From assembly GCF_024436055.1 (NCBI RefSeq), contig NZ_JANFNH010000048.1:1-57476 (forward strand): a stretch of DNA of 57,476 nt, given 5' to 3'. A program made the translations under genes and the position numbers. Origin of the DNA: Streptantibioticus rubrisoli (GTDB lineage Bacteria; Actinomycetota; Actinomycetes; Streptomycetales; Streptomycetaceae). A model generated the notes under the pieces. The model worked only from the letters and a program-made list of their open reading frames with translations, was not told where the DNA came from and did no database searches. Each line of letters begins with the position of its first letter. The first letter of the stretch is position 1. Shown piece by piece: positions 1-57,476 of this stretch.

Positions 1-352
1 CACCCGCCCACCCAATCGCCGTTCGGCCTTTGCTTTTCCGGGGCGCACCGTCGTGCGGGTTCTGTGTGCGGTGCGCTGCGGGGCTTCTCACCCACCCAGA
101 CCCGCCCCCACCGTGCGCAGCGGTGCTCAAAGGCCCGTCGGTGATCGGGTGAGCGTGCCCCAACCCACGTACCCGCAGCGCAGCCGCGAACCGGGACACC
201 CCCACCGTGCGCGGCGGCGCGCAAAGGCGCGGCGGCAAGCGGGTGGCCGGGTGGCGGAAGCCGCAACCGCGAGCGCGGGCGAAACCGGATGACGGGCCAA
301 TTACCCTGAACCGCGAAACAGCCGAACCCCACGTCCCCGCCGAGGAGCCGCC
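1..352. other. gene-free left edge with an imperfect direct repeat
   Basis: I see no convincing gene here. The stretch holds an imperfect direct repeat of about 47 bp, at 105-151 and 199-244, both beginning CCCCCACCGTGCGC. A TACCCT -10-like hexamer at 302-307 could serve the downstream MoaD-like gene. Confidence 0.4.
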
Positions 353-652
353 ATGGGCGTCGCCCCGAACCACGCGGGCGCGCAAGCCGCGCCCGCGACC
401 GGCACGATCCGCTACTGGGCCGCCGCCAAGGCCGCCGCCGGCACCCCGGAGGAGCCGTACGAGGCGGCCACCCTCGCCGAGGCGCTGCGCGCCGCGGGCG
501 AACTGCACAAGGACCAGCCCGAGTTCGCCCGGGTCCTGGCCAGGTCCTCGTTCCTCGTCGACGGAACACCGGTCGGCACCCGTGACCACGCCACGATCCG
601 ACTTGCCGACGGCGGCACTGTCGAGGTCCTCCCGCCGTTCGCGGGAGGATGA
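353..652 (+). CDS. MoaD/ThiS family sulfur-carrier protein
   Basis: This is a 99-residue ubiquitin-fold (beta-grasp) sulfur carrier of the MoaD/ThiS family. Such proteins are adenylated and thiocarboxylated on a C-terminal Gly-Gly, then donate sulfur for molybdopterin, thiazole or related products. The sequence ends in PPFAGG, the diagnostic Gly-Gly tail. The segment after residue 20 (TIRYWAAAKAAAGTPEE) fits the first beta strand and helix, so the first 20 or so residues are an extension. The start at 353 has GAGGAG at 342-347. It overlaps the next gene by 4 bp. No MoaE or ThiG partner is near, so the exact pathway is open. Confidence 0.85.
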   Translation: MGVAPNHAGAQAAPATGTIRYWAAAKAAAGTPEEPYEAATLAEALRAAGELHKDQPEFARVLARSSFLVDGTPVGTRDHATIRLADGGTVEVLPPFAGG

Positions 653-1599
653 GCGACACGATGACGACACCACAGTGGAACGGCCAGTACGACCCGGCGT
701 ACGACTACTACGCCCCGGAGCGGACGGCGGCGGACCACCCGCAGCCGCAGCCTCAGCCGTACGGCTACGACGCGTACCAGCCCCAGGCCCAGCCCCACCC
801 CCAGCCTGAACCCCAGTACGCGCCCGCGCCGGAACCGGCTTCGGCGCCCGTGCGCACCGGCTCCCCGATCATCCCGCCCGGCATCCAGCCCGCGCTGCTG
901 ACCGCCGTGCTGGCCGCGCTCACCGCCGCGGGCGCGGCGCTGGGCAGCGCGGCGCTGGCCGTACCGGCCGTGTTGCTGCAGGCCGTGACGGCCGCCGGAT
1001 GGTTCCGGCTGAACGGCATGTGGCCCGCCCGGCAGGGCATCGCGCTGGCATTCCTGGCGGGCGTGGCGGCCGACGCCGGACTGCTGTGGGCGCCCGCCGA
1101 CCAGGCTCCGGCGGTGATCCTCGGCACCCTCGGGGTGTGGGTCCTGCTGATCCTGGTCCAGCAGATGCGCCACCGGGGCAGTGCCGAGGAGCGGCTGGCC
1201 AGCCTCACCGCGACCGCCGCGTCGACCGCGCTGACCGTGCTGGCCGCCGGGTATCTGGCGGTCGACGGCAAGGTGGGCGGCCATCCGGTGGTGGTGGGCG
1301 CGGTGGCGGTCGCGGTGGCCACGGTGGCCCGGGCGCTGCCGCTGCCCTCGGTGGCCTCGGTGGCCGTCGCCCTGCTCGCGGCGGCGGGCAGCGGGGTGGC
1401 CACCGACCGGCTGACCGGGATGGGCACCACGTCCGCGGTACTGGTCGCGGTGGCGGCCGGGGTCTGCGCGCTGATCGGGCTGCGGGTGGCCAGCTATGAC
1501 TTCCCGTCCCGCTTCGTGCACTTCACCGCGGGCGTCGCGCTGCCGCTGACCGCCGCGGCTCCGGTGGTCTACGCGCTCGGACGCGCGCTGGGCTCCTAG
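649..1599 (+). CDS. multi-pass membrane protein, unknown function
   Basis: A 316-residue protein. Residues 1-80 are hydrophilic and rich in Pro, Gln and Tyr (repeated PQPQPQ-type runs), followed by about eight hydrophobic helices rich in Ala, Val and Leu up to the C-terminus. I do not recognise a family. The ATG at 649 overlaps the TGA of the MoaD-like gene, which suggests translational coupling. An alternative ATG at 661 is better spaced from GGGAGG at 643-648. The charged, low-complexity N-terminus is probably cytoplasmic. Function unknown. Confidence 0.75.
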   Translation: MSDTMTTPQWNGQYDPAYDYYAPERTAADHPQPQPQPYGYDAYQPQAQPHPQPEPQYAPAPEPASAPVRTGSPIIPPGIQPALLTAVLAALTAAGAALGSAALAVPAVLLQAVTAAGWFRLNGMWPARQGIALAFLAGVAADAGLLWAPADQAPAVILGTLGVWVLLILVQQMRHRGSAEERLASLTATAASTALTVLAAGYLAVDGKVGGHPVVVGAVAVAVATVARALPLPSVASVAVALLAAAGSGVATDRLTGMGTTSAVLVAVAAGVCALIGLRVASYDFPSRFVHFTAGVALPLTAAAPVVYALGRALGS

Positions 1600-1621
1600 G
1601 CGGCCCCCGCACGCCGGGCCG

Positions 1622-1644
1622 GGGCGGTCCCCGGGGAACCGCCC
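1622..1644. terminator. hairpin after the membrane-protein gene
   Basis: GGGCGGT at 1622-1628 pairs with ACCGCCC at 1638-1644 around a self-complementary CCCCGGGGA loop, 23 bp after the stop codon. There is no T run, as is common in Streptomyces. Confidence 0.45.
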
Positions 1645-1780
1645 GCACGCTCCGGACGTAGTGACCTATGACGTCAGGCCCCCGGTGGCCAGCCCTGATC
1701 AGGCGGACAGGTCCGCCAGGTAGGGTCGCGGCGCCGAGCAACCACGCCTGGAGACACCGGGGAGTGGGGGAAGAGGAGAG

Positions 1781-2518
1781 ATGCGCGGGCGCGGGATACG
1801 CATATTGCTGATACTCGTCGTGGTGCTCGGCGGCCTGTTCGTGGCCGCCGACCGCGTGGCGCTCTCGTACGCCCAGTCCAAGGCGGCCGAGAAGATACAG
1901 CGGTCGCAGGGGCTCGCGGACAAGCCCGATGTGTCGATCAAGGGCTTCCCGTTCCTGACCCAGGTCATGGACAAGAAGCTGGACGAGGTGACGGTGACCT
2001 TCACCGGACTGCAGACCACCTCCGACTCCGGTTCACTGCGGGTCGCCGAGCTCACCGCCGACGGGCACGGAGTACACCTCGGCGGCGACCTGATGAGCGG
2101 CCAGGTCAACAGCGCGGTCGCCGACACCGCCACCGGCACCGCGCTCATCTCGTACGCGGACCTTTCCAAGACCGCGTCGAACGGCATCACCGTCTCGTAC
2201 GGCGGCCAGGACTCGAACGGCAAGGGGCGGCTGAAGGTCACCGGCAGCGTTGAGCTGCCGCTGGTGGGCACCCAGCAGGTCAGCGTGATGAGCCACGTGG
2301 TCATCAAGAACGGCGACGCGGTGCAGTTGCACGCCGACGGCATGCCGTCGATCATGGGCATCTCGCTGCCGGTCAGCGCGGAGCAACTGGTGCGCCAGCA
2401 GACGGACTTCGGCGGTCAGTTGTCCGGACTGCCCAAGGGGATCAAGCTGGACAGCGCCGAGGCGACTCCGGACGGACTGCGGGTGTCGCTGTCCGGTACG
2501 AACGTCAAGCTGGGCTGA
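1781..2518 (+). CDS. DUF2993 (LmeA-like) phospholipid-binding protein
   Basis: A 245-residue protein with one N-terminal membrane anchor or signal (residues about 5-25, rich in Leu, Ile and Val) and an extracytoplasmic DUF2993 domain. The conserved feature VSIKGFPFLTQV lies just after the anchor, and the rest alternates beta-rich Thr/Val/Gly segments. The mycobacterial relative LmeA binds phosphoinositides and supports lipomannan maturation. In Streptomyces the ligand is unknown, so a lipid-binding envelope role is inference. The start at 1781 follows GAGGAG. It is preceded by about 180 bp of non-coding DNA and probably stands alone. Confidence 0.8.
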   Translation: MRGRGIRILLILVVVLGGLFVAADRVALSYAQSKAAEKIQRSQGLADKPDVSIKGFPFLTQVMDKKLDEVTVTFTGLQTTSDSGSLRVAELTADGHGVHLGGDLMSGQVNSAVADTATGTALISYADLSKTASNGITVSYGGQDSNGKGRLKVTGSVELPLVGTQQVSVMSHVVIKNGDAVQLHADGMPSIMGISLPVSAEQLVRQQTDFGGQLSGLPKGIKLDSAEATPDGLRVSLSGTNVKLG

Positions 2519-2522
2519 CCAA

Positions 2523-2654
2523 GCGCTCCGCTGGAAGTGCCGCGATGGTGCCGTCGGTCGGCTGCGGCACAGTCGTGGCTGGTCGCGGCCACGCGGCGGA
2601 GCCGCACATGAACACAGCCCCGCGGCCCTTCAGGGCGCTACCGAACCGCAGCGG
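2523..2654. repeat. 130-bp dispersed repeat, copy 1
   Basis: A non-coding block about 130 bp long, starting GCGCTCCGCTGG and ending CCGCAGCGG, that is closely matched by 11966-12096 in the same orientation. It contains the subsequences GTGGCTGGTCGCG and GGCGGAGCCGCACATG. It looks like a dispersed intergenic Streptomyces repeat. It occupies most of the 540 bp gap between the DUF2993 gene and the rhodanese gene together with the leader ORF. Confidence 0.75.
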
Positions 2655-2833
2655 GCCTGTGGTCCGATAGTTGAGACGAGTCGTCCGAACCTCAGTCGCA
2701 GGGCGGCTCCCGAGCCTCCACCGTCGGCCGGAACCGGCCATCGGGGCCGAAAGTATTCCGCCATCCGGACGATCTCGTCTCGAATGGCGACACGCCGGTG
2801 ACACCCGCTCCACGCTTCCCTACGATCGGGGCC

Positions 2834-2914
2834 ATGAAGCGACAGGCGGATCTCACGAAGCGGCGGGCAGTCGACCTGTGCCGCGTCGCCGCCATGCTCT
2901 GTCGCACCCGCTGA
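2834..2914 (+). CDS. Cys/Arg leader peptide before the sulfurtransferase
   Basis: A 26-codon ORF, ATG at 2834 and TGA at 2914, whose product is Arg-rich and contains the segment DLCRVAAMLCR. Streptomyces genomes carry this kind of peptide (annotated as putative leader peptide) upstream of sulfur-assimilation genes. In mycobacteria, Cys-containing uORFs cause cysteine-responsive attenuation of the downstream gene. The 144 bp between its stop and the rhodanese start is long enough for alternative RNA structures. The sequence shows a short ORF with two Cys codons near its end, placed directly before the sulfurtransferase. Attenuation by cysteine supply is inference from family knowledge. Confidence 0.75.
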   Translation: MKRQADLTKRRAVDLCRVAAMLCRTR

Positions 2915-3058
2915 AGGGCGCCCCGCCCCGAGGCCTCCCCGCCCGGCGTAGCCGCCCTTCTTCCCGTACCGCACCCCGCGCCCTCGCGCGCCGTAGCGCC
3001 CGCGTACGGGGGCACACCAAGCAAACGCCCCGCCGCAACTGCCCCGGAGGAGAACAGC

Positions 3059-3895
3059 ATGAGCCGCAGCGACGTCCTCGTCGACGCCGAGTGGGTCGAG
3101 AGCCATCTCGACGACCCCAAGGTCGTCATCGTCGAGGTTGACGAGGACACCTCGGCGTACGAGAAGAACCACATCAAGAACGCCGTCCGGATCGACTGGA
3201 AGCAGGACCTCCAGGACCCGGTGCGCCGCGACTTCGTGGACCAGGCGGGCTTCGAGAAGCTCCTGTCGGAGCGGGGCATCGCCAACGACGACACCGTCGT
3301 GCTCTACGGCGGCAACAACAACTGGTTCGCGGCGTACGCCTACTGGTACTTCAAGCTCTACGGCCACCAGGACGTCCGTCTGCTGGACGGCGGCCGCAAG
3401 AAGTGGGAACTGGACTCCCGCGACCTGGTCGTGGAGGTGCCGACCCGGCCGCGCACCGAGTACAAGGCCAAGCCGCAGGACCAGTCGATCCGTGCCTTCC
3501 GCGACGACGTGGTCAAGGCGATCGGCCAGCTCAACCTGGTCGACGTGCGCTCCCCCGACGAGTTCAGCGGCAAGCTGCTCGCCCCCGCGCACCTGCCGCA
3601 GGAGCAGTCGCAGCGCCCCGGACACGTTCCCACCGCGCGCAACATCCCGTGGTCGAAGTCGGCCAACGACGACGGCACCTTCAAGTCCGACAAGGAGCTG
3701 AAGGAGCTGTACGAGGGCGCGGGCGTGGACCTGGGCAAGGACACCATCGCCTACTGCCGGATCGGCGAGCGCTCCGCGCACACCTGGTTCGTACTGCACG
3801 AGCTGCTGGGCCAGCAGAACGTCAAGAACTACGACGGCTCCTGGACCGAGTACGGCTCGCTGGTGGGCGTGCCGATCGAGCTCGGCGCCAACTGA
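3059..3895 (+). CDS. thiosulfate sulfurtransferase (tandem rhodanese, CysA/SseA type)
   Basis: A 278-residue protein with two rhodanese domains (about 5-125 and 150-275). It moves sulfane sulfur from thiosulfate (or 3-mercaptopyruvate) to acceptors such as cyanide or protein thiols in the cytoplasm. Only the second domain has the active-site Cys, C233 in the loop CRIGERSAHTWF, which is typical of actinobacterial CysA-type thiosulfate sulfurtransferases. The start at 3059 follows GGAGGAG at 3045-3051. It lies downstream of the leader peptide at 2834-2914 and 24 bp before a DUF1416 gene, a pair also kept in mycobacteria (cysA-sseC). Regulation by sulfur status is likely. Confidence 0.93.
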   Translation: MSRSDVLVDAEWVESHLDDPKVVIVEVDEDTSAYEKNHIKNAVRIDWKQDLQDPVRRDFVDQAGFEKLLSERGIANDDTVVLYGGNNNWFAAYAYWYFKLYGHQDVRLLDGGRKKWELDSRDLVVEVPTRPRTEYKAKPQDQSIRAFRDDVVKAIGQLNLVDVRSPDEFSGKLLAPAHLPQEQSQRPGHVPTARNIPWSKSANDDGTFKSDKELKELYEGAGVDLGKDTIAYCRIGERSAHTWFVLHELLGQQNVKNYDGSWTEYGSLVGVPIELGAN

Positions 3896-3919
3896 CCCCC
3901 TAGGTAAGGAAGTTCATAC

Positions 3920-4207
3920 ATGTGTGGAGCCAAGGCAGGCGGCCCGGACGCGTCGACCGTCAAGGCCGGTGAGACCACGATTCAGGGCTCGGTGACCCGC
4001 GGCGGTCAGCCCGTCACCGGATACGTACGGCTGCTGGACAGCACCGGCGAGTTCACCGCCGAGGTGCCGACCTCGGCGACCGGGCAGTTCCGCTTCTACG
4101 CCGCGGAGGGCACCTGGACCGTGCGCGCGCTGGTGCCGGGCGCGCAGGCGGACCGCACCGTGGTCGCCCAGCGGGGCGGTCTGGCGGAGGTCGCCATCGC
4201 CCTCTGA
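3920..4207 (+). CDS. DUF1416 (SseC-like) protein
   Basis: A 95-residue small beta-rich protein starting MCGAKAGGPD, with a transthyretin/CNA-B-like pattern (GYVRLLDSTGEF and GQFRFYAAEGTWTVRAL). It matches the actinobacterial DUF1416 family, called SseC in mycobacteria, nearly always found directly after a thiosulfate sulfurtransferase. The conserved N-terminal Cys2 is suggestive of a sulfur-relay role, but biochemical function is unknown. It is 24 bp after the rhodanese gene, with AAGGAAG as ribosome site, so the two form an operon closed by the strong hairpin at 4233-4281. Confidence 0.88.
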   Translation: MCGAKAGGPDASTVKAGETTIQGSVTRGGQPVTGYVRLLDSTGEFTAEVPTSATGQFRFYAAEGTWTVRALVPGAQADRTVVAQRGGLAEVAIAL

Positions 4208-4232
4208 GGGAACTCAGCGAGGGCACTACGGC

Positions 4233-4281
4233 CGGAGGGCCGCACCCTGGGGTTGGACGCCTGGCGGGGTGCGGCCCTCCG
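4233..4281. terminator. strong terminator hairpin after the sulfurtransferase operon
   Basis: A perfect 15-bp stem: CGGAGGGCCGCACCC at 4233-4247 pairs with GGGTGCGGCCCTCCG at 4267-4281, loop 19 nt. It follows the DUF1416 stop by 25 bp and precedes the DUF3099 gene. Confidence 0.8.
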
Positions 4282-4319
4282 CGCTGTCTGCCGACGCCGT
4301 CCGGACGTACGGTGGAGGT

Positions 4320-4625
4320 ATGTACGCGCGGCGTAGGCGCTGGTACTTCGCCATGATGGCGACCTGCATCGGGCTGTTCGTCCTGGCCTGGGGTGTCGTG
4401 CGGCTGTGGTCCGTCCCGGCGGCCGTCGCCATGTGCGTGGTGGCGATGGTCATCCCGCCGCTCGCGGCGATCGTGGCGAACCGGCGCGGCCCGGACGACG
4501 GATGGTGGGACGTGCCCGACGACAGCTGGCTGCGGGACGAGCCGAAGGACGACGCCTGGCGGGAGGGCGAGAAGTCCGCCAAGGAGCGCCTCGACCGGCT
4601 GGACCGGGGCGACTCCGGCCAGTAG
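4320..4625 (+). CDS. DUF3099 membrane protein
   Basis: A 101-residue protein starting MYARRRRWYFAMM, with two transmembrane helices (about 9-27 and 31-52) and an acidic, Trp-containing cytoplasmic tail. It fits the actinobacterial DUF3099 family, function unknown. I choose the ATG at 4320 because GGAGG lies just upstream and the hydrophobic region then starts at the usual distance. TACGGT six bases before the ATG would also allow a leaderless transcript. It stands alone between the terminator hairpin and the convergent DsrE gene. Confidence 0.75.
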   Translation: MYARRRRWYFAMMATCIGLFVLAWGVVRLWSVPAAVAMCVVAMVIPPLAAIVANRRGPDDGWWDVPDDSWLRDEPKDDAWREGEKSAKERLDRLDRGDSGQ

Positions 4626-4719
4626 CCGGACGCCGTCAGCGGCCCGCCACGGCCGCAACTGGATGCCGTCAGTAGACGAGCGCCGCCAGTAGCCGGACGC
4701 CGCCATTAGCCGGACGCCG

Positions 4720-5082
4720 TCAGTAGACGAGGGCCTGGACGCCGTCCGCCATGGTCTCCTGCACGAAGACCTGGGCCCCGGCGATGCGCACGCCGTCGAT
4801 CACGTCGGACTCGGTGATGTCGCGCCGGGCCGCGCACTGGGTGCACAGCGTGATCCGGCCGCCCGCCATGATGCCGTCGATCAGGTCCGGCAGCGGTGCC
4901 GCGTGCGGCAGCTCGAACTCGGCCGCCCGGCCCGGCAGCGCGAACCAGGAGGACTCGCCGGTCAGCCAGAGCGAGACCTCGACGCCGCTGGCCGCGGCCA
5001 CCGCCGCCACCGTGAACGCCTGCGAGCACCGTTCGGGCGCGTCGGCGCCCGCCGTCACCTTGATCACCAACCGCTTGGTCAC
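4720..5082 (-). CDS. DsrE/DsrF family protein
   Basis: A 120-residue protein of the DsrE fold, small proteins that relay sulfur or act in thiol chemistry. Visible features are the N-terminal strand KRLVIKVTAG, a helix rich in Ala, and the CTQCAARR motif (CxxC) near residue 86 that probably carries the reactive Cys. I place the start at GTG 5082, because TAGGGT is exactly 7 nt upstream, consistent with a leaderless mRNA; a longer reading to 5109 lacks a ribosome site. The DNA beyond the stop (4624-4719) repeats pieces of the gene's 3' end. Role in sulfur metabolism is inference. Confidence 0.82.
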   Translation of the reverse strand: MTKRLVIKVTAGADAPERCSQAFTVAAVAAASGVEVSLWLTGESSWFALPGRAAEFELPHAAPLPDLIDGIMAGGRITLCTQCAARRDITESDVIDGVRIAGAQVFVQETMADGVQALVY

Positions 5083-5179
5083 GCAGCTCACCCTACGCCG
5101 CCGCACCACCCGTCCGCCGCGCCGACTAGACTCGACCCGGTCGTCTAAGAGTCAGCAGCCTGCCCGAGGAGCGCCAACC

Positions 5180-5281
5180 GTGCTTGAGGCCTTTTTCGAA
5201 GCCCTTCTCGCCCTGGTCGTTGTGGCCGTCATCGCCTTCGCGGGCCTGTCCGTGAAGAAGCTGTTCCAGGGCCAGCGCTGA
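5180..5281 (+). CDS. 33-residue single-pass membrane protein
   Basis: A tiny GTG-started ORF encoding one hydrophobic helix (ALLALVVVAVIAFAGLSV) followed by a basic tail ending KKLFQGQR. GAGGA at 5165-5170 is well placed. Small proteins of this look sit beside the nitrobindin-like gene in other Streptomyces, as far as I recall. A -10-like TAGACT at 5125-5130 could drive it. Function unknown. Confidence 0.6.
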   Translation: MLEAFFEALLALVVVAVIAFAGLSVKKLFQGQR

Positions 5282-5327
5282 CCCCGCGTACCTGACCGAC
5301 ACCTCACAGATCGCCTGAGCCCCACCC

Positions 5328-5891
5328 ATGATCGAGATCCCGTCCGACCTCCACCCGGAGCTCGTCCCGCTCGCCTTCCTGCTCGGCAACTGGCAGGGCG
5401 CGGGAGTGTGTGACTTCCCCGGCGCCGAGAAGTGCAACTTCGGCCAGGAGGTCACGTTCTCCCACGACGGCCGTCCGTTCCTGGAGTACACCTCGCGCAC
5501 CTGGGTGCTGGACTCCGAGGGCAACAAGGTCCGTCCGCTGGAGAGCGAGAGCGGCTACTGGCGGGTCGGCGCCGACCGCAAGGTCGAGATCGTGATGTCC
5601 CGCGACGAGGGCGTCGTCGAGGTCTGGTACGGCGAGTTGGCCGACAAGAAGCCGCAGATCGACCTGGTGACCGACGCGGTGGCCCGACTGGGTTCGGCCA
5701 GCGCGTACTCCGGCGGCAAGCGGCTGTACGGGTACGTCAAGGGCGACCTGATGTGGGTGGGCGAGAAGTCGACCCCTGAGGTGCCGCTGCGTCCGTACAT
5801 GTCGGCGCACCTGAAGAAGGTCGTGGACCCGCGCGAGTGGGCCAAGGACCTGAAGGACCTGCCGGACGACGGCATCGCGTTCTTCAAGTAG
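5328..5891 (+). CDS. nitrobindin-like heme-binding (FABP/DUF1794) protein
   Basis: A 187-residue ten-stranded beta-barrel protein of the DUF1794/FABP-like family (nitrobindin, THAP4 C-terminal domain), which binds heme b and reacts with peroxynitrite or NO. The signature LLGNWQGAGVCDF near residues 18-30, the central SGYWRVGADRKVEIVMS and the late segment YMSAHLKKVVDPREW, whose His is the expected proximal heme ligand, are all visible. It starts at the ATG 46 bp after the small membrane protein gene and precedes nur. It is cytoplasmic. Heme binding is inferred from family; no experiment can be read from the DNA. Confidence 0.85.
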   Translation: MIEIPSDLHPELVPLAFLLGNWQGAGVCDFPGAEKCNFGQEVTFSHDGRPFLEYTSRTWVLDSEGNKVRPLESESGYWRVGADRKVEIVMSRDEGVVEVWYGELADKKPQIDLVTDAVARLGSASAYSGGKRLYGYVKGDLMWVGEKSTPEVPLRPYMSAHLKKVVDPREWAKDLKDLPDDGIAFFK

Positions 5892-5968
5892 TCCTCCGAA
5901 AGTAGTCCTCGGACCGCAGGTGGTCCTCGGCCCGCGTTTCCTCCCCGGGTTTCCCTAGAATCGGTGGC

Positions 5969-6421
5969 GTGGTGAGCACCGACTGGAAGAAGGACCTGCG
6001 CGAGCGCGGTTACCGCCTGACGCCGCAGCGCCAGCTTGTTCTGGAGGCTGTCGACCACCTGGAACACGCCACCCCGGACGACATCCTGTCGGAGGTCCGG
6101 CGCACCGCCAGCGGCGTCAACATCTCCACCGTCTACCGGACGCTGGAGCTGCTGGAGGAGCTGGGCCTGGTCAGCCACGCCCACCTCGGGCACGGCTCGC
6201 CGACGTACCACCTCGCCGACCGGCACCACCACATGCACCTGGTCTGCCGGGACTGCGACAAGGTCATCGAGGCGGACGTCTCGGTGGCCGCGCCGCTCAT
6301 CAGCGAGTTGCACCGGGTGTTCGGCTTCGACACCGACATGAAGCACTTCGCGATCTTCGGGCGCTGCGCGAACTGCTCCCGCGCCGCCGCGGACCCCGAG
6401 GCGGTCTCCAGCGGGTCGTAG
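5969..6421 (+). CDS. nur: nickel-responsive Fur-family regulator Nur
   Basis: A 150-residue Fur-family repressor. In S. coelicolor, Nur with bound Ni represses nickel uptake genes and the Fe-superoxide dismutase sodF, indirectly allowing sodN. An N-terminal winged helix (10-85) precedes the dimerisation domain. All metal ligands I recall for Nur are at the same positions: H33, H86, H88, H90 (M site) and H70, H72, H126 (Ni site). C93/C96 and C133/C136-type pairs are also present. TAGAAT ends 7 nt before the GTG at 5969, so the mRNA is probably leaderless. Its TAG stop forms part of the -10 box of the next gene. Confidence 0.93.
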   Translation: MVSTDWKKDLRERGYRLTPQRQLVLEAVDHLEHATPDDILSEVRRTASGVNISTVYRTLELLEELGLVSHAHLGHGSPTYHLADRHHHMHLVCRDCDKVIEADVSVAAPLISELHRVFGFDTDMKHFAIFGRCANCSRAAADPEAVSSGS

Positions 6422-6431
6422 GCTGGTGCGC

Positions 6432-7451
6432 ATGACGAAGAGTCCCCTGCTCTCGCTGCCCGGCGCGGTTCCCGCTCAGGCGCCGGACGAGGGTGTCGCC
6501 GCCCACTACGGAGACCTGTTCCGCGAGCAGCGCGCCCTCGCCGCCGGGACCGGTTTCGTTGACCTCTCGCACCGCGGTGTCATCACCGTCAGCGGTGCGG
6601 ACCGGCTGAGCTGGCTGCACCTGCTGATCACCCAGCACGTCAGCGAACTGCCGCCGGGGCAGGCGGTCGAGGCGCTGGTCCTCTCCGCGCACGGCCACAT
6701 CGAGCACGCGCTGTACCTGGTGGACGACGGTACGACGACCTGGATCCACGTCGAGCCGGGCACCCAGGGCGAGTTGCTCGCCTACCTGGACAGCATGAAG
6801 TTCTTCTACCAGGTGGAGACCGCGGACCGCACTGACGACTACGCCGTCGTGCATCTGCCTGCCGGTTCCATCACCGAGGTGCCGGAGGGCTGGGCCGTAC
6901 GGGAGGTGGCGTACGGCCGCGATGTCTTCGTGCCACGCGGTGAGTTGGAGTCCTTTGCCCGCCCGTCGCCCACCACCACCCTTGCAAGGAAGCGCTCCGC
7001 GCCTTTCTTTGAGCAAGTGGGTCCGGCGATCGGCGTGCTGGCGCTGGAGGCGCTGCGGATCGAGGCGCACCGGCCGCGGCTCGGCATGGAGACCGACCAC
7101 CGCACGATTCCGCACGAGGTGGGCTGGCTGGAGACCGCGGTCCACCTGAACAAGGGCTGCTACCGCGGGCAGGAGACGGTGGCCCGGGTGCACAACCTCG
7201 GCCGTCCGCCGCGGCGTCTGGTGTTCCTGCACCTGGACGGCAGCGAGGTCAAACTCCCCGCCCATGGCGCCCCGGTCCGGCTTGCCGAAGACGGCCTGGA
7301 AGGCCGCCAGTTGGGCTTCGTCACCTCGTCGGCCCGGCACCATGAACTCGGCCCGATCGCCCTGGCGTTGGTCAAACGCAACGTCCCCGCGGACGCGGTA
7401 CTGCTCGCGGACACGGTCCCGGGCACTCAGGAAGTAGTGGTCGAGCCGTAG
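6432..7451 (+). CDS. ygfZ: YgfZ/GcvT-domain folate-binding protein
   Basis: A 339-residue protein of the YgfZ family, relatives of the glycine cleavage T-protein that bind tetrahydrofolate and help make or repair certain Fe-S clusters. The family signature NKGCYRGQE is at residues 240-248 with the conserved C243. The N-terminal GcvT-like domain covers about 25-220 and the C-terminal barrel 255-335. I choose ATG 6432 rather than the GTG at 6426 because TAGGCT at 6419-6424 lies exactly 7 nt upstream. That box overlaps the nur stop codon. Cytoplasmic. Confidence 0.9.
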   Translation: MTKSPLLSLPGAVPAQAPDEGVAAHYGDLFREQRALAAGTGFVDLSHRGVITVSGADRLSWLHLLITQHVSELPPGQAVEALVLSAHGHIEHALYLVDDGTTTWIHVEPGTQGELLAYLDSMKFFYQVETADRTDDYAVVHLPAGSITEVPEGWAVREVAYGRDVFVPRGELESFARPSPTTTLARKRSAPFFEQVGPAIGVLALEALRIEAHRPRLGMETDHRTIPHEVGWLETAVHLNKGCYRGQETVARVHNLGRPPRRLVFLHLDGSEVKLPAHGAPVRLAEDGLEGRQLGFVTSSARHHELGPIALALVKRNVPADAVLLADTVPGTQEVVVEP

Positions 7452-7469
7452 TTACGTAAGGTGCGTAAA

Positions 7470-7501
7470 GGGTGAGGGGTGGGAAAACCCACCCTTCACC
7501 C
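7470..7501. terminator. bidirectional terminator between ygfZ and dtd
   Basis: GGGTGAGGGGTGGG at 7470-7483, loop AAAA, then CCCACCCTTCACCC at 7488-7501: a 14-bp stem with one G-T pair, between two convergent genes. Confidence 0.8.
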
Positions 7502-7528
7502 CACCCCCAGCCCAAGACCGACCGCGGG

Positions 7529-7954
7529 CTAGACCTCCAACAGCACCGTGAACGGCCCATCGTTGGTCAACGAGACCCGCATGGCAGCGCCGAACCGTCC
7601 GGTCTCCACATGCGCCCCCAACGCGCGCAGTTGGGCCACCACTTCATCCACCAGTGGCTCCGCCACAGGCCCCGGCGCCGCCGCGTTCCAGGTCGGCCGA
7701 CGCCCCTTGCGGGCGTCCCCGTAGAGCGTGAACTGGCTGACGACGAGAAGCGGCGCCCCGAGGTCGGAACACGACCGCTCCTCGGGCAGCACGCGCAGCG
7801 TCCACAGCTTGCGGGCGAGTTGGGCGGCCTTCTGCGGGGTGTCGTCATGGGTCACCCCGACCAGGACGCACAGTCCGGGCCCGGTGATCTTGCCGACGGT
7901 CTCACCCTCGACACAGACGGCTGCTTCGGTCACTCGCTGGACTACGGCACGCAT
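7529..7954 (-). CDS. dtd: D-aminoacyl-tRNA deacylase
   Basis: A 141-residue protein that hydrolyses D-amino acids from mischarged tRNAs in the cytoplasm. It begins [13 protein letters not shown], the standard Dtd start, and shows [12 protein letters not shown] (active-site strand) and NDGPFTV, the Gly-cisPro-type motif near the C-terminus. Length is typical (about 145). I use ATG 7954; longer upstream reading frame on this strand is not needed and does not resemble the family. CACAAT lies 6 nt before the ATG, close to a leaderless arrangement. Convergent with ygfZ. Confidence 0.93.
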
Positions 7955-8309
7955 GGCCCCATTGTGGCGCGCGACATGGGGTGCCACTCTCAGGGGTGAA
8001 TTCGTCATCTCAACGCCCGGGGGCGTATGCCTGCCAGGAGGCGGGTCTGCCAAGGTCGTCGGGGCCGTTCGGGTGCACCGGCGCTGCGAGTTGTCAGTGT
8101 GCGGTGGCACGATCTGATCCGGGGCGATGCCAGGGCGCACCGCCCAATGGAGGGGACGTACCCGACGGAGGGGGCGTATGCGCATATCAACCAGCGATAC
8201 CGGACAGACTTCCGGCATCGCACCCACAGCCGTCACACCCGACACCGACCGCCCCACCCGCGCCAGTACTGCCCGTACCGCCGGTCCCACCCGTAACGAG
8301 GAAGCCCGC

Positions 8310-8921
8310 ATGCTGCAGGCCGACACCGTCAGCTCCCGCGCTCCGCGCCAGGACGCCCCCCGCTCGCCGGAGGAGAACCCCTCGGAGGCCGCCATGCCCC
8401 CACTGGCCAGCTACCGCCTCCCCGAGCTGCGGACGCTGCGCCGCGACGCCCAGCAGGAGGAGGCCGACCTGTCGTACCTGCGGCGGCTGCTCCAGGGCCG
8501 GATCGACATCCTGCGGGCCGAGCTGGGGCGGCGGACCGCGCCCGGCGAGGCCAGGGACCCGAAGGACCCCAAGCCGGGCCGCACCCTCCTGGTGCGTCCG
8601 CTGCTCGACCGGCTGCCGGAGATCCTGGCCGACGGGCCGTCCCGGGGGCGCTCCGCCCGGCACGTGACGTTGGGCACCCCGCACAGCGAGGAGTACCGGC
8701 GGCTGGCCGAGGAGATGCTCGCCGATGTCGAGCTGTCCGACCTGGCCGCCCGCACCGACCAGGAGCTGAACGCCGCGATGGCCACGCTGGTCGGGCGCGA
8801 GCAGCAGGTGTCCCGTCGGCGCAGGCAGCTACAGGCGACGGTGGACGGTTGCAGTGCCGAGATCGCCCGCAGGTACCGTGAGGGCGAAGCACGAGTAGAC
8901 GACCTGCTCGCTGGCGGTTAG
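8310..8921 (+). CDS. rsiG: c-di-GMP-dependent anti-sigma factor RsiG (for WhiG)
   Basis: A 203-residue, mostly helical coiled-coil protein. RsiG, with c-di-GMP bound, sequesters the sporulation sigma factor WhiG in Streptomyces. The defining feature is two copies of E(X)3S(X)2R(X)3Q(X)3D, one on each helix of an antiparallel coiled coil. Both are intact here: E51-S55-R58-Q62-D66 and E164-S168-R171-Q175-D179. I choose ATG 8310 because GAGGAAG sits 7 nt upstream; further upstream in-frame codons lack a ribosome site. Identification rests on both motifs having exact spacing. Confidence 0.93.
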
Positions 8922-8989
8922 ACCGCGTTCGGGAGATTCCCGACCGGCCCGCTGGCGGGAGCGGGCCGTCCCACCCCGGAAGGCCGACG

Positions 8990-9949
8990 ATGACGTCCCG
9001 TACCCCCACTGAGCTGCCCGTTCTCGCCGAGGTCATACGCTCCGGCTTCGTCGAGGGACATCATCGCGGCTCGCTGGTGCTGCTGGACGCCGAGGGCGCG
9101 GTGGACGTCGCGCTGGGCGAGGTGACCGCGCCGGTCTTCCCGCGCTCGGCGAACAAGCCGATGCAGGCGGAGGCGATGCTGCGGGCCGGGCTCGACCTGG
9201 ACGGCGAGCTGCTGGCGCTGGCCGCCGCCAGCCACTCCGGAGAAACGTTCCACCTCGACGGCGTACGGAAGATCCTGGCCAGCGCCGACCTGGACGAGGG
9301 CGCCCTACAGACCCCGCCCGACCTGCCGCTCGACCCGACCGAGGCGGAGCACTGGCTGCGGGGCGGCGGCACCCGGGACCCCCTGCTGATGAACTGCTCG
9401 GGCAAGCACGCCGCGATGCTCGCCGTCTGCGTCCGCAACGGCTGGCCGCTGGAGAGCTATCTGGACCTGTCCCACCCGCTGCAGCAGATGGTCCTGGAGG
9501 TGGTCCGGGACGCGAGCGGCGAGAGCGTCGAGCACATCGGCATCGACGGCTGCGGCGCGCCGCTGATGGCGCTGAGCCTGACCGGCCTGGCCCGCGCCTT
9601 CCGCTCCTACGTGCTGGCCGAGCCCGGCACCCCCCGGCGCCAGGTCGCCGACGCGATGCGCGCCCACCCGCAGTACGTGGCGGGCACCCGGCGGCCCGAC
9701 ACCTGGCTGATGCGCGAGCTTCCGGGGACGCTGTCCAAGATGGGCGCGGAGGCGGTGCAGGCGGTGGCGCTGGCCGACGGCCGGGCGCTCGCCTTCAAGA
9801 TCGACGATGGCGCGGGGCGCGCCCTCGGTCCGGTACTCGCCCGCGCCCTGCGGATGTTGGGCGTTGACGCGCCGGTGGTGGACCGCATCGGGGACGCTCC
9901 GCTGATGGGCGGCCCGGAGAAGGTCGGCGAGATCCGCGCGGCGTTCTGA
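8990..9949 (+). CDS. L-asparaginase, Rhizobium etli (type II-PF06089) class
   Basis: A 319-residue asparaginase of the R. etli AnsA/ReAV class, unrelated in fold to the E. coli enzymes; it resembles serine beta-lactamases and hydrolyses L-asparagine to aspartate and ammonia. Expected active-site residues are present: S53-x-x-K56 in PRSANKPM, and the Zn-site-like C136 and K139 in NCSGKH plus C188 in IDGCGAP. ATG 8990 has GGAAGG upstream. It lies 68 bp after rsiG and before an Eis-like acetyltransferase. Likely cytoplasmic; no signal peptide. Confidence 0.88.
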   Translation: MTSRTPTELPVLAEVIRSGFVEGHHRGSLVLLDAEGAVDVALGEVTAPVFPRSANKPMQAEAMLRAGLDLDGELLALAAASHSGETFHLDGVRKILASADLDEGALQTPPDLPLDPTEAEHWLRGGGTRDPLLMNCSGKHAAMLAVCVRNGWPLESYLDLSHPLQQMVLEVVRDASGESVEHIGIDGCGAPLMALSLTGLARAFRSYVLAEPGTPRRQVADAMRAHPQYVAGTRRPDTWLMRELPGTLSKMGAEAVQAVALADGRALAFKIDDGAGRALGPVLARALRMLGVDAPVVDRIGDAPLMGGPEKVGEIRAAF

Positions 9950-10068
9950 GACGGGGCTCCTGGACCTGAGGCGGGGCTCCTGGGCCTGAGGCGGGCTCCC
10001 TGGCGGGGCCGATCGCGGCTCCTGTTAATCGCGTGCGTCTGGCCGCCGGGGCGGTTTAGCCTGCGGGG

Positions 10069-11316
10069 ATGAGCGGTGCGATCGAGGTCCGGTACATCGA
10101 GGAGTCCGACTACGCCGACTGGGTGCTGGCGCTGCGCAAGGGCTTTCTGCGCCCGCCGCTGGCCACGGAACAGGACGCCACCGAGATCCCGGCCATCCTG
10201 GAGGTCGAACCGGCCCGCACCCAGGGGGCGTTCGACGACGGGCGGTGCGTGGCGACCTTCCGTACGATGCCGCGCGAGCTGACCGTGCCCGGCGGCGGCA
10301 CGGTACCGGCGGACGCGGTCACCAACGTCTCGGTGACCGCGACCCACCGGCGGCGCGGACTGCTCAGCCGGATGATGGCGAACGGCCTTGTGGCGGCCAA
10401 GGAACGCGGCGACGCGGTCTCCATCCTGATCGCCGCCGAGTACCCGATATACGGCCGCTTCGGCTACGGTCCGGCCACCTGGGTCACCGAGTGGGCGGTG
10501 GAGATCTCCCGGGCCCGCCTCGGCCGCCTCGAACTGCCCGACGGCGCCCGCATCGACCTCGTCGACGGCGCCGAGGTCCGCAAGGTCGGCCCCGAACTCC
10601 ACGAGAGGGTAAGGCGGTTGACGCCCGGCGCGATCAACAGAACCGACGGCTTCTGGAAGCAGTACACCGGCGAGGCGCCGCTGCCCTGGCACGACTGGAC
10701 CGAGCCGTTCCATGCGGTGTACCGGAACGCCGCCGGTCAGGTGGACGGGCTGCTCACCTACTCCATCGCCGACATGTGGGACGCCAAGCTGCCCCAGTGC
10801 ACGCTGACCGTACGGAAGCTGATCGCGACCAGCCCGGAGGCGGAGGGCGTGCTGTGGCGGTACGCGATGTCCGTCGACTGGGTGGCCAGGCTCCAATCCG
10901 GACTCCGCGCCCCCGACGACCTGCTGCCGCTGCTCCTGGGCGACCCGCGAGCCGCGAGGGTCGCCTCACACTCGGACTTCATGTGGCTGCGGGTGCTCGA
11001 CGTACCGGCCGCGCTTCAGGCCCGCGGTTACCTGGGCACCGGCGAACTGGTCCTGCGGGTGCGGGACGCGGACGGCTACGCCGACGGCCGCTGGCGGCTG
11101 ACCGCCTCCCCCGAGGGCGCCGAGGTCAGCGCCACCACCGCCGAGCCCGATCTCACCTTGGGCGCAGGGGAGTTGGGCGCCCTGTACCTGGGCGACGAGT
11201 CGGCGGTACGGCTGGCCGCCCTCGGCCGGGTGGCGGAGCACCGCCCGGGCGCCGCCGCCCGTGCCGACGCGCTGCTGCGCACCCCGCGCCGACCCTGGTG
11301 CCCGGACATCTTCTGA
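10069..11316 (+). CDS. Eis-family GNAT N-acetyltransferase
   Basis: A 415-residue protein with the Eis layout: tandem GNAT domains (about 1-150 and 150-290) and a C-terminal SCP2-like domain (about 300-415). The acetyl-CoA loop is VTATHRRRGLLSRMM (Q/R-x-x-G-x-G/A type), and the last residues DALLRTPRRPWCPDIF end in the free C-terminal carboxylate that serves as general base in Eis. Mycobacterial Eis acetylates aminoglycosides and capreomycin at several amines; the Streptomyces substrate is unknown. TAGCCT 6 nt before the ATG predicts a leaderless transcript. Confidence 0.88.
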   Translation: MSGAIEVRYIEESDYADWVLALRKGFLRPPLATEQDATEIPAILEVEPARTQGAFDDGRCVATFRTMPRELTVPGGGTVPADAVTNVSVTATHRRRGLLSRMMANGLVAAKERGDAVSILIAAEYPIYGRFGYGPATWVTEWAVEISRARLGRLELPDGARIDLVDGAEVRKVGPELHERVRRLTPGAINRTDGFWKQYTGEAPLPWHDWTEPFHAVYRNAAGQVDGLLTYSIADMWDAKLPQCTLTVRKLIATSPEAEGVLWRYAMSVDWVARLQSGLRAPDDLLPLLLGDPRAARVASHSDFMWLRVLDVPAALQARGYLGTGELVLRVRDADGYADGRWRLTASPEGAEVSATTAEPDLTLGAGELGALYLGDESAVRLAALGRVAEHRPGAAARADALLRTPRRPWCPDIF

Positions 11317-11333
11317 CCCGGGCGGCCGGGGAG

Positions 11334-11753
11334 TCAGTCCTTGGTGAGGACCATCCAGCGCTGCGGGTCGTCCAGCGGACGGAACCCGGCCTTCTGGTAG
11401 ACGCCGTGGGCGTCCTCGGTCGCCAGCATGATGCGCCGCAGGCCGTAGGGCATCAGATGGTCGCGTACCGCCTCCACCAAGGCGGTGCCCAGGCCGTGGC
11501 CGCGGGCCGGGCGGTCGACGTAGACATCGCAGAGCCAGGCGAAGGTGGCGTGGTCGGTGACCACCCGGGCGTACGCCATCTGAACGCCGGAATCCACCTG
11601 GTAGGCACCGAAGTTCAGGGACCCGGCGATGGCACGTTCCTGCGCCTCGCGACTGCGGCCTATCGCCCAGTACGCGTCGGTGCTCAGCCAGCGGTGCACC
11701 CGGGCGATGTCCAGCCGGGCCGGGTCGGTGGAGATGTCGTACACGGCTTCCAT
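11334..11753 (-). CDS. GNAT family N-acetyltransferase
   Basis: A 139-residue single-domain GNAT. The acetyl-CoA-binding motif A is VYVDRPARGHGLGTALVEA, followed by ATEDAHGVYQKAGFRPL, the usual C-terminal beta6-beta7 region of small acetyltransferases. I set the start at ATG 11753 (MEAVYDIS) because homologous small GNATs begin about here; longer in-frame sequence upstream is low-complexity. Convergent with the Eis-like gene, 17 bp apart. Substrate unknown. Confidence 0.8.
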   Translation of the reverse strand: MEAVYDISTDPARLDIARVHRWLSTDAYWAIGRSREAQERAIAGSLNFGAYQVDSGVQMAYARVVTDHATFAWLCDVYVDRPARGHGLGTALVEAVRDHLMPYGLRRIMLATEDAHGVYQKAGFRPLDDPQRWMVLTKD

Positions 11754-11965
11754 GCCGGGCAGGCTGGCAGGCCGACCACCCCCGCGTCGAGGGGATTTCC
11801 CGGCGGCCCACGCCACCGCGTCCACCGAGCTGACCGGTGCGCGGCCAATGTGCCTGGCCAGGGCAACGGTTAAGTGTTGCTTTGTCGTTCCCCGTAGATC
11901 AATTAACTGGACCTCAAGTGTCAGGTGGGTCAGGCTCCCGTCATGGAAAACAGCAGCGCGCTCAG

Positions 11966-12096
11966 GCGCTCCGCTGGGAGTGCGGCGATATGCCGTCGAT
12001 CGTCTGCGGCACCATAGTGGCTGGTCGCGCCCACGCGGCGGAGCCGCACATGGACACAGCCCCGCGCTCCTTCCGGGCGCTGTCGGACCGCAGTGG
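11966..12096. repeat. 130-bp dispersed repeat, copy 2
   Basis: Second copy of the block at 2523-2654, same orientation, more than 80 percent identical by eye over its length. It fills the space before asd; together with AT-richer DNA at 11860-11960 it is what the 415 bp between the GNAT gene and asd contains. Confidence 0.75.
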
Positions 12097-12156
12097 ACTT
12101 GGCCTGACCTGTTTAACCTCAGGCGCGCGGGAACCATCGAGTACGCCCACCGGTGA

Positions 12157-13209
<1,053 letters not shown>

Positions 13210-13249
13210 GAGTCCGGCGAGTTGGGCGGTCGACCGCTGGACGCCTGGT

Positions 13250-13939
13250 TCAGCGCCGACCGCCCGGCAGGAACCCGAGGACCGCCGCCGTGAAGTCCTC
13301 CGGGCGTTCGGCGTGCACCAGATGTCCGCACGGGATGGTCAGCAGTCTGCCGTCCGGAATCAGCCGGGCCATCTGGGCGAGCTGGTCCTGGGGTAGGTGG
13401 CTGCGCGATCCGCCCGCGATCACCAGGGTCGGCGCGGTGATCGCGGCGAGGCCGGTGCGCCACCGCTGGGGTGGATCGGCGAGCTCGGCGTGCACCGCGG
13501 CCACCACGTCCCAGTCGAAGTCCAGCTCCCCGTCCGGCCGTTCGGCCTCCTTGTGCTCTCGCGGATGGGGCGCGGGGACCTCCTCCAGAACCATCCGTTC
13601 CACCCGCTGCGGGTGCGCTTGGGCGAACAGATGGGCCACCACCCCGCCCATCGAGTGCCCGACCAGCGTCACCCGCTCCAGCCGCAGCGCGTTCAACAGC
13701 CCGGACACGTCGTCGCGCATCAGCTCGAACGAGTACCTGCCGGGCCAGTCGCTGCGTCCGTGTCCGCGCAGGTCCGGTACGTAGACTCGCCAGCGTCGCG
13801 CGAACTCCTCCGCGATCGCGTTCCAGTCCTTGCTGGTTTCGCCCAGTGCGTGCAACAGCACCATGGGCGGCCCGTCGGGATCCCCCAACGCCCGGCAGGC
13901 CAACCGGACTTCACCGGTGTTGATCAGCCGCAGCTCCAT
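13250..13939 (-). CDS. alpha/beta hydrolase
   Basis: A 229-residue alpha/beta-hydrolase fold protein. The oxyanion-hole segment is LLHALGE, the nucleophile is S96 in VGHSMGGV, and the final His is in CGHLVHAERPEDF. DLRGHGRSDWPG is the typical strand-4 region. The catalytic acid is not obvious, because the usual G-x-D after strand 6 reads AGGSRSH. Cytoplasmic; substrate unknown. TAGCTT 6 nt before the ATG at 13939 suggests a leaderless mRNA. Divergent from the methyltransferase gene. Confidence 0.85.
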   Translation of the reverse strand: MELRLINTGEVRLACRALGDPDGPPMVLLHALGETSKDWNAIAEEFARRWRVYVPDLRGHGRSDWPGRYSFELMRDDVSGLLNALRLERVTLVGHSMGGVVAHLFAQAHPQRVERMVLEEVPAPHPREHKEAERPDGELDFDWDVVAAVHAELADPPQRWRTGLAAITAPTLVIAGGSRSHLPQDQLAQMARLIPDGRLLTIPCGHLVHAERPEDFTAAVLGFLPGGRR

Positions 13940-14068
13940 CCTGTGAAGCTACCCTGCGGGCGCCCGGCCAGCCATACCGCGAGAAGCGGTGACGCCGTGT
14001 CAGCCGTCACCGGTGGTGAGGCGGCCCGCCCCGGTGTCGAACGTTTCCGCGCAGTAGGGTGCTTGGCC

Positions 14069-14731
14069 GTGACCGAACCAGACTTCCTGCGCGACACCCG
14101 TGCGTCCTATGACACCATCGCCACCGAATACGCCGAGCGCTTCGGTGACGAACTCGCGGCCAAGCCGCTGGAGCGGGCGATGCTCGCCGGGTTCGCCGAA
14201 CTGGTACGGGCCGCCGGTCTCGGGCCGGTCGCGGACGTCGGCTGCGGCACCGGTCGCGTCACGGCCCACCTGCACGGCCTGGGGGTGTCCGTCTTCGGCA
14301 TCGACCTGTCGCCGGGGATGGTCGAGGTGGCCCGGCGGACGCATCCCGGGCTGCGGTTCGAAGTGGGTTCGATGCTTGACCTGGACCTGCCGGACGGCTC
14401 GCTGGGCGGCCTGATGGCCTGGTACTCGACCATCCACATACCCGAGGAGCGACTGCCGGAGGTCTTCGCCGAGTTCCACCGGGTGCTGGCGCCGGGCGGC
14501 CATGTGCTGCTCGGGTTCCAGGTGGGCGACGAGCCGCTGCACCTGTCGGAGGCGTTCGGAGAGCCCGTCTCGCTGGACTTCCGCCGCCGCCAGCCGGACC
14601 ACGTCGCCGAACTGCTGGCCCAGGCCGGGCTGGCCCCGCGCGCCAGCCTGCGGCGCGAGCGCGACGAGGAGGGCGAGTTCCCGGAACGCACCCCGCAGGC
14701 CTTCGTCCTGGCCCGTAAGCCGGTGAGGTGA
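14069..14731 (+). CDS. class I SAM-dependent methyltransferase
   Basis: A 220-residue methyltransferase. Motif I is VADVGCGTGRV, motif II GIDLSPGMVEVARR, and the post-motif segment LAPGGHVLLGFQ is clear. It starts at GTG 14069: TAGGGT lies 8 nt upstream, and upstream in-frame sequence is antisense to the hydrolase gene. Substrate is unknown; the domain resembles small-molecule methyltransferases of the Methyltransf_11/25 type. Confidence 0.85.
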   Translation: MTEPDFLRDTRASYDTIATEYAERFGDELAAKPLERAMLAGFAELVRAAGLGPVADVGCGTGRVTAHLHGLGVSVFGIDLSPGMVEVARRTHPGLRFEVGSMLDLDLPDGSLGGLMAWYSTIHIPEERLPEVFAEFHRVLAPGGHVLLGFQVGDEPLHLSEAFGEPVSLDFRRRQPDHVAELLAQAGLAPRASLRRERDEEGEFPERTPQAFVLARKPVR

Positions 14732-14778
14732 GCGGTGGATCCAGCGGAAGAGGGCGTCGGCGGAACACACCGTAGTTC

Positions 14779-15657
14779 TCAGCCGACTTCCGGCGCGGCG
14801 CACGAGAAGTCGTAGACGGCGAAGTCGGTGACCGGAAGGTATCCGATTCGCTGGTAGAGGCTGTTGCTGGTGGGGTTGGTCGCGTCCGCGAACAGCACCA
14901 CCCGCGTCGCGCCCGCGGCCAGTGCGGCGCGGCTGACCTCCACCGTCACCGCGCCCGCGTAGCCGCGCCCGCGTAGCTGGGCCGGGGTGTAGACGGGGTC
15001 CACCCGGATCTGGCCAGCGACCATCGAGGTCACGCCCGCCATGGAGACCGGAGTGCCGTCGGGGGTCTCCCACAACGTATAGCGCTTGTCGGCGAAGCGC
15101 GTGCCAGCCCAGGAGCTGGCGTCCATGGAGACGGCCTCCCCGACGGCACTGGCGAACTCGCCGCACCAGAGCATGAGTTGCTCACGGTCCCGCTCGCCCG
15201 CGAGGCGGCCCCGGCCCGCTGGGAGCGGCCGCGGCGGGACGAGTGTGCCGAGCCGGTACAGGCGCAGCCGCTCGCGGAGTGCCGGTAGCGCCCCGGTGTG
15301 CCGCTGCCAGGCCGCGATGAAGGCGGTGGCGGTGCTGTGGTCCGCGCTGACGCCGGTGACGCGGTGGCCGAGGGCGGCCAGGTGGGCGGCGAGGGCGTCG
15401 GCGTGCTCGGGGGCGAGGGGGGTTGGGTTCAGGCGGCCGTGCGGGGTGCGGTAGAAGGTGGCGCGGACCTCGCCGGCTCGCTCCAGGCGGCCGAAGACGT
15501 GTGCTGGGCCACCGTCTGGGTCCGCGCCGCGGGTTCGCAGTCTTTCGGTCACCGTCAGCGGCATGGTGTGCAGGGCGGGGCGCGAGCGCAGGAAGTCTCC
15601 GGCTCGGGCGAGGAAGTCGTCGACGTCTTCGGTGAGCTGCCAGTCATCCGGGCGCAT
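14779..15657 (-). CDS. GNAT acetyltransferase, two-domain
   Basis: A 292-residue protein. The C-terminal half is a typical GNAT domain with VDPVYTPAQLRGRGYAGAV as the acetyl-CoA loop and ATNPTSNSLYQRIGYLPV as the terminal motif. The N-terminal half (1-130) is a degenerate related domain (FLARAGDFLRSRPALHTMPL). Such proteins are common in Streptomyces and are annotated only as GNAT family. Substrate unknown. It converges on the methyltransferase gene and is divergent from the Xre regulator. Confidence 0.82.
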   Translation of the reverse strand: MRPDDWQLTEDVDDFLARAGDFLRSRPALHTMPLTVTERLRTRGADPDGGPAHVFGRLERAGEVRATFYRTPHGRLNPTPLAPEHADALAAHLAALGHRVTGVSADHSTATAFIAAWQRHTGALPALRERLRLYRLGTLVPPRPLPAGRGRLAGERDREQLMLWCGEFASAVGEAVSMDASSWAGTRFADKRYTLWETPDGTPVSMAGVTSMVAGQIRVDPVYTPAQLRGRGYAGAVTVEVSRAALAAGATRVVLFADATNPTSNSLYQRIGYLPVTDFAVYDFSCAAPEVG

Positions 15658-15714
15658 GCTTCATGGTTCCCGATGGGGTGGGCGGGCGTCCGTCACACGG
15701 CTGAAACGACACTG

Positions 15715-15735
15715 TTGCAAGCGCACTGCTTGCAA
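15715..15735. promoter_or_regulatory. perfect inverted repeat before the Xre-HbhA locus
   Basis: TTGCAAG (15715-15721) and CTTGCAA (15729-15735) form a perfect 7-bp inverted repeat with a 7-bp spacer, 30 bp before the ATG of the Xre gene. It is a good candidate operator for autoregulation. Confidence 0.6.
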
Positions 15736-15765
15736 AAGTTAGCGCTGGTGTGGCACGGTCGTGGC

Positions 15766-16329
15766 ATGGCGTCGCTGAATGTCGGGAACCTCGGTGAGTA
15801 TCTGCGCGAGCAACGGCGCAGTGCCCAGTTGTCGTTGCGGCAACTGGCCGAGGCCGCCGGGGTGTCGAACCCGTACCTCAGTCAGATCGAGCGCGGGCTG
15901 CGCAAGCCGAGCGCCGACATCCTCCAGCAGATCGCCAAGGCGCTGCGGATCTCCGCCGAGACGCTGTACGTGCAGGCCGGGATCCTCGACGAGCGCGACC
16001 AGAACGGCATCGAGGTGCGCACCGCGATCCTGACCGACCCGACGATCAACGAGAAGCAGAAGCAGGTGCTGCTGCAGATCTACGAGTCGTTCCGCAAGGA
16101 GAACGGTGTCGCGGACGGCCCGGCGGCCGGCCCCGCCGAGGCCAGGAAGGCGTCGGCCGCGCGGGCCGCCAAGAAGGCCGCCGCGAAGAACGCGGCGGCC
16201 AAGGTCGCCGACGCCGTGGCGGAGACGGTCGCCGCGCGGACGCGTGCGCTGAAGCCCGTACCCGCGAAGGAAAAGCCGCACAATCAGGACAAGCCCGGCG
16301 GCGATGACAGCATCGCCGCCGGAGCCTGA
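15766..16329 (+). CDS. Xre-family regulator with Ala/Lys-rich tail
   Basis: A 187-residue protein. Residues 5-70 are a Cro/CI-type helix-turn-helix (LRQLAEAAGVSNPYLSQIE is the recognition region), 70-110 a short helical segment, and 125-185 an Ala/Lys/Pro-rich, histone-H1-like tail (AAKKAAAKNAAAKVADA). It corresponds to Rv0474 of M. tuberculosis, which lies next to hbhA in the same order as here. The palindrome at 15715-15735 is a likely binding site. The Lys-rich tail may add non-specific DNA binding. ATG 15766 is the first sensible start. Confidence 0.85.
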   Translation: MASLNVGNLGEYLREQRRSAQLSLRQLAEAAGVSNPYLSQIERGLRKPSADILQQIAKALRISAETLYVQAGILDERDQNGIEVRTAILTDPTINEKQKQVLLQIYESFRKENGVADGPAAGPAEARKASAARAAKKAAAKNAAAKVADAVAETVAARTRALKPVPAKEKPHNQDKPGGDDSIAAGA

Positions 16330-16386
16330 TCGGCGCCCACGAATCGAACACCACGAACACGCCACCAACCCGTACGGAGGATCCTC

Positions 16387-16929
16387 ATGGTGACCACCGA
16401 GAACGTCCGCAAGGCACTGACCGACCTGACCCCTCTCTACGCCGTGGCGGGCGCAGTTGACCTCGCCGCAGAGAAACTGCGCGAAGTGCCGCCGCTGCTG
16501 GAGAAGTTGGGCGACGAGGCACCGGAGCGGATCAACAAGGTGCGCGCCACGGACCCCAAGGCCGTGCAGGAGCGGGTGGCGCGGCAGGCCAAGGAGGTCC
16601 AGGCCAAGCTCACCGAGCGGCTCGGCGCGGTCGAGCTGGACCTGAAGAGGCTCTCGGACACCGCGCAGGACTTCGCGCTGCGCCAGGTGGGCCGGGCGGC
16701 CGAGACCGCGGTCAAGGCGGGGGAGACCTACAACGAGCTGGTCGACCGGGGCCGCGGCGCGGTCAGGACCTGGCGCGGCGAGGCCGCCGAGCAGACCGAG
16801 GAACTGGCCGTGGCCATCGAGCCGGAGCCGGAGCACAAGCCGGAGACCGAGGAGCGGCCCGCGGCCCGCAAGCCCGCCGCCAAGAAGACCACGCCGCGCA
16901 AGACCACGCAGGGCAAGCCGGGTGAGTGA
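16387..16929 (+). CDS. HbhA-like (heparin-binding hemagglutinin family) protein
   Basis: A 180-residue helical protein: a long amphipathic coiled-coil region (about 5-135) followed by a Lys/Pro/Ala-rich tail (KPAAKKTTPRKTT). This is the HbhA design: in mycobacteria HbhA is a surface adhesin whose methylated Lys-rich tail binds heparan sulfate, and it is also linked to lipid inclusions and cell-wall assembly. Here adhesion is unlikely to be the role; a membrane or lipid-associated apolipoprotein-like function is inference. GGAGG at 16376-16380 serves the ATG. The order Xre, this gene, DUF2516 equals the Rv0474-Rv0477 region. Confidence 0.8.
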   Translation: MVTTENVRKALTDLTPLYAVAGAVDLAAEKLREVPPLLEKLGDEAPERINKVRATDPKAVQERVARQAKEVQAKLTERLGAVELDLKRLSDTAQDFALRQVGRAAETAVKAGETYNELVDRGRGAVRTWRGEAAEQTEELAVAIEPEPEHKPETEERPAARKPAAKKTTPRKTTQGKPGE

Positions 16930-17037
16930 CGCCCAGTGGTGACAAGGGTGTGACAACGGGTCGGGCACGTACCCGATGCCCGGCCCGTTGTACGGGTACC
17001 GTGGCGGCGAAGGGGACCGTCGGCGGACGACAAGGCG

Positions 17038-17379
17038 GTGGACGGAATGCTGATCCAAGGGTTCAACACGATCTTCAGCTGGGTCTCGACCGGCCTCCTG
17101 GTGTTCACCGTCGTCGCGTTCATCAACGCGGCGATCCACCGGGAGGACGCGTACCGGGCTGCGGGCAAGAACACCAAGCCGTTCTGGCTGATCATCCTCG
17201 GCCTCGCGGCCGTGGTGATGGGGCTGTTCCCCATCCTGTCGATCCTGCCGCTGATCGGGCTGGTGGCCACGATCGTTTACACGGTCGACGTACGCCCGGC
17301 GCTCAAGGAGGTGTCGGGGCGCGGCCCCGGCAGGCGCGGCAGCAGCAGCGACGGGCCGTACGGGCCGTTCCGCCGCTGA
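17038..17379 (+). CDS. DUF2516 membrane protein
   Basis: A 113-residue protein with two or three transmembrane helices (about 10-33, 52-70 and 70-88) and the segment AAGKNTKPFWLIILGLA typical of DUF2516. The tail ends RRGSSSDGPYGPFRR. The mycobacterial counterpart lies in the hbhA locus. The GTG at 17038 or ATG at 17047 can start it; AAGG at 17031-17034 fits the ATG better. Function unknown. Confidence 0.8.
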   Translation: MDGMLIQGFNTIFSWVSTGLLVFTVVAFINAAIHREDAYRAAGKNTKPFWLIILGLAAVVMGLFPILSILPLIGLVATIVYTVDVRPALKEVSGRGPGRRGSSSDGPYGPFRR

Positions 17380-17418
17380 GCCCTGGCCCGCTTGGAGCGC
17401 CGGGTTCCGCGTTGACCG

Positions 17419-18747
17419 TCAGCCGCGGTCGAGCAGCACCACCGCGACGTCGTCCGTGAGTTCACCGCCGTTGAGTTCCCTGACCTCGTCCATCGCCGAG
17501 TCCAGCAGCGCCTCACCGCGCAGTCCGGTGCGCAGATGGCGGTCGACCAGTTCCCGCATGCCGTCGCTGCCGAGCCGTGCGGTGCCTTCTCCGATCCGCC
17601 CCTCGATCAGCCCGTCGGTGTAGAGCATCAGGCTCCACGCCCCGCCCAGCTCCACCGTGAGCCGGTTCCATTCCGCCTGCTCCAGCAGCCCGAGCGCCGG
17701 GCCGCCGTGCTCGTACGGCAGCAGCTCGACCGGTCGGCCGCTGCGGGCCAGCAGCGGAGACGGATGACCGGCCAGGCACAGCCCGGCCCGCTGGCCGTCC
17801 GGCGCGATGTCGACGGTGCACAGCGTGGCGAACGTCTCGTCGTCCGGGCGCTCGTGCTCCAGCACCCGCTGCAGGGTTCCCAGCAACTCGTCGCCGCTCA
17901 GCCCGGCCAGGGTCAGCGCGCGCCAGGCGATGCGCAGTTCGACACCGAGCGCCGCCTCGTCCGGACCGTGCCCGCACACGTCGCCGATCATCGCGTGCAC
18001 GGTCCCGTCCGCGGTGCGCACCACGTCGTAGAAGTCCCCGCCGAGCAGCGCACGGCTGCGGCCGGGCCGGTAGCGCGCGGCGAACCGCAGGTCGTCAGCG
18101 CCGTCCAGCAGCGGGGTCGGCAGCAGCCCGCGTTCCAGCCGGGCGTTCTCCTGGGTCAGCAGCCGGGTCTCGGTCAGCTGCCGCTGGGCGACGTCGGCCC
18201 GCTTGCGCTCCACGGCGTACCGCATCGCCCGGTTGAGCAGGGACGCGTCGAACTCGTCGCGGAACAGGTAGTCCTGCGCACCGACGCGCACGGCCTCGGC
18301 GGCCAGCTCGGCGTCATCCTCACCGGCCGCCAGCGCGAGCACGGCGGTGGTGGGGGCCATCCGCAGCACCTCGCGCAGCGCGGTCAGGCCACCAGCCTTG
18401 GGGTGGCCGGGGACCAACTCGATGTCCAGGTCGAGCAGGATGCAGCTCACGTCGTCGGTGAGCAGCCGCGCGGCCTCGGTGAGGTTGCGGGCGCGGCGGA
18501 TGCGGACCGGGTGCCCGGCGGCGTCCAGCAGGTCGGCCGCGGCCAGGCTGCCGGTGGGGTCGTCACCGACGACGAGCAGGGTGAACGGCTGCTGCGCCCG
18601 CACCGGCGCGCCCGGCCGCTCCACGGGTACCGGCTCTGACACCCGCTGGCGCGGGAGCATGGTGGCCGTTCCCGTGGGACGCTGGTCGGGCGTCCAGTCG
18701 GGGCGCTGGTCTGGCTGCCGGTCGGTGGATCGGCCGGTGGCGGACAT
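17419..18747 (-). CDS. receiver-domain PP2C (SpoIIE/RsbU) phosphatase
   Basis: A 442-residue signalling protein. Residues about 55-175 are a response-regulator receiver (TLLVVGDDPTGSLAA; phosphoacceptor Asp in CILLDLDIE); 185-215 a short coiled coil; 225-440 a PP2C/SpoIIE phosphatase with LLGGDFYDVV, IGDVCGHGPDEAA and LMLYTDGLIE. Such proteins dephosphorylate anti-anti-sigma factors in partner-switching pathways. No anti-sigma or antagonist gene lies next to it. The ATG at 18747 has GGAAGG just upstream; a longer frame to 19134 is non-coding in character. Confidence 0.88.
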   Translation of the reverse strand: MSATGRSTDRQPDQRPDWTPDQRPTGTATMLPRQRVSEPVPVERPGAPVRAQQPFTLLVVGDDPTGSLAAADLLDAAGHPVRIRRARNLTEAARLLTDDVSCILLDLDIELVPGHPKAGGLTALREVLRMAPTTAVLALAAGEDDAELAAEAVRVGAQDYLFRDEFDASLLNRAMRYAVERKRADVAQRQLTETRLLTQENARLERGLLPTPLLDGADDLRFAARYRPGRSRALLGGDFYDVVRTADGTVHAMIGDVCGHGPDEAALGVELRIAWRALTLAGLSGDELLGTLQRVLEHERPDDETFATLCTVDIAPDGQRAGLCLAGHPSPLLARSGRPVELLPYEHGGPALGLLEQAEWNRLTVELGGAWSLMLYTDGLIEGRIGEGTARLGSDGMRELVDRHLRTGLRGEALLDSAMDEVRELNGGELTDDVAVVLLDRG

Positions 18748-19372
18748 GCGTGCTTCCTTCCCTCCCCCGAGGGTGTGGCGGACGCTGTGGGGGCGGCGCC
18801 GCCGTCCCAGGTCCAGACCATGTGGGGTGGGCCGGTCGCTGGGCACTGCCAGGGACCATAGCGGCAGCGCAGGCCCCACGGGGAGGGCGTACGGGTGATT
18901 GGCCGGTGGCATATCCAAAGGTGGGAAGCGGATTTCGGGCGCCACCGGGGGAATCCGGGCATGAGATAGATCACGCGCCAGCGGGGTGTGTTGCCGCGTG
19001 TGTTGGGGATGTGGGGCGGGCGGAGGGGCGGACCGTGGGGCGCTGTGACCTCTGTGGCTGAAGATGCTGGCGGTGCCTGTGTGTTGGATGTGGGGCGCTC
19101 CGCCGAGGCAGGTGTGGCGGCAGGTTGGGCGCACGGTCGGGCGGCGGGGCGCGGTCGGGCGGCGGGGCGCGGGCGAGTTTGACGGTGGGCGCGCTGCTGC
19201 CCGGGCGGGGACCTGTGGGCAAGCCGTGGGGGACCAAACGGGTGGGGTTATGGGTGGGTTGGGGCTGGTGGGCTAGTTGTGGCCGCTGTGGCCAAAGATG
19301 CTGGCGATCCCACGCCAGTTGCGCGCCCTGCCGGGCGGGGCGCGTGCGGTCAGCCGGGCGGGGCGCGCGGGG
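18748..19372. other. 625-bp gene-free G-rich region with short repeats
   Basis: No gene is supported. The plus strand is unusually G-rich and contains runs such as GGGGATGTGGGGCGGGCGG, a tandem duplication of GCGGTCGGGCGGCGGGGC-type units at 19135-19173, and two related copies of GAAGATGCTGGCG / AAAGATGCTGGCG (19063 and 19292). It is the shared upstream and downstream space of two minus-strand genes. Confidence 0.4.
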
Positions 19373-20407
19373 TCAGCCGGGCCTCACGGCGCCGAGTATC
19401 GGCATGGAGCCCGCGCCCGCTATGTCCACCGTTCGCCCGGGGCGTGGGGCCTGGATGACGGCGCCGTCGCCTATGTAGATCGCCACGTGGCTGGCGTCCG
19501 CGTAGTAGACGATCAGGTCCCCGGGCCGAAGCTGGCCCAGGGGAACGTGCGGCAGCCCGGCCCACTGTTCCTGCGAGGTGCGCGGGAGCGTGACTCCCGC
19601 CGCCGCCCACGCCGCCTGAGTCAGGCCCGAGCAGTCGTACGTGGACGGCCCCTGCGCACCCCATTCGTACGCCTTGCCCAGTTGGGCGGACGCGAACGCC
19701 ACCGCCCGGGCGGCGAGCGCGTCGGCCGTACCCGCGGCGCGGCCGAGCTCCGCGCCAACGTCGCTTTTCAGCCAGCCCAGTTGTGACCGGTAGGCGGCCT
19801 CCTCGTCCAACCGCTGTAGCCGCTCGCGTTGTCCGGCCTGGAGCGTGCCGAGCAGTGCGCGGGCCCGTGCCAGTCGCTGCTCGATCTGCCGCTTCGCGTC
19901 GGCCTTGCTGGTCTGCTCGGCGGTCAGGCTCTCCCATTCCCTGGTGGCGGTGTTCGCGTAACCCTCAAGCTCGCTCCTGGTGGTCCGCAGCGCGGTGAAC
20001 GTGGCCGTGGCGGCCTGTGCGCCCTTCTCGGCGAGGCGCGCGCCGTCCAGGAACGACTGGGGGTCGGAGGAGAGCAGGAACCGCGCCGCGAACGGCAGTC
20101 CGCCGCCGGTGCGGTACTGGGCTCTGGCCAACGCGCCGAGCCGCTGGGTCAGTTGGGCCTGCTTCGACTGTGCGGCGACCACCGCCCGGGCCAACGTGAC
20201 CAGATCCGCTTGCTGTTGGCCGATCCGCTCGGTGACCGCGTCGTACGCCTGGGTGGCCGCCTCCGCCTGCCGGTAGAGCTGGTCGACCTGGTCCCGTACC
20301 TCGGCCAGCGACTTCGGCTTCGCCGCCTGCGCGTCGCCCGGCGCGACGAGCAGGCCTGCCGCGCACACCAGCACCGTGGACGCCACCGCCGCCGCCCGCA
20401 ACCGCAT
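19373..20407 (-). CDS. secreted NlpC/P60 peptidoglycan hydrolase
   Basis: A 344-residue exported cell-wall hydrolase. A signal peptide (residues 1-28, cleaved after AQAA) is followed by a long coiled coil (30-215) and a C-terminal NlpC/P60 domain. The catalytic Cys is in TYDCSGLTQAAW, the His in DASHVAIYIGDG, and VIQAPRPG supplies the third position. This is the RipA-like design for gamma-D-Glu-mDAP endopeptidases, where the coiled coil keeps the catalytic site shut. I use ATG 20407 (MRLRAAAVAS) with AGGTGG upstream. Adjacent to a methyltransferase on the same strand. Confidence 0.9.
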   Translation of the reverse strand: MRLRAAAVASTVLVCAAGLLVAPGDAQAAKPKSLAEVRDQVDQLYRQAEAATQAYDAVTERIGQQQADLVTLARAVVAAQSKQAQLTQRLGALARAQYRTGGGLPFAARFLLSSDPQSFLDGARLAEKGAQAATATFTALRTTRSELEGYANTATREWESLTAEQTSKADAKRQIEQRLARARALLGTLQAGQRERLQRLDEEAAYRSQLGWLKSDVGAELGRAAGTADALAARAVAFASAQLGKAYEWGAQGPSTYDCSGLTQAAWAAAGVTLPRTSQEQWAGLPHVPLGQLRPGDLIVYYADASHVAIYIGDGAVIQAPRPGRTVDIAGAGSMPILGAVRPG

Positions 20408-20489
20408 GGGGCCACCTCGAATCTGACGAGCCGTCACCTCGTGCGGATGGTGCCACAGGGGGGCGCAATGCGACAGACGCGCGCGGGGT

Positions 20490-21299
20490 TCAGCCCCGTT
20501 GGGTCGGAATGAACGGCCGCGCCGGAGCCAGCGCGTCCCAGCGCACCGTCACCTCGCCCTGCCGCCAGCGCGCCGGGCCGTCGGTGAGCGGCCAGCCCGC
20601 CGCCCGCAGCGCCTGGGCGGAACGGATCCAGCGCTGCCGGGCGCCCAGCGCCCCGAAGGGCGCGGCGGCCGCCCACGCGCGGTCGAACTCGGTGAGGAAC
20701 GCGTGCACCGGCTCACCCGGCACATTGCGGTGTATCAACGCCTTCGGCAGGCGCTCGGCCAGATCGGACGGCCGTTGAAGCGAACCCAGCCGGGTGGCGA
20801 ACGTCACCGTGCGCGGCCCCTCGGGACCGAGCGCCACCCATACATGGCGGCGGCCTATCTCGTCGCACGTCCCCTCGACCAGCAGCCCGCCCGGCGCCAG
20901 TCGACCGCACAGCCGCGCCCAGACGGCGGCCACCTCCGCCTCGCCGTACTGCCGCAGCACGTTCGCCGCCCTTATCAGCGCCGGACGCCGTCCGGCGGGC
21001 AGCGGAACCTCGAAGCCGCCGCGGACGAAGCGCAGCCCATGCCGCGCGTAGGGGGCGGCGGCGGTCACCCGCTCGGGATCTATCTCGACGCCCACGACCT
21101 CGGTGTCCGCGCGCACCGTACGCAGCCTGCAGAGCAGTTCGACGGCCGTCCACGGGGCGGCGCCGTAGCCCAGGTCGACGACCACCGGGTCGTCGGCGCG
21201 GCGCAGGGCGGCGCCGAAGGTGGCGGCTATCCAGCGGTCCATGCGGCGCAGGCGGTTCGGGTTGGTGGTCCCCCGGGTGACGGTGCCGATGGGGTTCAT
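20490..21299 (-). CDS. class I SAM-dependent methyltransferase beside mshA
   Basis: A 269-residue methyltransferase-fold protein with VVDLGYGAAPWTAVEL as motif I and EVVGVEIDPERV as motif II. The neighbourhood (divergent from mshA) is conserved in Streptomyces as I recall. Its substrate is unknown. The N-terminus GTVTRGTTNPNRLRRMDRW is a family-typical segment. The 182 bp between it and mshA holds both promoters. Confidence 0.82.
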   Translation of the reverse strand: MNPIGTVTRGTTNPNRLRRMDRWIAATFGAALRRADDPVVVDLGYGAAPWTAVELLCRLRTVRADTEVVGVEIDPERVTAAAPYARHGLRFVRGGFEVPLPAGRRPALIRAANVLRQYGEAEVAAVWARLCGRLAPGGLLVEGTCDEIGRRHVWVALGPEGPRTVTFATRLGSLQRPSDLAERLPKALIHRNVPGEPVHAFLTEFDRAWAAAAPFGALGARQRWIRSAQALRAAGWPLTDGPARWRQGEVTVRWDALAPARPFIPTQRG

Positions 21300-21481
21300 G
21301 GGGGCCTTCGGGTGCGGGGCGTGGCGGGGCTGACGTTTCAGGGTAATTGGCCGCCCCTGTGCCCCTTACCGGCGGCGGCCGGGCGCCGCCGCGCTGATAA
21401 CGACTTGGCAAAGCGGAAATGCCCGCCCCCGCTCGCGCCGTTACACCACAGACACAAAAGGACCGAGGGAGGCACCGTACG

Positions 21482-22819
21482 GTGAACCACCAGGTGGCCC
21501 ACGTGCCCCGGCTGGGCGCGCAACGTCTGCGTGCCCGCGCACACCTGCACCGACGGCGCCGTGCGGGCGTCCCGCGCCGGGTCGCGATGCTCAGTGTCCA
21601 CACCTCCCCGCTCCACCAGCCCGGCACCGGCGACGCGGGCGGCATGAACGTCTACATCGTGGAGCTGGCCGGGCGCCTGGCCGAGCTGGGCATCGAGGTG
21701 GAGGTCTTCACCCGCGCCACCACCGGCGGCCTGCCACCGGTCGTCGAGCTGGCGCCCGGCGTGCTGGTACGGCATGTCGACGCCGGACCGTACGAGGGCC
21801 TCGCCAAGGAGGACCTGCCCGCCCAGCTGTGCGCCTTCACCCACGGCGTGATGCAGGCGGAGGCCTCGCAACGGCCGGGCTACTACGACCTGGTTCACTC
21901 GCACTACTGGCTCTCCGGCCATGTCGGCTGGCTGGCCGCCCAGCGCTGGGGCGTTCCGCTGGTGCACGCGATGCACACCATGGCCAAGGTGAAGAACGCC
22001 GCCCTCGCCGAAGGCGACACTCCCGAGCCCGCGGCCCGGGTGATCGGCGAGACGCAGATCGTGGCGGCCGCCGACCGGCTGATCGCCAACACCGAGGAGG
22101 AAGCCGACGAACTCGTCCGGCACTACGGCGCCGCCCGCGACAAGGTCGCCGTCGTCCACCCGGGCGTGAACCTCGACCGCTTCCGCCCGGCGGACGGCCG
22201 GGCCGCCGCCCGGGCCCGGCTCGGCCTGCCGCCGGACGCGGTGATTCCGCTGTTCGCCGGGCGAATACAGCCGCTCAAGGCCCCCGACGTGCTGCTCCGC
22301 GCGGTCGCGGTGCTGCTGGACGAGGACCCCTCGCTGCGCGAGCGCCTGGTGGTGCCGGTCGTCGGCGGCCCCAGCGGCAGCGGCCTGACCAAGCCGGAAC
22401 GGCTGCACAAGCTGGCCGCCCGGCTCGGCCTCGCCGATGTCGTACGGTTCCAGCCGCCGGTCGACCAGGACCGGCTGGCCGACTGGTACCGGGCGGCGAA
22501 CGTGCTGGTGATGCCCTCGTACAGCGAGTCCTTCGGGCTGGTCGCCGTCGAGGCGCAGGCGTGCGGCACGCCGGTGCTCGCGGCGGCGGTAGGCGGCCTG
22601 CCGGTCGCGGTGCGGGACGGACACAGCGGCTTCCTGGTCCAGGGACACGACCCGGTGGACTACGCGCGGGTGCTGCGCCGCTTCGTGGACCGGCCACGGC
22701 TGTCCGACGAGCTGGGCGCCGCCGCGGCCCTGCACGCCCGGGCTTTCGGCTGGGACGCCGCCGCGGCGGCGACCGCCGACGTGTACGCGGGCGCGACCGC
22801 CCGCCGCCGCAGGGCGTAG
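21482..22819 (+). CDS. mshA: D-inositol-3-phosphate glycosyltransferase (mycothiol biosynthesis)
   Basis: A 445-residue GT-B, family GT4 enzyme that transfers GlcNAc from UDP-GlcNAc to 1L-myo-inositol-3-phosphate, the first step of mycothiol synthesis. The N-terminal [19 protein letters not shown] loop is the MshA signature. The C-terminal donor site shows [20 protein letters not shown] with the E-x7-E motif. GTG 21482 is chosen because AGGGAGG lies at 21466-21472; an ATG at 21419 would put the ribosome site inside the gene. A basic N-terminal extension (about 25 residues) precedes the domain. Cytoplasmic. Confidence 0.95.
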
Positions 22820-22841
22820 CCGGGTCGCCTACGATCAGGGC

Positions 22842-23342
22842 ATGAGCGAGCACGACGCAGCCCGCGCGGCCGTGGAGCAGGCGCTGAGGGACGCCGGGCT
22901 CGAATGGGACACCCCGGACGGCGCCTCGGGCACGTACGTCGTCCAACTGCCCGGCACGCGCAAGCTGTCGACCACCTGCTCACTGGCCGTCGGACGCCAC
23001 ACCCTCTCGGTGAACGCGTTCGTGGTGCGCCGCCCCGACGAGAACCACGAGGCGTTCTACCGCTGGCTGCTGGAGCGCAACATCCGTACGTACGGGGTGA
23101 GTTACGCCATCGACCGGCTCGGCGACGTCTATCTGGTCGGGCGGCTGCCGCTGGCCGCGGTGACGGCCGAGCAGGTCGACCAACTGCTGGGCGCGGTGGT
23201 GGAGAACGCGGACGGCAGCTTCAACACCCTGCTGGAGCTGGGCTTCGCGTCCGCGATCCGCAGGGAGTACGCGTGGCGCACCGCCCGCGGTGAGTCCACC
23301 CGCAACCTGGAGGCGTTCACCCATCTGACGCGGGACGTCTAG
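22842..23342 (+). CDS. YbjN domain protein
   Basis: A 166-residue YbjN-family protein, structurally like type III secretion chaperones (alpha-beta-alpha). Features include TTCSLAVGRHTLSVNAFVVR and the last helix LELGFASAIRREYAWR. It follows mshA by 22 bp but has its own TACGAT 6 nt before the ATG, so it can also be made from a leaderless transcript. Role unknown; E. coli YbjN affects motility and stress responses. Confidence 0.82.
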   Translation: MSEHDAARAAVEQALRDAGLEWDTPDGASGTYVVQLPGTRKLSTTCSLAVGRHTLSVNAFVVRRPDENHEAFYRWLLERNIRTYGVSYAIDRLGDVYLVGRLPLAAVTAEQVDQLLGAVVENADGSFNTLLELGFASAIRREYAWRTARGESTRNLEAFTHLTRDV

Positions 23343-23423
23343 GCGGCCCCGGGGATGCCGGGTGCGTTTCCGCGCCGTCCGGTGCGGGCGGCGCGGGGGT
23401 GTGCCCGGCATCCCCCAGGCCGC
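23342..23423. terminator. long inverted-repeat terminator between ybjN-like and MFS genes
   Basis: GCGGCCCCGGGGATGCCGGG at 23343-23362 pairs with CCCGGCATCCCCCAGGCCGC at 23404-23423 (18 of 20), with a 41-nt GC-rich loop, between two convergent genes. The left arm and part of the loop recur downstream of rlmB at 37573-37613. Confidence 0.7.
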
Positions 23424-24704
23424 TCAGGTCCCGGCCTGGTCCAGGGAACCCGCGGGTGCGGCGCCGCCCGGCGTGGCGGCCCGGGCCGGAGCGGCGCCCG
23501 ACGCCGGGCGTACCGGCGTGCGGCGCAACAGCAGGCCGCAGCCGACGGCCGCCACCGTGCCGACCAGTCCGCACGTCGGCCACATGGCCGATCCCCAGCG
23601 GTCCAGCGCCGCGCCGCCCGCCATCGGGCCCAGGAACGTGGCCGCGGACCACGCCAGCGAGTACATGCCCTGGTAGCGACCCCGGGCGTGTGCCGGTGAC
23701 AGATCCGCGACCACCGCCATCGACGTCGGCGCCCATATGATCTCGCCCAGCGTCCAGACCGCCACGGTCAGCGCGTAGCAGGCGGCCGTCCCGGCGAAGT
23801 AGGTCAACCCGAACCCCCAGCCCTGCAGGAGCGCCGCGCTGGCCAGCAACGCCGCCCGGCCGCGGTCGCGCATCAGCCGGGTCACCGGGATCTGCAGCAG
23901 GACGATCAGCAGGCCATTCAGGCCGATCACCAGACCGTACTGGCCGGGTGTCAGCCCCGCCTCGCCCATGGAGACCGACAGGGTGGTCGAGCCCTGCTGC
24001 ATCACCGTGGCGATCAGGAAGGTCAGCCCGACCAGCGCCATGAACCGGCCGTCGCGCACCACCTGGCCCAGGCCGATCGCCGGTTGGTCAACCGCGTTGT
24101 GCCGCGGCGTCGTTGACGGCCGGGTCTCGGGGACCTTGACGAAGACGACCAGCGCGCACAACAGCGTCGTCACGGCGTCGCCGAGGAAGAGCGACAGATA
24201 ACCATGGGCCGCGATGAGTCCGGCGACCGCCGCGGAGACGCCGAAACCGATGTTGATCGCCCAGTAGTTGAGCGAGAAGGCGCGCACCCGGTCCTCGGCC
24301 GGGACCAGGTCGGCCATCATCGCCTGCACCGCGGGGCGGGAGGCGCTGCTGGTGACACCCACCGCGAAGGCGACGGCCGCGATGGCCACCGGCTGGGTGA
24401 CGAAACCGAGCGCCGCGGTGCTGACCGCCGCGCCGATCTGCGAGGCCAGCATGGTGGTACGGCGCCCGACGCGGTCGGTGAGCACGCCGCCGACGATCGC
24501 CGCGACCGCGCCGCCCAGCCCGTACAGCGCCCCGACCAGCCCCGCGTACGTGGCGGAGAAGCCCCGGTCGAGGGTGAGGTACATGGCCAGGAAGGTGACC
24601 ACGAATCCGCCGAGCCGATTGATCAGCGTGGAGGTCCACAGCCACCAGAAGGCCCGTGGAAGTCCTGACACCGTCTCGGTGACGACACGCCTGACGGCAC
24701 GCAT
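23424..24704 (-). CDS. MFS transporter
   Basis: A 426-residue, 12-helix major facilitator. The loop after helix 2 reads [17 protein letters not shown], the classic MFS motif A (G-x3-D-x2-GRR), and the second copy after helix 8 is weaker ([15 protein letters not shown]). Such proteins resemble Bcr/MdtH-like drug exporters. A substrate cannot be read from the sequence. The N-terminal [12 protein letters not shown] is basic. It is divergent from gpmA, and a perfect TGCGTA-GCT-TACGCA palindrome lies in the shared promoter. Confidence 0.85.
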
Positions 24705-24738
24705 GATGATCCCCCCGCTGTAATAGGCGCCTACGGCT

Positions 24739-24753
24739 TGCGTAGCTTACGCA
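24739..24753. promoter_or_regulatory. palindrome in the MFS/gpmA divergent promoter
   Basis: TGCGTA (24739-24744), spacer GCT, TACGCA (24748-24753) is a perfect inverted repeat 35 bp from the MFS start. It is a candidate regulator site; the regulator is not in this window as far as I can tell. Confidence 0.45.
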
Positions 24754-24797
24754 GGGCGGAGGGCTGGCACCAGGGAATTTCGATTAGGCTCACGTCC

Positions 24798-25559
24798 ATG
24801 GCTGCTGCTCCGTACAAGCTGATCTTGCTCCGTCACGGCGAGAGCGAGTGGAACGCGAAGAACCTGTTCACCGGCTGGGTGGACGTGAACCTCAACGAGA
24901 AGGGCGAGAAGGAGGCGCTGCGCGGCGGTGAGCTGCTCAAGGACGCCGGTCTGCTGCCCGACGTCGTGCACACCTCCCTGCAGAAGCGCGCCATCCGCAC
25001 CGCGAACCTCGCGCTGGAGGCCTGCGATCGCCACTGGATCCCGGTACACCGCACCTGGCGGCTGAACGAGCGCCACTACGGCGCCCTGCAGGGCAAGGAC
25101 AAGGCGCAGACGCTGGCGGAGTTCGGCGAGGAGCAGTTCATGCTCTGGCGCCGCTCGTACGACACCCCGCCGCCGCCGCTTGAGGACGGTGCCGAGTTCT
25201 CGCAGAGCGACGACCCGCGCTACGCCTCCATCCCGAGCGAGCTGCGGCCGCGCACCGAGTGCCTCAAGGACGTCGTCTTCCGCATGCTGCCGTACTGGTA
25301 CGACGGCATCCTGCCGGACCTGATCGCCGGGCGCACCGTCCTGGTCGCCGCGCACGGCAACTCGCTGCGCGCCCTGGTCAAGCACCTCGACGGCATCTCC
25401 GACGCGGACATCGCGGGCCTGAACATCCCCACCGGCATCCCGCTCGCCTACGAACTGGACGCCGACTTCCGTCCCACCACCCCCGGCGGCACCTACCTCG
25501 ACCCGGAGGCCGCCAAGGCCGCCATCGAGGCCGTGAAGAACCAGGGCAAGAAGAAGTAG
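24798..25559 (+). CDS. gpmA: 2,3-bisphosphoglycerate-dependent phosphoglycerate mutase
   Basis: A 253-residue glycolytic enzyme interconverting 3- and 2-phosphoglycerate through a phospho-histidine. The catalytic H13 is in [10 protein letters not shown], and the second His is in [13 protein letters not shown]. The sequence from MAAAPYKL to the end KNQGKKK is of normal length. TAGGCT ends 7 nt before ATG 24798, so the mRNA is probably leaderless. A look-alike of this gene's 3' end is present at 52918-52980. Confidence 0.95.
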
Positions 25560-25708
25560 CACCCTGTCCTCGGGCCCCCGACCTGCGGTTTCGCCGTGGG
25601 GAGGGGGCCTGTGCGCTGCGCTGGCTCTTTCGTTGCCGGGCCCCGGGGACCCGGGGACCCGGGGACCCAGAGGCCCAGGGGCCAGGGCGCAGCGGGGTCG
25701 GCCCGTGG

Positions 25709-27295
25709 TCAGCCGCGGGTGCGGAGGCTGGCTTCTTCGAGGTCGAGTTCGCGCTGGATCCTGCGCCGGGTGGCGTTGCTGATCTTGTTGGCCTCGTAGA
25801 GGCGCTGCAGCTCGGCCGCCTCAATGGCGATGAGGGTTCGGCGTATCTCGCGGTAGGCGTCGGCGGGGCGGGCGTCCGGGTCGGTGTAGTGGGCGTCCTC
25901 GGCCTGGTGGATGCGCGCTTCCAGCTGGCGGCGGGCCTGTTTCAGGGCGGTCTCGGCGGCGGTGCCCAGCTCGGCGAGCTGGTCCAGGTCGCCGAGCTGT
26001 TTGAGCTCCTCAAGGGCGGCGTGCGCGATGTGCCGGCGGGTTCTGGCCTCCTCACGGGCGGTGTGCTCCGGTTCCAGCGCGATGCCGGAGCGACGGACGA
26101 TGGGGGCGAGGGTGAATCCCTGGAAGACGACGGTGAGCGCGATGGTCCCGGTGGTGAGCGTGAGGATGAGCGCCCGGTGTGGCAGCGGCGCCCCCGTGTG
26201 GGTGGCCAGGGGGATGGACAGCGCGGCGGCCAGCGGCATGACGCCTCGGGTGCCCGCCCAGGACAGGACGGCCGGTACGCGCCAGGACAGGCGTCTGTCG
26301 CCTTCCCTGTGCCGGTAGTGGATCAGGGCCGACAGCGGGAAGATCCACAACAGGCGGATCGCCAGCACGGTGAACGCGATCACCGGCACCCACAGCGGCC
26401 AGCCGTGCTCGTCGTGCGCGAGATGACGGACGGCGGAGGGCAGCTCCAGGCCGATGAGCGCGAAGACGACGCTCTCCAGCAGGAAGGTCACGGTGTCGTA
26501 GACGGCGTGCACCTGCAGGCGGATGGTGGCGTTGCCCAGCTTGTGGCCGGTGCTGGCGAGGGCGACCCCGGAGACGATGACGGCGGTCACGCCGGACGCG
26601 TGCGACTCCTCCGCGATGACGTACGAGGCGTACGGGGTGACCAGCGCGATGACGGTCTCCAGCATGGGGTCCTCGGTCCGCCTGCGGACGAGGATCACCA
26701 CCGCGGCGACCACGGCCCCGATGAGGACTCCGCCGCCCGCCAGGAGCAGGAACTGCTCGACGGTCCCGGACACGGTGATCGCGCTGCCGGAGACCGCGGT
26801 GGCCACCGCGACCTTGTAGAGGACCAGCGACGTGGCGTCGTTGAACAGGCTCTCCGCCTGCACCATGGCCTGCACGCGCGGTGGCAGGGACAGGCGTCGG
26901 CCGAGCGCGGTGACCGCGACGGGGTCGGTGCTGGCCAGCACGGAGCCGAGGATGAACGCGGTCACGGCGGTGAGCGGGGTGATCGCTCGGGCGACGTACC
27001 CGACCGCCAAGGCCGAGGCCAGGACCAGCCCGAAGACCAGCCCGGTCACCGGCCGCCACACGGTGCGCAGATCGCGGACGGAGATCTCCCCGGCCGAGGC
27101 GAAGAGCAGCGGCGGCAGCACCAGCACGTTGATCACATGGGGCGGCAGCCGAACCTCGGGAACCCAGGGCATCAGCCCGACCACCAGACCGGCGATCACC
27201 AGGAGCGAGGGGGCGGGCAGGCTCCAACGCCGGGCACCGGTCGCCACGGCCGTGGCCAGGACCACGAGCAGCAGGATGACGGTCAGGCCGGTCAT
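25709..27295 (-). CDS. Na+/H+ antiporter (CPA1 family)
   Basis: A 528-residue protein with about 12 transmembrane helices (1-400) and a cytoplasmic C-terminal helical domain (400-528) rich in Glu and Arg. The sixth-helix signature SVLASTDPVAVTAL contains the Asp expected to bind the ion, and SLFNDATSLVLYK is the CPA1 motif. It exchanges Na+ (or K+) for H+ across the cytoplasmic membrane. It is read from ATG 27295. Upstream on the same strand is the metallothionein-like gene, with a strong hairpin between them. Confidence 0.88.
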   Translation of the reverse strand: MTGLTVILLLVVLATAVATGARRWSLPAPSLLVIAGLVVGLMPWVPEVRLPPHVINVLVLPPLLFASAGEISVRDLRTVWRPVTGLVFGLVLASALAVGYVARAITPLTAVTAFILGSVLASTDPVAVTALGRRLSLPPRVQAMVQAESLFNDATSLVLYKVAVATAVSGSAITVSGTVEQFLLLAGGGVLIGAVVAAVVILVRRRTEDPMLETVIALVTPYASYVIAEESHASGVTAVIVSGVALASTGHKLGNATIRLQVHAVYDTVTFLLESVVFALIGLELPSAVRHLAHDEHGWPLWVPVIAFTVLAIRLLWIFPLSALIHYRHREGDRRLSWRVPAVLSWAGTRGVMPLAAALSIPLATHTGAPLPHRALILTLTTGTIALTVVFQGFTLAPIVRRSGIALEPEHTAREEARTRRHIAHAALEELKQLGDLDQLAELGTAAETALKQARRQLEARIHQAEDAHYTDPDARPADAYREIRRTLIAIEAAELQRLYEANKISNATRRRIQRELDLEEASLRTRG

Positions 27296-27416
27296 GGAGC
27301 GTCCCCGGTGGGTTGCGGCTGGTTACCCCCTTCTGACCAGGTGCTTTATCAACGTAACCGACCCCGGGCGGTGATGCAGCCGCCATGGGCCCGCAACCGC
27401 CCGTCGTGTGGGCGTC

Positions 27417-27461
27417 ATGACGAGTCGGCCCCAGCCTTCTTGGCCGGGGCCGACTCGTCAT
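27417..27461. terminator. 16-bp perfect hairpin after the metallothionein-like gene
   Basis: ATGACGAGTCGGCCCC at 27417-27432 pairs with GGGGCCGACTCGTCAT at 27446-27461, loop 13 nt. On the minus strand it lies 18 bp after the stop of the small Cys-rich gene, so it should end that transcript before the antiporter gene. Confidence 0.8.
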
Positions 27462-27479
27462 GGGGTTCGTCCTCCTGCG

Positions 27480-27563
27480 TCAGCCGCAGGACCCTCCGCA
27501 CTGGCACGGTCCGCCCGACTGGCATCCGCAGGTGCAACCGGGACCGCACGAACATCCACTCAT
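27480..27563 (-). CDS. 27-residue Cys-rich metallothionein-like peptide
   Basis: A short minus-strand ORF with 8 Cys in 27 residues, at positions 4, 6, 10, 12, 14, 20, 22 and 26, otherwise Gly, Ser, Pro and Gln. The pattern is C-x-C, C-x-C-x-C, C-x-C and a final C, with no aromatic residue, as in metallothioneins that bind Zn, Cu or Cd in thiolate clusters. GAGGAGGG lies 7-8 nt before the ATG at 27563, and a strong hairpin follows the stop, so expression looks real. No metal-sensor gene is adjacent. I cannot assign it to a named metallothionein family. Confidence 0.72.
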   Translation of the reverse strand: MSGCSCGPGCTCGCQSGGPCQCGGSCG

Positions 27564-27703
27564 CAACACCCTCCTCGGCGTGGCGCCTGAGCTACGTGTC
27601 CAACACACGTACTGGCGCTCAGTGAACGCTCGTACCCCCCGGCGCATCAAGGGCGCGTGGCGGCACGTTTCGCAAAGCGCCGCCCGCGCCTCGCGCCGCC
27701 GGG

Positions 27704-28387
27704 TCAGGACCCGTCCGCCGCGGAGGACGGCGACGAGGTCAGTTCGTCGGCGTGCTCACCGGTCACCAGATAGACGACCCGGTTCGCCACCGACACCGCG
27801 TGGTCGGCGAACCGCTCGTAGAACCGCCCGCACAGCGTCACGTCCACGGCCGTCTCGATGCCGTGCTGCCAGCGGTCGTCCAGCAGGTGCTGGAAGAGGG
27901 CGCGGTGCAGCTCGTCCATGCGGTCGTCGTCCGTCTCCAGCTGCAAGGCGGCGTCCACGTCCTTCGAGACGATCACCTCGGCGGCCTTCGCCATCAGCCG
28001 CTGCGCCAGCTGGCCCATCTCCAGCACCGTGCTGTGCAGGTCCCGCGGCACCGCGGACTGCGGGTAGCGCAGCCGGGCCAGCTTGGCGACGTGCCGGGCG
28101 AGGTCGCCGGACCGCTCCAGGTCCGCGCTCATCCGCAGGGATGTGACGACTATGCGCAGGTCGGTGGCGACCGGTTGCTGCCGGGCGAGCAGGTCGATGG
28201 CCCGGTTCTCCAGGTCCCGCTGGAGGTCGTCCACCCGCTCGTCGGAGGCGATCACGCTCTCCGCGAGCTTGAGGTCCGCGTCCAGCAGCGCCGTGGTGGC
28301 CCGCCCGATCGCGGAGCCGACGAGCCGGGCCATCTCGACCAGTCCGTCGCCGATCGAGTCCAGCTCCTCGTGGTAGGCGTCCCGCAT
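27704..28387 (-). CDS. phoU: phosphate transport/signalling regulator PhoU
   Basis: A 227-residue all-helical PhoU protein, two three-helix bundles, each with a metal-cluster motif of the E/D-x3-D type (RMSADLERSGDLARHVAK and GRFYERFADHAVSVANR). It is thought to link phosphate supply to the sensor kinase PhoR. Start ATG 28387 follows AGAGGAAG. It is divergent from phoR-phoP and shares the PHO-box region with them, as in S. coelicolor. Confidence 0.94.
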   Translation of the reverse strand: MRDAYHEELDSIGDGLVEMARLVGSAIGRATTALLDADLKLAESVIASDERVDDLQRDLENRAIDLLARQQPVATDLRIVVTSLRMSADLERSGDLARHVAKLARLRYPQSAVPRDLHSTVLEMGQLAQRLMAKAAEVIVSKDVDAALQLETDDDRMDELHRALFQHLLDDRWQHGIETAVDVTLCGRFYERFADHAVSVANRVVYLVTGEHADELTSSPSSAADGS

Positions 28388-28476
28388 CAGTCTTCCTCTC
28401 TTGCAGCCGCGCGCCCGTATGGCGGTACGAGTCTCGGCCACCAACCGTGCTTCGTACACGCGTCCCGGCCGGACAC

Positions 28477-28509
28477 CCAGAATGAACCAGCCACGACACC
28501 ACGGTGAAC
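28477..28509 (-). promoter_or_regulatory. PHO box (PhoP-binding direct repeats)
   Basis: On the minus strand, three 11-nt units read GTTCACCGTGG, TGTCGTGGCTG, GTTCATTCTGG (28509-28477). The first and third match the GTTCACC consensus, spaced exactly 22 nt. It lies between the divergent phoU and phoR-phoP genes, where PhoP controls both in S. coelicolor. Confidence 0.8.
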
Positions 28510-28583
28510 TCTTGGCAACGAGTGTTCGAGGCGGCCCTCGGAAGGCTGTGGACCAGTCATTCCGCCCGCCTAATCTGGACGAC

Positions 28584-30062
28584 ATGGACGTCAACGCGGC
28601 GATCGCCGCAGCCAGCGCCGTCGGAGGGGTGTGCACCGGCGCCGCCGCCGTGCTGGCCTTCCGCTGGAGCGAGCGCGAGCAGGCGCGTCCGACCCGTACC
28701 TCGCTGCACACCGAAGCGGTCCTGCCGCCGGGTGTGGACACCGTCCTGTCCGTGCTGCGCTCCTCCGCGGTGGTGCTGGACGAGGGCGACACGGTTGTCA
28801 AGGCCAGCTCGGCCGCGTATGCGCTGGGCCTGGTCAGGGGCGGACGGCTGGCCGTCGACCAGATGCTCCAGATGGCCAGGGAGACCCGGCGGGACGGCGA
28901 GATACGGCAGATCGAGCTGGACCTGCCGCGCCGCAGCGGACGCGGCGAGCCGCTGGCGGTCTCCGCCCGGGTCGCGCCGCTCGGCTCCCGCCTGGTGCTG
29001 CTGCTGGTCGAGGACCTGACGGAGGCCCGCAGGATCGAGGCGGTGCGCCGGGACTTCGTGGCCAACGTCAGCCATGAGCTGAAGACCCCGGTGGGCGCGC
29101 TCTCCCTGCTCTCCGAGGCCGTGATGGACGCCGCCGACGACCCGGAGGCGGTCAACCGCTTCGCGGGCCGGATGCAGGTCGAGGCCACCCGGCTGACCAG
29201 CCTGGTCCAGGAGATCATCGACCTGTCCCGGGTGCAGAACGACGACCCGCTCGAGGACGCCGAGCCGGTCGCGGTGGACGACCTGGTCGCCGAGGCCATC
29301 GACCGCTGCCGCCACCCGGCCAACGCCAAGCAGATAACCATGGCCACCGCGGGCGCGCCCGACCTGTACGTCTGGGGCCACCGTGGCCAGCTCGCCGCGG
29401 CGCTCGGCAACCTGGTGGAGAACGCGGTCAACTACAGCCCGGCCCGTACCCGGGTCGGCATCGCCGGGCGCCGGGTAACGGCACCCGGGGGAGGGGGCAC
29501 CTCCCAGGCCGGAGGCTCTGGGGGACTGATCGAGATCTCCGTGACCGACCAGGGCATGGGCATCTCCCAGGCCGACCGGGAGCGGATCTTCGAGCGGTTC
29601 TACCGCGTCGACCCGGCGCGCTCGCGGGCCACCGGAGGCACCGGTCTCGGCCTGTCGATCGTCAAGCACGTGGCGGCCTCGCACGGCGGGGAGGTCACCG
29701 TGTGGAGCGCCGAGGGCCAGGGCTCCACGTTCACCCTCCGGCTGCCGGAGGCCGCGAGCGCCCGGCCCTCGGAACCCCGCTCCGGCGACCACCGCACCCC
29801 CGACCCCCGTACCGCCGCCGCGGGCACCCCGGACGCCGACGCCCCGCACGGCGCCGGTGACCGGGACGCGGGTGCCCCGCACGGAGCGGGTGCCCCGCAT
29901 GACCCCGGTGACCGGCACGCGGGCGCCCCGGACCGGGACCCCGGCACCGACGCGGACGCCGCCGGGCATCCCATACCGCCGCCCTACGAGGCGTACGCGG
30001 CCACTACCCCGACCCCGATCCCAGCAACAACCCCCCATACTGCCCCGGAGGTCCTTCCGTGA
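28584..30062 (+). CDS. phoR: phosphate sensor histidine kinase PhoR
   Basis: A 492-residue sensor kinase of the SenX3/PhoR type. A short N-terminal membrane helix (4-24), a PAS-like sensor region (about 45-150), the dimerisation/phosphoacceptor H-box NVSHELKTPVGAL with H164, then N, G1, F and G2 boxes (NLVENAVNYSP, DQGMGIS, GTGLGLSIVK). Residues 395-492 are a long Pro/His/Ala/Asp-rich tail with repeated GDRDAGAPHGAG-type units, longer than usual. TAATCT lies 7 nt before ATG 28584. The stop overlaps the phoP start by 4 bp. Confidence 0.94.
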   Translation: MDVNAAIAAASAVGGVCTGAAAVLAFRWSEREQARPTRTSLHTEAVLPPGVDTVLSVLRSSAVVLDEGDTVVKASSAAYALGLVRGGRLAVDQMLQMARETRRDGEIRQIELDLPRRSGRGEPLAVSARVAPLGSRLVLLLVEDLTEARRIEAVRRDFVANVSHELKTPVGALSLLSEAVMDAADDPEAVNRFAGRMQVEATRLTSLVQEIIDLSRVQNDDPLEDAEPVAVDDLVAEAIDRCRHPANAKQITMATAGAPDLYVWGHRGQLAAALGNLVENAVNYSPARTRVGIAGRRVTAPGGGGTSQAGGSGGLIEISVTDQGMGISQADRERIFERFYRVDPARSRATGGTGLGLSIVKHVAASHGGEVTVWSAEGQGSTFTLRLPEAASARPSEPRSGDHRTPDPRTAAAGTPDADAPHGAGDRDAGAPHGAGAPHDPGDRHAGAPDRDPGTDADAAGHPIPPPYEAYAATTPTPIPATTPHTAPEVLP

Positions 30063-30739
30063 CCCGAGTGCTCGTTGTCGAGGACGAGGAATCGTTCAGC
30101 GACGCACTGTCGTACATGCTCCGCAAGGAAGGCTTCGAGGTGGCGGTCGCGGCCACCGGGCCGGACGGCCTTGAGGAGTTCGAGCGCAACGGCGCCGACC
30201 TGGTGCTGCTCGACCTGATGCTGCCCGGCCTGCCCGGCACCGAGGTCTGCCGCCAGCTGCGCAACAAGTCCAACGTCCCGGTGATCATGGTCACCGCCAA
30301 GGACAGCGAGATCGACAAGGTCGTCGGGCTGGAGATAGGAGCCGACGACTACGTGACCAAGCCGTTCTCCTCACGCGAACTGGTCGCCCGGATCCGCGCC
30401 GTGCTGCGCCGCCAGGGTGAGCCGGAGGAGGTCACCCCGGCGGCCCTGGAGGCCGGGCCGGTCCGGATGGACGTCGACCGGCACGTGGTCACGGTCTCCG
30501 GCGGCAAGGTCGACCTTCCGCTCAAGGAGTTCGACCTGCTGGAGATGCTGCTGCGCAACGCGGGCCGGGTGCTCACCCGGATGCAGCTCATCGACCGTGT
30601 CTGGGGCGCCGACTACGTCGGTGACACCAAGACCCTCGATGTGCACGTCAAGCGACTGCGCGCCAAGATCGAGCCGGACCCGGGCGCGCCGCGCTACCTG
30701 GTGACGGTCCGCGGCCTCGGCTACAAGTTCGAGCCGTAA
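30059..30739 (+). CDS. phoP: phosphate response regulator PhoP
   Basis: A 226-residue OmpR/PhoB-family response regulator, the partner of PhoR. The receiver has the acidic pocket E8/D9, phosphoacceptor D52 in LLDLMLPG and the Lys in VTAKDSE; the winged-helix DNA-binding domain (about 130-226) ends VTVRGLGYKFEP. In Streptomyces it activates phosphate scavenging genes and represses many antibiotic clusters. It starts with GTG overlapping the phoR stop and is closed by a perfect hairpin at 30760-30793. Confidence 0.96.
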   Translation: MTRVLVVEDEESFSDALSYMLRKEGFEVAVAATGPDGLEEFERNGADLVLLDLMLPGLPGTEVCRQLRNKSNVPVIMVTAKDSEIDKVVGLEIGADDYVTKPFSSRELVARIRAVLRRQGEPEEVTPAALEAGPVRMDVDRHVVTVSGGKVDLPLKEFDLLEMLLRNAGRVLTRMQLIDRVWGADYVGDTKTLDVHVKRLRAKIEPDPGAPRYLVTVRGLGYKFEP

Positions 30740-30759
30740 ACCACGGCGGCTGAACGCTT

Positions 30760-30793
30760 AGGGGGCGCCCGGAGTGGTCCGGGCGCCCCCTTG
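30760..30793. terminator. terminator after phoP
   Basis: AGGGGGCGCCCGGA (30760-30773) pairs with TCCGGGCGCCCCCTT (30778-30792), a 14-bp stem with a short loop, then TTG. It also lies at the 3' end of the convergent lipoprotein gene. Confidence 0.85.
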
Positions 30794-30809
30794 TGCGTCT
30801 GTGCGCGGG

Positions 30810-31472
30810 TCAGCGCAGCGGCGTCTCAGAAGCGCTGGGGCTGACGGACTCACCCGGCGTGCCCGGCTTGCCCGAGGTGCCCGGTTTGGCCGAGGCCGGG
30901 GCCGAGGCCGAGCCGGACGGGTGGGCCGAGGGCGCGCCGGAGGCCGGGGTCGACGGGGTCACCTCGACGCCCGGACCGAACGGCTGGAAGTAGTGCGTGG
31001 CCGGGGTGACCTGCGGGGAGAGGGTCACCTGGCCGGTGCTGCTGAAGTTGAACACGGTGCTCTGGAAGTTGCCGAGCACGATGCCCTGGCTGCTGGACAG
31101 CATGGCGGTCGGGTTGCCGCTGCCGCCGAGCGTGACCGAGCCGTTCGCCGGAATGGTGATCGAACCGCTCTTGCCGTCCGCGCCGGTGAGCTTCACCTGC
31201 TGCGCGGCGCCCTCGACGGTGATCCCGGTCAGCTGCTCCGGGCTGCTGCCGTTGTTGAAGATGCGAGCGGTGACCGTGGCCGGTCCCGTGCCGTTCGGCT
31301 CGGTGATGATGAACGCGTTCTGGACCTTGAGGTTGCCCACGGACGTGGCGGCGGAATTCGGCTGGACCTGCAGGGTCTGCGAGTCGCTACCGGCCCCGCA
31401 GGCGGCGGCGAACGGGGCGACGGTCAGGGCGAGGACGGCGGCGACAGCGCCGCGTCGAAGGCTGCGGCTCAC
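30810..31472 (-). CDS. DUF461-like secreted lipoprotein
   Basis: A 220-residue protein with a lipoprotein signal peptide (residues 1-25, lipobox FAAAC), a beta-sandwich domain (about 30-165) and a Pro/Ser/Ala-rich C-terminal tail. The domain resembles the copper chaperone PCu(A)C / DUF461 group, although no Met/His copper motif is obvious. It is GTG-started with AAGGAG upstream and is convergent to phoP. Attached to the outer face of the membrane. Function unknown. Confidence 0.75.
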   Translation of the reverse strand: MSRSLRRGAVAAVLALTVAPFAAACGAGSDSQTLQVQPNSAATSVGNLKVQNAFIITEPNGTGPATVTARIFNNGSSPEQLTGITVEGAAQQVKLTGADGKSGSITIPANGSVTLGGSGNPTAMLSSSQGIVLGNFQSTVFNFSSTGQVTLSPQVTPATHYFQPFGPGVEVTPSTPASGAPSAHPSGSASAPASAKPGTSGKPGTPGESVSPSASETPLR

Positions 31473-32327
31473 GGCGGCGGCATCTCCTTGGACGACTTGG
31501 ACGAGTACGGCGGCGAGCTTCGGCGGCCGTCGCGGTGCCCGGTGGCGCCGTGTAAAGCCGCACTAAGGATCTTCCAGCGCGCTTAGGTTACCGAGCCGTC
31601 CTCGCGGGGCCGCACCCGGCCACCCCCTCGCGGTTCCGGCTCACCCACGCGGCGGTTGAACCAGGGCCGGTAACCACGTTCGACGGCGGCCCTCACCACG
31701 TTCGACGGCCCGCCCTCCGCGGACCCGTACGGCGTTCGGTCCACCGCCGGTGGGGCGGCTCGCGGGGGGCTCGGCGGGAAGAGGGGTTCGCGCGGGAATG
31801 CTTCCGGCGATTCCGGAGGGTGATTGCGGCGCTTGTCCGGGCGGATCTCCTGCGCTTGTCCCGCACTTGAAGATCAATCCGAAGATCAATCCGAAGATCG
31901 ATTCCGTCGATTGTCCTACTGGACCGGTTATCGGAATCTGTCCAAATGTGGATCACCCCCGGGAGCGCTAATTCGCCATTTCGTGCGGGGGGCGTTGTGT
32001 GGGAGGTGTGAAGGGGGCCGGGAACGGCCCGAACCGGTCCGAGGTTCGGTGTCCGATCTCCGAACGGAGTAGCGGAAGTGCACTCATGAGTGGGTGGCAA
32101 AACGGGACGAAACGCCCCTCGATCGGGACTTCCGAGCGCGTGACGTGTGTGTTTCATCTCGCCCGCGCAGCCGCTCCGACCTGCGGATACCTGCCCAGAA
32201 CCGTTCCCTCCAGCACGATCCGGCCGCACTTGTCAAGCCCTGAGATATGCCCTGACCTGCGAAAACGCCATTCAGATGAGGCCGTTCCCGTGTTACCCTG
32301 GATAGCCACGGAAGGGGTACCTGTCAC
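31473..32327. other. 855-bp regulatory region before carD with tandem repeats
   Basis: No gene is supported. It contains a repeated ACCACGTTCGACGGC (31671-31685 and 31697-31711) and three tandem 12-bp GAAGATCAATCC-type units at 31868-31905, with AT-richer DNA around 31860-31980. Near carD, TACCCT at 32294-32299 is a -10 candidate and GAAGGGG at 32311-32317 the ribosome site. Confidence 0.45.
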
Positions 32328-32810
32328 ATGACGTTCAAGGTTGGCGACACCGTGGTCTATCCCCATCACGGGGCCGCGCTGATCGAGGCCATCGAAACTC
32401 GCCAGATCAAAGGCGTGGACAAGACCTACTTGGTGCTCAAGGTCGCCCAGGGCGACTTGACGGTACGTGTGCCCGCGGACAATGCGGAGTTCGTCGGCGT
32501 ACGCGACGTGGTCGGTCAGGACGGGCTGGATCGGGTCTTCGAGGTGCTGCGCGCGCCGTACACCGAGGAGCCCACCAACTGGTCCCGTCGCTATAAGGCA
32601 AATCTGGAGAAGCTCGCCTCCGGCGATGTCATCAAGGTCGCTGAAGTCGTGCGTGACCTGTGGCGTCGTGAGCGGGAGCGCGGGCTGTCGGCCGGTGAGA
32701 AGAGGATGCTCGCCAAGGCCCGCCAGATCCTCGTCAGCGAACTCGCGCTGGCCGAGAACACCAACGAGGACAAGGCCGAAGCGCTCCTCGACGAAGTTCT
32801 CGCGTCCTGA
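32328..32810 (+). CDS. carD: CarD-family RNA polymerase-binding regulator
   Basis: A 160-residue protein: an N-terminal Tudor-like domain that binds the RNA polymerase beta subunit (1-60, [19 protein letters not shown]) and a C-terminal helical domain that contacts DNA. The conserved Trp in [13 protein letters not shown] wedges into the upstream edge of the transcription bubble and stabilises open complexes, especially at rRNA promoters. Essential in mycobacteria. It is followed by a strong hairpin (32818-32857). Confidence 0.96.
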
Positions 32811-32817
32811 TGTGAAT

Positions 32818-32857
32818 ATGCCGCGGTGCCCGGTCGCGTAGCCGGGCGCTGCGGCAT
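32818..32857. terminator. terminator after carD
   Basis: ATGCCGC-GGTGCCCGG at 32818-32833 pairs with CCGGGCGCT-GCGGCAT at 32842-32857 (15 of 16 pairs counting a wobble), followed by GTTTGT. Confidence 0.8.
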
Positions 32858-32878
32858 GTTTGTCAGCCCGCCGCCGCT

Positions 32879-32962
32879 GCCCGGCATTCAGGCGTAATTC
32901 GTCAGTCCACCGTGGCCCGGCATCCGGGCGTAAGACGTGCCCGGCTTCCGGGCATAAGGCAT
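32879..32962. repeat. three imperfect 24-bp repeats downstream of carD
   Basis: Units starting GCCCGGC at 32879, 32915 and 32939 each read about GCCCGGCATCCGGGCGTAAG with small changes, and each unit contains an internal CCCGG..CCGGG dyad. They lie in the 340 bp between carD and ispD, which otherwise shows no gene. Confidence 0.6.
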
Positions 32963-33150
32963 ACGGCGACATCTGGCATGCTGAGCGCGTACGTGCGACG
33001 CGCGGCCCGACCGCGCGCCGTACGTGCCGGGCCCGGGCAGCCTGACCCCGCGCCAGCGGGGGTGTGCCACTGCGGCTTCACGGAAGGGGTCCGCGGTGAC
33101 ACCGTGCCCGGCACGTTGAGGCGATACCCAACTCGGCCAAGGACGCAAAC

Positions 33151-33915
33151 CTGACTCCCACCCCGCTGCCCGCGACCCCGCCCGCGCCGCGAGCGGTCGC
33201 GGCCGTCATCCCCGCCGCCGGACGAGGCGTCCGGCTCGGTCCCGGCGCGCCCAAGGCGCTGCGCACCCTCGGCGGCATCCCGATCCTGGTGCACGCCGTA
33301 CGGGCGCTCATCCGCGCCCGCGAGGTCTCCCTGGTCGTGGTGGTCGCCCCGGCGGACGGCGTGGCCGAGGTGCGCGGCCTGCTGGGCACCCACGGCCTGC
33401 CCGAGTCCAAGGAGATAAAGGTCGTCGCGGGCGGCGACACCCGCCAGGACTCGGTACGCCTCGGCCTTGCCGCCCTCCCCGACGACATCGACGTCGTCCT
33501 GGTGCACGACGCCGCCCGACCGCTGGTGCCGGTCGAGACGGTGGACGCGGTCGCCGCCGCGGTACGCGCCGGAGCCCCCGCCGTGGTGCCCGCGCTCCCG
33601 CTGGCCGACACCGTCAAGGAGGTCGTCCCCGACCCGGGCGGCCGCCCTGAACAGGTGGTCGGCACGCCCGATCGGGCCCGGCTGCGCGCGGTGCAGACGC
33701 CGCAGGGGTTCCGCCGCGAGGTGCTCGCCGAGGCGCACGAGAAGATCGCGTCCGACGGCGAGGGCGCCACCGACGACGCCGGGATGGTCGAGCGGCTCGG
33801 TGTCGAGGTCGTGGTGGTACAGGGCCACGAGGAAGCGTTCAAGATCACCAGGCCGCTGGACCTGGTACTCGCCGAGGCGGTGCTCGCCCGCCGGAGGGCC
33901 AGCGATGTCTTCTGA
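33151..33915 (+). CDS. ispD: 2-C-methyl-D-erythritol 4-phosphate cytidylyltransferase
   Basis: A protein of about 254 residues that makes CDP-ME in the non-mevalonate isoprenoid pathway. The nucleotide-binding signature [24 protein letters not shown] and [10 protein letters not shown] are intact. The required N-terminus begins near 33190, yet the frame has no ATG, GTG or TTG between the stop at 33097-33099 and that point. The best start is CTG 33151, which has AAGGA at 33139-33143, 7 nt upstream. The next GTG (33289) would remove the catalytic Arg/Lys loop and cannot be right. It overlaps ispF by 11 bp. Confidence 0.9.
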
Positions 33916-34399
33916 CGCTCCCGTGATCCCGCGCATCGGGGTCGGCACCGATGTGCACGCCTTCGAGGCGGGTCGTGAGCTGTGGGTCGGCGGACTGCGC
34001 TGGGACGGCGAGCCCTACGGCCTGGCCGGTCACTCCGACGCCGACGTGGCCGCCCACGCCGCCTGCGACGCGCTGTTCTCGGCGGCCGGGGTCGGTGACC
34101 TCGGCGCGCACTTCGGCACCGACCGTCCGCAGTGGGCGGGCGCCTCCGGGGTGACGCTGCTGACCGAGGCGGCGCGCATCGTCCGCGCGGCGGGCTACGA
34201 GATCGGCAACGTGGCCATCCAGGTCATCGGCGTCCGGCCGAAGATCGGCAAGCGCCGCGACGAGGCGCAGCGCACGCTGTCCGCCGCGGTCGGCGCCCCC
34301 GTCTCCATCAGCGGCACCACGACCGACGGGCTGGGCCTGACCGGCCGCGGCGAGGGCCTGGCCGCCATCGCCACCGCCCTGGTGGTGGCGCGCGCCTGA
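33905..34399 (+). CDS. ispF: 2-C-methyl-D-erythritol 2,4-cyclodiphosphate synthase
   Basis: A 164-residue enzyme that cyclises CDP-ME 2-phosphate to MEcPP. The metal-site D16-x-H18 is in GTDVHAF and the third ligand His in [25 protein letters not shown] and [14 protein letters not shown] complete the family picture. ATG 33905 overlaps the end of ispD by 11 bp, so the two are translationally coupled. Trimeric, cytoplasmic. Confidence 0.95.
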
Positions 34400-34512
34400 C
34401 ATCCGGTCAGCGGTGCGCCCGTACGGGTGCGGAACGGCGCCCGCGCCGCTTCGTACTGGTACGCCGGGGTAGGTACACAACGGCCCGACGTACCACGCCA
34501 GAAGGGACCGCC

Positions 34513-34917
34513 ATGGCAGCCGTACTCTCCGACGACCTGAAAAAGCTCCTCGACAGCCCGGTCTTCGTCATCCTCGCGACCATCCAGCCGGACGGCAGCC
34601 CGCAGGTCTCCCCGGTGTGGTGCAAGCGCGACGGTGACGACGTGCTGATCTCCACCACCATCGGCCGCCGCAAGGAGAAGAACATGCGGCGCGACCCCCG
34701 GGTGACCGTCCTCGTGCAGCCGTTCGATGAGCCGTACACGTACGCCGAGATCCGCGGCGAAGCCCTGCTGACCACCGAGGGCGGGCCGGAACTGATCGAG
34801 GAACTGTCCCGCAAGTACACCGGCAAGCCGTACGCCGAGTTCAACCCGGCGTCCGCGGAGGACGCCCAGCGGGTCGTGGTCCGCATCACGCCGCGCAAGG
34901 TCGTGGGAAGCATCTGA
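34513..34917 (+). CDS. PPOX-class F420-dependent oxidoreductase
   Basis: A 134-residue split-barrel flavin/deazaflavin (F420) binding protein of the PNPOx-like family: LDSPVFVILATIQPDGSPQVSPVW is broken here only by my shortening (start at about residue 14), followed by STTIGRRKEKNMRRDPRV, the usual cofactor phosphate-binding strand. Such proteins reduce varied substrates with F420H2 or simply sequester it. ATG 34513 has GAAGGGA upstream. Substrate unknown. Confidence 0.82.
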   Translation: MAAVLSDDLKKLLDSPVFVILATIQPDGSPQVSPVWCKRDGDDVLISTTIGRRKEKNMRRDPRVTVLVQPFDEPYTYAEIRGEALLTTEGGPELIEELSRKYTGKPYAEFNPASAEDAQRVVVRITPRKVVGSI

Positions 34918-34924
34918 ACAGGGA

Positions 34925-35027
34925 GGGCGCGAACGCGCCCGCCGCCCTCAAAGGTGGGCGCTTACGCGCCCGCTGTCACGCCCACCGCCGCCCTCAAACG
35001 AGGGCGTTTACGCGCCCGCTATCACAT
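34925..35027. repeat. three consecutive GGGCGC-NNAC-GCGCCC hairpins before cysS
   Basis: Three short hairpins with stem GGGCGC/GCGCCC (third one GGGCGT) and loops GAAC, TTAC, TTAC follow each other; the last two lie in a 46-bp direct repeat (34940-34985 and 34986-35027) beginning CGCCGCCCTCAAA. They could terminate the F420 gene transcript or act on the cysS promoter. Confidence 0.6.
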
Positions 35028-35089
35028 TTGTGTGTCCGCGTGGTCCTATGGACGCAGGGCACCCCGTCGCGCCCACTACCCTTGTTGCC

Positions 35090-36484
<1,395 letters not shown>

Positions 36485-36606
36485 GCGGTCACCGCACCCA
36501 CCGCACCGCGGACCCGAACGGTTCCGCAGCGGGGCTCGGGGGCGTAGTGCCCCCGAGATCCACCCCGCCCCCATGTTTTGGCTCGAAGAAGAAGTGAAGG
36601 TGCCCC

Positions 36607-37572
36607 ATGGCCGGGAACAGCCAGCGACGTAACCGCCGCACCACGTCCAAGAAGGGCGCCCAGGTCGGAAGCGGCGGTCAGCGGCGCCGTGGGCTGGAGG
36701 GCAAGGGCCCGACCCCGCCCGCGGAGATGCGCAAGGGCCACGCCAAGCAGCGCGCCGCGCAGGCCAAGGCCAAGCGGGCCGCCACCGCCCAGCGGCGCGC
36801 GGCCGGCGGCAAGGGCGGCAAGTCCGCGTCCGAACTGGTCGTCGGGCGCAACCCGGTGGTCGAGGCGCTGCGCGCCGACATCCCGGCGACGGCGCTCTAC
36901 GTCCAGCAGTTCATCGACAACGACGAACGCGTCCGCGAAGCCCTCAAGCTCGCCACCGAACGCGGCATCCCGCTGATGGAGGCGCCGCGTCCGGAGCTGG
37001 ACCGGATGACCAACGGGATCAACCACCAGGGTCTGGCGATGCAGATCCCGCCGTACGACTACGCGCACCCCGACGACCTGACGGCCGCCGCCGACGACCA
37101 GGCAGAGGCCCCGATGATCGTCGCGCTCGACGGCGTGACCGACCCGCGCAACCTGGGTGCCGTGGTGCGTTCGGTGGCCGCCTTCGGCGGGCACGGCGTG
37201 GTGGTGCCGGAGCGCCGCGCGGCGGGCATGACCGCGGGCGCGTGGAAGACCTCGGCGGGCACCGCGGCGCGCGTTCCGGTGGCGCGGGCCACCAATCTCA
37301 CCCGGACGCTGGAGGCCTACCAGAAGGCGGGTCTGATGGTGGTCGGCCTGGCCGCCGACGGCGATGTCGAGCTGACCGAGCTGGAGGCGCTGGACGGCCC
37401 GGTGGTGATCGTGGTCGGCAGCGAGGGCAAGGGCCTGTCCCGCCTGGTCGGCGAGACCTGCGACCTGCGGGTGCGGATCCCGATGCCGGGCGGCGCGGCC
37501 GAGTCGCTGAACGCCGGTGTCGCGGCGGGCGTCGTGCTGTACGAGGCGGCCCGCCGCCGGGCGCGGGCCTAA
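36607..37572 (+). CDS. rlmB: 23S rRNA (guanosine-2'-O)-methyltransferase RlmB (TrmH/SpoU family)
   Basis: A 321-residue SPOUT methyltransferase. Residues 1-75 are a basic, Arg/Lys/Gln-rich extension, typical of actinobacterial RlmB; 80-155 is the SpoU substrate-binding domain ([13 protein letters not shown]), and 165-321 the knotted catalytic domain with [35 protein letters not shown] and [18 protein letters not shown]. It methylates G2251 (E. coli numbering) in the P loop. It follows cysS by about 120 bp in the usual actinobacterial order. Confidence 0.93.
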
Positions 37573-37613
37573 GCGGCCCTGGGGATGCCGGGCACGTTTC
37601 CGCGTCGCCCGGT
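37573..37613. repeat. copy of the 23.3 kb terminator left arm
   Basis: GCGGCCCTGGGGATGCCGGG and the next 21 bp match 23343-23383 at 36 of 41 positions. The matching right arm that makes a hairpin at 23.4 kb is missing here, so this is only half of the element. Confidence 0.6.
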
Positions 37614-37774
37614 ACGGCACAGGTTTGGCGGCGGCGCGGTCGGTTAATGCGACGGCCGCCTTGAGCGCCGTCGCCAACGCCCGCCCAAGATCGGGTATTT
37701 GACTGGAACTTTGACGGGCCTCGGACACCGCGGCCGTCGTCAGGCAGTGTCCAAACCGGGCGTCACTCGGTTAG

Positions 37775-39448
37775 ATGAGTGTGGATACCAGAACACCCCG
37801 CTCATCCACGGGGGGACGGTCGCCCGGGTTCGAAGAGGACGTGCTCAACACGGTGCGGGTCCCGAGCGATCCGGCCCAGGTCATCGTCAACCACGCCAGT
37901 TTCCGGGTGAAACTCGGCGCGAACGCGCCCGCGCCGAAGTACGACCCCGCCGACGACACCACCCCGATCCCGGTCATCCCGACGTCCGTACGCTCCGCCG
38001 CCGAGGCCCGTATGCCGCGCAGGCGCCGTGCCGCGCCGGTGGTGTGGTCCGGGCACACCGACGGCGACCCGGCGGCCACCCAGCTCCTCCAGGCGGTACG
38101 CGGCGCGGGCGGCACCCAGTTGCTGCCCCGGGTCGGCGAGCGGCTGCGCGACGAGGACCTGGACGACGGGATGCCGCCGGTGCGGCCCGCGGTCGTGGCG
38201 CCCCGGGCACCGGTCGTGGGCGGCCCCGCGCCGGGCCAGGCCGCGGGCGTACGACCGCCGCGCGACCACGACGAGTACGACACCCCGCCGCACGGCGCCT
38301 CCTACGAGGAGGCGTACGACGACGAGCAGGACGAGTACGCGGACCGGTCCGACCGCCGGGGCCGCAGGCGCGCGGAACCGGTTCGGCACGCCTGGTACCC
38401 AGGGCGCCGGATGAACCTCGGCGTGGTCCTGCTGCCGCTGCGGATCTTCCTCGGCTTCATCTCCATCTACGCCGGACTGGGCAAGCTCTGCGACCCGGTC
38501 TACTTCGACGGCGGCGCGCGCGGCTCGATGGTCCACTGGCTGCACTCGCTGCAACCGTGGTCGGTCGCCGAGCCACTGCGCGCCGCGGCGCTCGCCCACC
38601 CGGTGGGCTCCGGGCTGACGGTGGCCTTCCTCCAGGTGACCGTCGGGGTGCTGACGATCATGGGGCTGTGGCAGCGGATGGCGGCGGGCTTCGGCGCGCT
38701 GCTGGCGGTGGCGCTGCTGGTGACCGTGAGCTGGCGGACCGTTCCGGTCTACGACGCGCCGGACATCATCTACCTGGCCGCGTGGAGCCCGCTGATCATA
38801 GCGGGCGCCCCCGTCTACTCGGTGGACGCCAAGCTCGCGGGTGAGGCCTGGCGGCGGCTCGGCCCGCGCGCCCCGCTGTGGGACCTGCGGCGGTACGTGC
38901 TGCGGCGCGGCATCGTACTGGCGACCTTCGCCGCTGGCGGCACGCTGGTGCTGGGAGCGGTGCTGGGCAGCGCGGTGCGCGCCTCGCACACCCACCTGGT
39001 CCCCCCGTCGGTTCCCAGCGACCTGCCGACCAACGACCTGCCCGGCTCCCCGCTGCCGCAGGCGCCGTACACCGGCGTTCCGACGCCGCGCCACTCGTTG
39101 CCGCCCGGAGCGGTGCGCTCCAAGTCGCCCACGACGGGCGCCAGTTCGTCCGCGGCCACCGCGGGCACCCCCGGAGCGTCCGCGACATCGGGCGCCACGG
39201 CCGGTACGTCGCTGCCGGGCGGTACGACGGGACGGCACCGTATGCCCACCCAGGACCAGACGGTGCAGGCCCCGCACGACTCGGCTCCGGCGCCGCGCTC
39301 CGAGCCCGCCAACCCGCCCCCGTCCAGCGGCGGTTCGTCCTCCGGCGGCTCACTGGGCGGTCTGCTGGGCAGCAAGCCGCCGACCGGCTGGCTGCTGGGC
39401 ATGCCGGGCGAGCACCGCCGGGCGCCGTCGAACAACGGCATCGCCTGA
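37775..39448 (+). CDS. DoxX-family membrane protein with long disordered tails
   Basis: A 557-residue protein. Residues 1-210 are hydrophilic with acidic and Arg-rich low-complexity stretches; 215-390 hold four or five membrane helices of a DoxX domain (LLPLRIFLGFISIYAGLGKL is the first); a further helix is at about 385-405, and 410-557 is a Ser/Pro/Gly/Thr-rich tail, probably outside. DoxX proteins in actinobacteria are linked to redox and thiol stress. The terminal extensions are unusual in size. Stop followed by a perfect terminator at 39478-39513. Confidence 0.8.
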   Translation: MSVDTRTPRSSTGGRSPGFEEDVLNTVRVPSDPAQVIVNHASFRVKLGANAPAPKYDPADDTTPIPVIPTSVRSAAEARMPRRRRAAPVVWSGHTDGDPAATQLLQAVRGAGGTQLLPRVGERLRDEDLDDGMPPVRPAVVAPRAPVVGGPAPGQAAGVRPPRDHDEYDTPPHGASYEEAYDDEQDEYADRSDRRGRRRAEPVRHAWYPGRRMNLGVVLLPLRIFLGFISIYAGLGKLCDPVYFDGGARGSMVHWLHSLQPWSVAEPLRAAALAHPVGSGLTVAFLQVTVGVLTIMGLWQRMAAGFGALLAVALLVTVSWRTVPVYDAPDIIYLAAWSPLIIAGAPVYSVDAKLAGEAWRRLGPRAPLWDLRRYVLRRGIVLATFAAGGTLVLGAVLGSAVRASHTHLVPPSVPSDLPTNDLPGSPLPQAPYTGVPTPRHSLPPGAVRSKSPTTGASSSAATAGTPGASATSGATAGTSLPGGTTGRHRMPTQDQTVQAPHDSAPAPRSEPANPPPSSGGSSSGGSLGGLLGSKPPTGWLLGMPGEHRRAPSNNGIA

Positions 39449-39477
39449 GAACGGCACCGCCTGAACGCGAACACGTG

Positions 39478-39513
39478 GGCCGCGCACCCGGGTTGGGTGC
39501 GCGGCCTCGTTTT
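39478..39513. terminator. rho-independent terminator after the DoxX gene
   Basis: GGCCGCGCACCC (39478-39489), loop GGGTT, GGGTGCGCGGCC (39495-39506), then TCGTTTTT: a 12-bp perfect stem with a T run. Confidence 0.92.
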
Positions 39514-39541
39514 TGCTGGTTGAAACCTGGTTTGAATCGCT

Positions 39542-39577
39542 GTTGAAGACGTTGGAGACGTTGAAGACGTTGGAGAC
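39542..39577. repeat. two tandem 18-bp GTTGAAGACGTTGGAGAC units
   Basis: The 18-bp unit is repeated exactly twice (39542-39559, 39560-39577), and each unit is itself two related 9-mers. It lies between the DoxX terminator and the end of the convergent nucleotidyltransferase gene. Confidence 0.8.
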
Positions 39578-39585
39578 TTAATGCG

Positions 39586-40329
39586 TCAGGTGGCCGTCTC
39601 GCCCGCCTGATCAAGCTCCTTCGCCGCCTCGGTGAGGTCCTTGACGGTGTCGATGGCCCGCCAGTAGGCGCCCTGCGGCAGCGGGAACCCGGCCAGCCGC
39701 CGGTCACGGGCGAGTTGCGGGAAGGTGGTCCGCTCGTGGTCGCCACGCTCCGGCAGCAGTTCCGCGAACTCGGGGGCGAACACGTACAGCCCCGCGTTGA
39801 TCAGATACGGGGACGGCGGAGCCTCGATGAAGTCCAGGACATGTCCGAACTCGTCGGTCTCGACGGCGCCCCAGGGGATGTTCGGCCGGGCCAGCGCGAG
39901 CGTCGCGGTGGCCGCCCGCTCGGTGTGGAAGTCGGCCATCGCGCGCAGTGAGAAGCGCGTCCAGATGTCGCCGTTGGTGGCGTACCACGGCTCGTCGGGG
40001 CGCGGCAGGGCGGCGGCCGCGTACTTCAGCCCACCGCCGCGGCCCAGCGGTTCCCGCTCCACGACCGTGGTCACCTTCAGCGGCAGGTCGGCCGAGTCCA
40101 GCCACTTCTGCAGCACTTCGGCGAGGTGCCCGCAGGAGACGACCACGTCGGTGACGCCCTCGGCGGCGAGCCAGTCGAGCTGATGGCCGATGATCGGGGT
40201 CCCGGTCCCGGGAATCTCGACCATCGGCTTGGGCCGGTCGTCGGTGTACGGCCGCAGTCGCGAGCCCTGGCCCCCGGCCAGGATGACCGCCTGGGTGACC
40301 GGGGCGTTGGAGATGGCACCTGTCGTCAT
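39586..40329 (-). CDS. sugar-phosphate nucleotidyltransferase (NTP_transferase)
   Basis: A 247-residue GT-A-fold nucleotidyltransferase. The nucleotide-binding loop AVILAGGQGSRLRPYTDDRPKP and metal-binding TNGDIW are intact (listed here within 20-residue limits as AVILAGGQGSRLRPYT), and INAGLYVFAPEF and the C-terminal YWRAIDTVKDL complete the family pattern. It makes an NDP-sugar from sugar-1-phosphate; the sugar is unknown. I use ATG 40329, since TATCGT lies exactly 7 nt upstream, over the in-frame ATG at 40338. Convergent with DoxX gene. Confidence 0.88.
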   Translation of the reverse strand: MTTGAISNAPVTQAVILAGGQGSRLRPYTDDRPKPMVEIPGTGTPIIGHQLDWLAAEGVTDVVVSCGHLAEVLQKWLDSADLPLKVTTVVEREPLGRGGGLKYAAAALPRPDEPWYATNGDIWTRFSLRAMADFHTERAATATLALARPNIPWGAVETDEFGHVLDFIEAPPSPYLINAGLYVFAPEFAELLPERGDHERTTFPQLARDRRLAGFPLPQGAYWRAIDTVKDLTEAAKELDQAGETAT

Positions 40330-40419
40330 GCTGCGCACGATACGGGTTCGGCATAACGCTGGGCAGGCTTGGCGTTAACGCCGGTTGACGACGAGCCTGC
40401 CTGGCGACCCCGGAGTCGG

Positions 40420-40854
40420 TCAGCGGAACGAGGCGACACCGGAGGCGAAGGAGGTGTCGCACACCGGCCGGGACCACGCCTGGGCCCGCCGGTTGGCCGT
40501 CGAACCGCCGTACAGCCGGGCGTACTTGGCGACTGCGGCCTGCCCGAGGGCACGGGCGATCCCGGCGCAGTAGCGGGCGAGCGACGGCTGCCGGGCCATC
40601 TCCGTCTGGAGGTCGGTCAGCGCGACGCCGGGGTTCCGCTCCTGCAGCTCGGCGAGCAGGCGGCGGCGCAGCACGTTCTGCGGGGCCGTACTGGACTCCG
40701 TGGTGCCGCGGTGGGAGGAGGCCGTGAGCACCTGCGCCTCGGAGGGCGAGGCGGCCCAGGGCACGCGGGTGACAGCGAGGGTCCCGGACAGTACGAGGAC
40801 GACCGGGAGCACGAGAGCGAGAGTCTTGCCGATACGGCGAGCTGCCTGGTTCAC
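40420..40854 (-). CDS. membrane-anchored or exported protein, unknown function
   Basis: A 144-residue protein with an N-terminal signal/anchor (residues 10-32, LALVLPVVLVLSGTLAV) and a helical C-terminal domain with two Cys (YCAGIARALG and PVCDTSF) that may form a disulfide outside the membrane. TACCAT lies 7 nt before the GTG at 40854, again a leaderless layout. I do not recognise the family. In the reference gene order that I remember, this gene directly precedes msiK, which is a remnant here. Confidence 0.7.
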   Translation of the reverse strand: MNQAARRIGKTLALVLPVVLVLSGTLAVTRVPWAASPSEAQVLTASSHRGTTESSTAPQNVLRRRLLAELQERNPGVALTDLQTEMARQPSLARYCAGIARALGQAAVAKYARLYGGSTANRRAQAWSRPVCDTSFASGVASFR

Positions 40855-41062
40855 GACGGTGATGGTAGCGAGGGGTGATGATTTGGCGACATTTAGTCAC
40901 CCCTACGAGTGACGCAAGTCCCCGGATCGGGGGTTGTTCACCGGCATGTGCTATCCCGAAGGAACCCGCCGTGCATGGCTATTTGTCGACAGTACCGATC
41001 ACCGCCCCGGTGATCGCCGACCTGAGCCCGCACGGCCGATCGGCCGTACGGGCCCGCCGCTG

Positions 41063-41435
41063 TCAGTCACTGAGCCGTTCGCCGGTGGAGGTGGAGAGCC
41101 GTTCGCCGGTGGAGGTGGAGAAGACGTGTGTCTCGCCCGCGCGGGGTACGACGTGGAGCACTTGCCTTTCATGGGGACTTGGCGGCCGCCAACGCGGACG
41201 AGGATGCCGGTTGCCGTTCCGCCGATCTCGGCGGTGCCGTAGACGTATCCGTCGGCGCCGAGTTCCTCGACCACGTTGCCGGTGACGGCGGCGCCCGTGG
41301 GTTCGTCCTGGACCAGGGAGGCCGCCTCCCCGTTGGCGATGCCGAAGCGTTCGAGTCGCACCCCGACGGTGACGGTGCGGCCGCCGCCTTCGACGGCGGG
41401 GGTGAGGGCCTCGCGGCTGACCGGGGGCCTAGTCC
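41063..41435 (-). pseudogene. msiK: C-terminal remnant of the ABC-importer ATPase MsiK
   Basis: Only the C-terminal TOBE-like end is left: TVTVGVRLERFGIANGEAA and VVEELGADGYVYG in one frame, then VLHVVPRAGETHVFSTSTG in another, so a frameshift lies near 41160. A 24-bp in-frame tandem duplication then repeats STSTGERL before the stop at 41063. The ATP-binding domain (Walker A, signature, Walker B; about 280 residues) is absent upstream. MsiK energises many sugar importers in Streptomyces (maltose, cellobiose, chitobiose), and I recall it at this spot. A full copy elsewhere is possible. Confidence 0.85.
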
Positions 41436-41580
41436 ACGCACAGCGAACCTCCCGTGACGCTACCCCTCGCTCACCCACTCATCAGCGCCGCAACCCACGT
41501 TTTCCCGCCCGATCTGTGTGGCCCCCCGCCCACCCCTTGGTACCCTTCTCATGGCCCCAGCCACCCAACGCCAGGGCCAA

Positions 41581-41654
41581 GCCTCCTTAGCTCAGCTGGC
41601 CAGAGCACCGCTCTTGTAAAGCGGGGGTCGTCGGTTCGAACCCGACAGGGGGCT
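41581..41654 (+). tRNA. tRNA-Thr (anticodon TGT)
   Basis: A complete 74-nt cloverleaf. Acceptor GCCTCCT pairs with AGGGGGC, discriminator T; anticodon stem CCGCT/AGCGG with loop CTTGTAA, anticodon TGT; T arm GTCGG-TTCGAAC-CCGAC. CCA is not encoded. A strong hairpin follows at 41674-41700. It forms the left boundary of the accessory region. Confidence 0.96.
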
Positions 41655-41673
41655 CGCACAGGATCGACACTTC

Positions 41674-41700
41674 GGCCCGTGACCTTGCTGGTCACGGGCC
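41674..41700. terminator. hairpin downstream of tRNA-Thr
   Basis: GGCCCGTGACC (41674-41684), loop TTGCT, GGTCACGGGCC (41690-41700): 11-bp perfect stem. It also lies inside the reading frame of the recombinase C-terminus on the other strand. Confidence 0.8.
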
Positions 41701-43588
41701 TGTGTGTCTGTTGGTGGATTCCTGCGGCGGCCGCTGTGATTGCTGGCAGCTGGTCGGCGGGCAGCCTGATGCTGATCGTCGCATGGTCGCTGTCCGTGTG
41801 GAGGCGGACGGTCAGCTGGGTGATCTCGTAGAGGCGGCGCTGGAGTGGCTCGGGCGCGTCGGTGAGGTTGAGCACGAGGTAGGGGAGCGCGTCGAGCAGC
41901 TCTGCGGCGTCGGCGGTGGGGCGGGCGGGCTCTGCGGCGTCGGCCTCGTCGAGATCCGCGATCTTCGCCAGAGCGGTTTTCCGCTGCTCCTCCAGCTCGT
42001 TGTAGGTCCGGCGCAGCCCTTGGGCGAACGGGTCGCCCGGCTCGCAGTCCTGGGCCTGGCGCAGGACGTTGGCCTGGCGCCGGTCGAGATCCGTGAGACT
42101 GCGCTGGAGGCGCTCTCGTTCAGCCTCGCGTTCGCGGGTCGCTCGATCGTCCGCTGAGGCGATCTCGGCCGTGAGGAGTTCTCTGCGGTGCGGTCCGAAG
42201 ACCCGGTCGCCGTAGAAGGCGCTGACGGCGTCCAGGAGGGCGGCTTCCCCGATGTAGAGGGTCTTGGGATGCCCGGGGTACGTCTCTGGGCGCCCACGGT
42301 TGTTGCCGCGCGGCCAGCAGACGTAGTACGTGGCGTGATGGCGCTGCTGTCCGTACAACCGGCGTCCGCAGGGGCAGTGCACCATGCCGCGCAGTAGGTA
42401 GGTGCGGCGGGTGGCGGGGTGGGTGTTGGGCTCGTTGCCGTCCCGGGAGCCTCGCTTGGCCTGTCGGCGGGCGTTGAGCTCGTCGAACATCCACTGGGGG
42501 ATCAGCGGCTCGTGCACGAGTTCGGGGGACCAGACCCACAGGGCGGGGTCGTTGTACGCACCGCGGCGTGATCGGGAGGCACGGCGGTTGAAGACCTGGT
42601 AACCGGTGTACTTCGGGTTGCGCAGTATCTCGCACACGGCCGACTTGCCCCACGCCCCGCGGGCTCGCCTTTCGCCAGGCGGCACGGGCGGCGGGTACCG
42701 GTCAGGGTCGGCGTTGAGGCGATCGGCGATCGTGGAGTAGCCGAGGTTCTCGTGGTACCGCCACTGCGCGATCTGCGTCACCGTCTGCGCGTGAAGGCCG
42801 TCGGGCTCCAGGCGAGTCTTGGTGGCGCCGCGTTCGGCCTTCATCGGGTTGGGATGGCGGTAGCGCTTTGAGGTGTAGCCGTACGGGGGCTTGCCGATGT
42901 TCCAACCCTCGCGCACGTGGGTGCACAGGCCGCCCCGAGACAGCTCCAAGGCGTTGAATACCTCGTACTCGGCCACCGATTGGTTGATCCTGCGTTGGAG
43001 GATTTGTTGGGCGCGCCCGCCGTCGAGCTTGATCGGCTCGTTCTGCGAACAGCGGCACACCGGCTCGTTCCAGCTCGCGTTCCACCGAGAGGTTCTCGAA
43101 CATCCGCCGTGCCACGCGGGAGGTGCTCTCGCAAATGACGACGTCGAAGCGGCGGTTGGAGTGTGCGGCCTCGGCCAGCAGGTCGGTGATGCCGCCGTCG
43201 CGGGCGATGGGGATGTCGAACCGCTCGTAGCCGACCTTGCGGCCGCGGGCGTCCAGTTCCATGCGCCCGGACTCGACGTCGTAGAAGTGACAGACGATCG
43301 CCCAGGCTTGGGGGAGCGCGGACTTGCTGCGCTCCAACTGGCGCATCAGCGACTGACGCGGATCCTGCTGGTCCTCGGTCGAGGTGCGCCCGACCCAGGC
43401 GACGCGTACCTCACCGCGCAGCAGGGCCGTGGGCATGCCGAACGGCGACACCGCCAGGTCGGACAAGCCCGATGGGCCTGTGAGTGCAGCCCCGGTTGGC
43501 GTCGTTGGCGCAAGTCGCCCAGCCAAGGTGGGAGCGGGCGGATCCTGCGCCTTTTCGTTTCCGTTGCTCGACGGGTTGTTGGGAGGTG

Positions 43589-43921
43589 TCATGCAGCCTC
43601 GCTGTCGTCGCGACGGTCAGCAGATTCCTCGGCGGTATTCCGGGCTGCTACGACGGCCCAGGCGAGCAGGTCGCGTATCGCGGTCGCCAGTTCGCCCTGT
43701 AGGCGCTGGCCTTCGGCACCGCCGATATACATCACGTGACCGGAGTAGGTCCGGTCACGACCGTGCGTGCTCTTCTGATGGTATCGCCAAAGGGCCTGGT
43801 CAGGGGCGGTGTTCGCAGGGTCCACCGTCTCGTCTTCGGCTTTGTCCTGCGGCGGGGGAGCGGCGTTCTCGTCCTCGTCGCAGCGAGGTTGGTGCTGGGC
43901 GTGGTGGGCGGCAGGGTGCAT
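43589..43921 (-). CDS. small protein coupled to the recombinase, unknown function
   Basis: A 110-residue protein, His/Asp/Glu/Pro-rich in the first half and helical in the second (ELATAIRDLLAWAVVAARNTAEE). Its TGA overlaps the ATG of the recombinase gene (ATGA), so the two are coupled. It might be a recombination directionality factor or accessory protein, but this is only inference from position. The start (ATG 43921) is uncertain; longer in-frame reading upstream exists. Confidence 0.5.
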   Translation of the reverse strand: MHPAAHHAQHQPRCDEDENAAPPPQDKAEDETVDPANTAPDQALWRYHQKSTHGRDRTYSGHVMYIGGAEGQRLQGELATAIRDLLAWAVVAARNTAEESADRRDDSEAA

Positions 43922-44721
43922 GGCGCGGCCTTCAACTCCGCGAGGTCCGGGCGTGAATCCTCGCGGATCGTTGGTCGACAACAGGGCACCCCAAAAGGCC
44001 GGTTTCAGAGCCGCTTTTGGACACGGTGCGACCAAGATCTTGTTCTTACTCGGGACGTTTCGCGGCGCGTGTAGCTCGGCCTTATAGAACAGCACTGCGC
44101 TCACGACCTGCTGCTTTAGGCGGCCTTCAGTAGCGGGCCTCGTGCACAGGCGGTGCGTATGCCGACCACGGTCTCGCTCGGGGCTGGGACGTACAGCCAG
44201 CGGTCGGCACCCAGATCGCTCACAGGGGCGGCACGCCGGGGATTGAGGTCGGTACCCAAACCGACTTGGTCGGTGACTGGACCTCACTTTCGAGACCGAG
44301 TCCTGACCGCTCGCGGACGGCAGTCAGCCGCACGACTGGTGAGGGTCGGTCGTTCCATGAGCCGTGACGAAAGTTCGGTTCACCGCGTCCAAAGTCGGCC
44401 CTGATAGCGGCCTTTGAGAGGGGGAGTGCTGAGCTGCCTTGGAGCTACCCAGCCCCGGAGGTGCACCCGGCGATCGCTTGCCGCCACCCTGGCTGTGCGC
44501 TTGCCTTGCGGCTATCGAGTTGCGGGGCACATGGGAAGGGCCAAGGCGGCCGTGACCAGCGACAAGGCCGCAGAAGGGGGCTACCTCTCTAGGGGGTAAC
44601 CCGGTAGGACCCCCGATCCGTAGCGAGAACGGTAGCCTTGTTGGCAACTACACTGCGTGGTCGAAATGTCGCTGGATGCAAGATCGGGATGCCAGGTACG
44701 TATTCGCTCCAGGCGACGTCC
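43922..44721. other. 800-bp region without a clear gene, with short dyads
   Basis: I see no convincing gene. It holds an inverted repeat CCAAAAG...CTTTTGG (43991-43997 and 44014-44020), a perfect ACCGAC-TTG-GTCGGT palindrome at 44260-44274 with two more GTCGGT copies nearby (44248, 44345), and the low-coding DNA before the phosphotransferase end. Confidence 0.4.
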
Positions 44722-45525
44722 TCAGAGCAATCGGTAGTCACGCCACCGATGAGCGGCCTTGACCATGCGGTTGGTCCACGGGTCGGGATCGGCACCGGCG
44801 ATCTCGTCCCAGATGCGGACGTTGGCCTCGGCGAAGGCGTTCACCCCTTCCTGCGGCGCGCTGCCCCACGAAGGGATCTGCGATGCAACAGTCTCAGCCT
44901 CTTCGGGACTGTGGCCGCCTGCGGCGATGAGCCAGATGACCCAGTATCCGGGATCAAGCCAGGAGGCACCGCGAGTTGCCCAGCCCCAGTCGACGAGATG
45001 GCCCCGGTCTGTGATGAGCACGTTGTGGTTGTTCAGATCGGTGTGGAGCAGGGCGTCGCCCGCGAAGAACTTCAGGATGGCGGGTTCGTCGACGTAGGCG
45101 GACAGACGCTGCTCGGCCCGTCGCAGCGGCACGTCCGGGCATGGAATCTCGCCGAGTTGACGCAGGGCTTGAGCGACCATGGCCAGGTCGGGGGAGTCGG
45201 GCCGATAGTCGGCGTGATGGCCATCGATGGCCTCGAATCCCAGCACGTTCCAGCCGCCGGTCTCGACCTGCCAGAGCAGGTGAGGGGCGAGAGGCACGAC
45301 GTACGGGTTGATGCTGGCTTCCCGTTGCTGGGTCCAGACCCATCGATGGTCGCTCGGCAACCCCTTGAGGAACACGCTGCGGGTCGCTGTATGGACTCGT
45401 GCCGAGAGTGCGCTGTTGAGCCCGGCGCTGATCGCTTCCACTTTGAGGATCGGCCCTGTCTGCGCTTCGACGGCCTCGCGGACGGCTTTCGGCAGGTCGT
45501 CGAAGAGAACGGGTGTGGTTGCCAT
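44722..45525 (-). CDS. APH-fold kinase (aminoglycoside phosphotransferase family)
   Basis: A 267-residue kinase-like protein. The catalytic Brenner motif is LLHTDLNNHNVLI (HxDxxxxN) and the metal Asp is in LVDWGWATRG. The N-terminal lobe has VFLKGLPSD with the ATP-binding Lys. It is last in the five-gene minus-strand operon with the radical SAM gene. In RiPP clusters, related kinase-fold proteins phosphorylate Ser/Thr during dehydration or modify the peptide; resistance or small-molecule phosphorylation is the alternative. ATG 45525 is preceded by GGGAG; an ATG at 45597 would add 24 residues without ribosome site. Confidence 0.85.
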   Translation of the reverse strand: MATTPVLFDDLPKAVREAVEAQTGPILKVEAISAGLNSALSARVHTATRSVFLKGLPSDHRWVWTQQREASINPYVVPLAPHLLWQVETGGWNVLGFEAIDGHHADYRPDSPDLAMVAQALRQLGEIPCPDVPLRRAEQRLSAYVDEPAILKFFAGDALLHTDLNNHNVLITDRGHLVDWGWATRGASWLDPGYWVIWLIAAGGHSPEEAETVASQIPSWGSAPQEGVNAFAEANVRIWDEIAGADPDPWTNRMVKAAHRWRDYRLL

Positions 45526-45554
45526 GATGGCAGGCTCCCAGATAGGGGACGGGC

Positions 45555-45595
45555 GACGGGGCCCTCCGACATGGCCGCTGCCGGAAGACCCCGTC
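45555..45595 (-). terminator. stem-loop between precursor and kinase genes
   Basis: GACGGGG at 45555-45561 pairs with CCCCGTC at 45589-45595, with further partial pairing inside, 9 bp after the precursor stop. RiPP operons often use such an attenuator to make excess precursor; that role is inference. Confidence 0.5.
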
Positions 45596-45603
45596 ATCGA
45601 GGG

Positions 45604-45738
45604 TCAGTTGTACGGGTTGTCGTCGCCGCAGCCGGGCATTGCCGACTCGCCGAATACCTCCAGGTCGTCGAGAAGGACGATCTCCTCGTCGGCTTCGGCA
45701 GGCCGGAGGGGCGCGATCTCGACCATGACTGCTGTCAT
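45604..45738 (-). CDS. putative RiPP precursor peptide, 44 residues
   Basis: A short gene directly after the radical SAM gene (3 bp gap), with AAGGAG 8 nt before ATG 45738. The product has 11 acidic residues and one Arg. Residues 1-33 look like a leader (IVLLDDLEVFGES at 20-32), and the tail MPGCGDDNPYN (34-44) holds the only Cys (C37), the only Tyr (Y43) and two Asn, a plausible core. The size, acidity, tight coupling and position between a SPASM enzyme and a kinase all fit a RiPP precursor. No match to a named RiPP class came to mind. Confidence 0.75.
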   Translation of the reverse strand: MTAVMVEIAPLRPAEADEEIVLLDDLEVFGESAMPGCGDDNPYN

Positions 45739-45741
45739 CGG

Positions 45742-46857
45742 TCAGCTCCTTGTCTCTGAGTGCTGGCAATACCTTTCGAGTGGTGCCTTCGCCTCCTGGT
45801 AGACCTTGGCCAGCGGCCTGCACACCCGGCAGGTGCCGGAGAGCTGGCAGCCGGAGCAGCCACCGGTGCGAAGCATGAGGGAGTCGGCGATGCCACCGAG
45901 GCGGCTCAGCCCTGCGACTCCTTCGGCCATGAGTGGGATCTGCTGGTCGCGGCCGACTTTGCAGATCGAGGCTATGCCGAGTGGATCGACGTGGAAGAAG
46001 GTGTGGCCCGCCGGGCAGCCTTTGAAGATCTCGTTTTTGTTGAGGTAGCCCGGTGCCTGTGCGGCGAGGGTTTCTCCCGTGCCGAAGTAGGTGGGAGAGA
46101 TGTTGGTGTACTCCTTGCTCCGGGCGCCGTAGCGTTCGGCCAGGGCTCGCATCTGGCCGATCTCGTGGGCGTTGTGCTTGGTGACGATCAACGCCAGTTC
46201 CAGCGGGATGCCCGCCTCGCGGGCGGCATCCATGCCCCGTGTCACCAGCCTGAAAGCGCCTTTGCGCTGGGTCAGGGAGTCGAAGCTGTCCGCTGTGGCG
46301 CCGTAGACGGAGACCGTGACCTTGCCGGGGCGTTGACGCAGGAGCAGGTCGAGCACCTTCGGGTGCGCAAGGCGTGATCCGTTGGTGAGGATTTCGACCA
46401 CCATGCCCAGCTCGAAGGCAAGGGCGTACGCGTCGGGGAAGTGTTTGTCGATCATTGGCTCGCCGCCGGTGAGCTGCAGCCAGAGCACTCCCGCATCCCG
46501 CAGGATGTGCAGCAGCCGGACCTTGTCGTCCCAAGCCAGGCCCTGGAACTCCTTGAGGCCCAAGTAACAATGCTCGCACGCGAAGTTGCAGCCCTTGTTG
46601 ATCTCGTACGAGGCGCGGCCGTAGCCGTACTGGGAAGGTGCGCGGACGAGGATGGTGCAGGATGCGGGCCTGCGATTCAGATCCAGGTTCCAGGCGCGGC
46701 GGCTGGGCTCGACAAGCCATGTCGGGCAGTCCTTGTCCGTCTCGGCGGCTTGCTTGAGCTCCAGGTACCTCAGATACGGAATCTTCAGCCCGGAAGGGCT
46801 TCCTGGCCGGACCACGATGTACGTGTTGAGGAAGGGGCTGGCGATGAGCTCATACAC
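45742..46857 (-). CDS. radical SAM/SPASM peptide-modifying enzyme
   Basis: A 371-residue radical SAM protein. The 4Fe-4S site is C90-x3-C94-x2-C97 in NKGCNFACEHCYLG; LTGGEPMIDKHF is the SAM-binding GGE segment, followed by EILTNGSRL. The C-terminus carries a SPASM/twitch-type Cys set (GCPAGHTFF, ICKVG, GGCSGCQLSGTCRVC, YCQHSE) for auxiliary clusters, as in RiPP maturases. Residues 1-80 are an extra N-terminal domain that may be a peptide-recognition element. The GTG at 46857 overlaps the upstream gene by 8 bp, and the precursor gene follows after 3 bp. Confidence 0.92.
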   Translation of the reverse strand: MYELIASPFLNTYIVVRPGSPSGLKIPYLRYLELKQAAETDKDCPTWLVEPSRRAWNLDLNRRPASCTILVRAPSQYGYGRASYEINKGCNFACEHCYLGLKEFQGLAWDDKVRLLHILRDAGVLWLQLTGGEPMIDKHFPDAYALAFELGMVVEILTNGSRLAHPKVLDLLLRQRPGKVTVSVYGATADSFDSLTQRKGAFRLVTRGMDAAREAGIPLELALIVTKHNAHEIGQMRALAERYGARSKEYTNISPTYFGTGETLAAQAPGYLNKNEIFKGCPAGHTFFHVDPLGIASICKVGRDQQIPLMAEGVAGLSRLGGIADSLMLRTGGCSGCQLSGTCRVCRPLAKVYQEAKAPLERYCQHSETRS

Positions 46858-47362
46858 GGGGGTCTCCCAGGTCCTCGGAGATCACATTGCTACGGATGAC
46901 TTGAGCCGCACCGAAGTACAGGCGGCGCTCCGCGACCGCACGATCGAGATAACGCTCGATGTCGGGCATCTCGGAAGCGCGCTGGAGTGGGTCGAGGCCG
47001 ACGATCACGGTGGCGCGCGCACGCTGCCCCACCAGACGCTTCCACCCTGGGCTCGTTGGGAGTTGGAGGCCGTAACGCATGCCGTCGGCCCGGAGCACGA
47101 CCCGCCGCAGGGAGTCGATCGTGAGGCGCGGCCTGAGGCAAGGCGCCTGGACGCCGTCTTCTCTCATGCCGAGCGCCGAGGCGAAGTCACGCATGCGTCG
47201 CTCGACGCTACGGCCGGTCTCCTCCGCACTGCGTACGGGCGCGTGTGCCACCAAGACCATTCCGACGGGTTCCGCGGCCGGATCGAGAATCGCCCAGGTG
47301 AACACACTCAATGAGGCCAGCAGCGCAAGCGATACGTAGGTGTCACTCGGCCGGGTCAGCAT
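46850..47362 (-). CDS. single-pass membrane-associated protein in the radical SAM operon
   Basis: A 170-residue protein with one hydrophobic helix near the N-terminus (DTYVSLALLASLSVFTWAIL) and a mixed alpha/beta soluble part containing VGMVLVAHAPVRSAEETGRS and RATVIVGLDPLQRASE. I do not recognise the family. It overlaps both neighbours (7 bp with the ATPase gene, 8 bp with the radical SAM gene), so it belongs to the operon. It could be a membrane anchor, protease or transport component, but nothing in the sequence decides. Confidence 0.6.
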   Translation of the reverse strand: MLTRPSDTYVSLALLASLSVFTWAILDPAAEPVGMVLVAHAPVRSAEETGRSVERRMRDFASALGMREDGVQAPCLRPRLTIDSLRRVVLRADGMRYGLQLPTSPGWKRLVGQRARATVIVGLDPLQRASEMPDIERYLDRAVAERRLYFGAAQVIRSNVISEDLGDPRV

Positions 47363-47880
47363 GCGGCCCCCACCGCATGTTCCGTGACGGAGGTGTGGAG
47401 TTTGAACTCCGCCCATACGACCTTGCCGTCTGCCTGCTCATCAACGCCCCAGGCATCGGCCATCGCACTGACGAGCAAGAGCCCCCGTCCGGAGGTGCCC
47501 TCGCATCGGGAGGCCCGGCGCACAGGCCGTCCTGGCGCGTTGTCCTCCACCTCCACGCGCAGCCACTGCAAAGAAGCGACGACGCGGAGTGTGAAGCCGT
47601 GGGTCGAGGACACGCCGTGGACAAGGGCGTTGGTAGCCAACTCGCTGACGCACAGGCGGATGTCGTCGAACCCCTTTGTTATGCCCCACCGCGTGAGGAG
47701 AGCAGACACGAAGGTCCGGGCATCGGCTACTGCTGTCAGGTCCCTGGTGAAGGACCGCTCGGCGCATGCGAGCAACCCTTCGCTGTGCACATGAAGTTCC
47801 GTCATCATCGTCCGCACCGCATCCCCCATTGAGAAGCCGGTGGCTACTCGAAGGTCTCCAGTCGTCTCTCCCGCGTGCAC
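47356..47880 (-). CDS. histidine-kinase-like ATPase (RsbW/anti-sigma type)
   Basis: A 174-residue protein with an HATPase_c_2 domain: the N-box is LCVSELATNALVHG and the G-boxes are VEDNAPGRPVRR and GTSGRGLLLVSAMADAWGV. Streptomyces has dozens of these anti-sigma-like Ser/Thr kinases, commonly beside Xre-type regulators. It opens the radical SAM operon and may tie its expression to a regulator such as the divergent Xre-TPR protein. Start at ATG 47880, 145 bp from that gene. Confidence 0.85.
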   Translation of the reverse strand: MHAGETTGDLRVATGFSMGDAVRTMMTELHVHSEGLLACAERSFTRDLTAVADARTFVSALLTRWGITKGFDDIRLCVSELATNALVHGVSSTHGFTLRVVASLQWLRVEVEDNAPGRPVRRASRCEGTSGRGLLLVSAMADAWGVDEQADGKVVWAEFKLHTSVTEHAVGAAC

Positions 47881-47948
47881 GCCGCTGGGCGTTTCGCGAG
47901 CGAGATGAGCCTCGCTCGGGGGAAGGGCTGTGAAGAAGGTCCACGTGA

Positions 47949-47965
47949 TTACCCAACCTGGGTAA
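47949..47965. promoter_or_regulatory. perfect palindrome in the divergent promoter
   Basis: TTACCCA (47949-47955), spacer ACC, TGGGTAA (47959-47965): a perfect 7-bp inverted repeat in the 145 bp between the ATPase and Xre genes, AT-richer than its surroundings. It is a likely binding site for the Xre regulator. Confidence 0.65.
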
Positions 47966-48025
47966 CCTTGCGGAGCGTTGAGAGTAGAGAACGCAGTGTC
48001 AGGAACCCTCGCGGAAGGGGATCCG

Positions 48026-49345
48026 ATGACGGCCGGCTCCGAGGCACCTCACGAGTTGCCCATCGCTCTCCTAGGAGATCCGGAGATGGTGCGGGCCTGC
48101 CGAACCCGTGACTTCTCGGCGATCTTCCACCTGGTGCGGCGGCGGTCAGGCATCTACCCCTCCCGGATCGCCGCTCTGTGCGGGATGACGCCCAGCCGGG
48201 TCGGCGAAATCATGAACGGACAGCGCAGGCTGGCCCACATCGACGTCATCGAACGGGTCGCCGACGGACTCCGCATCCCTGGCGCCATGCTCGGTCTCGC
48301 TCACCGCCCCTGGGAGATCCCGCCCCGAGCTGTGGTTGCCGAACCCGAGCCCCCTGCCGCTGATCGTGCGGAGCACGCCCCCACGACCCACGAAGATCGT
48401 TCAGCACGCCTCGACGACATCCTGTCCTTTGTCGACGAGGACCGCGTCACCCGTTCCACCCTCGTCGCGATTCAGTCCGCCATTGAGGACTACTGGCGAC
48501 GGGACGACCAGCACGGTGGCGCGCCACTGCGCCCAGCCGTCGTCGGCCAGCTACGTCATGTTCTCCGGCTCGTCGACACGACTGCTGAAGGTGAACTCAA
48601 ACGCGGCCTCCAGTCCCTGGCCGCCGAGTTGGCGCGACTTGCAGGCTGGTCCTATTTTGACGCCCGTCAGTACAGCACCGCACGGTCCTACTTCACCCAG
48701 GCCCTGCACCTGGCCCAGGAGACCGGGGACCGACAGTTCACCGCCAACGTCCTGTCCTGCATGAGCCTGCAGACTACGTATGAGGGCGACGCCAGCGAAG
48801 CCGTCTCCCTTGCCTGTGCCGCCCAGGACGCTGCTCGCGACACCGCCCCTGCAGCACTGGTGATGTCGATGCTCCACATGCGAGAGGCATTTGCACACGC
48901 CTCACTGCGCGATGCGGTCGCGTGTCACAGAGCCGTCGCCACGGCCCACAGTCACTTCGAGAGGTCCACGAGCCAGGGGCAGCCGCCCACTTGGGTGCGC
49001 TACTTCGACGAGACCAAGCTCGTGGTCGACACCGGCATCGCCCTCGCCCAGCTCGGCGAGGCCCGCCGAGCCGAGCCTCTGATCGCAGAAGGTCTACGTC
49101 GAGAGAAGGGTACCCAGCAGCGCGGTCGCGCCTTCCACGCCTTCTGGCTCGCAACAACGCAGTTCCAGCAGGGATCGCTCGACCAGGCATGCGGCACCGC
49201 TGGCGTTGCCCTGGACCTGGCAACCAGTGTCGACTCACCCCGAGTGGCGGGCCACGTCCGCGAGTTCCACGCGCGGCTGCAGCCGTATGCCCGCGAGACT
49301 CCGGTAATTGCCTTCGAGGCACGGATGCGTGAGGCCTTCTCCTAA
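48026..49345 (+). CDS. Xre-type regulator with TPR-like domain
   Basis: A 439-residue regulator. Residues about 25-85 contain a helix-turn-helix (SRIAALCGMTPSRVGEIMNG); 115-439 is an all-helical repeat region (FDARQYSTARSYFTQALHLA, LAQETGDRQFTANVLSCMS) like the TPR part of signal-peptide-sensing regulators (RRNPP-like). Streptomyces uses this layout next to RiPP and ATPase genes. I use ATG 48026 with AAGGGG 6 nt upstream; a TTG at 47978 would add 16 residues. It overlaps the convergent Nudix gene by 4 bp. Confidence 0.85.
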   Translation: MTAGSEAPHELPIALLGDPEMVRACRTRDFSAIFHLVRRRSGIYPSRIAALCGMTPSRVGEIMNGQRRLAHIDVIERVADGLRIPGAMLGLAHRPWEIPPRAVVAEPEPPAADRAEHAPTTHEDRSARLDDILSFVDEDRVTRSTLVAIQSAIEDYWRRDDQHGGAPLRPAVVGQLRHVLRLVDTTAEGELKRGLQSLAAELARLAGWSYFDARQYSTARSYFTQALHLAQETGDRQFTANVLSCMSLQTTYEGDASEAVSLACAAQDAARDTAPAALVMSMLHMREAFAHASLRDAVACHRAVATAHSHFERSTSQGQPPTWVRYFDETKLVVDTGIALAQLGEARRAEPLIAEGLRREKGTQQRGRAFHAFWLATTQFQQGSLDQACGTAGVALDLATSVDSPRVAGHVREFHARLQPYARETPVIAFEARMREAFS

Positions 49346-49878
49346 CGTGCCGTCGCCTCGTCCAGCAGCAGGTACAGCAGCCCGATGAGCGACCCGCTGC
49401 TGACGATCTCCCGCCGATCGATCATCCCGCGGATATCTGCCAGCGGGATCCACTCGATCCGGTCCGACTCGTTGACCTCGGTCGGCGGCCCCACGTACAC
49501 GCCCGCATCGGCACGGAAGACGAAGTGCTCGGAGTCCGTAATGCCGTTGGCGGGCTGCCCATAGACCAGCGGCTTGACGCCCTTCACCCGCCAGCCGGTC
49601 TCCTCCTCGACCTCGCGGACCGCCGCCTGCTCCGGAGTCTCGCCCTCCTCGATGAGTCCCATGGGCAACTCCCAGGCCCAGGTGTCCGTGACGAACCGAT
49701 GCCGCCACATCATCAACACCCGCTTCTCGTCATCCACCACGGCCGCAACGGCCAAGTGCCGCATCCGCACGACATGGTGCTCCCAACGCCGCCCATCAGG
49801 CTGCTGGACATCGACCAACCAGAGGTTGACCCAAGGGTTGCTGTAGATCTGCCGCTCACCGTGGATCTCCCACTGCAT
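49342..49878 (-). CDS. Nudix hydrolase (ADP-ribose pyrophosphatase type)
   Basis: A 178-residue Nudix protein. The Nudix box G-x5-E-x7-REUXEEXGU is GLIEEGETPEQAAVREVEEE followed by TGW, all key Glu intact. N-terminal sequence EIHGERQIYSNPWVNLWLVD is typical of the ADP-ribose pyrophosphatase group, which hydrolyses NDP-sugars or ADP-ribose. Xre-TPR plus Nudix pairs occur in many Streptomyces. A link to the RiPP operon is uncertain. Confidence 0.9.
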   Translation of the reverse strand: MQWEIHGERQIYSNPWVNLWLVDVQQPDGRRWEHHVVRMRHLAVAAVVDDEKRVLMMWRHRFVTDTWAWELPMGLIEEGETPEQAAVREVEEETGWRVKGVKPLVYGQPANGITDSEHFVFRADAGVYVGPPTEVNESDRIEWIPLADIRGMIDRREIVSSGSLIGLLYLLLDEATAR

Positions 49879-49949
49879 CTGTCCAGTCCCTCTCGCCGCG
49901 AGGCATCCAGGATGTCAGGTCGCCACGGTAGCGCCCCAGTGCTTGTCTA

Positions 49950-49994
49950 GTCCCAGGTGATGTTTGACGTTCTGGTCCCAGTTCATGCTTGACG
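49950..49994. mobile_element. insertion-sequence end remnant with terminal repeats
   Basis: Two direct 20-bp units, read on the minus strand as CGTCAAGCATGAACTGGGAC (49975-49994) and CGTCAAACATCACCTGGGAC (49950-49969), spaced 25 bp, resemble the repeated ends of IS21/IS481-type elements. The next 100 bp (49995-50090) reads in one minus frame like a transposase tail (GQVRVIQRTTDIPVRHVKA). No full transposase is present. The rest of 49879-50443 holds no gene that I can support. Confidence 0.5.
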
Positions 49995-50443
49995 GTGGGC
50001 CTAGACGACATCGGAGATCTTGCGGGGTCGCCTTCACGTGACGGACGGGGATGTCTGTGGTGCGCTGGATGACGCGGACCTGGCCGTTCCCCCGGGCCGA
50101 CGCTCCTGTCTTCGCCCCGCTCCGTCCCGGCGGCCGTCTGTCCCGCGCGCGGCGAACGGCAGCAGCCGCTTGCCGTTAGAGAGGCGTACGTCGTGGCTGG
50201 GGCGGTCGGCTCTGCGGCTTTACCCACCTCCCCGGACCGGAACCCGCGTCGAGCAAGGCCAGGGGGGCAATAGGGCACAAACGTGGGCAGGCCAAGGCTG
50301 CCCGATTGGCTGGCCAGCGTAAGGCCCCCTGACCATGCTCGACCCCAGTCCGGGCAGGCCACCGGCCAAAGCCGCTCCGCCGCCCTACCTGCATCTCGGA
50401 CCGGCTAATGTGACCTTCCTCATATGGAAAGCTGGGGGGTCAG

Positions 50444-50911
50444 GTGGCTCTCAAAACGATCACCGAAGTAGTTACAGCCTTCTCTCCTGCGATCGTGGCT
50501 GTGATCACCGGCGTCTTCACCATGCGATGGCGGCGACGATCCGACAAAATCATGGCGCGCCTAACAGCGGAGATCGAAACCCTGGGCAAGATCCCCGACG
50601 ACCTGATCGCCAATCAACTGATGAGCGAACGGCTCGATGCAAGTGCCCAGAAGTACGCCGAGGCCTGCGCCTTTGAGGACACGCTCCATCGCGAACCTGC
50701 ATCGATCGTCTTAGGCATTCTCTTGGCGGTGGGCGGCATCGGCCTGGGACTGTGGAACGGGGCACACAAGGACTCCTCGACCTGGTGGCTGATTGTGGCC
50801 CTCTTCATGGCCGTCATGGGGATCTTCGGGGCCACCTACGAAGCGGCCGGAGGTAAGAGCCGAGATGCCGCCCGATCCACGAGCGGGGGCACCGGACAAG
50901 CCACCCAGTGA
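50444..50911 (+). CDS. three-helix membrane protein with a TTA codon
   Basis: A 155-residue protein with helices at about 8-27, 86-104 and 113-131 (IVAVITGVFTM, IVLGILLAVGGIGLGLW, WWLIVALFMAVMGIFG) and a helical soluble part between (SERLDASAQKYAEACAFE). I do not recognise the family. Leu90 is encoded by TTA (50711-50713), so translation would need the bldA tRNA in Streptomyces. The GTG start at 50444 follows GGGGGG. It stands alone. The 330 bp after it (50912-51241) contains nothing that I recognise. Confidence 0.6.
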   Translation: MALKTITEVVTAFSPAIVAVITGVFTMRWRRRSDKIMARLTAEIETLGKIPDDLIANQLMSERLDASAQKYAEACAFEDTLHREPASIVLGILLAVGGIGLGLWNGAHKDSSTWWLIVALFMAVMGIFGATYEAAGGKSRDAARSTSGGTGQATQ

Positions 50912-51241
50912 CGTGCTACGCGCGTTCCGTTTCGGTCTTCGTCTCATTCGCTGCCGTTCGGCCTCGTCCAGGACCGTACGACCGCAGGGTCAGCAGCCCG
51001 CGGTGGACATCGTTGAACGGGTGCGGATCCCCACCCCACCGGCCCGGTCAAGGACCCCCGGTGGGGGTGCATCGACCCTTCGGGCCGTTACCGGCAGTGC
51101 CGCGCCCGGTCGGCACCCGCGCCGTGGCGCCATCGCTTTTCGGCGCACCGCCGTACCCGCGCTGTGACACCGCCGTTTGGCGCTTCGCGCCGCGCGGAGA
51201 CCGCCCTCACCTGTACCAACAGACTTGGGAAGCGAGCGGTT

Positions 51242-51919
51242 TCAGCTTCTGTGGTGCTGAACATCGGTGATCTTGTCCACTCGGAACTTTGGAACGGTCA
51301 ACTCGCCACCCATGGTTGTGCTGTAGGTGTAGGTACCCAACACCGTGACGTACGCGGTGAAGGTGTCGTTCTGGAGCAGGCTGCCGATGACAGACGGGTC
51401 GCCGACCATCACCGTGTTGGCCTGATAGTCCGATACATAAGTGCAGCCGTCGCAACCAGTGTCGTGGTAGGTCGCGGAAGTATTGGCGCGGAACCCGCCG
51501 TTTCCGGTGCTGGAGTCGTACTGCATGACCTGGCCGTAGATGACGTGCTGCTCGCCAACGTGGGGATTCGCATCGCGCGTGAGTTGGGCGAAGTCCACAT
51601 CAGTAAGAGTCTTGTATGCGGATGTGTCCGCCGGGGCCGGGACAGGGGGACTGGGCGCCGTAGAAGCCGAGAAGTCGGTTCCGGACGATGGATCGGACGG
51701 TTGCGCTGCAGTGGTAGGCGGCGCAGCGGCTGCCGGTGCGGCGTGACCGATGCCGCGCGGCGTGAGGTAGCCAGCGCCGTATCCGATGCCCAGGCATATG
51801 GCGCCTATCGCAATGACGACGGCGAATCGGAAGCGGGGGACGCGGTGGTTGCGGGCGATCGTCGTCTCCGGCTCTCCCGCGAGCGGGGCCGCCAAGGTGG
51901 GCTCGACCTCATCTGTCAT
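51242..51919 (-). CDS. membrane-anchored protein with an extracellular OB-like domain
   Basis: A 225-residue protein: cytoplasmic N-terminus, one helix (about 31-50, FAVVIAIGAICLGIGYGAGY), an Ala/Pro/Ser/Thr-rich linker (55-100) and a beta-rich domain containing HVIYGQVMQYDSSTG, two Cys (GCDGCTYV) and TFTAYVTVLGTYTY. The layout resembles Streptomyces membrane proteins of unknown function. ATG 51919 follows GAGGAG and lies inside the end of the upstream gene (11 bp overlap), so the pair is an operon. Confidence 0.7.
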   Translation of the reverse strand: MTDEVEPTLAAPLAGEPETTIARNHRVPRFRFAVVIAIGAICLGIGYGAGYLTPRGIGHAAPAAAAPPTTAAQPSDPSSGTDFSASTAPSPPVPAPADTSAYKTLTDVDFAQLTRDANPHVGEQHVIYGQVMQYDSSTGNGGFRANTSATYHDTGCDGCTYVSDYQANTVMVGDPSVIGSLLQNDTFTAYVTVLGTYTYSTTMGGELTVPKFRVDKITDVQHHRS

Positions 51920-52673
51920 GCTGTCGCTCCTCGCGGGGCCGGATGGACTCTTTGTCCTCTTGCGCCGGGTGAGCTGCACTCGCTGCACGGCTGCTACATG
52001 GTTCCGACGCTGCGTCAACTCGACCGTTCAGGTAGAAGAGGAGCCATTCGAGCCGGTCCGCCGAGACTCCCAGGCGCCTGGCCCAGCCGTGCATGGTGCT
52101 TACGTACGTGGCGTACCGGGTGGGCCAACGACGCGTGCCGGCTGCCTTCCGGCTGTACCAGCCCAGGGCAATCAGGGACCGGAAGACCCGGGCATCGAGG
52201 ATCAGGGCCCGCTCGCACTCGGAGTCGCGTGGGTCGACCGCGGCGAACCACTTGGTGAAGAAGGATCGCCCTACCCCGTTGAGTGTGAACTGGCTGTACG
52301 CGCTGCTCAGTTCTCCGGCTTGAACGGACTTCCGCGTCGTTTCGAGGACTTGAGTCATGCGGCTGTCGGACAGGGCACGGCAGGTGTAGCGCGGGCCGTG
52401 CCCGTTGCTGGTGCCCGAGCCCCAGATCATGACGGCGACGAACAGATCCCGTAGGCCGTCAGGATTGCCGTCGGCGCGCACCCGTAGTGTGGCCAGGTCG
52501 TCCCGAGTGATGAGGCGGTCGCCTCGTGGCCCGATGGAGCATTCGGTGCCAAGGCTCAGGACGCGCGCAGCGCCGTGCGGCTCCAGCCAGGGGCGCCAGG
52601 TCTTCGGGCGTAAGCGCACCGGCTTCTGCCTGCATTCGCCGTAACGGACAACCAGTCGTTGCAGCTGTTCCAT
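51909..52673 (-). CDS. OGG-fold-like protein (8-oxoguanine glycosylase-like), tentative
   Basis: A 254-residue protein. FVAVMIWGSGTSNGHGPRYT and WGWARRLGV-type segments (YVSTMHGWARRLGVSADRLE) match, as I recall, a group annotated as 8-oxoguanine DNA glycosylase OGG-fold proteins. It shows no clear HhH-GPD catalytic Lys/Asp pattern, so enzymatic function is doubtful. It starts at ATG 52673 and overlaps the next gene by 11 bp. Confidence 0.5.
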   Translation of the reverse strand: MEQLQRLVVRYGECRQKPVRLRPKTWRPWLEPHGAARVLSLGTECSIGPRGDRLITRDDLATLRVRADGNPDGLRDLFVAVMIWGSGTSNGHGPRYTCRALSDSRMTQVLETTRKSVQAGELSSAYSQFTLNGVGRSFFTKWFAAVDPRDSECERALILDARVFRSLIALGWYSRKAAGTRRWPTRYATYVSTMHGWARRLGVSADRLEWLLFYLNGRVDAASEPCSSRAASAAHPAQEDKESIRPREERQHDR

Positions 52674-52917
52674 GAGGCGCCCCCTATGCCGGTCACGTCG
52701 GCCTGCCGTCGTGCGGCAGCGTATGGGGCGGCACGGAGGGAAGCGGACGAGTCGCCGTAATCGAAACCGAGCCGTCACCAGCCGCAGCACCCTGTCCGGA
52801 GGCCCCCGCTCTGGGCCGTCCCCGGGCCGTGCACCGTGGCTCAACGCCGACGACCGTCGACAGCTCCCCCGCAGACCAGAGCGCTGCCGACCCACGACCG
52901 CCCAGCTCGCAGTACCG

Positions 52918-52980
52918 GCGCTCAAGACTCAGGGCAAGAAGAAGTAACACGCCGCGAGAAGGCCCCCGATCAGCGGTTCC
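52918..52980 (+). repeat. look-alike of the gpmA 3' end
   Basis: The bases around 52921-52947 translate as KTQGKKK and stop, and match the gpmA tail (25535-25559, KNQGKKK and stop), with further similarity downstream (GGCCCCCGA and GCGGTT). The rest of gpmA is absent. It looks like a scar of recombination or integration at the 3' end of a gpmA gene. Confidence 0.5.
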
Positions 52981-53140
52981 TCCTGTTCGGGCCGTTCCGC
53001 CACGCCGGGAGACCGACCTCGTACAGCCAGCCGTCGCGCAGCTGGCGCGGGGATGACAGGTGTGCGACGACCTCCTGGTCCCCGTGCAGCAGCACCCGGA
53101 TGGGCACCTGCACCAGCTCGGGGGCGGAGGACGTCGTCAT
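52970..53140 (-). CDS. small protein, unknown function
   Basis: A 56-residue ORF with normal codon use; the product contains VPIRVLLHGDQEVVAHLSSP and GWLYEVGLPAWR. It resembles small proteins carried by Streptomyces mobile elements, but I do not know a function. The end is unusually basic (NRRNR) and lies inside the gpmA-like scar, so the true C-terminus may be lost. GGGAGG is only 1-2 nt before ATG 53140, which weakens the call. Confidence 0.4.
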   Translation of the reverse strand: MTTSSAPELVQVPIRVLLHGDQEVVAHLSSPRQLRDGWLYEVGLPAWRNGPNRRNR

Positions 53141-53711
53141 GCCTCCCACCGCCGTGAAGCGGAGCTACGCGAAGCCGCCCGGATGTCCCAGACGACGTCG
53201 ACGGGCGGCCGCGCGGCGGCGAGCACAGCGTCTCGATGGGCTCTGCGGCCCAAAGCGGGGCGGCTGGCTCCCAGACTCACGGAGGGAGTTGGCCGGCGGC
53301 CAATGTGGGTGCGTCTGGCGTCAGCCGCACCGCCCATTCGTTCATCCTGGCCAGGCGCCGACCGCGGTGATCGAACTTGTAAAGCCGTGATCACCTCGTG
53401 GAGTTGGGCTTCAGCGGGGGTTCGTCGCCCTGACGGCGCCGCCGTGGTACTTCAACCGTTGCTGAAACCACCAGCTCACGCAGCCTTCTCTGCCGTGTCG
53501 ATGCTGTCCGACCCTCCCAGGGGGCTCAGAGAGGCCGCAGGTCAGGGCCTGCACGGGTACGAGGAAGGCCCTCCGTGAAGATCGCGGAGGGCCTTTTCGT
53601 GCCCGATGGGAACGCGCTGGGAACATGCCGCGGGGCCAGCAGAGGTTCGTGCGCTGGTGACCCTGCCTACGGATTCGTCCCTCTGAACCACCAGTGGAAG
53701 CTGGGCAACAG
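53141..53711. other. 570-bp gene-poor stretch with candidate right end of the element
   Basis: No gene is convincing here. At 53506-53527 a segment matches the tRNA-Thr 3' end at 17 of 22 positions, including the exact CAGGGGGCTC (53518-53527), which is also tRNA 41646-41655. A terminator follows at 53565-53597. This could be an attR. Confidence 0.35.
53565..53597 (+). terminator. rho-independent terminator
   Basis: AAGGCCCTCCG (53565-53575) pairs with CGGAGGGCCTT (53585-53595), 9-nt loop, then TTTT continuing in the plus direction. No plus-strand gene lies just upstream, which would fit an old tRNA terminator moved by integration. Confidence 0.8.
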
Positions 53712-54608
53712 CTACTCGTGCCCCGCCCATTTCAGCGTGTTCTGCCCACCGTTGTCCCAGTTGACGACCACGCTGTCACCGGAGCGGGTCAAGGTCGCGG
53801 CCTGGTAGTCGCTCTCCTTGTCGCTGCCCATGGGCTTGAGGGCTATGCGGAAGGAGCCGTCGCTGCGGTCCATACCGATGCCGAGGAGGATGCCGTTACT
53901 GTCTCCGGGATTGAGGAAGTTGACTGAGTAGTCGCCCTTGGCCTGCCCCGAGGTGTACTTGCTGCCGATGGTGAGGGTTTTGCCGCTCGCGTCCTGCCAC
54001 TGCCCCTCGAACCCCGTCGCGGGTGGCGGGGTCGCGTAGCCGTCGGTGGGGTCGTCGGTCGGGCTCTCGCCCGTGCCGTCGGTGGCGCTCACGCTCGGCT
54101 GAACCGACGACGATTGCGTCGCCTGCGCCGACGGGCTCTTGTCGGCCACGGGCTTGGGGCCGCCACCACCGCTCGTCGCGAGGTACACCCCACCGGCGAC
54201 GAGCACCACTGCCGCGACGGCGGAACCAGCGATGACGGCGAGTCGCCGCTTCCCGGCACTACCGCCTTCGGGAGGCTGCGGGTAGAGCGATCCGAACGGG
54301 GGCGATCCGAACTGGGGCGATCCGAACTGGGGCGGCCCGTACGAAGGCGCGGACGGAGACCCGTACTGGGGGCCGCCCTGAGGGCCGTACGGCGGCTGCG
54401 CCGGGTACGGGGGCTGACCGCCGTACGGGCCAGGGCCCTGCGGGGTGGCCGAGACACCTGGTGTCGCATACGGGTTGGGCTGCCCAACTGGTCCCTGTGC
54501 CGGAGGCGGCGCGTACGGCCCCGGAGCGGCGCCTGTATCCGCCGGTGGCTGCTGCGGGGTTCCGTATCCGTGACCATCCTGCTGAGGCTGCCCGGACGGG
54601 TACGTCAT
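53712..54608 (-). CDS. membrane protein with Pro/Gly/Tyr-rich N-terminus, DUF-type
   Basis: A 298-residue protein. Residues 1-120 are low-complexity (Pro, Gly, Tyr, Gln; repeated GSPQFGSPPFGS units), 122-143 form one membrane helix (LAVIAGSAVAAVVLVAGGVYL), a Ser/Thr/Pro linker follows, and 200-298 is a beta-rich extracellular domain with FEGQWQDASGKTLTIGSKY. It is read from ATG 54608. Function unknown. No ribosome site is unusual. Confidence 0.7.
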   Translation of the reverse strand: MTYPSGQPQQDGHGYGTPQQPPADTGAAPGPYAPPPAQGPVGQPNPYATPGVSATPQGPGPYGGQPPYPAQPPYGPQGGPQYGSPSAPSYGPPQFGSPQFGSPPFGSLYPQPPEGGSAGKRRLAVIAGSAVAAVVLVAGGVYLATSGGGGPKPVADKSPSAQATQSSSVQPSVSATDGTGESPTDDPTDGYATPPPATGFEGQWQDASGKTLTIGSKYTSGQAKGDYSVNFLNPGDSNGILLGIGMDRSDGSFRIALKPMGSDKESDYQAATLTRSGDSVVVNWDNGGQNTLKWAGHE

Positions 54609-55027
54609 GGGTGTGGGATCTCCTTGTCGGGTCCGGAGCAGGTGGCACCGCCCGGCCCCCCGCCCACCCCCAAAGATTCACTCAACGCGTCACCGTAACA
54701 AGTGGGTTTCCGGCCCGGCCGAGCTCCGCTACGACGGCGAACCAGCGCCAACGGCATCGTGAACCGCGAGTCACCCAGCTTGACGGAAGGGGTGGGTGCT
54801 AGGCACGCACTCGCCGTTCCCGCGATGTCTCCCTGCCCCAGCATGTGGACGTTCTTGAGGTCAGAGGCACATACACACGGGTGCGCCCCGGCTCAGCCTG
54901 GCCACCTGCGGCGTCACACCGGCCAACTGGACTCAGCCCTAATGGAGTTGACGGCGGACCCCCGGGACGCTCCCGCCTTCGGCGCCGCTGTCCAGCACTT
55001 CAGCAATGGACGGCAAGGCGCCGTGCA
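54609..55027. other. 419-bp region without a gene
   Basis: Intergenic between the membrane protein and the frameshifted deacetylase. It shows no coding signal that I trust and no hairpin stronger than background. Confidence 0.35.
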
Positions 55028-55833
55028 CTACGTGTTGAGGAGGCTGCGCAGGTCGGCGATTTCGTAGCCGTGGGCGCGGAGGGTGTCGATCAGCTGTGGC
55101 AGGGCGTCAGCGCCGAGGACCGTGTTCTGGCCGTCGGAGCCCACGTGCATCCGATGATCTCGCCCGGGCGCAGCGCGTCCATGGCGCGCTGGATGACTTT
55201 CCGTACGGTCATCCTGCCTTTCGGGGCGAGGTAGCCGTTGGTATCGGTGGTCCATTCGATGTCGGCGAAGCCAAGGGCGTTGACTTCCGTGATCTGCTGG
55301 GGGTTGGTTTCGCCGTAGGGGAAGCGGAAGAACGGCAGCGGTGCGGTGCCGGTGGCGGTACGGATGGCGTGGTCGGCTCGCAGGACCTCGGCCGCGCCTT
55401 GGGCGGGTCGCAGTGCTTGGAAGTGCGGGTGGCTGTAGGAGTGGTTGCCGATTCCGTATCCGGCCTTCGCGATCGCGCGTGCGGCGGCCGGGTGACGGTC
55501 GGCGAAGTCACCGGTGAGGAAGAAAGTGGCCGGGACGTGGTACCGGCGCAGCACGCGCAGCACGGTGTCGAGGCCCTCAACGTCCCAGGCGGCGTTGAAC
55601 GTTAGCGCCACCACGCGCTGTCGCGTGGGCATCGTACGGTTCTCGGATCCGTACAAGGCCCGCAACCGGTCGGTGCGAAGGGGGCGTTCGATAGCTGTGT
55701 GCACCGTCCGAGTGCCCGCATGGTCGCGTCCGGCGATGGCTGTCGGTGCCGTGCCGAGCACCGTCATCGCTGAGGCGACGACGGCCACCACGCTGCCCAG
55801 GATCCTGTGAGCTGCTCGTGGGGAAGGAGTCAC
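55028..55833 (-). pseudogene. polysaccharide deacetylase (NodB), frameshifted near the end
   Basis: A secreted NodB-domain protein: signal peptide (1-34), then ALTFNAAWDVEGLD, GNHSYSHPHF and FFRFPYGETNPQQI. Motif 1 reads TFNAAW where active enzymes have TFDDG, so the catalytic base is an Asn. The frame changes near 55154: the first frame ends ALRPGEIIG and then reads out of frame, while HVGSDGQNTVLGADALPQL and LRAHGYEIADLRSLLN continue in another frame to 55028. A single base loss explains it. Confidence 0.75.
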
Positions 55834-55928
55834 GCCCGCACGCTAACGGTGGCCACGGCGGACAGAGGTGGGCCCTCGAACGGGTTACGTGGGTGAGAAC
55901 GACTGTGACGGTGCGCCATGCTGGCCTG

Positions 55929-56402
55929 GTGACGATCAGCGACCGAAGGGTCCTGTCCCGCCGTACACTCCTGGCTGCCTGCGGCGCGGGTCTGTTGAAG
56001 CCCCAGCTCAATGGGGGTACGACCCAGGCCATGTCTGCGGCAGGAGCCGGGGACGGTACGCTGCCCGCGCCCGAGCATCATGTGGCCGGTGGGCCGAAGA
56101 CGCTCGCCCTCACCTTCGGTAACGTCCCCAATCCGCTGTACACGCCAGGGGTACTCGCCGTTCTGGCGCGTTACCACGTTCCAGTGACCTTCTTCGTGCT
56201 GGGTGCCAACGCGGCCAAGTACCCAGACACCGTGCGGCGTGTCGCCGACGAAGGGCACGTACTGGGCAATCACACCTGCAACCACCCGAACCTCGGCCAC
56301 CTGTCCACGCCGCGCATCCGTGGCGAGATCGAGCGAACGCAACAGTTCGTCACCGAGATCACCGGACGAGCCCCGGTCCTCTTCCGGGTCCCGGGCGGGT
56401 GA
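55929..56402 (+). pseudogene. truncated polysaccharide deacetylase
   Basis: From GTG 55929, a Tat-like signal (SRRTLLAACGAGLL) and the first half of a NodB domain (PKTLALTFGNVPNP, FFVLGANAAKYPDT, GNHTCNHPNLGHLS), ending at LFRVPGG and a stop at 56402, about halfway through the domain. After it another frame carries GVFGQAMSTVHNQG to 56511, which is weakly similar to the missing part. Motif 1 is TFGN, again without the Asp pair. Decayed or truncated gene. Confidence 0.65.
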
Positions 56403-56507
56403 CACGCCGCAAGGTTCGAGCGGTGTGTTCGGTCAGGCCATGAGCACAGTGCACAACCAAGGGAAGAACGTCGAAACCATCTCAACGATGCAGTCCTCAG
56501 GCCCTAG

Positions 56508-57359
56508 TTGAACATCGACCATCCAGATGTCGCCCAACTACCCACAGAAAAGTGGCACGTGACCAAGCAAGACGCGAACAAGGCACTATCGGGGCCCGGT
56601 CCGACCCACGGGCGGCCCGTCAGACGAGACGTACTGCGGCTGGCGATCGCCCTCGGCGCGCTGGCAGCGCCGGGCACCCTCGGCGCCACCAGCGCCAAGG
56701 CGGCGGACCGTTCACATGTACCGGGCCACTTGGCGGGCCAGGACGTGACAAAACTGCCGCTCACCGAGAGGAAAGTAGCCCTGACTTTCGACTGCGGCAG
56801 TACCCCGGACGGCGTCGACAAGGTCCTGACCGCCCTGGGCGAACACGCGCTCCCCGCGACCTTCTTCATGACCGGTCGCTTCGCCTCAACCCATTCGGAT
56901 GCCGCCCGACGCATCGGCCATCAGCACCCGGGCGGCAACCATTCCATGACCCATCCGATGTTCACGAAGCTCACCCGCGACCAGCGGGCACGGGAGGTCT
57001 GGTCAGCAGCCGGTGCCATCAACAAAGCGGTCGGGCGGCCGCCCGTGCCGTTCTTCCGCTTCCCCTTCGGCGACGTCAACCGAGAGTGCATCGCCGACGT
57101 CAACGCTGAGGGATACGTGTGCGTCCGCTGGACAGTTGACACCTGTGGCTGGAAGGGCACCTCTGGTGGAGCCACCACCGACACCGTCATCGACCGCGTG
57201 ATGGAAGCCCTCACCCCAGGGGCCATCGTCCTGATGCACGTGGGGAGCACCAGCGCCACCGACCCCTCGACTGTCGACGCCACCGCACTGCCCCACCTCA
57301 TCAAGGCAATCAACGATCAGGGCTACGGCTACACCACGCTGGACGCTCTTTTCTCCTGA
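56508..57359 (+). CDS. polysaccharide deacetylase (NodB domain), probably exported
   Basis: A 283-residue protein (from TTG 56508; GTG 56559 is an alternative start). Residues 38-66 look like a twin-arginine signal (RRDVLRLAIALGALAAPG). The NodB domain shows ALTFDCGSTPDG with D95, HSMTHP with H145 and H149, FFRFPFGDVNRE, TCGWKGTSGG and VLMHVG. The second Asp of the TFDD motif is Cys here. Such enzymes remove N- or O-acetyl groups from chitin, peptidoglycan or other sugars. It is the only intact member of three neighbours. Confidence 0.75.
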   Translation: MNIDHPDVAQLPTEKWHVTKQDANKALSGPGPTHGRPVRRDVLRLAIALGALAAPGTLGATSAKAADRSHVPGHLAGQDVTKLPLTERKVALTFDCGSTPDGVDKVLTALGEHALPATFFMTGRFASTHSDAARRIGHQHPGGNHSMTHPMFTKLTRDQRAREVWSAAGAINKAVGRPPVPFFRFPFGDVNRECIADVNAEGYVCVRWTVDTCGWKGTSGGATTDTVIDRVMEALTPGAIVLMHVGSTSATDPSTVDATALPHLIKAINDQGYGYTTLDALFS

Positions 57360-57476
57360 CCACCGAAGCGTGCCGCACACGCATGCACGACCCGGAGCCA
57401 ATGCCCGCATCGATTCCTTGATACTGGGGATCGCGGCGGCGCGGTGGCGCCTGGGGAATGCCCCGGGCGCCACCGC

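Follow-up and report, generated by a model that had tools for sequence, protein, structure and literature searches.

On our best reading, the window (the whole stretch of 57,476 nucleotides analysed here, from Streptantibioticus rubrisoli) contains a member of an unnamed radical SAM RiPP family, with a kinase that would act on a tyrosine close to the C-terminus of the precursor peptide. We regard it as moderately probable that the radical SAM enzyme of this cassette modifies the C-terminal core of the peptide, that an APH-fold kinase phosphorylates the core Tyr, and that a GNAT acetyltransferase substitutes for the kinase in other lineages. Across the loci collected, the peptide is linked to the enzyme, catalytic residues are conserved, the kinase is coupled to Tyr and exchanged for GNAT, and a phage carries the cassette. 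Only three of the five genes form the conserved core: radical SAM enzyme, peptide and kinase (or acetyltransferase). If true, this would add a radical SAM RiPP family that is common yet unnamed, with the enzyme gene in about 18% of the sampled family genomes, a testable case in which an enzyme exchange goes with a single residue of the substrate, and an APH-fold enzyme phosphorylating a peptide tyrosine.

Organization of the operon

The earlier note described a RiPP-like operon of five minus-strand genes. All five are present (Table 1): HATPase_c_2 (Pfam 1.2e-14), a 170-aa protein, the radical SAM enzyme, the 44-aa peptide and the APH-like kinase. Its radical SAM/peptide/kinase core stands, whereas the HATPase is a common neighbour and the "membrane protein" a rare passenger. 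The HATPase and 170-aa genes overlap by 7 nt and the 170-aa and radical SAM genes by 8 nt. The start of the peptide gene lies 3 nt beyond the stop codon of the radical SAM gene, and that of the kinase 78 nt beyond the peptide. Judging by agreement with homologues, the kinase start at 45525 (267 aa) is better placed than that at 45597 (291 aa). The HATPase may start at 47829 instead of 47880, and the true start of the XRE-TPR regulator probably lies inside its TTG ORF.

Table 1. Features of the operon and its upstream neighbours in the window.
Feature	Position	Strand	Basis
Candidate precursor peptide, 44 aa, MTAVMVEIAPLRPAEADEEIVLLDDLEVFGESAMPGCGDDNPYN	45604..45738	-	ORF; homologue 3' of radical SAM gene in 190/193 loci
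Conserved C-terminal core CGDDNPYN, residues 37-44	45607..45630	-	Column counts, 126 loci
Tyr43 codon, proposed phospho-acceptor	45610..45612	-	Tyr in 95/95 non-redundant kinase loci, 1/46 others
Radical SAM-SPASM enzyme with RRE-like N-terminal domain, 371 aa	45742..46857	-	Pfam, invariant Cys, model, structure matches
APH-fold kinase, 267 aa	44722..45525	-	Conserved catalytic residues, model, structure matches
170-aa protein, one hydrophobic segment, accessory passenger	46850..47362	-	ORF, Pfam, tblastn
HATPase_c_2 (anti-sigma type ATPase), frequent neighbour	47356..47829	-	Pfam; 53/117 loci
NsdA-family XRE-TPR regulator, divergent	47978..49345	+	NF053720, 333.5 bits (cut-off 75)
NUDIX hydrolase adjoining regulator	49342..49878	-	Pfam; 34/117 loci

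Where 4.9 kb or more of upstream sequence is available (117 loci), the HATPase is frequent, not constant (53 loci). The 170-aa protein has one hydrophobic N-terminal stretch and no meaningful family match; by tblastn against 81 other loci, its relatives at E < 1e-10 are only those of L004 and L098 (same locus) and L078, and on this evidence it is a rare accessory passenger. An NsdA-type XRE-TPR gene lies upstream in 72/117 loci (74 of 77 matches divergent), and a NUDIX gene within 4.5 kb upstream in 34/117; the NUDIX enzyme probably works with the regulator and not with the peptide. By analogy with RRNPP systems, the cassette, which some phages and plasmids carry, could encode a signal made of modified peptide, whose product, phosphorylated on Tyr by an APH-fold peptide tyrosine kinase (or acetylated in the variant), would be sensed intracellularly by the divergent XRE-TPR (NsdA-family or similar) regulator; we consider this improbable.

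A conserved peptide behind the radical SAM gene

The peptide of the window (MTAVMVEI...MPGCGDDNPYN) has one Cys and one Tyr, and the ORF agrees with the earlier description of 44 residues. A peptide ending in [D/E/N]-[D/S/A/N]-[N/Q, once A]-P-X was found behind the enzyme in 190 of 193 loci, a set that includes duplicates and broken copies. The three exceptions are one sequence end (L266, where the sequence stops 37 bases past the enzyme) and two damaged loci: in L289 the peptide is there with its end cut off, and in L295 it is gone along with the end of the enzyme. Two peptides (L070 and L211) missed by the first peptide pattern were read by eye.

In 126 loci the proline of the core is present in all, although the search pattern itself required Pro near the end, and the residue before it is Asn in 95 loci and Gln in 31; position -3 is Asp in 112, Asn in 8 and Glu in 6. 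One or two Cys lie near the C-terminus (three in 2/126 loci), and the general form of the core is C-x(1 or 3)-[D/E/N]-D-[N/Q]-P-Y. The peptide end is usually close to Asp-Asp-Asn-Pro-Tyr. From the first Cys of the core onward, 45 of 88 kinase-type peptides in this set have no Ser or Thr, and Tyr is thus the only hydroxyl side chain in these cores.

The median dN/dS of the peptide was 0.32 (211 pairs, non-independent). Since the peptide accompanies the enzyme in 190/193 loci and its dN/dS is low, its gene is not a chance ORF; it is a short precursor gene linked to a modifying enzyme and conserved as a protein, as expected of a RiPP. Two findings had been named in advance as telling against this interpretation, orthologues of the enzyme lacking the peptide and a peptide without conserved homologues. 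The first is at odds with the count above, and, as to the second, homologues occur in Streptomycetaceae, Micromonosporaceae (Virgisporangium, Dactylosporangium) and Nonomuraea.

The radical SAM/SPASM enzyme

The radical SAM protein matches its Pfam family at 4.4e-15 and has the CxxxCxxC motif. In 61 sequences, Cys 90/94/97 and seven C-terminal Cys (281/299/334/337/343/346/364) are invariant, and the SPASM assignment, made by Cys spacing without a Pfam SPASM match, bears out the radical SAM/SPASM enzyme that had been proposed. In its model (pLDDT 86.6), residues 4-56 form strands then helices, without a PqqD/RRE profile match; the SkfB and SuiB alignments begin at residues 1-3. The top solved structures are SkfB (best), BlsE and SuiB.

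The claim that the operon belongs to no nameable class also stands: none of the best 25 of 48 NCBIfam matches of the enzyme was over its cut-off, and no description of the system was found among the matches listed in open-licence literature, searched by titles and abstract starts. The sactipeptide/ranthipeptide maturase models StsB (63.5 of 625 bits), SkfB (47.2 of 300) and AlbA (44.6 of 850) were below cut-off, as were the equivalogs MftC of mycofactocin (70.7 of 265) and PqqE of PQQ (55 of 381). PHROGs gave distant radical SAM families only. A search for a second copy in the same genome found only a distant radical SAM protein, and one in three genomes of the genus found one further partial match. 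With PADLOC, the radical SAM part matched prokaryotic viperin models (53.3 bits, in a model without stated cut-off), and the kinase, peptide and HATPase matched none; these viperin matches were the only ones bearing on a possible reading as anti-phage defence, which we do not favour.

The mycofactocin and PqqE models among the matches, far below cut-off as they are, and the strong conservation of the C-terminus at or near Tyr (88/126 loci) would fit a peptide that serves as starting material for a small cofactor, its C-terminus being excised and remade. We think this very unlikely, given that His, Asn or Phe can replace Tyr, that the gene has a patchy distribution and is in some cases carried by phages, and that no cofactor-pathway peptidase or oxidoreductase is seen among neighbour families of at least 4 loci (several of them without a Pfam match).

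The APH-fold kinase

By fold the window kinase is clearly of the APH type, as had been proposed, although its Pfam APH match (0.016) is below cut-off; the homologue in L081 is above it. Residues K54, E69, H161, N168, D179 and W180 are invariant in 42 sequences and D163 is kept in 90% or more of them; fold and catalytic residues are both those of APH enzymes. The model (pLDDT 96.8) matched APH kinases, choline kinase and corramycin phosphotransferase (Foldseek, VIA; Z up to 17.5). The last, an APH-fold enzyme solved with corramycin (8agy), aligned over 239 residues (Z 17.3, rmsd 3.1); corramycin is a peptide antibiotic. The solved APH-fold enzymes among the matches act mostly on small molecules, which argues against a peptide-Tyr substrate. 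With up to 64 candidates scored per genome, the close kinase subfamily (at least 370 bits) was found solely beside the radical SAM gene in 10/10 Tyr-type genomes tested; the remaining 30 genomes tested reached at most 292.3 bits.

Coupling of the kinase/acetyltransferase exchange to one core residue

Among 141 non-redundant loci, 95 have the kinase, 44 a GNAT acetyltransferase in its place and 2 neither. The residue X of the peptide end is Tyr in all 95 kinase loci; in the GNAT loci it is His (32), Phe (6), Asn (5) or Tyr (1, L210), and in the two loci with neither (L111, L055) it is Phe. The co-occurrence of pair and kinase, a check proposed in the earlier note, holds for the peptide (190/193) and in part for the kinase, with GNAT in its place elsewhere. 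Left out before this count were L070, L086, L016, L056, L274, L266 and L267, all of which except L266 fit the coupling; four loci were typed by inspection (3 kinase with Tyr, 1 GNAT with His). Twenty further loci (3 full-length and 17 partial enzyme matches), counted in the 193 and not in the 141, mostly have an enzyme gene that is broken or matched only in part. The kinase goes with Tyr in 13 of them and GNAT with His in 5; the other 2 have GNAT and a peptide that lacks its end.

A kinase or GNAT gene lies behind the peptide in 170 of 172 peptide-bearing loci; this, together with the coupling to one peptide residue, indicates that it is not a passenger. The same evidence makes it quite unlikely that the cassette is an ordinary sactipeptide or ranthipeptide system beside an unrelated resistance gene, as the RRE-like/radical SAM/SPASM layout, the best match to SkfB and the conserved Cys and Asp of the core might suggest; the NCBIfam sactipeptide models, far below cut-off, also speak against it.

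On the enzyme tree, a quick tree with SH-aLRT support only, the kinase trait changes 4 times, Tyr 4 times and the pair 5 times. Leaving out L209 (NPF) and L210 (NPY), two GNAT loci placed among kinase/Tyr loci in a starred clade, brings each of these counts to 3; kinase and Tyr thus share three changes. The fourth switch, at L209/L210, looks like an intermediate, and from these sequences the exchange to GNAT may have come first and the drift of Tyr later. Since L210 combines Tyr with GNAT, Tyr does not require the kinase. L111 and L055 (GCG[N/E]DNPF) have F33 and lack the kinase; L051, L155, L159 and L171 (GCGNDNPY), in the same starred clade, have both. Of three pairs on starred branches, two differ in the predicted direction and one shows no difference. 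With only three independent starred pairs a sign test is unable to reach 0.05, and the kinase/Tyr switches are too few for significance.

Clustering on the tree bears on the alternative that the kinase acts elsewhere (on a small molecule, a leader Ser/Thr or another protein) and that common ancestry accounts for its link to Tyr. The labels are indeed strongly clustered (a 91-row kinase-only label takes 4 changes versus a shuffled mean of 41.4), and Ser or Thr is also present in 43/88 kinase-type cores. We nevertheless find this reading doubtful, in view of the three shared changes, of the contrast between Tyr in 95/95 kinase loci and His, Phe or Asn in 45/46 without kinase, and of L111/L055, where both traits depart from those of the sister loci although the operon type is the same.

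Distribution and mobility

The enzyme gene was found in 73 of 394 sampled family genomes; it is patchy and, among the matches listed, also on plasmids and phages. Loci from the pattern-limited IMG/VR and genome_contigs scans are likewise the matches listed. At least one isolated phage, Streptomyces phage Success of S. lividans, has a complete three-gene version (enzyme gp03, peptide gp02 and kinase gp01), which would make the chemistry and purpose easy to test. In the window, a tRNA-Thr (41581-41655) adjoins a recombinase, and a search for mobile-element borders found no direct repeat of at least 22 bases in 41400-57476. An integrase or recombinase lies near the enzyme in 6/126 loci (four query proteins); in 82 loci, two phage-integrase families occur in 6 and 4 loci, respectively, and a relaxase family in 5. 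As such genes are near few loci, mobility is established for some copies only.

Among neighbour families found in at least 4 of these 82 loci there is no protease, and transporters are scattered (ABC ATPase 7/82, MFS protein 4/82), so that peptide cleavage and export lack an explanation in the model.

The modified peptide may instead be toxic, with a kinase or acetyltransferase that protects the producer by inactivating the peptide and does not complete it; Tyr may still be the substrate. APH and acetyltransferase enzymes inactivate aminoglycosides, and here these two usual self-resistance chemistries alternate at one place; corramycin phosphotransferase is among the top solved kinase matches, and the gene is patchy, on plasmids and phages. 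This reading is a real possibility that we hold only tentatively: the core varies little across bacterial families, unlike many weapons, no dedicated exporter recurs among neighbour families of at least 4 loci, and L111 and L055 have neither kinase nor GNAT.

Proposed pathway

In the RiPP reading that we prefer, the radical SAM enzyme would bind the peptide leader, probably via its N-terminal RRE-like domain, and then modify the core. The most likely bond, from residue conservation and analogy, would be a thioether that links the invariant Cys with an Asp, Glu or Asn located two or four residues further along. The APH-fold kinase would next phosphorylate the core Tyr, either to complete the product or to protect the producer from it. 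In other lineages GNAT would take the kinase's place, and Tyr, presumably freed from the kinase constraint, would usually have become His, Phe or Asn.

Comparison with known systems

One of the close arrangements is a sister system (L226, L224, L225) in which a related APH lies directly beside the radical SAM gene. There, no separate peptide gene was seen, and a Cys-Pro-rich C-terminal tail (...C-x-P-G-[YTF]-P...) lies within the enzyme. At the comparable place this tail has Tyr, Thr or Phe, so the sister-system APH is not tied to Tyr, which counts against our explanation.

Ranthipeptides and sactipeptides (freyrasin, NxxcA, SkfB, CteB) also have a radical SAM enzyme with RRE and SPASM/twitch beside a short Cys peptide, and thioethers join Cys to Asp in freyrasin and Cys to Asn in NxxcA (PMC8326336). 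Here, unlike in those systems, the Cys is near the C-terminus and followed by [DEN]-D-[NQ]-P-Y, the bond is putative, and there is a dedicated kinase or acetyltransferase.

Kintamdin KinD and the class V lanthipeptide kinases are APH-like and, similarly, phosphotransferases on a RiPP core. PMC10373908 describes KinD, with the lyase KinC, as phosphorylating and eliminating Ser in kintamdin. Those kinases are paired with a lyase and Ser/Thr acceptors, whereas in our operon Pfam gave no lyase match and 45/88 cores are without Ser/Thr.

In paeninodin-type lasso peptides (PadeK/ThcoK), a kinase gene is likewise paired with a conserved C-terminal hydroxyl residue: PadeK phosphorylates the C-terminal Ser of the precursor, and precursors accompanied by a homologous kinase gene retain this Ser (PMC9266682), a precedent for our reading. 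No lasso cyclase or protease was found in the operon or in one representative per neighbour family of at least 4 loci. Those systems combine Ser with B/C proteins that make a lasso; in the one described here the residue is Tyr, the maturation enzyme is of the radical SAM type and the kinase has the APH fold.

Results

The operon and its peptide

All five minus-strand genes described in the earlier note are present in the window, which is contig 47 and belongs to a genome of 7.26 Mb. The radical SAM gene stops 3 nt upstream of the gene for the 44-aa peptide, and the kinase gene follows 78 nt further; upstream of the radical SAM gene, and overlapping at their ends, are a gene for a 170-aa protein and the HATPase gene. 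The divergent gene upstream encodes an NsdA-family XRE-TPR regulator (NF053720, 333.5 bits against a cut-off of 75), with a NUDIX gene beyond it. Downstream of the kinase, a recombinase-like gene runs in two overlapping frames, apparently broken, and adjoins a tRNA-Thr(TGT). This region is a possible old integration site; a search around it for repeats of at least 22 bases found none.

Coordinates of features in the window and at related loci
Feature	Sequence	Position	Remark
Recombinase-like gene	window	41549-43592	
tRNA-Thr(TGT)	window	41581-41655	
Phage Success locus	L222, NC_073472.1	1-10380	cassette at one genome end; XRE gene (DUF5753-type group) nearby
Second radical SAM + APH pair	L224	4694-6361	
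Second radical SAM + APH pair	L225	3941-5654	
Second radical SAM + APH pair	L226	4121-5740	
Small Cys-containing family member	L224	6767-7138	
Second-family member, own genome	L240, contig 82	53935-54720	long Cys-Pro tail

The peptide was found behind the enzyme in nearly all loci, 190 of 193. These comprise 172 of 173 in the main set (duplicates included) and 18 of 20 places added to it, 17 of which had partial enzyme matches. The main-set exception, L266, retains 37 bases past the enzyme. Two added loci are damaged: in L289 the peptide end is cut off ahead of the GNAT acetyltransferase gene, and in L295 the peptide is gone together with the end of the enzyme; the GNAT frame is still open in both. 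A Pro near the C-terminus was present in 126 of 126 non-redundant loci, an invariance partly by construction, as the search pattern demanded it (pattern failures were read by eye). It was preceded by Asn (95) or Gln (31), and position -3 was Asp in 112, Asn in 8 and Glu in 6. Across these loci, peptides had one Cys (53), two (71) or three (2). The median dN/dS was 0.32, with every value below 1 (211 non-independent pairs).

Exchange of kinase and acetyltransferase

The gene after the peptide encodes one of two enzymes, an APH-fold kinase or, in its place, a GNAT protein, one member of which matched Pfam Acetyltransf_1 at 2.1e-7. Clustering at 97% identity, with no cluster of mixed type, left 141 non-redundant loci, which we typed by the residue following the Pro. 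Tyr was found in all 95 kinase loci, four of which also carried a small gene of the F33 family. The 44 GNAT loci had His (32), Phe (6), Asn (5) or Tyr (1), and the two loci without kinase or GNAT both had Phe. Among the 20 added places, all 13 kinase loci had Tyr (one, L298, badly broken), and five GNAT loci had His, besides the two damaged ones. The F33 gene (~150-170 aa) trails the cassette in a single clade, with the kinase present (L051, L155, L159 and L171, all Tyr) or absent (L111 and L055, both Phe); a Pfam scan of the L055 member gave no match.

The Tyr-with-GNAT exception, L210, shares a marked clade of the enzyme tree (a quick tree with SH-aLRT only) with its sister L209 (Phe and GNAT) and four kinase/Tyr loci, which suggests that exchange of the enzyme may precede loss of Tyr. 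On this tree the kinase changed 4 times, Tyr 4 and the trait pair 5; with L209 and L210 left out, each changed 3 times. Marked branches gave three independent pairs (two agreeing, one without difference), too few for significance; what argues for coupling is therefore that Tyr never varies where the kinase is present but changes where it is absent, together with the few switches that both traits share.

The kinase is dedicated to the cassette. In a search of 40 genomes, with at most 64 candidates scored per genome, its profile reached at least 370 bits beside the radical SAM gene in all ten Tyr-type genomes tested and at most 292.3 bits in the remaining 30; the GNAT-type genomes tested (G014, G168, G263, G391 and G246) and G079 had no match above 91 bits. 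The kinase shows little or no variation at its catalytic residues, and its model (pLDDT 96.8) matched APH kinases, choline kinases and the corramycin phosphotransferase. In 61 sequences of the radical SAM enzyme, none of the three cluster Cys or the seven SPASM-like Cys varies. The structures nearest its model (pLDDT 86.6) were SkfB (Z 23.0, 314 residues, rmsd 5.4), BlsE and SuiB. The SkfB and SuiB alignments cover the N-terminal domain, which as modelled would fit an RRE; an RRE profile match was absent.

Neighbouring genes and distribution

Upstream sequence of at least 4.9 kb was available for 117 loci. An NsdA-type regulator lay within ~4.5 kb in 72 of them (74 of 77 matches divergent) and a HATPase in 53; 100 had an XRE regulator from at least one of the three groups searched, one group being HTH + DUF5753 by Pfam. 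The own genome holds 14 NsdA-family genes and 62 HATPase_c_2 matches over cut-off, giving chance expectations of ~1% and ~4% per such stretch, a rough yardstick from one genome and from profiles other than those of the 117-locus count. By these counts the association looks real. Pfam scans covered one member of each neighbour family found in at least 4 of 82 loci. Several had no match; the others were regulators, NUDIX, integrases, relaxase, transposase, methyltransferase, OLD-like ATPase, sigma factor, Ni-superoxide dismutase and a DUF6879 protein, with no protease among the scanned representatives. An ABC ATPase lay ~5 kb away, on either strand, near 7 of 82 loci, and an MFS protein near 4.

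Counting partial matches, the radical SAM protein was matched in 73 of 394 sampled genomes of the same family and, within a single large genus, in 71 of 392 (both E<=1e-60). A phylum-wide sample gave 6 of 396 (E<=1e-40), all from the window's own family; by name it occurs further in Virgisporangium, Dactylosporangium, Actinoplanes and Nonomuraea. Several Streptomyces plasmids carry the gene, as do at least 12 IMG/VR viral contigs (L208-L219, with L213-L215 and L218 resembling one another). In the isolated Streptomyces phage Success, gp03 is the radical SAM enzyme, gp02 the peptide (C-terminal end ITPGCGDDNPYN) and gp01 the APH (E 4.3e-120), annotated as oxidoreductase, hypothetical protein and kinase, and nothing more.

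Discussion

Of eight neighbourhoods around more distant APH relatives, three place the APH directly beside another radical SAM protein, which bears a Cys-Pro-rich C-terminal tail. An APH adjoins 13 of 33 examined loci of this second family (10 places, 9 sequences), so radical SAM + APH is a recurring pair; it was not seen in the other 20, one of which (L242) has 127 bases downstream only. The member in the own genome (L240) shows no APH within 1.4 kb downstream. All 13 APH-adjoining members have a tail like C-x-P-G-[Y/T/F]-P...C-x-P-[R/K], and the enzyme may be self-modifying or carry a fused precursor. In this tail the residue is not always Tyr. A small Cys-containing protein family (~100-125 aa), which lies upstream of both radical SAM systems (L067 and L107, family F8; L224), looks, by eye, common to the two.

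Among the literature matches listed (mostly open papers, main text without supplements), none described this peptide family. In the cassette, the leader of the peptide would be bound, a Cys thioether formed and the Tyr phosphorylated. There are precedents: ranthipeptides have thioethers that join Cys to Asp or to Asn (PMC8326336), paeninodin is phosphorylated on its C-terminal Ser (PMC9266682), and kintamdin has a phosphotransferase, with GNAT acylation in other RiPPs (PMC10373908).
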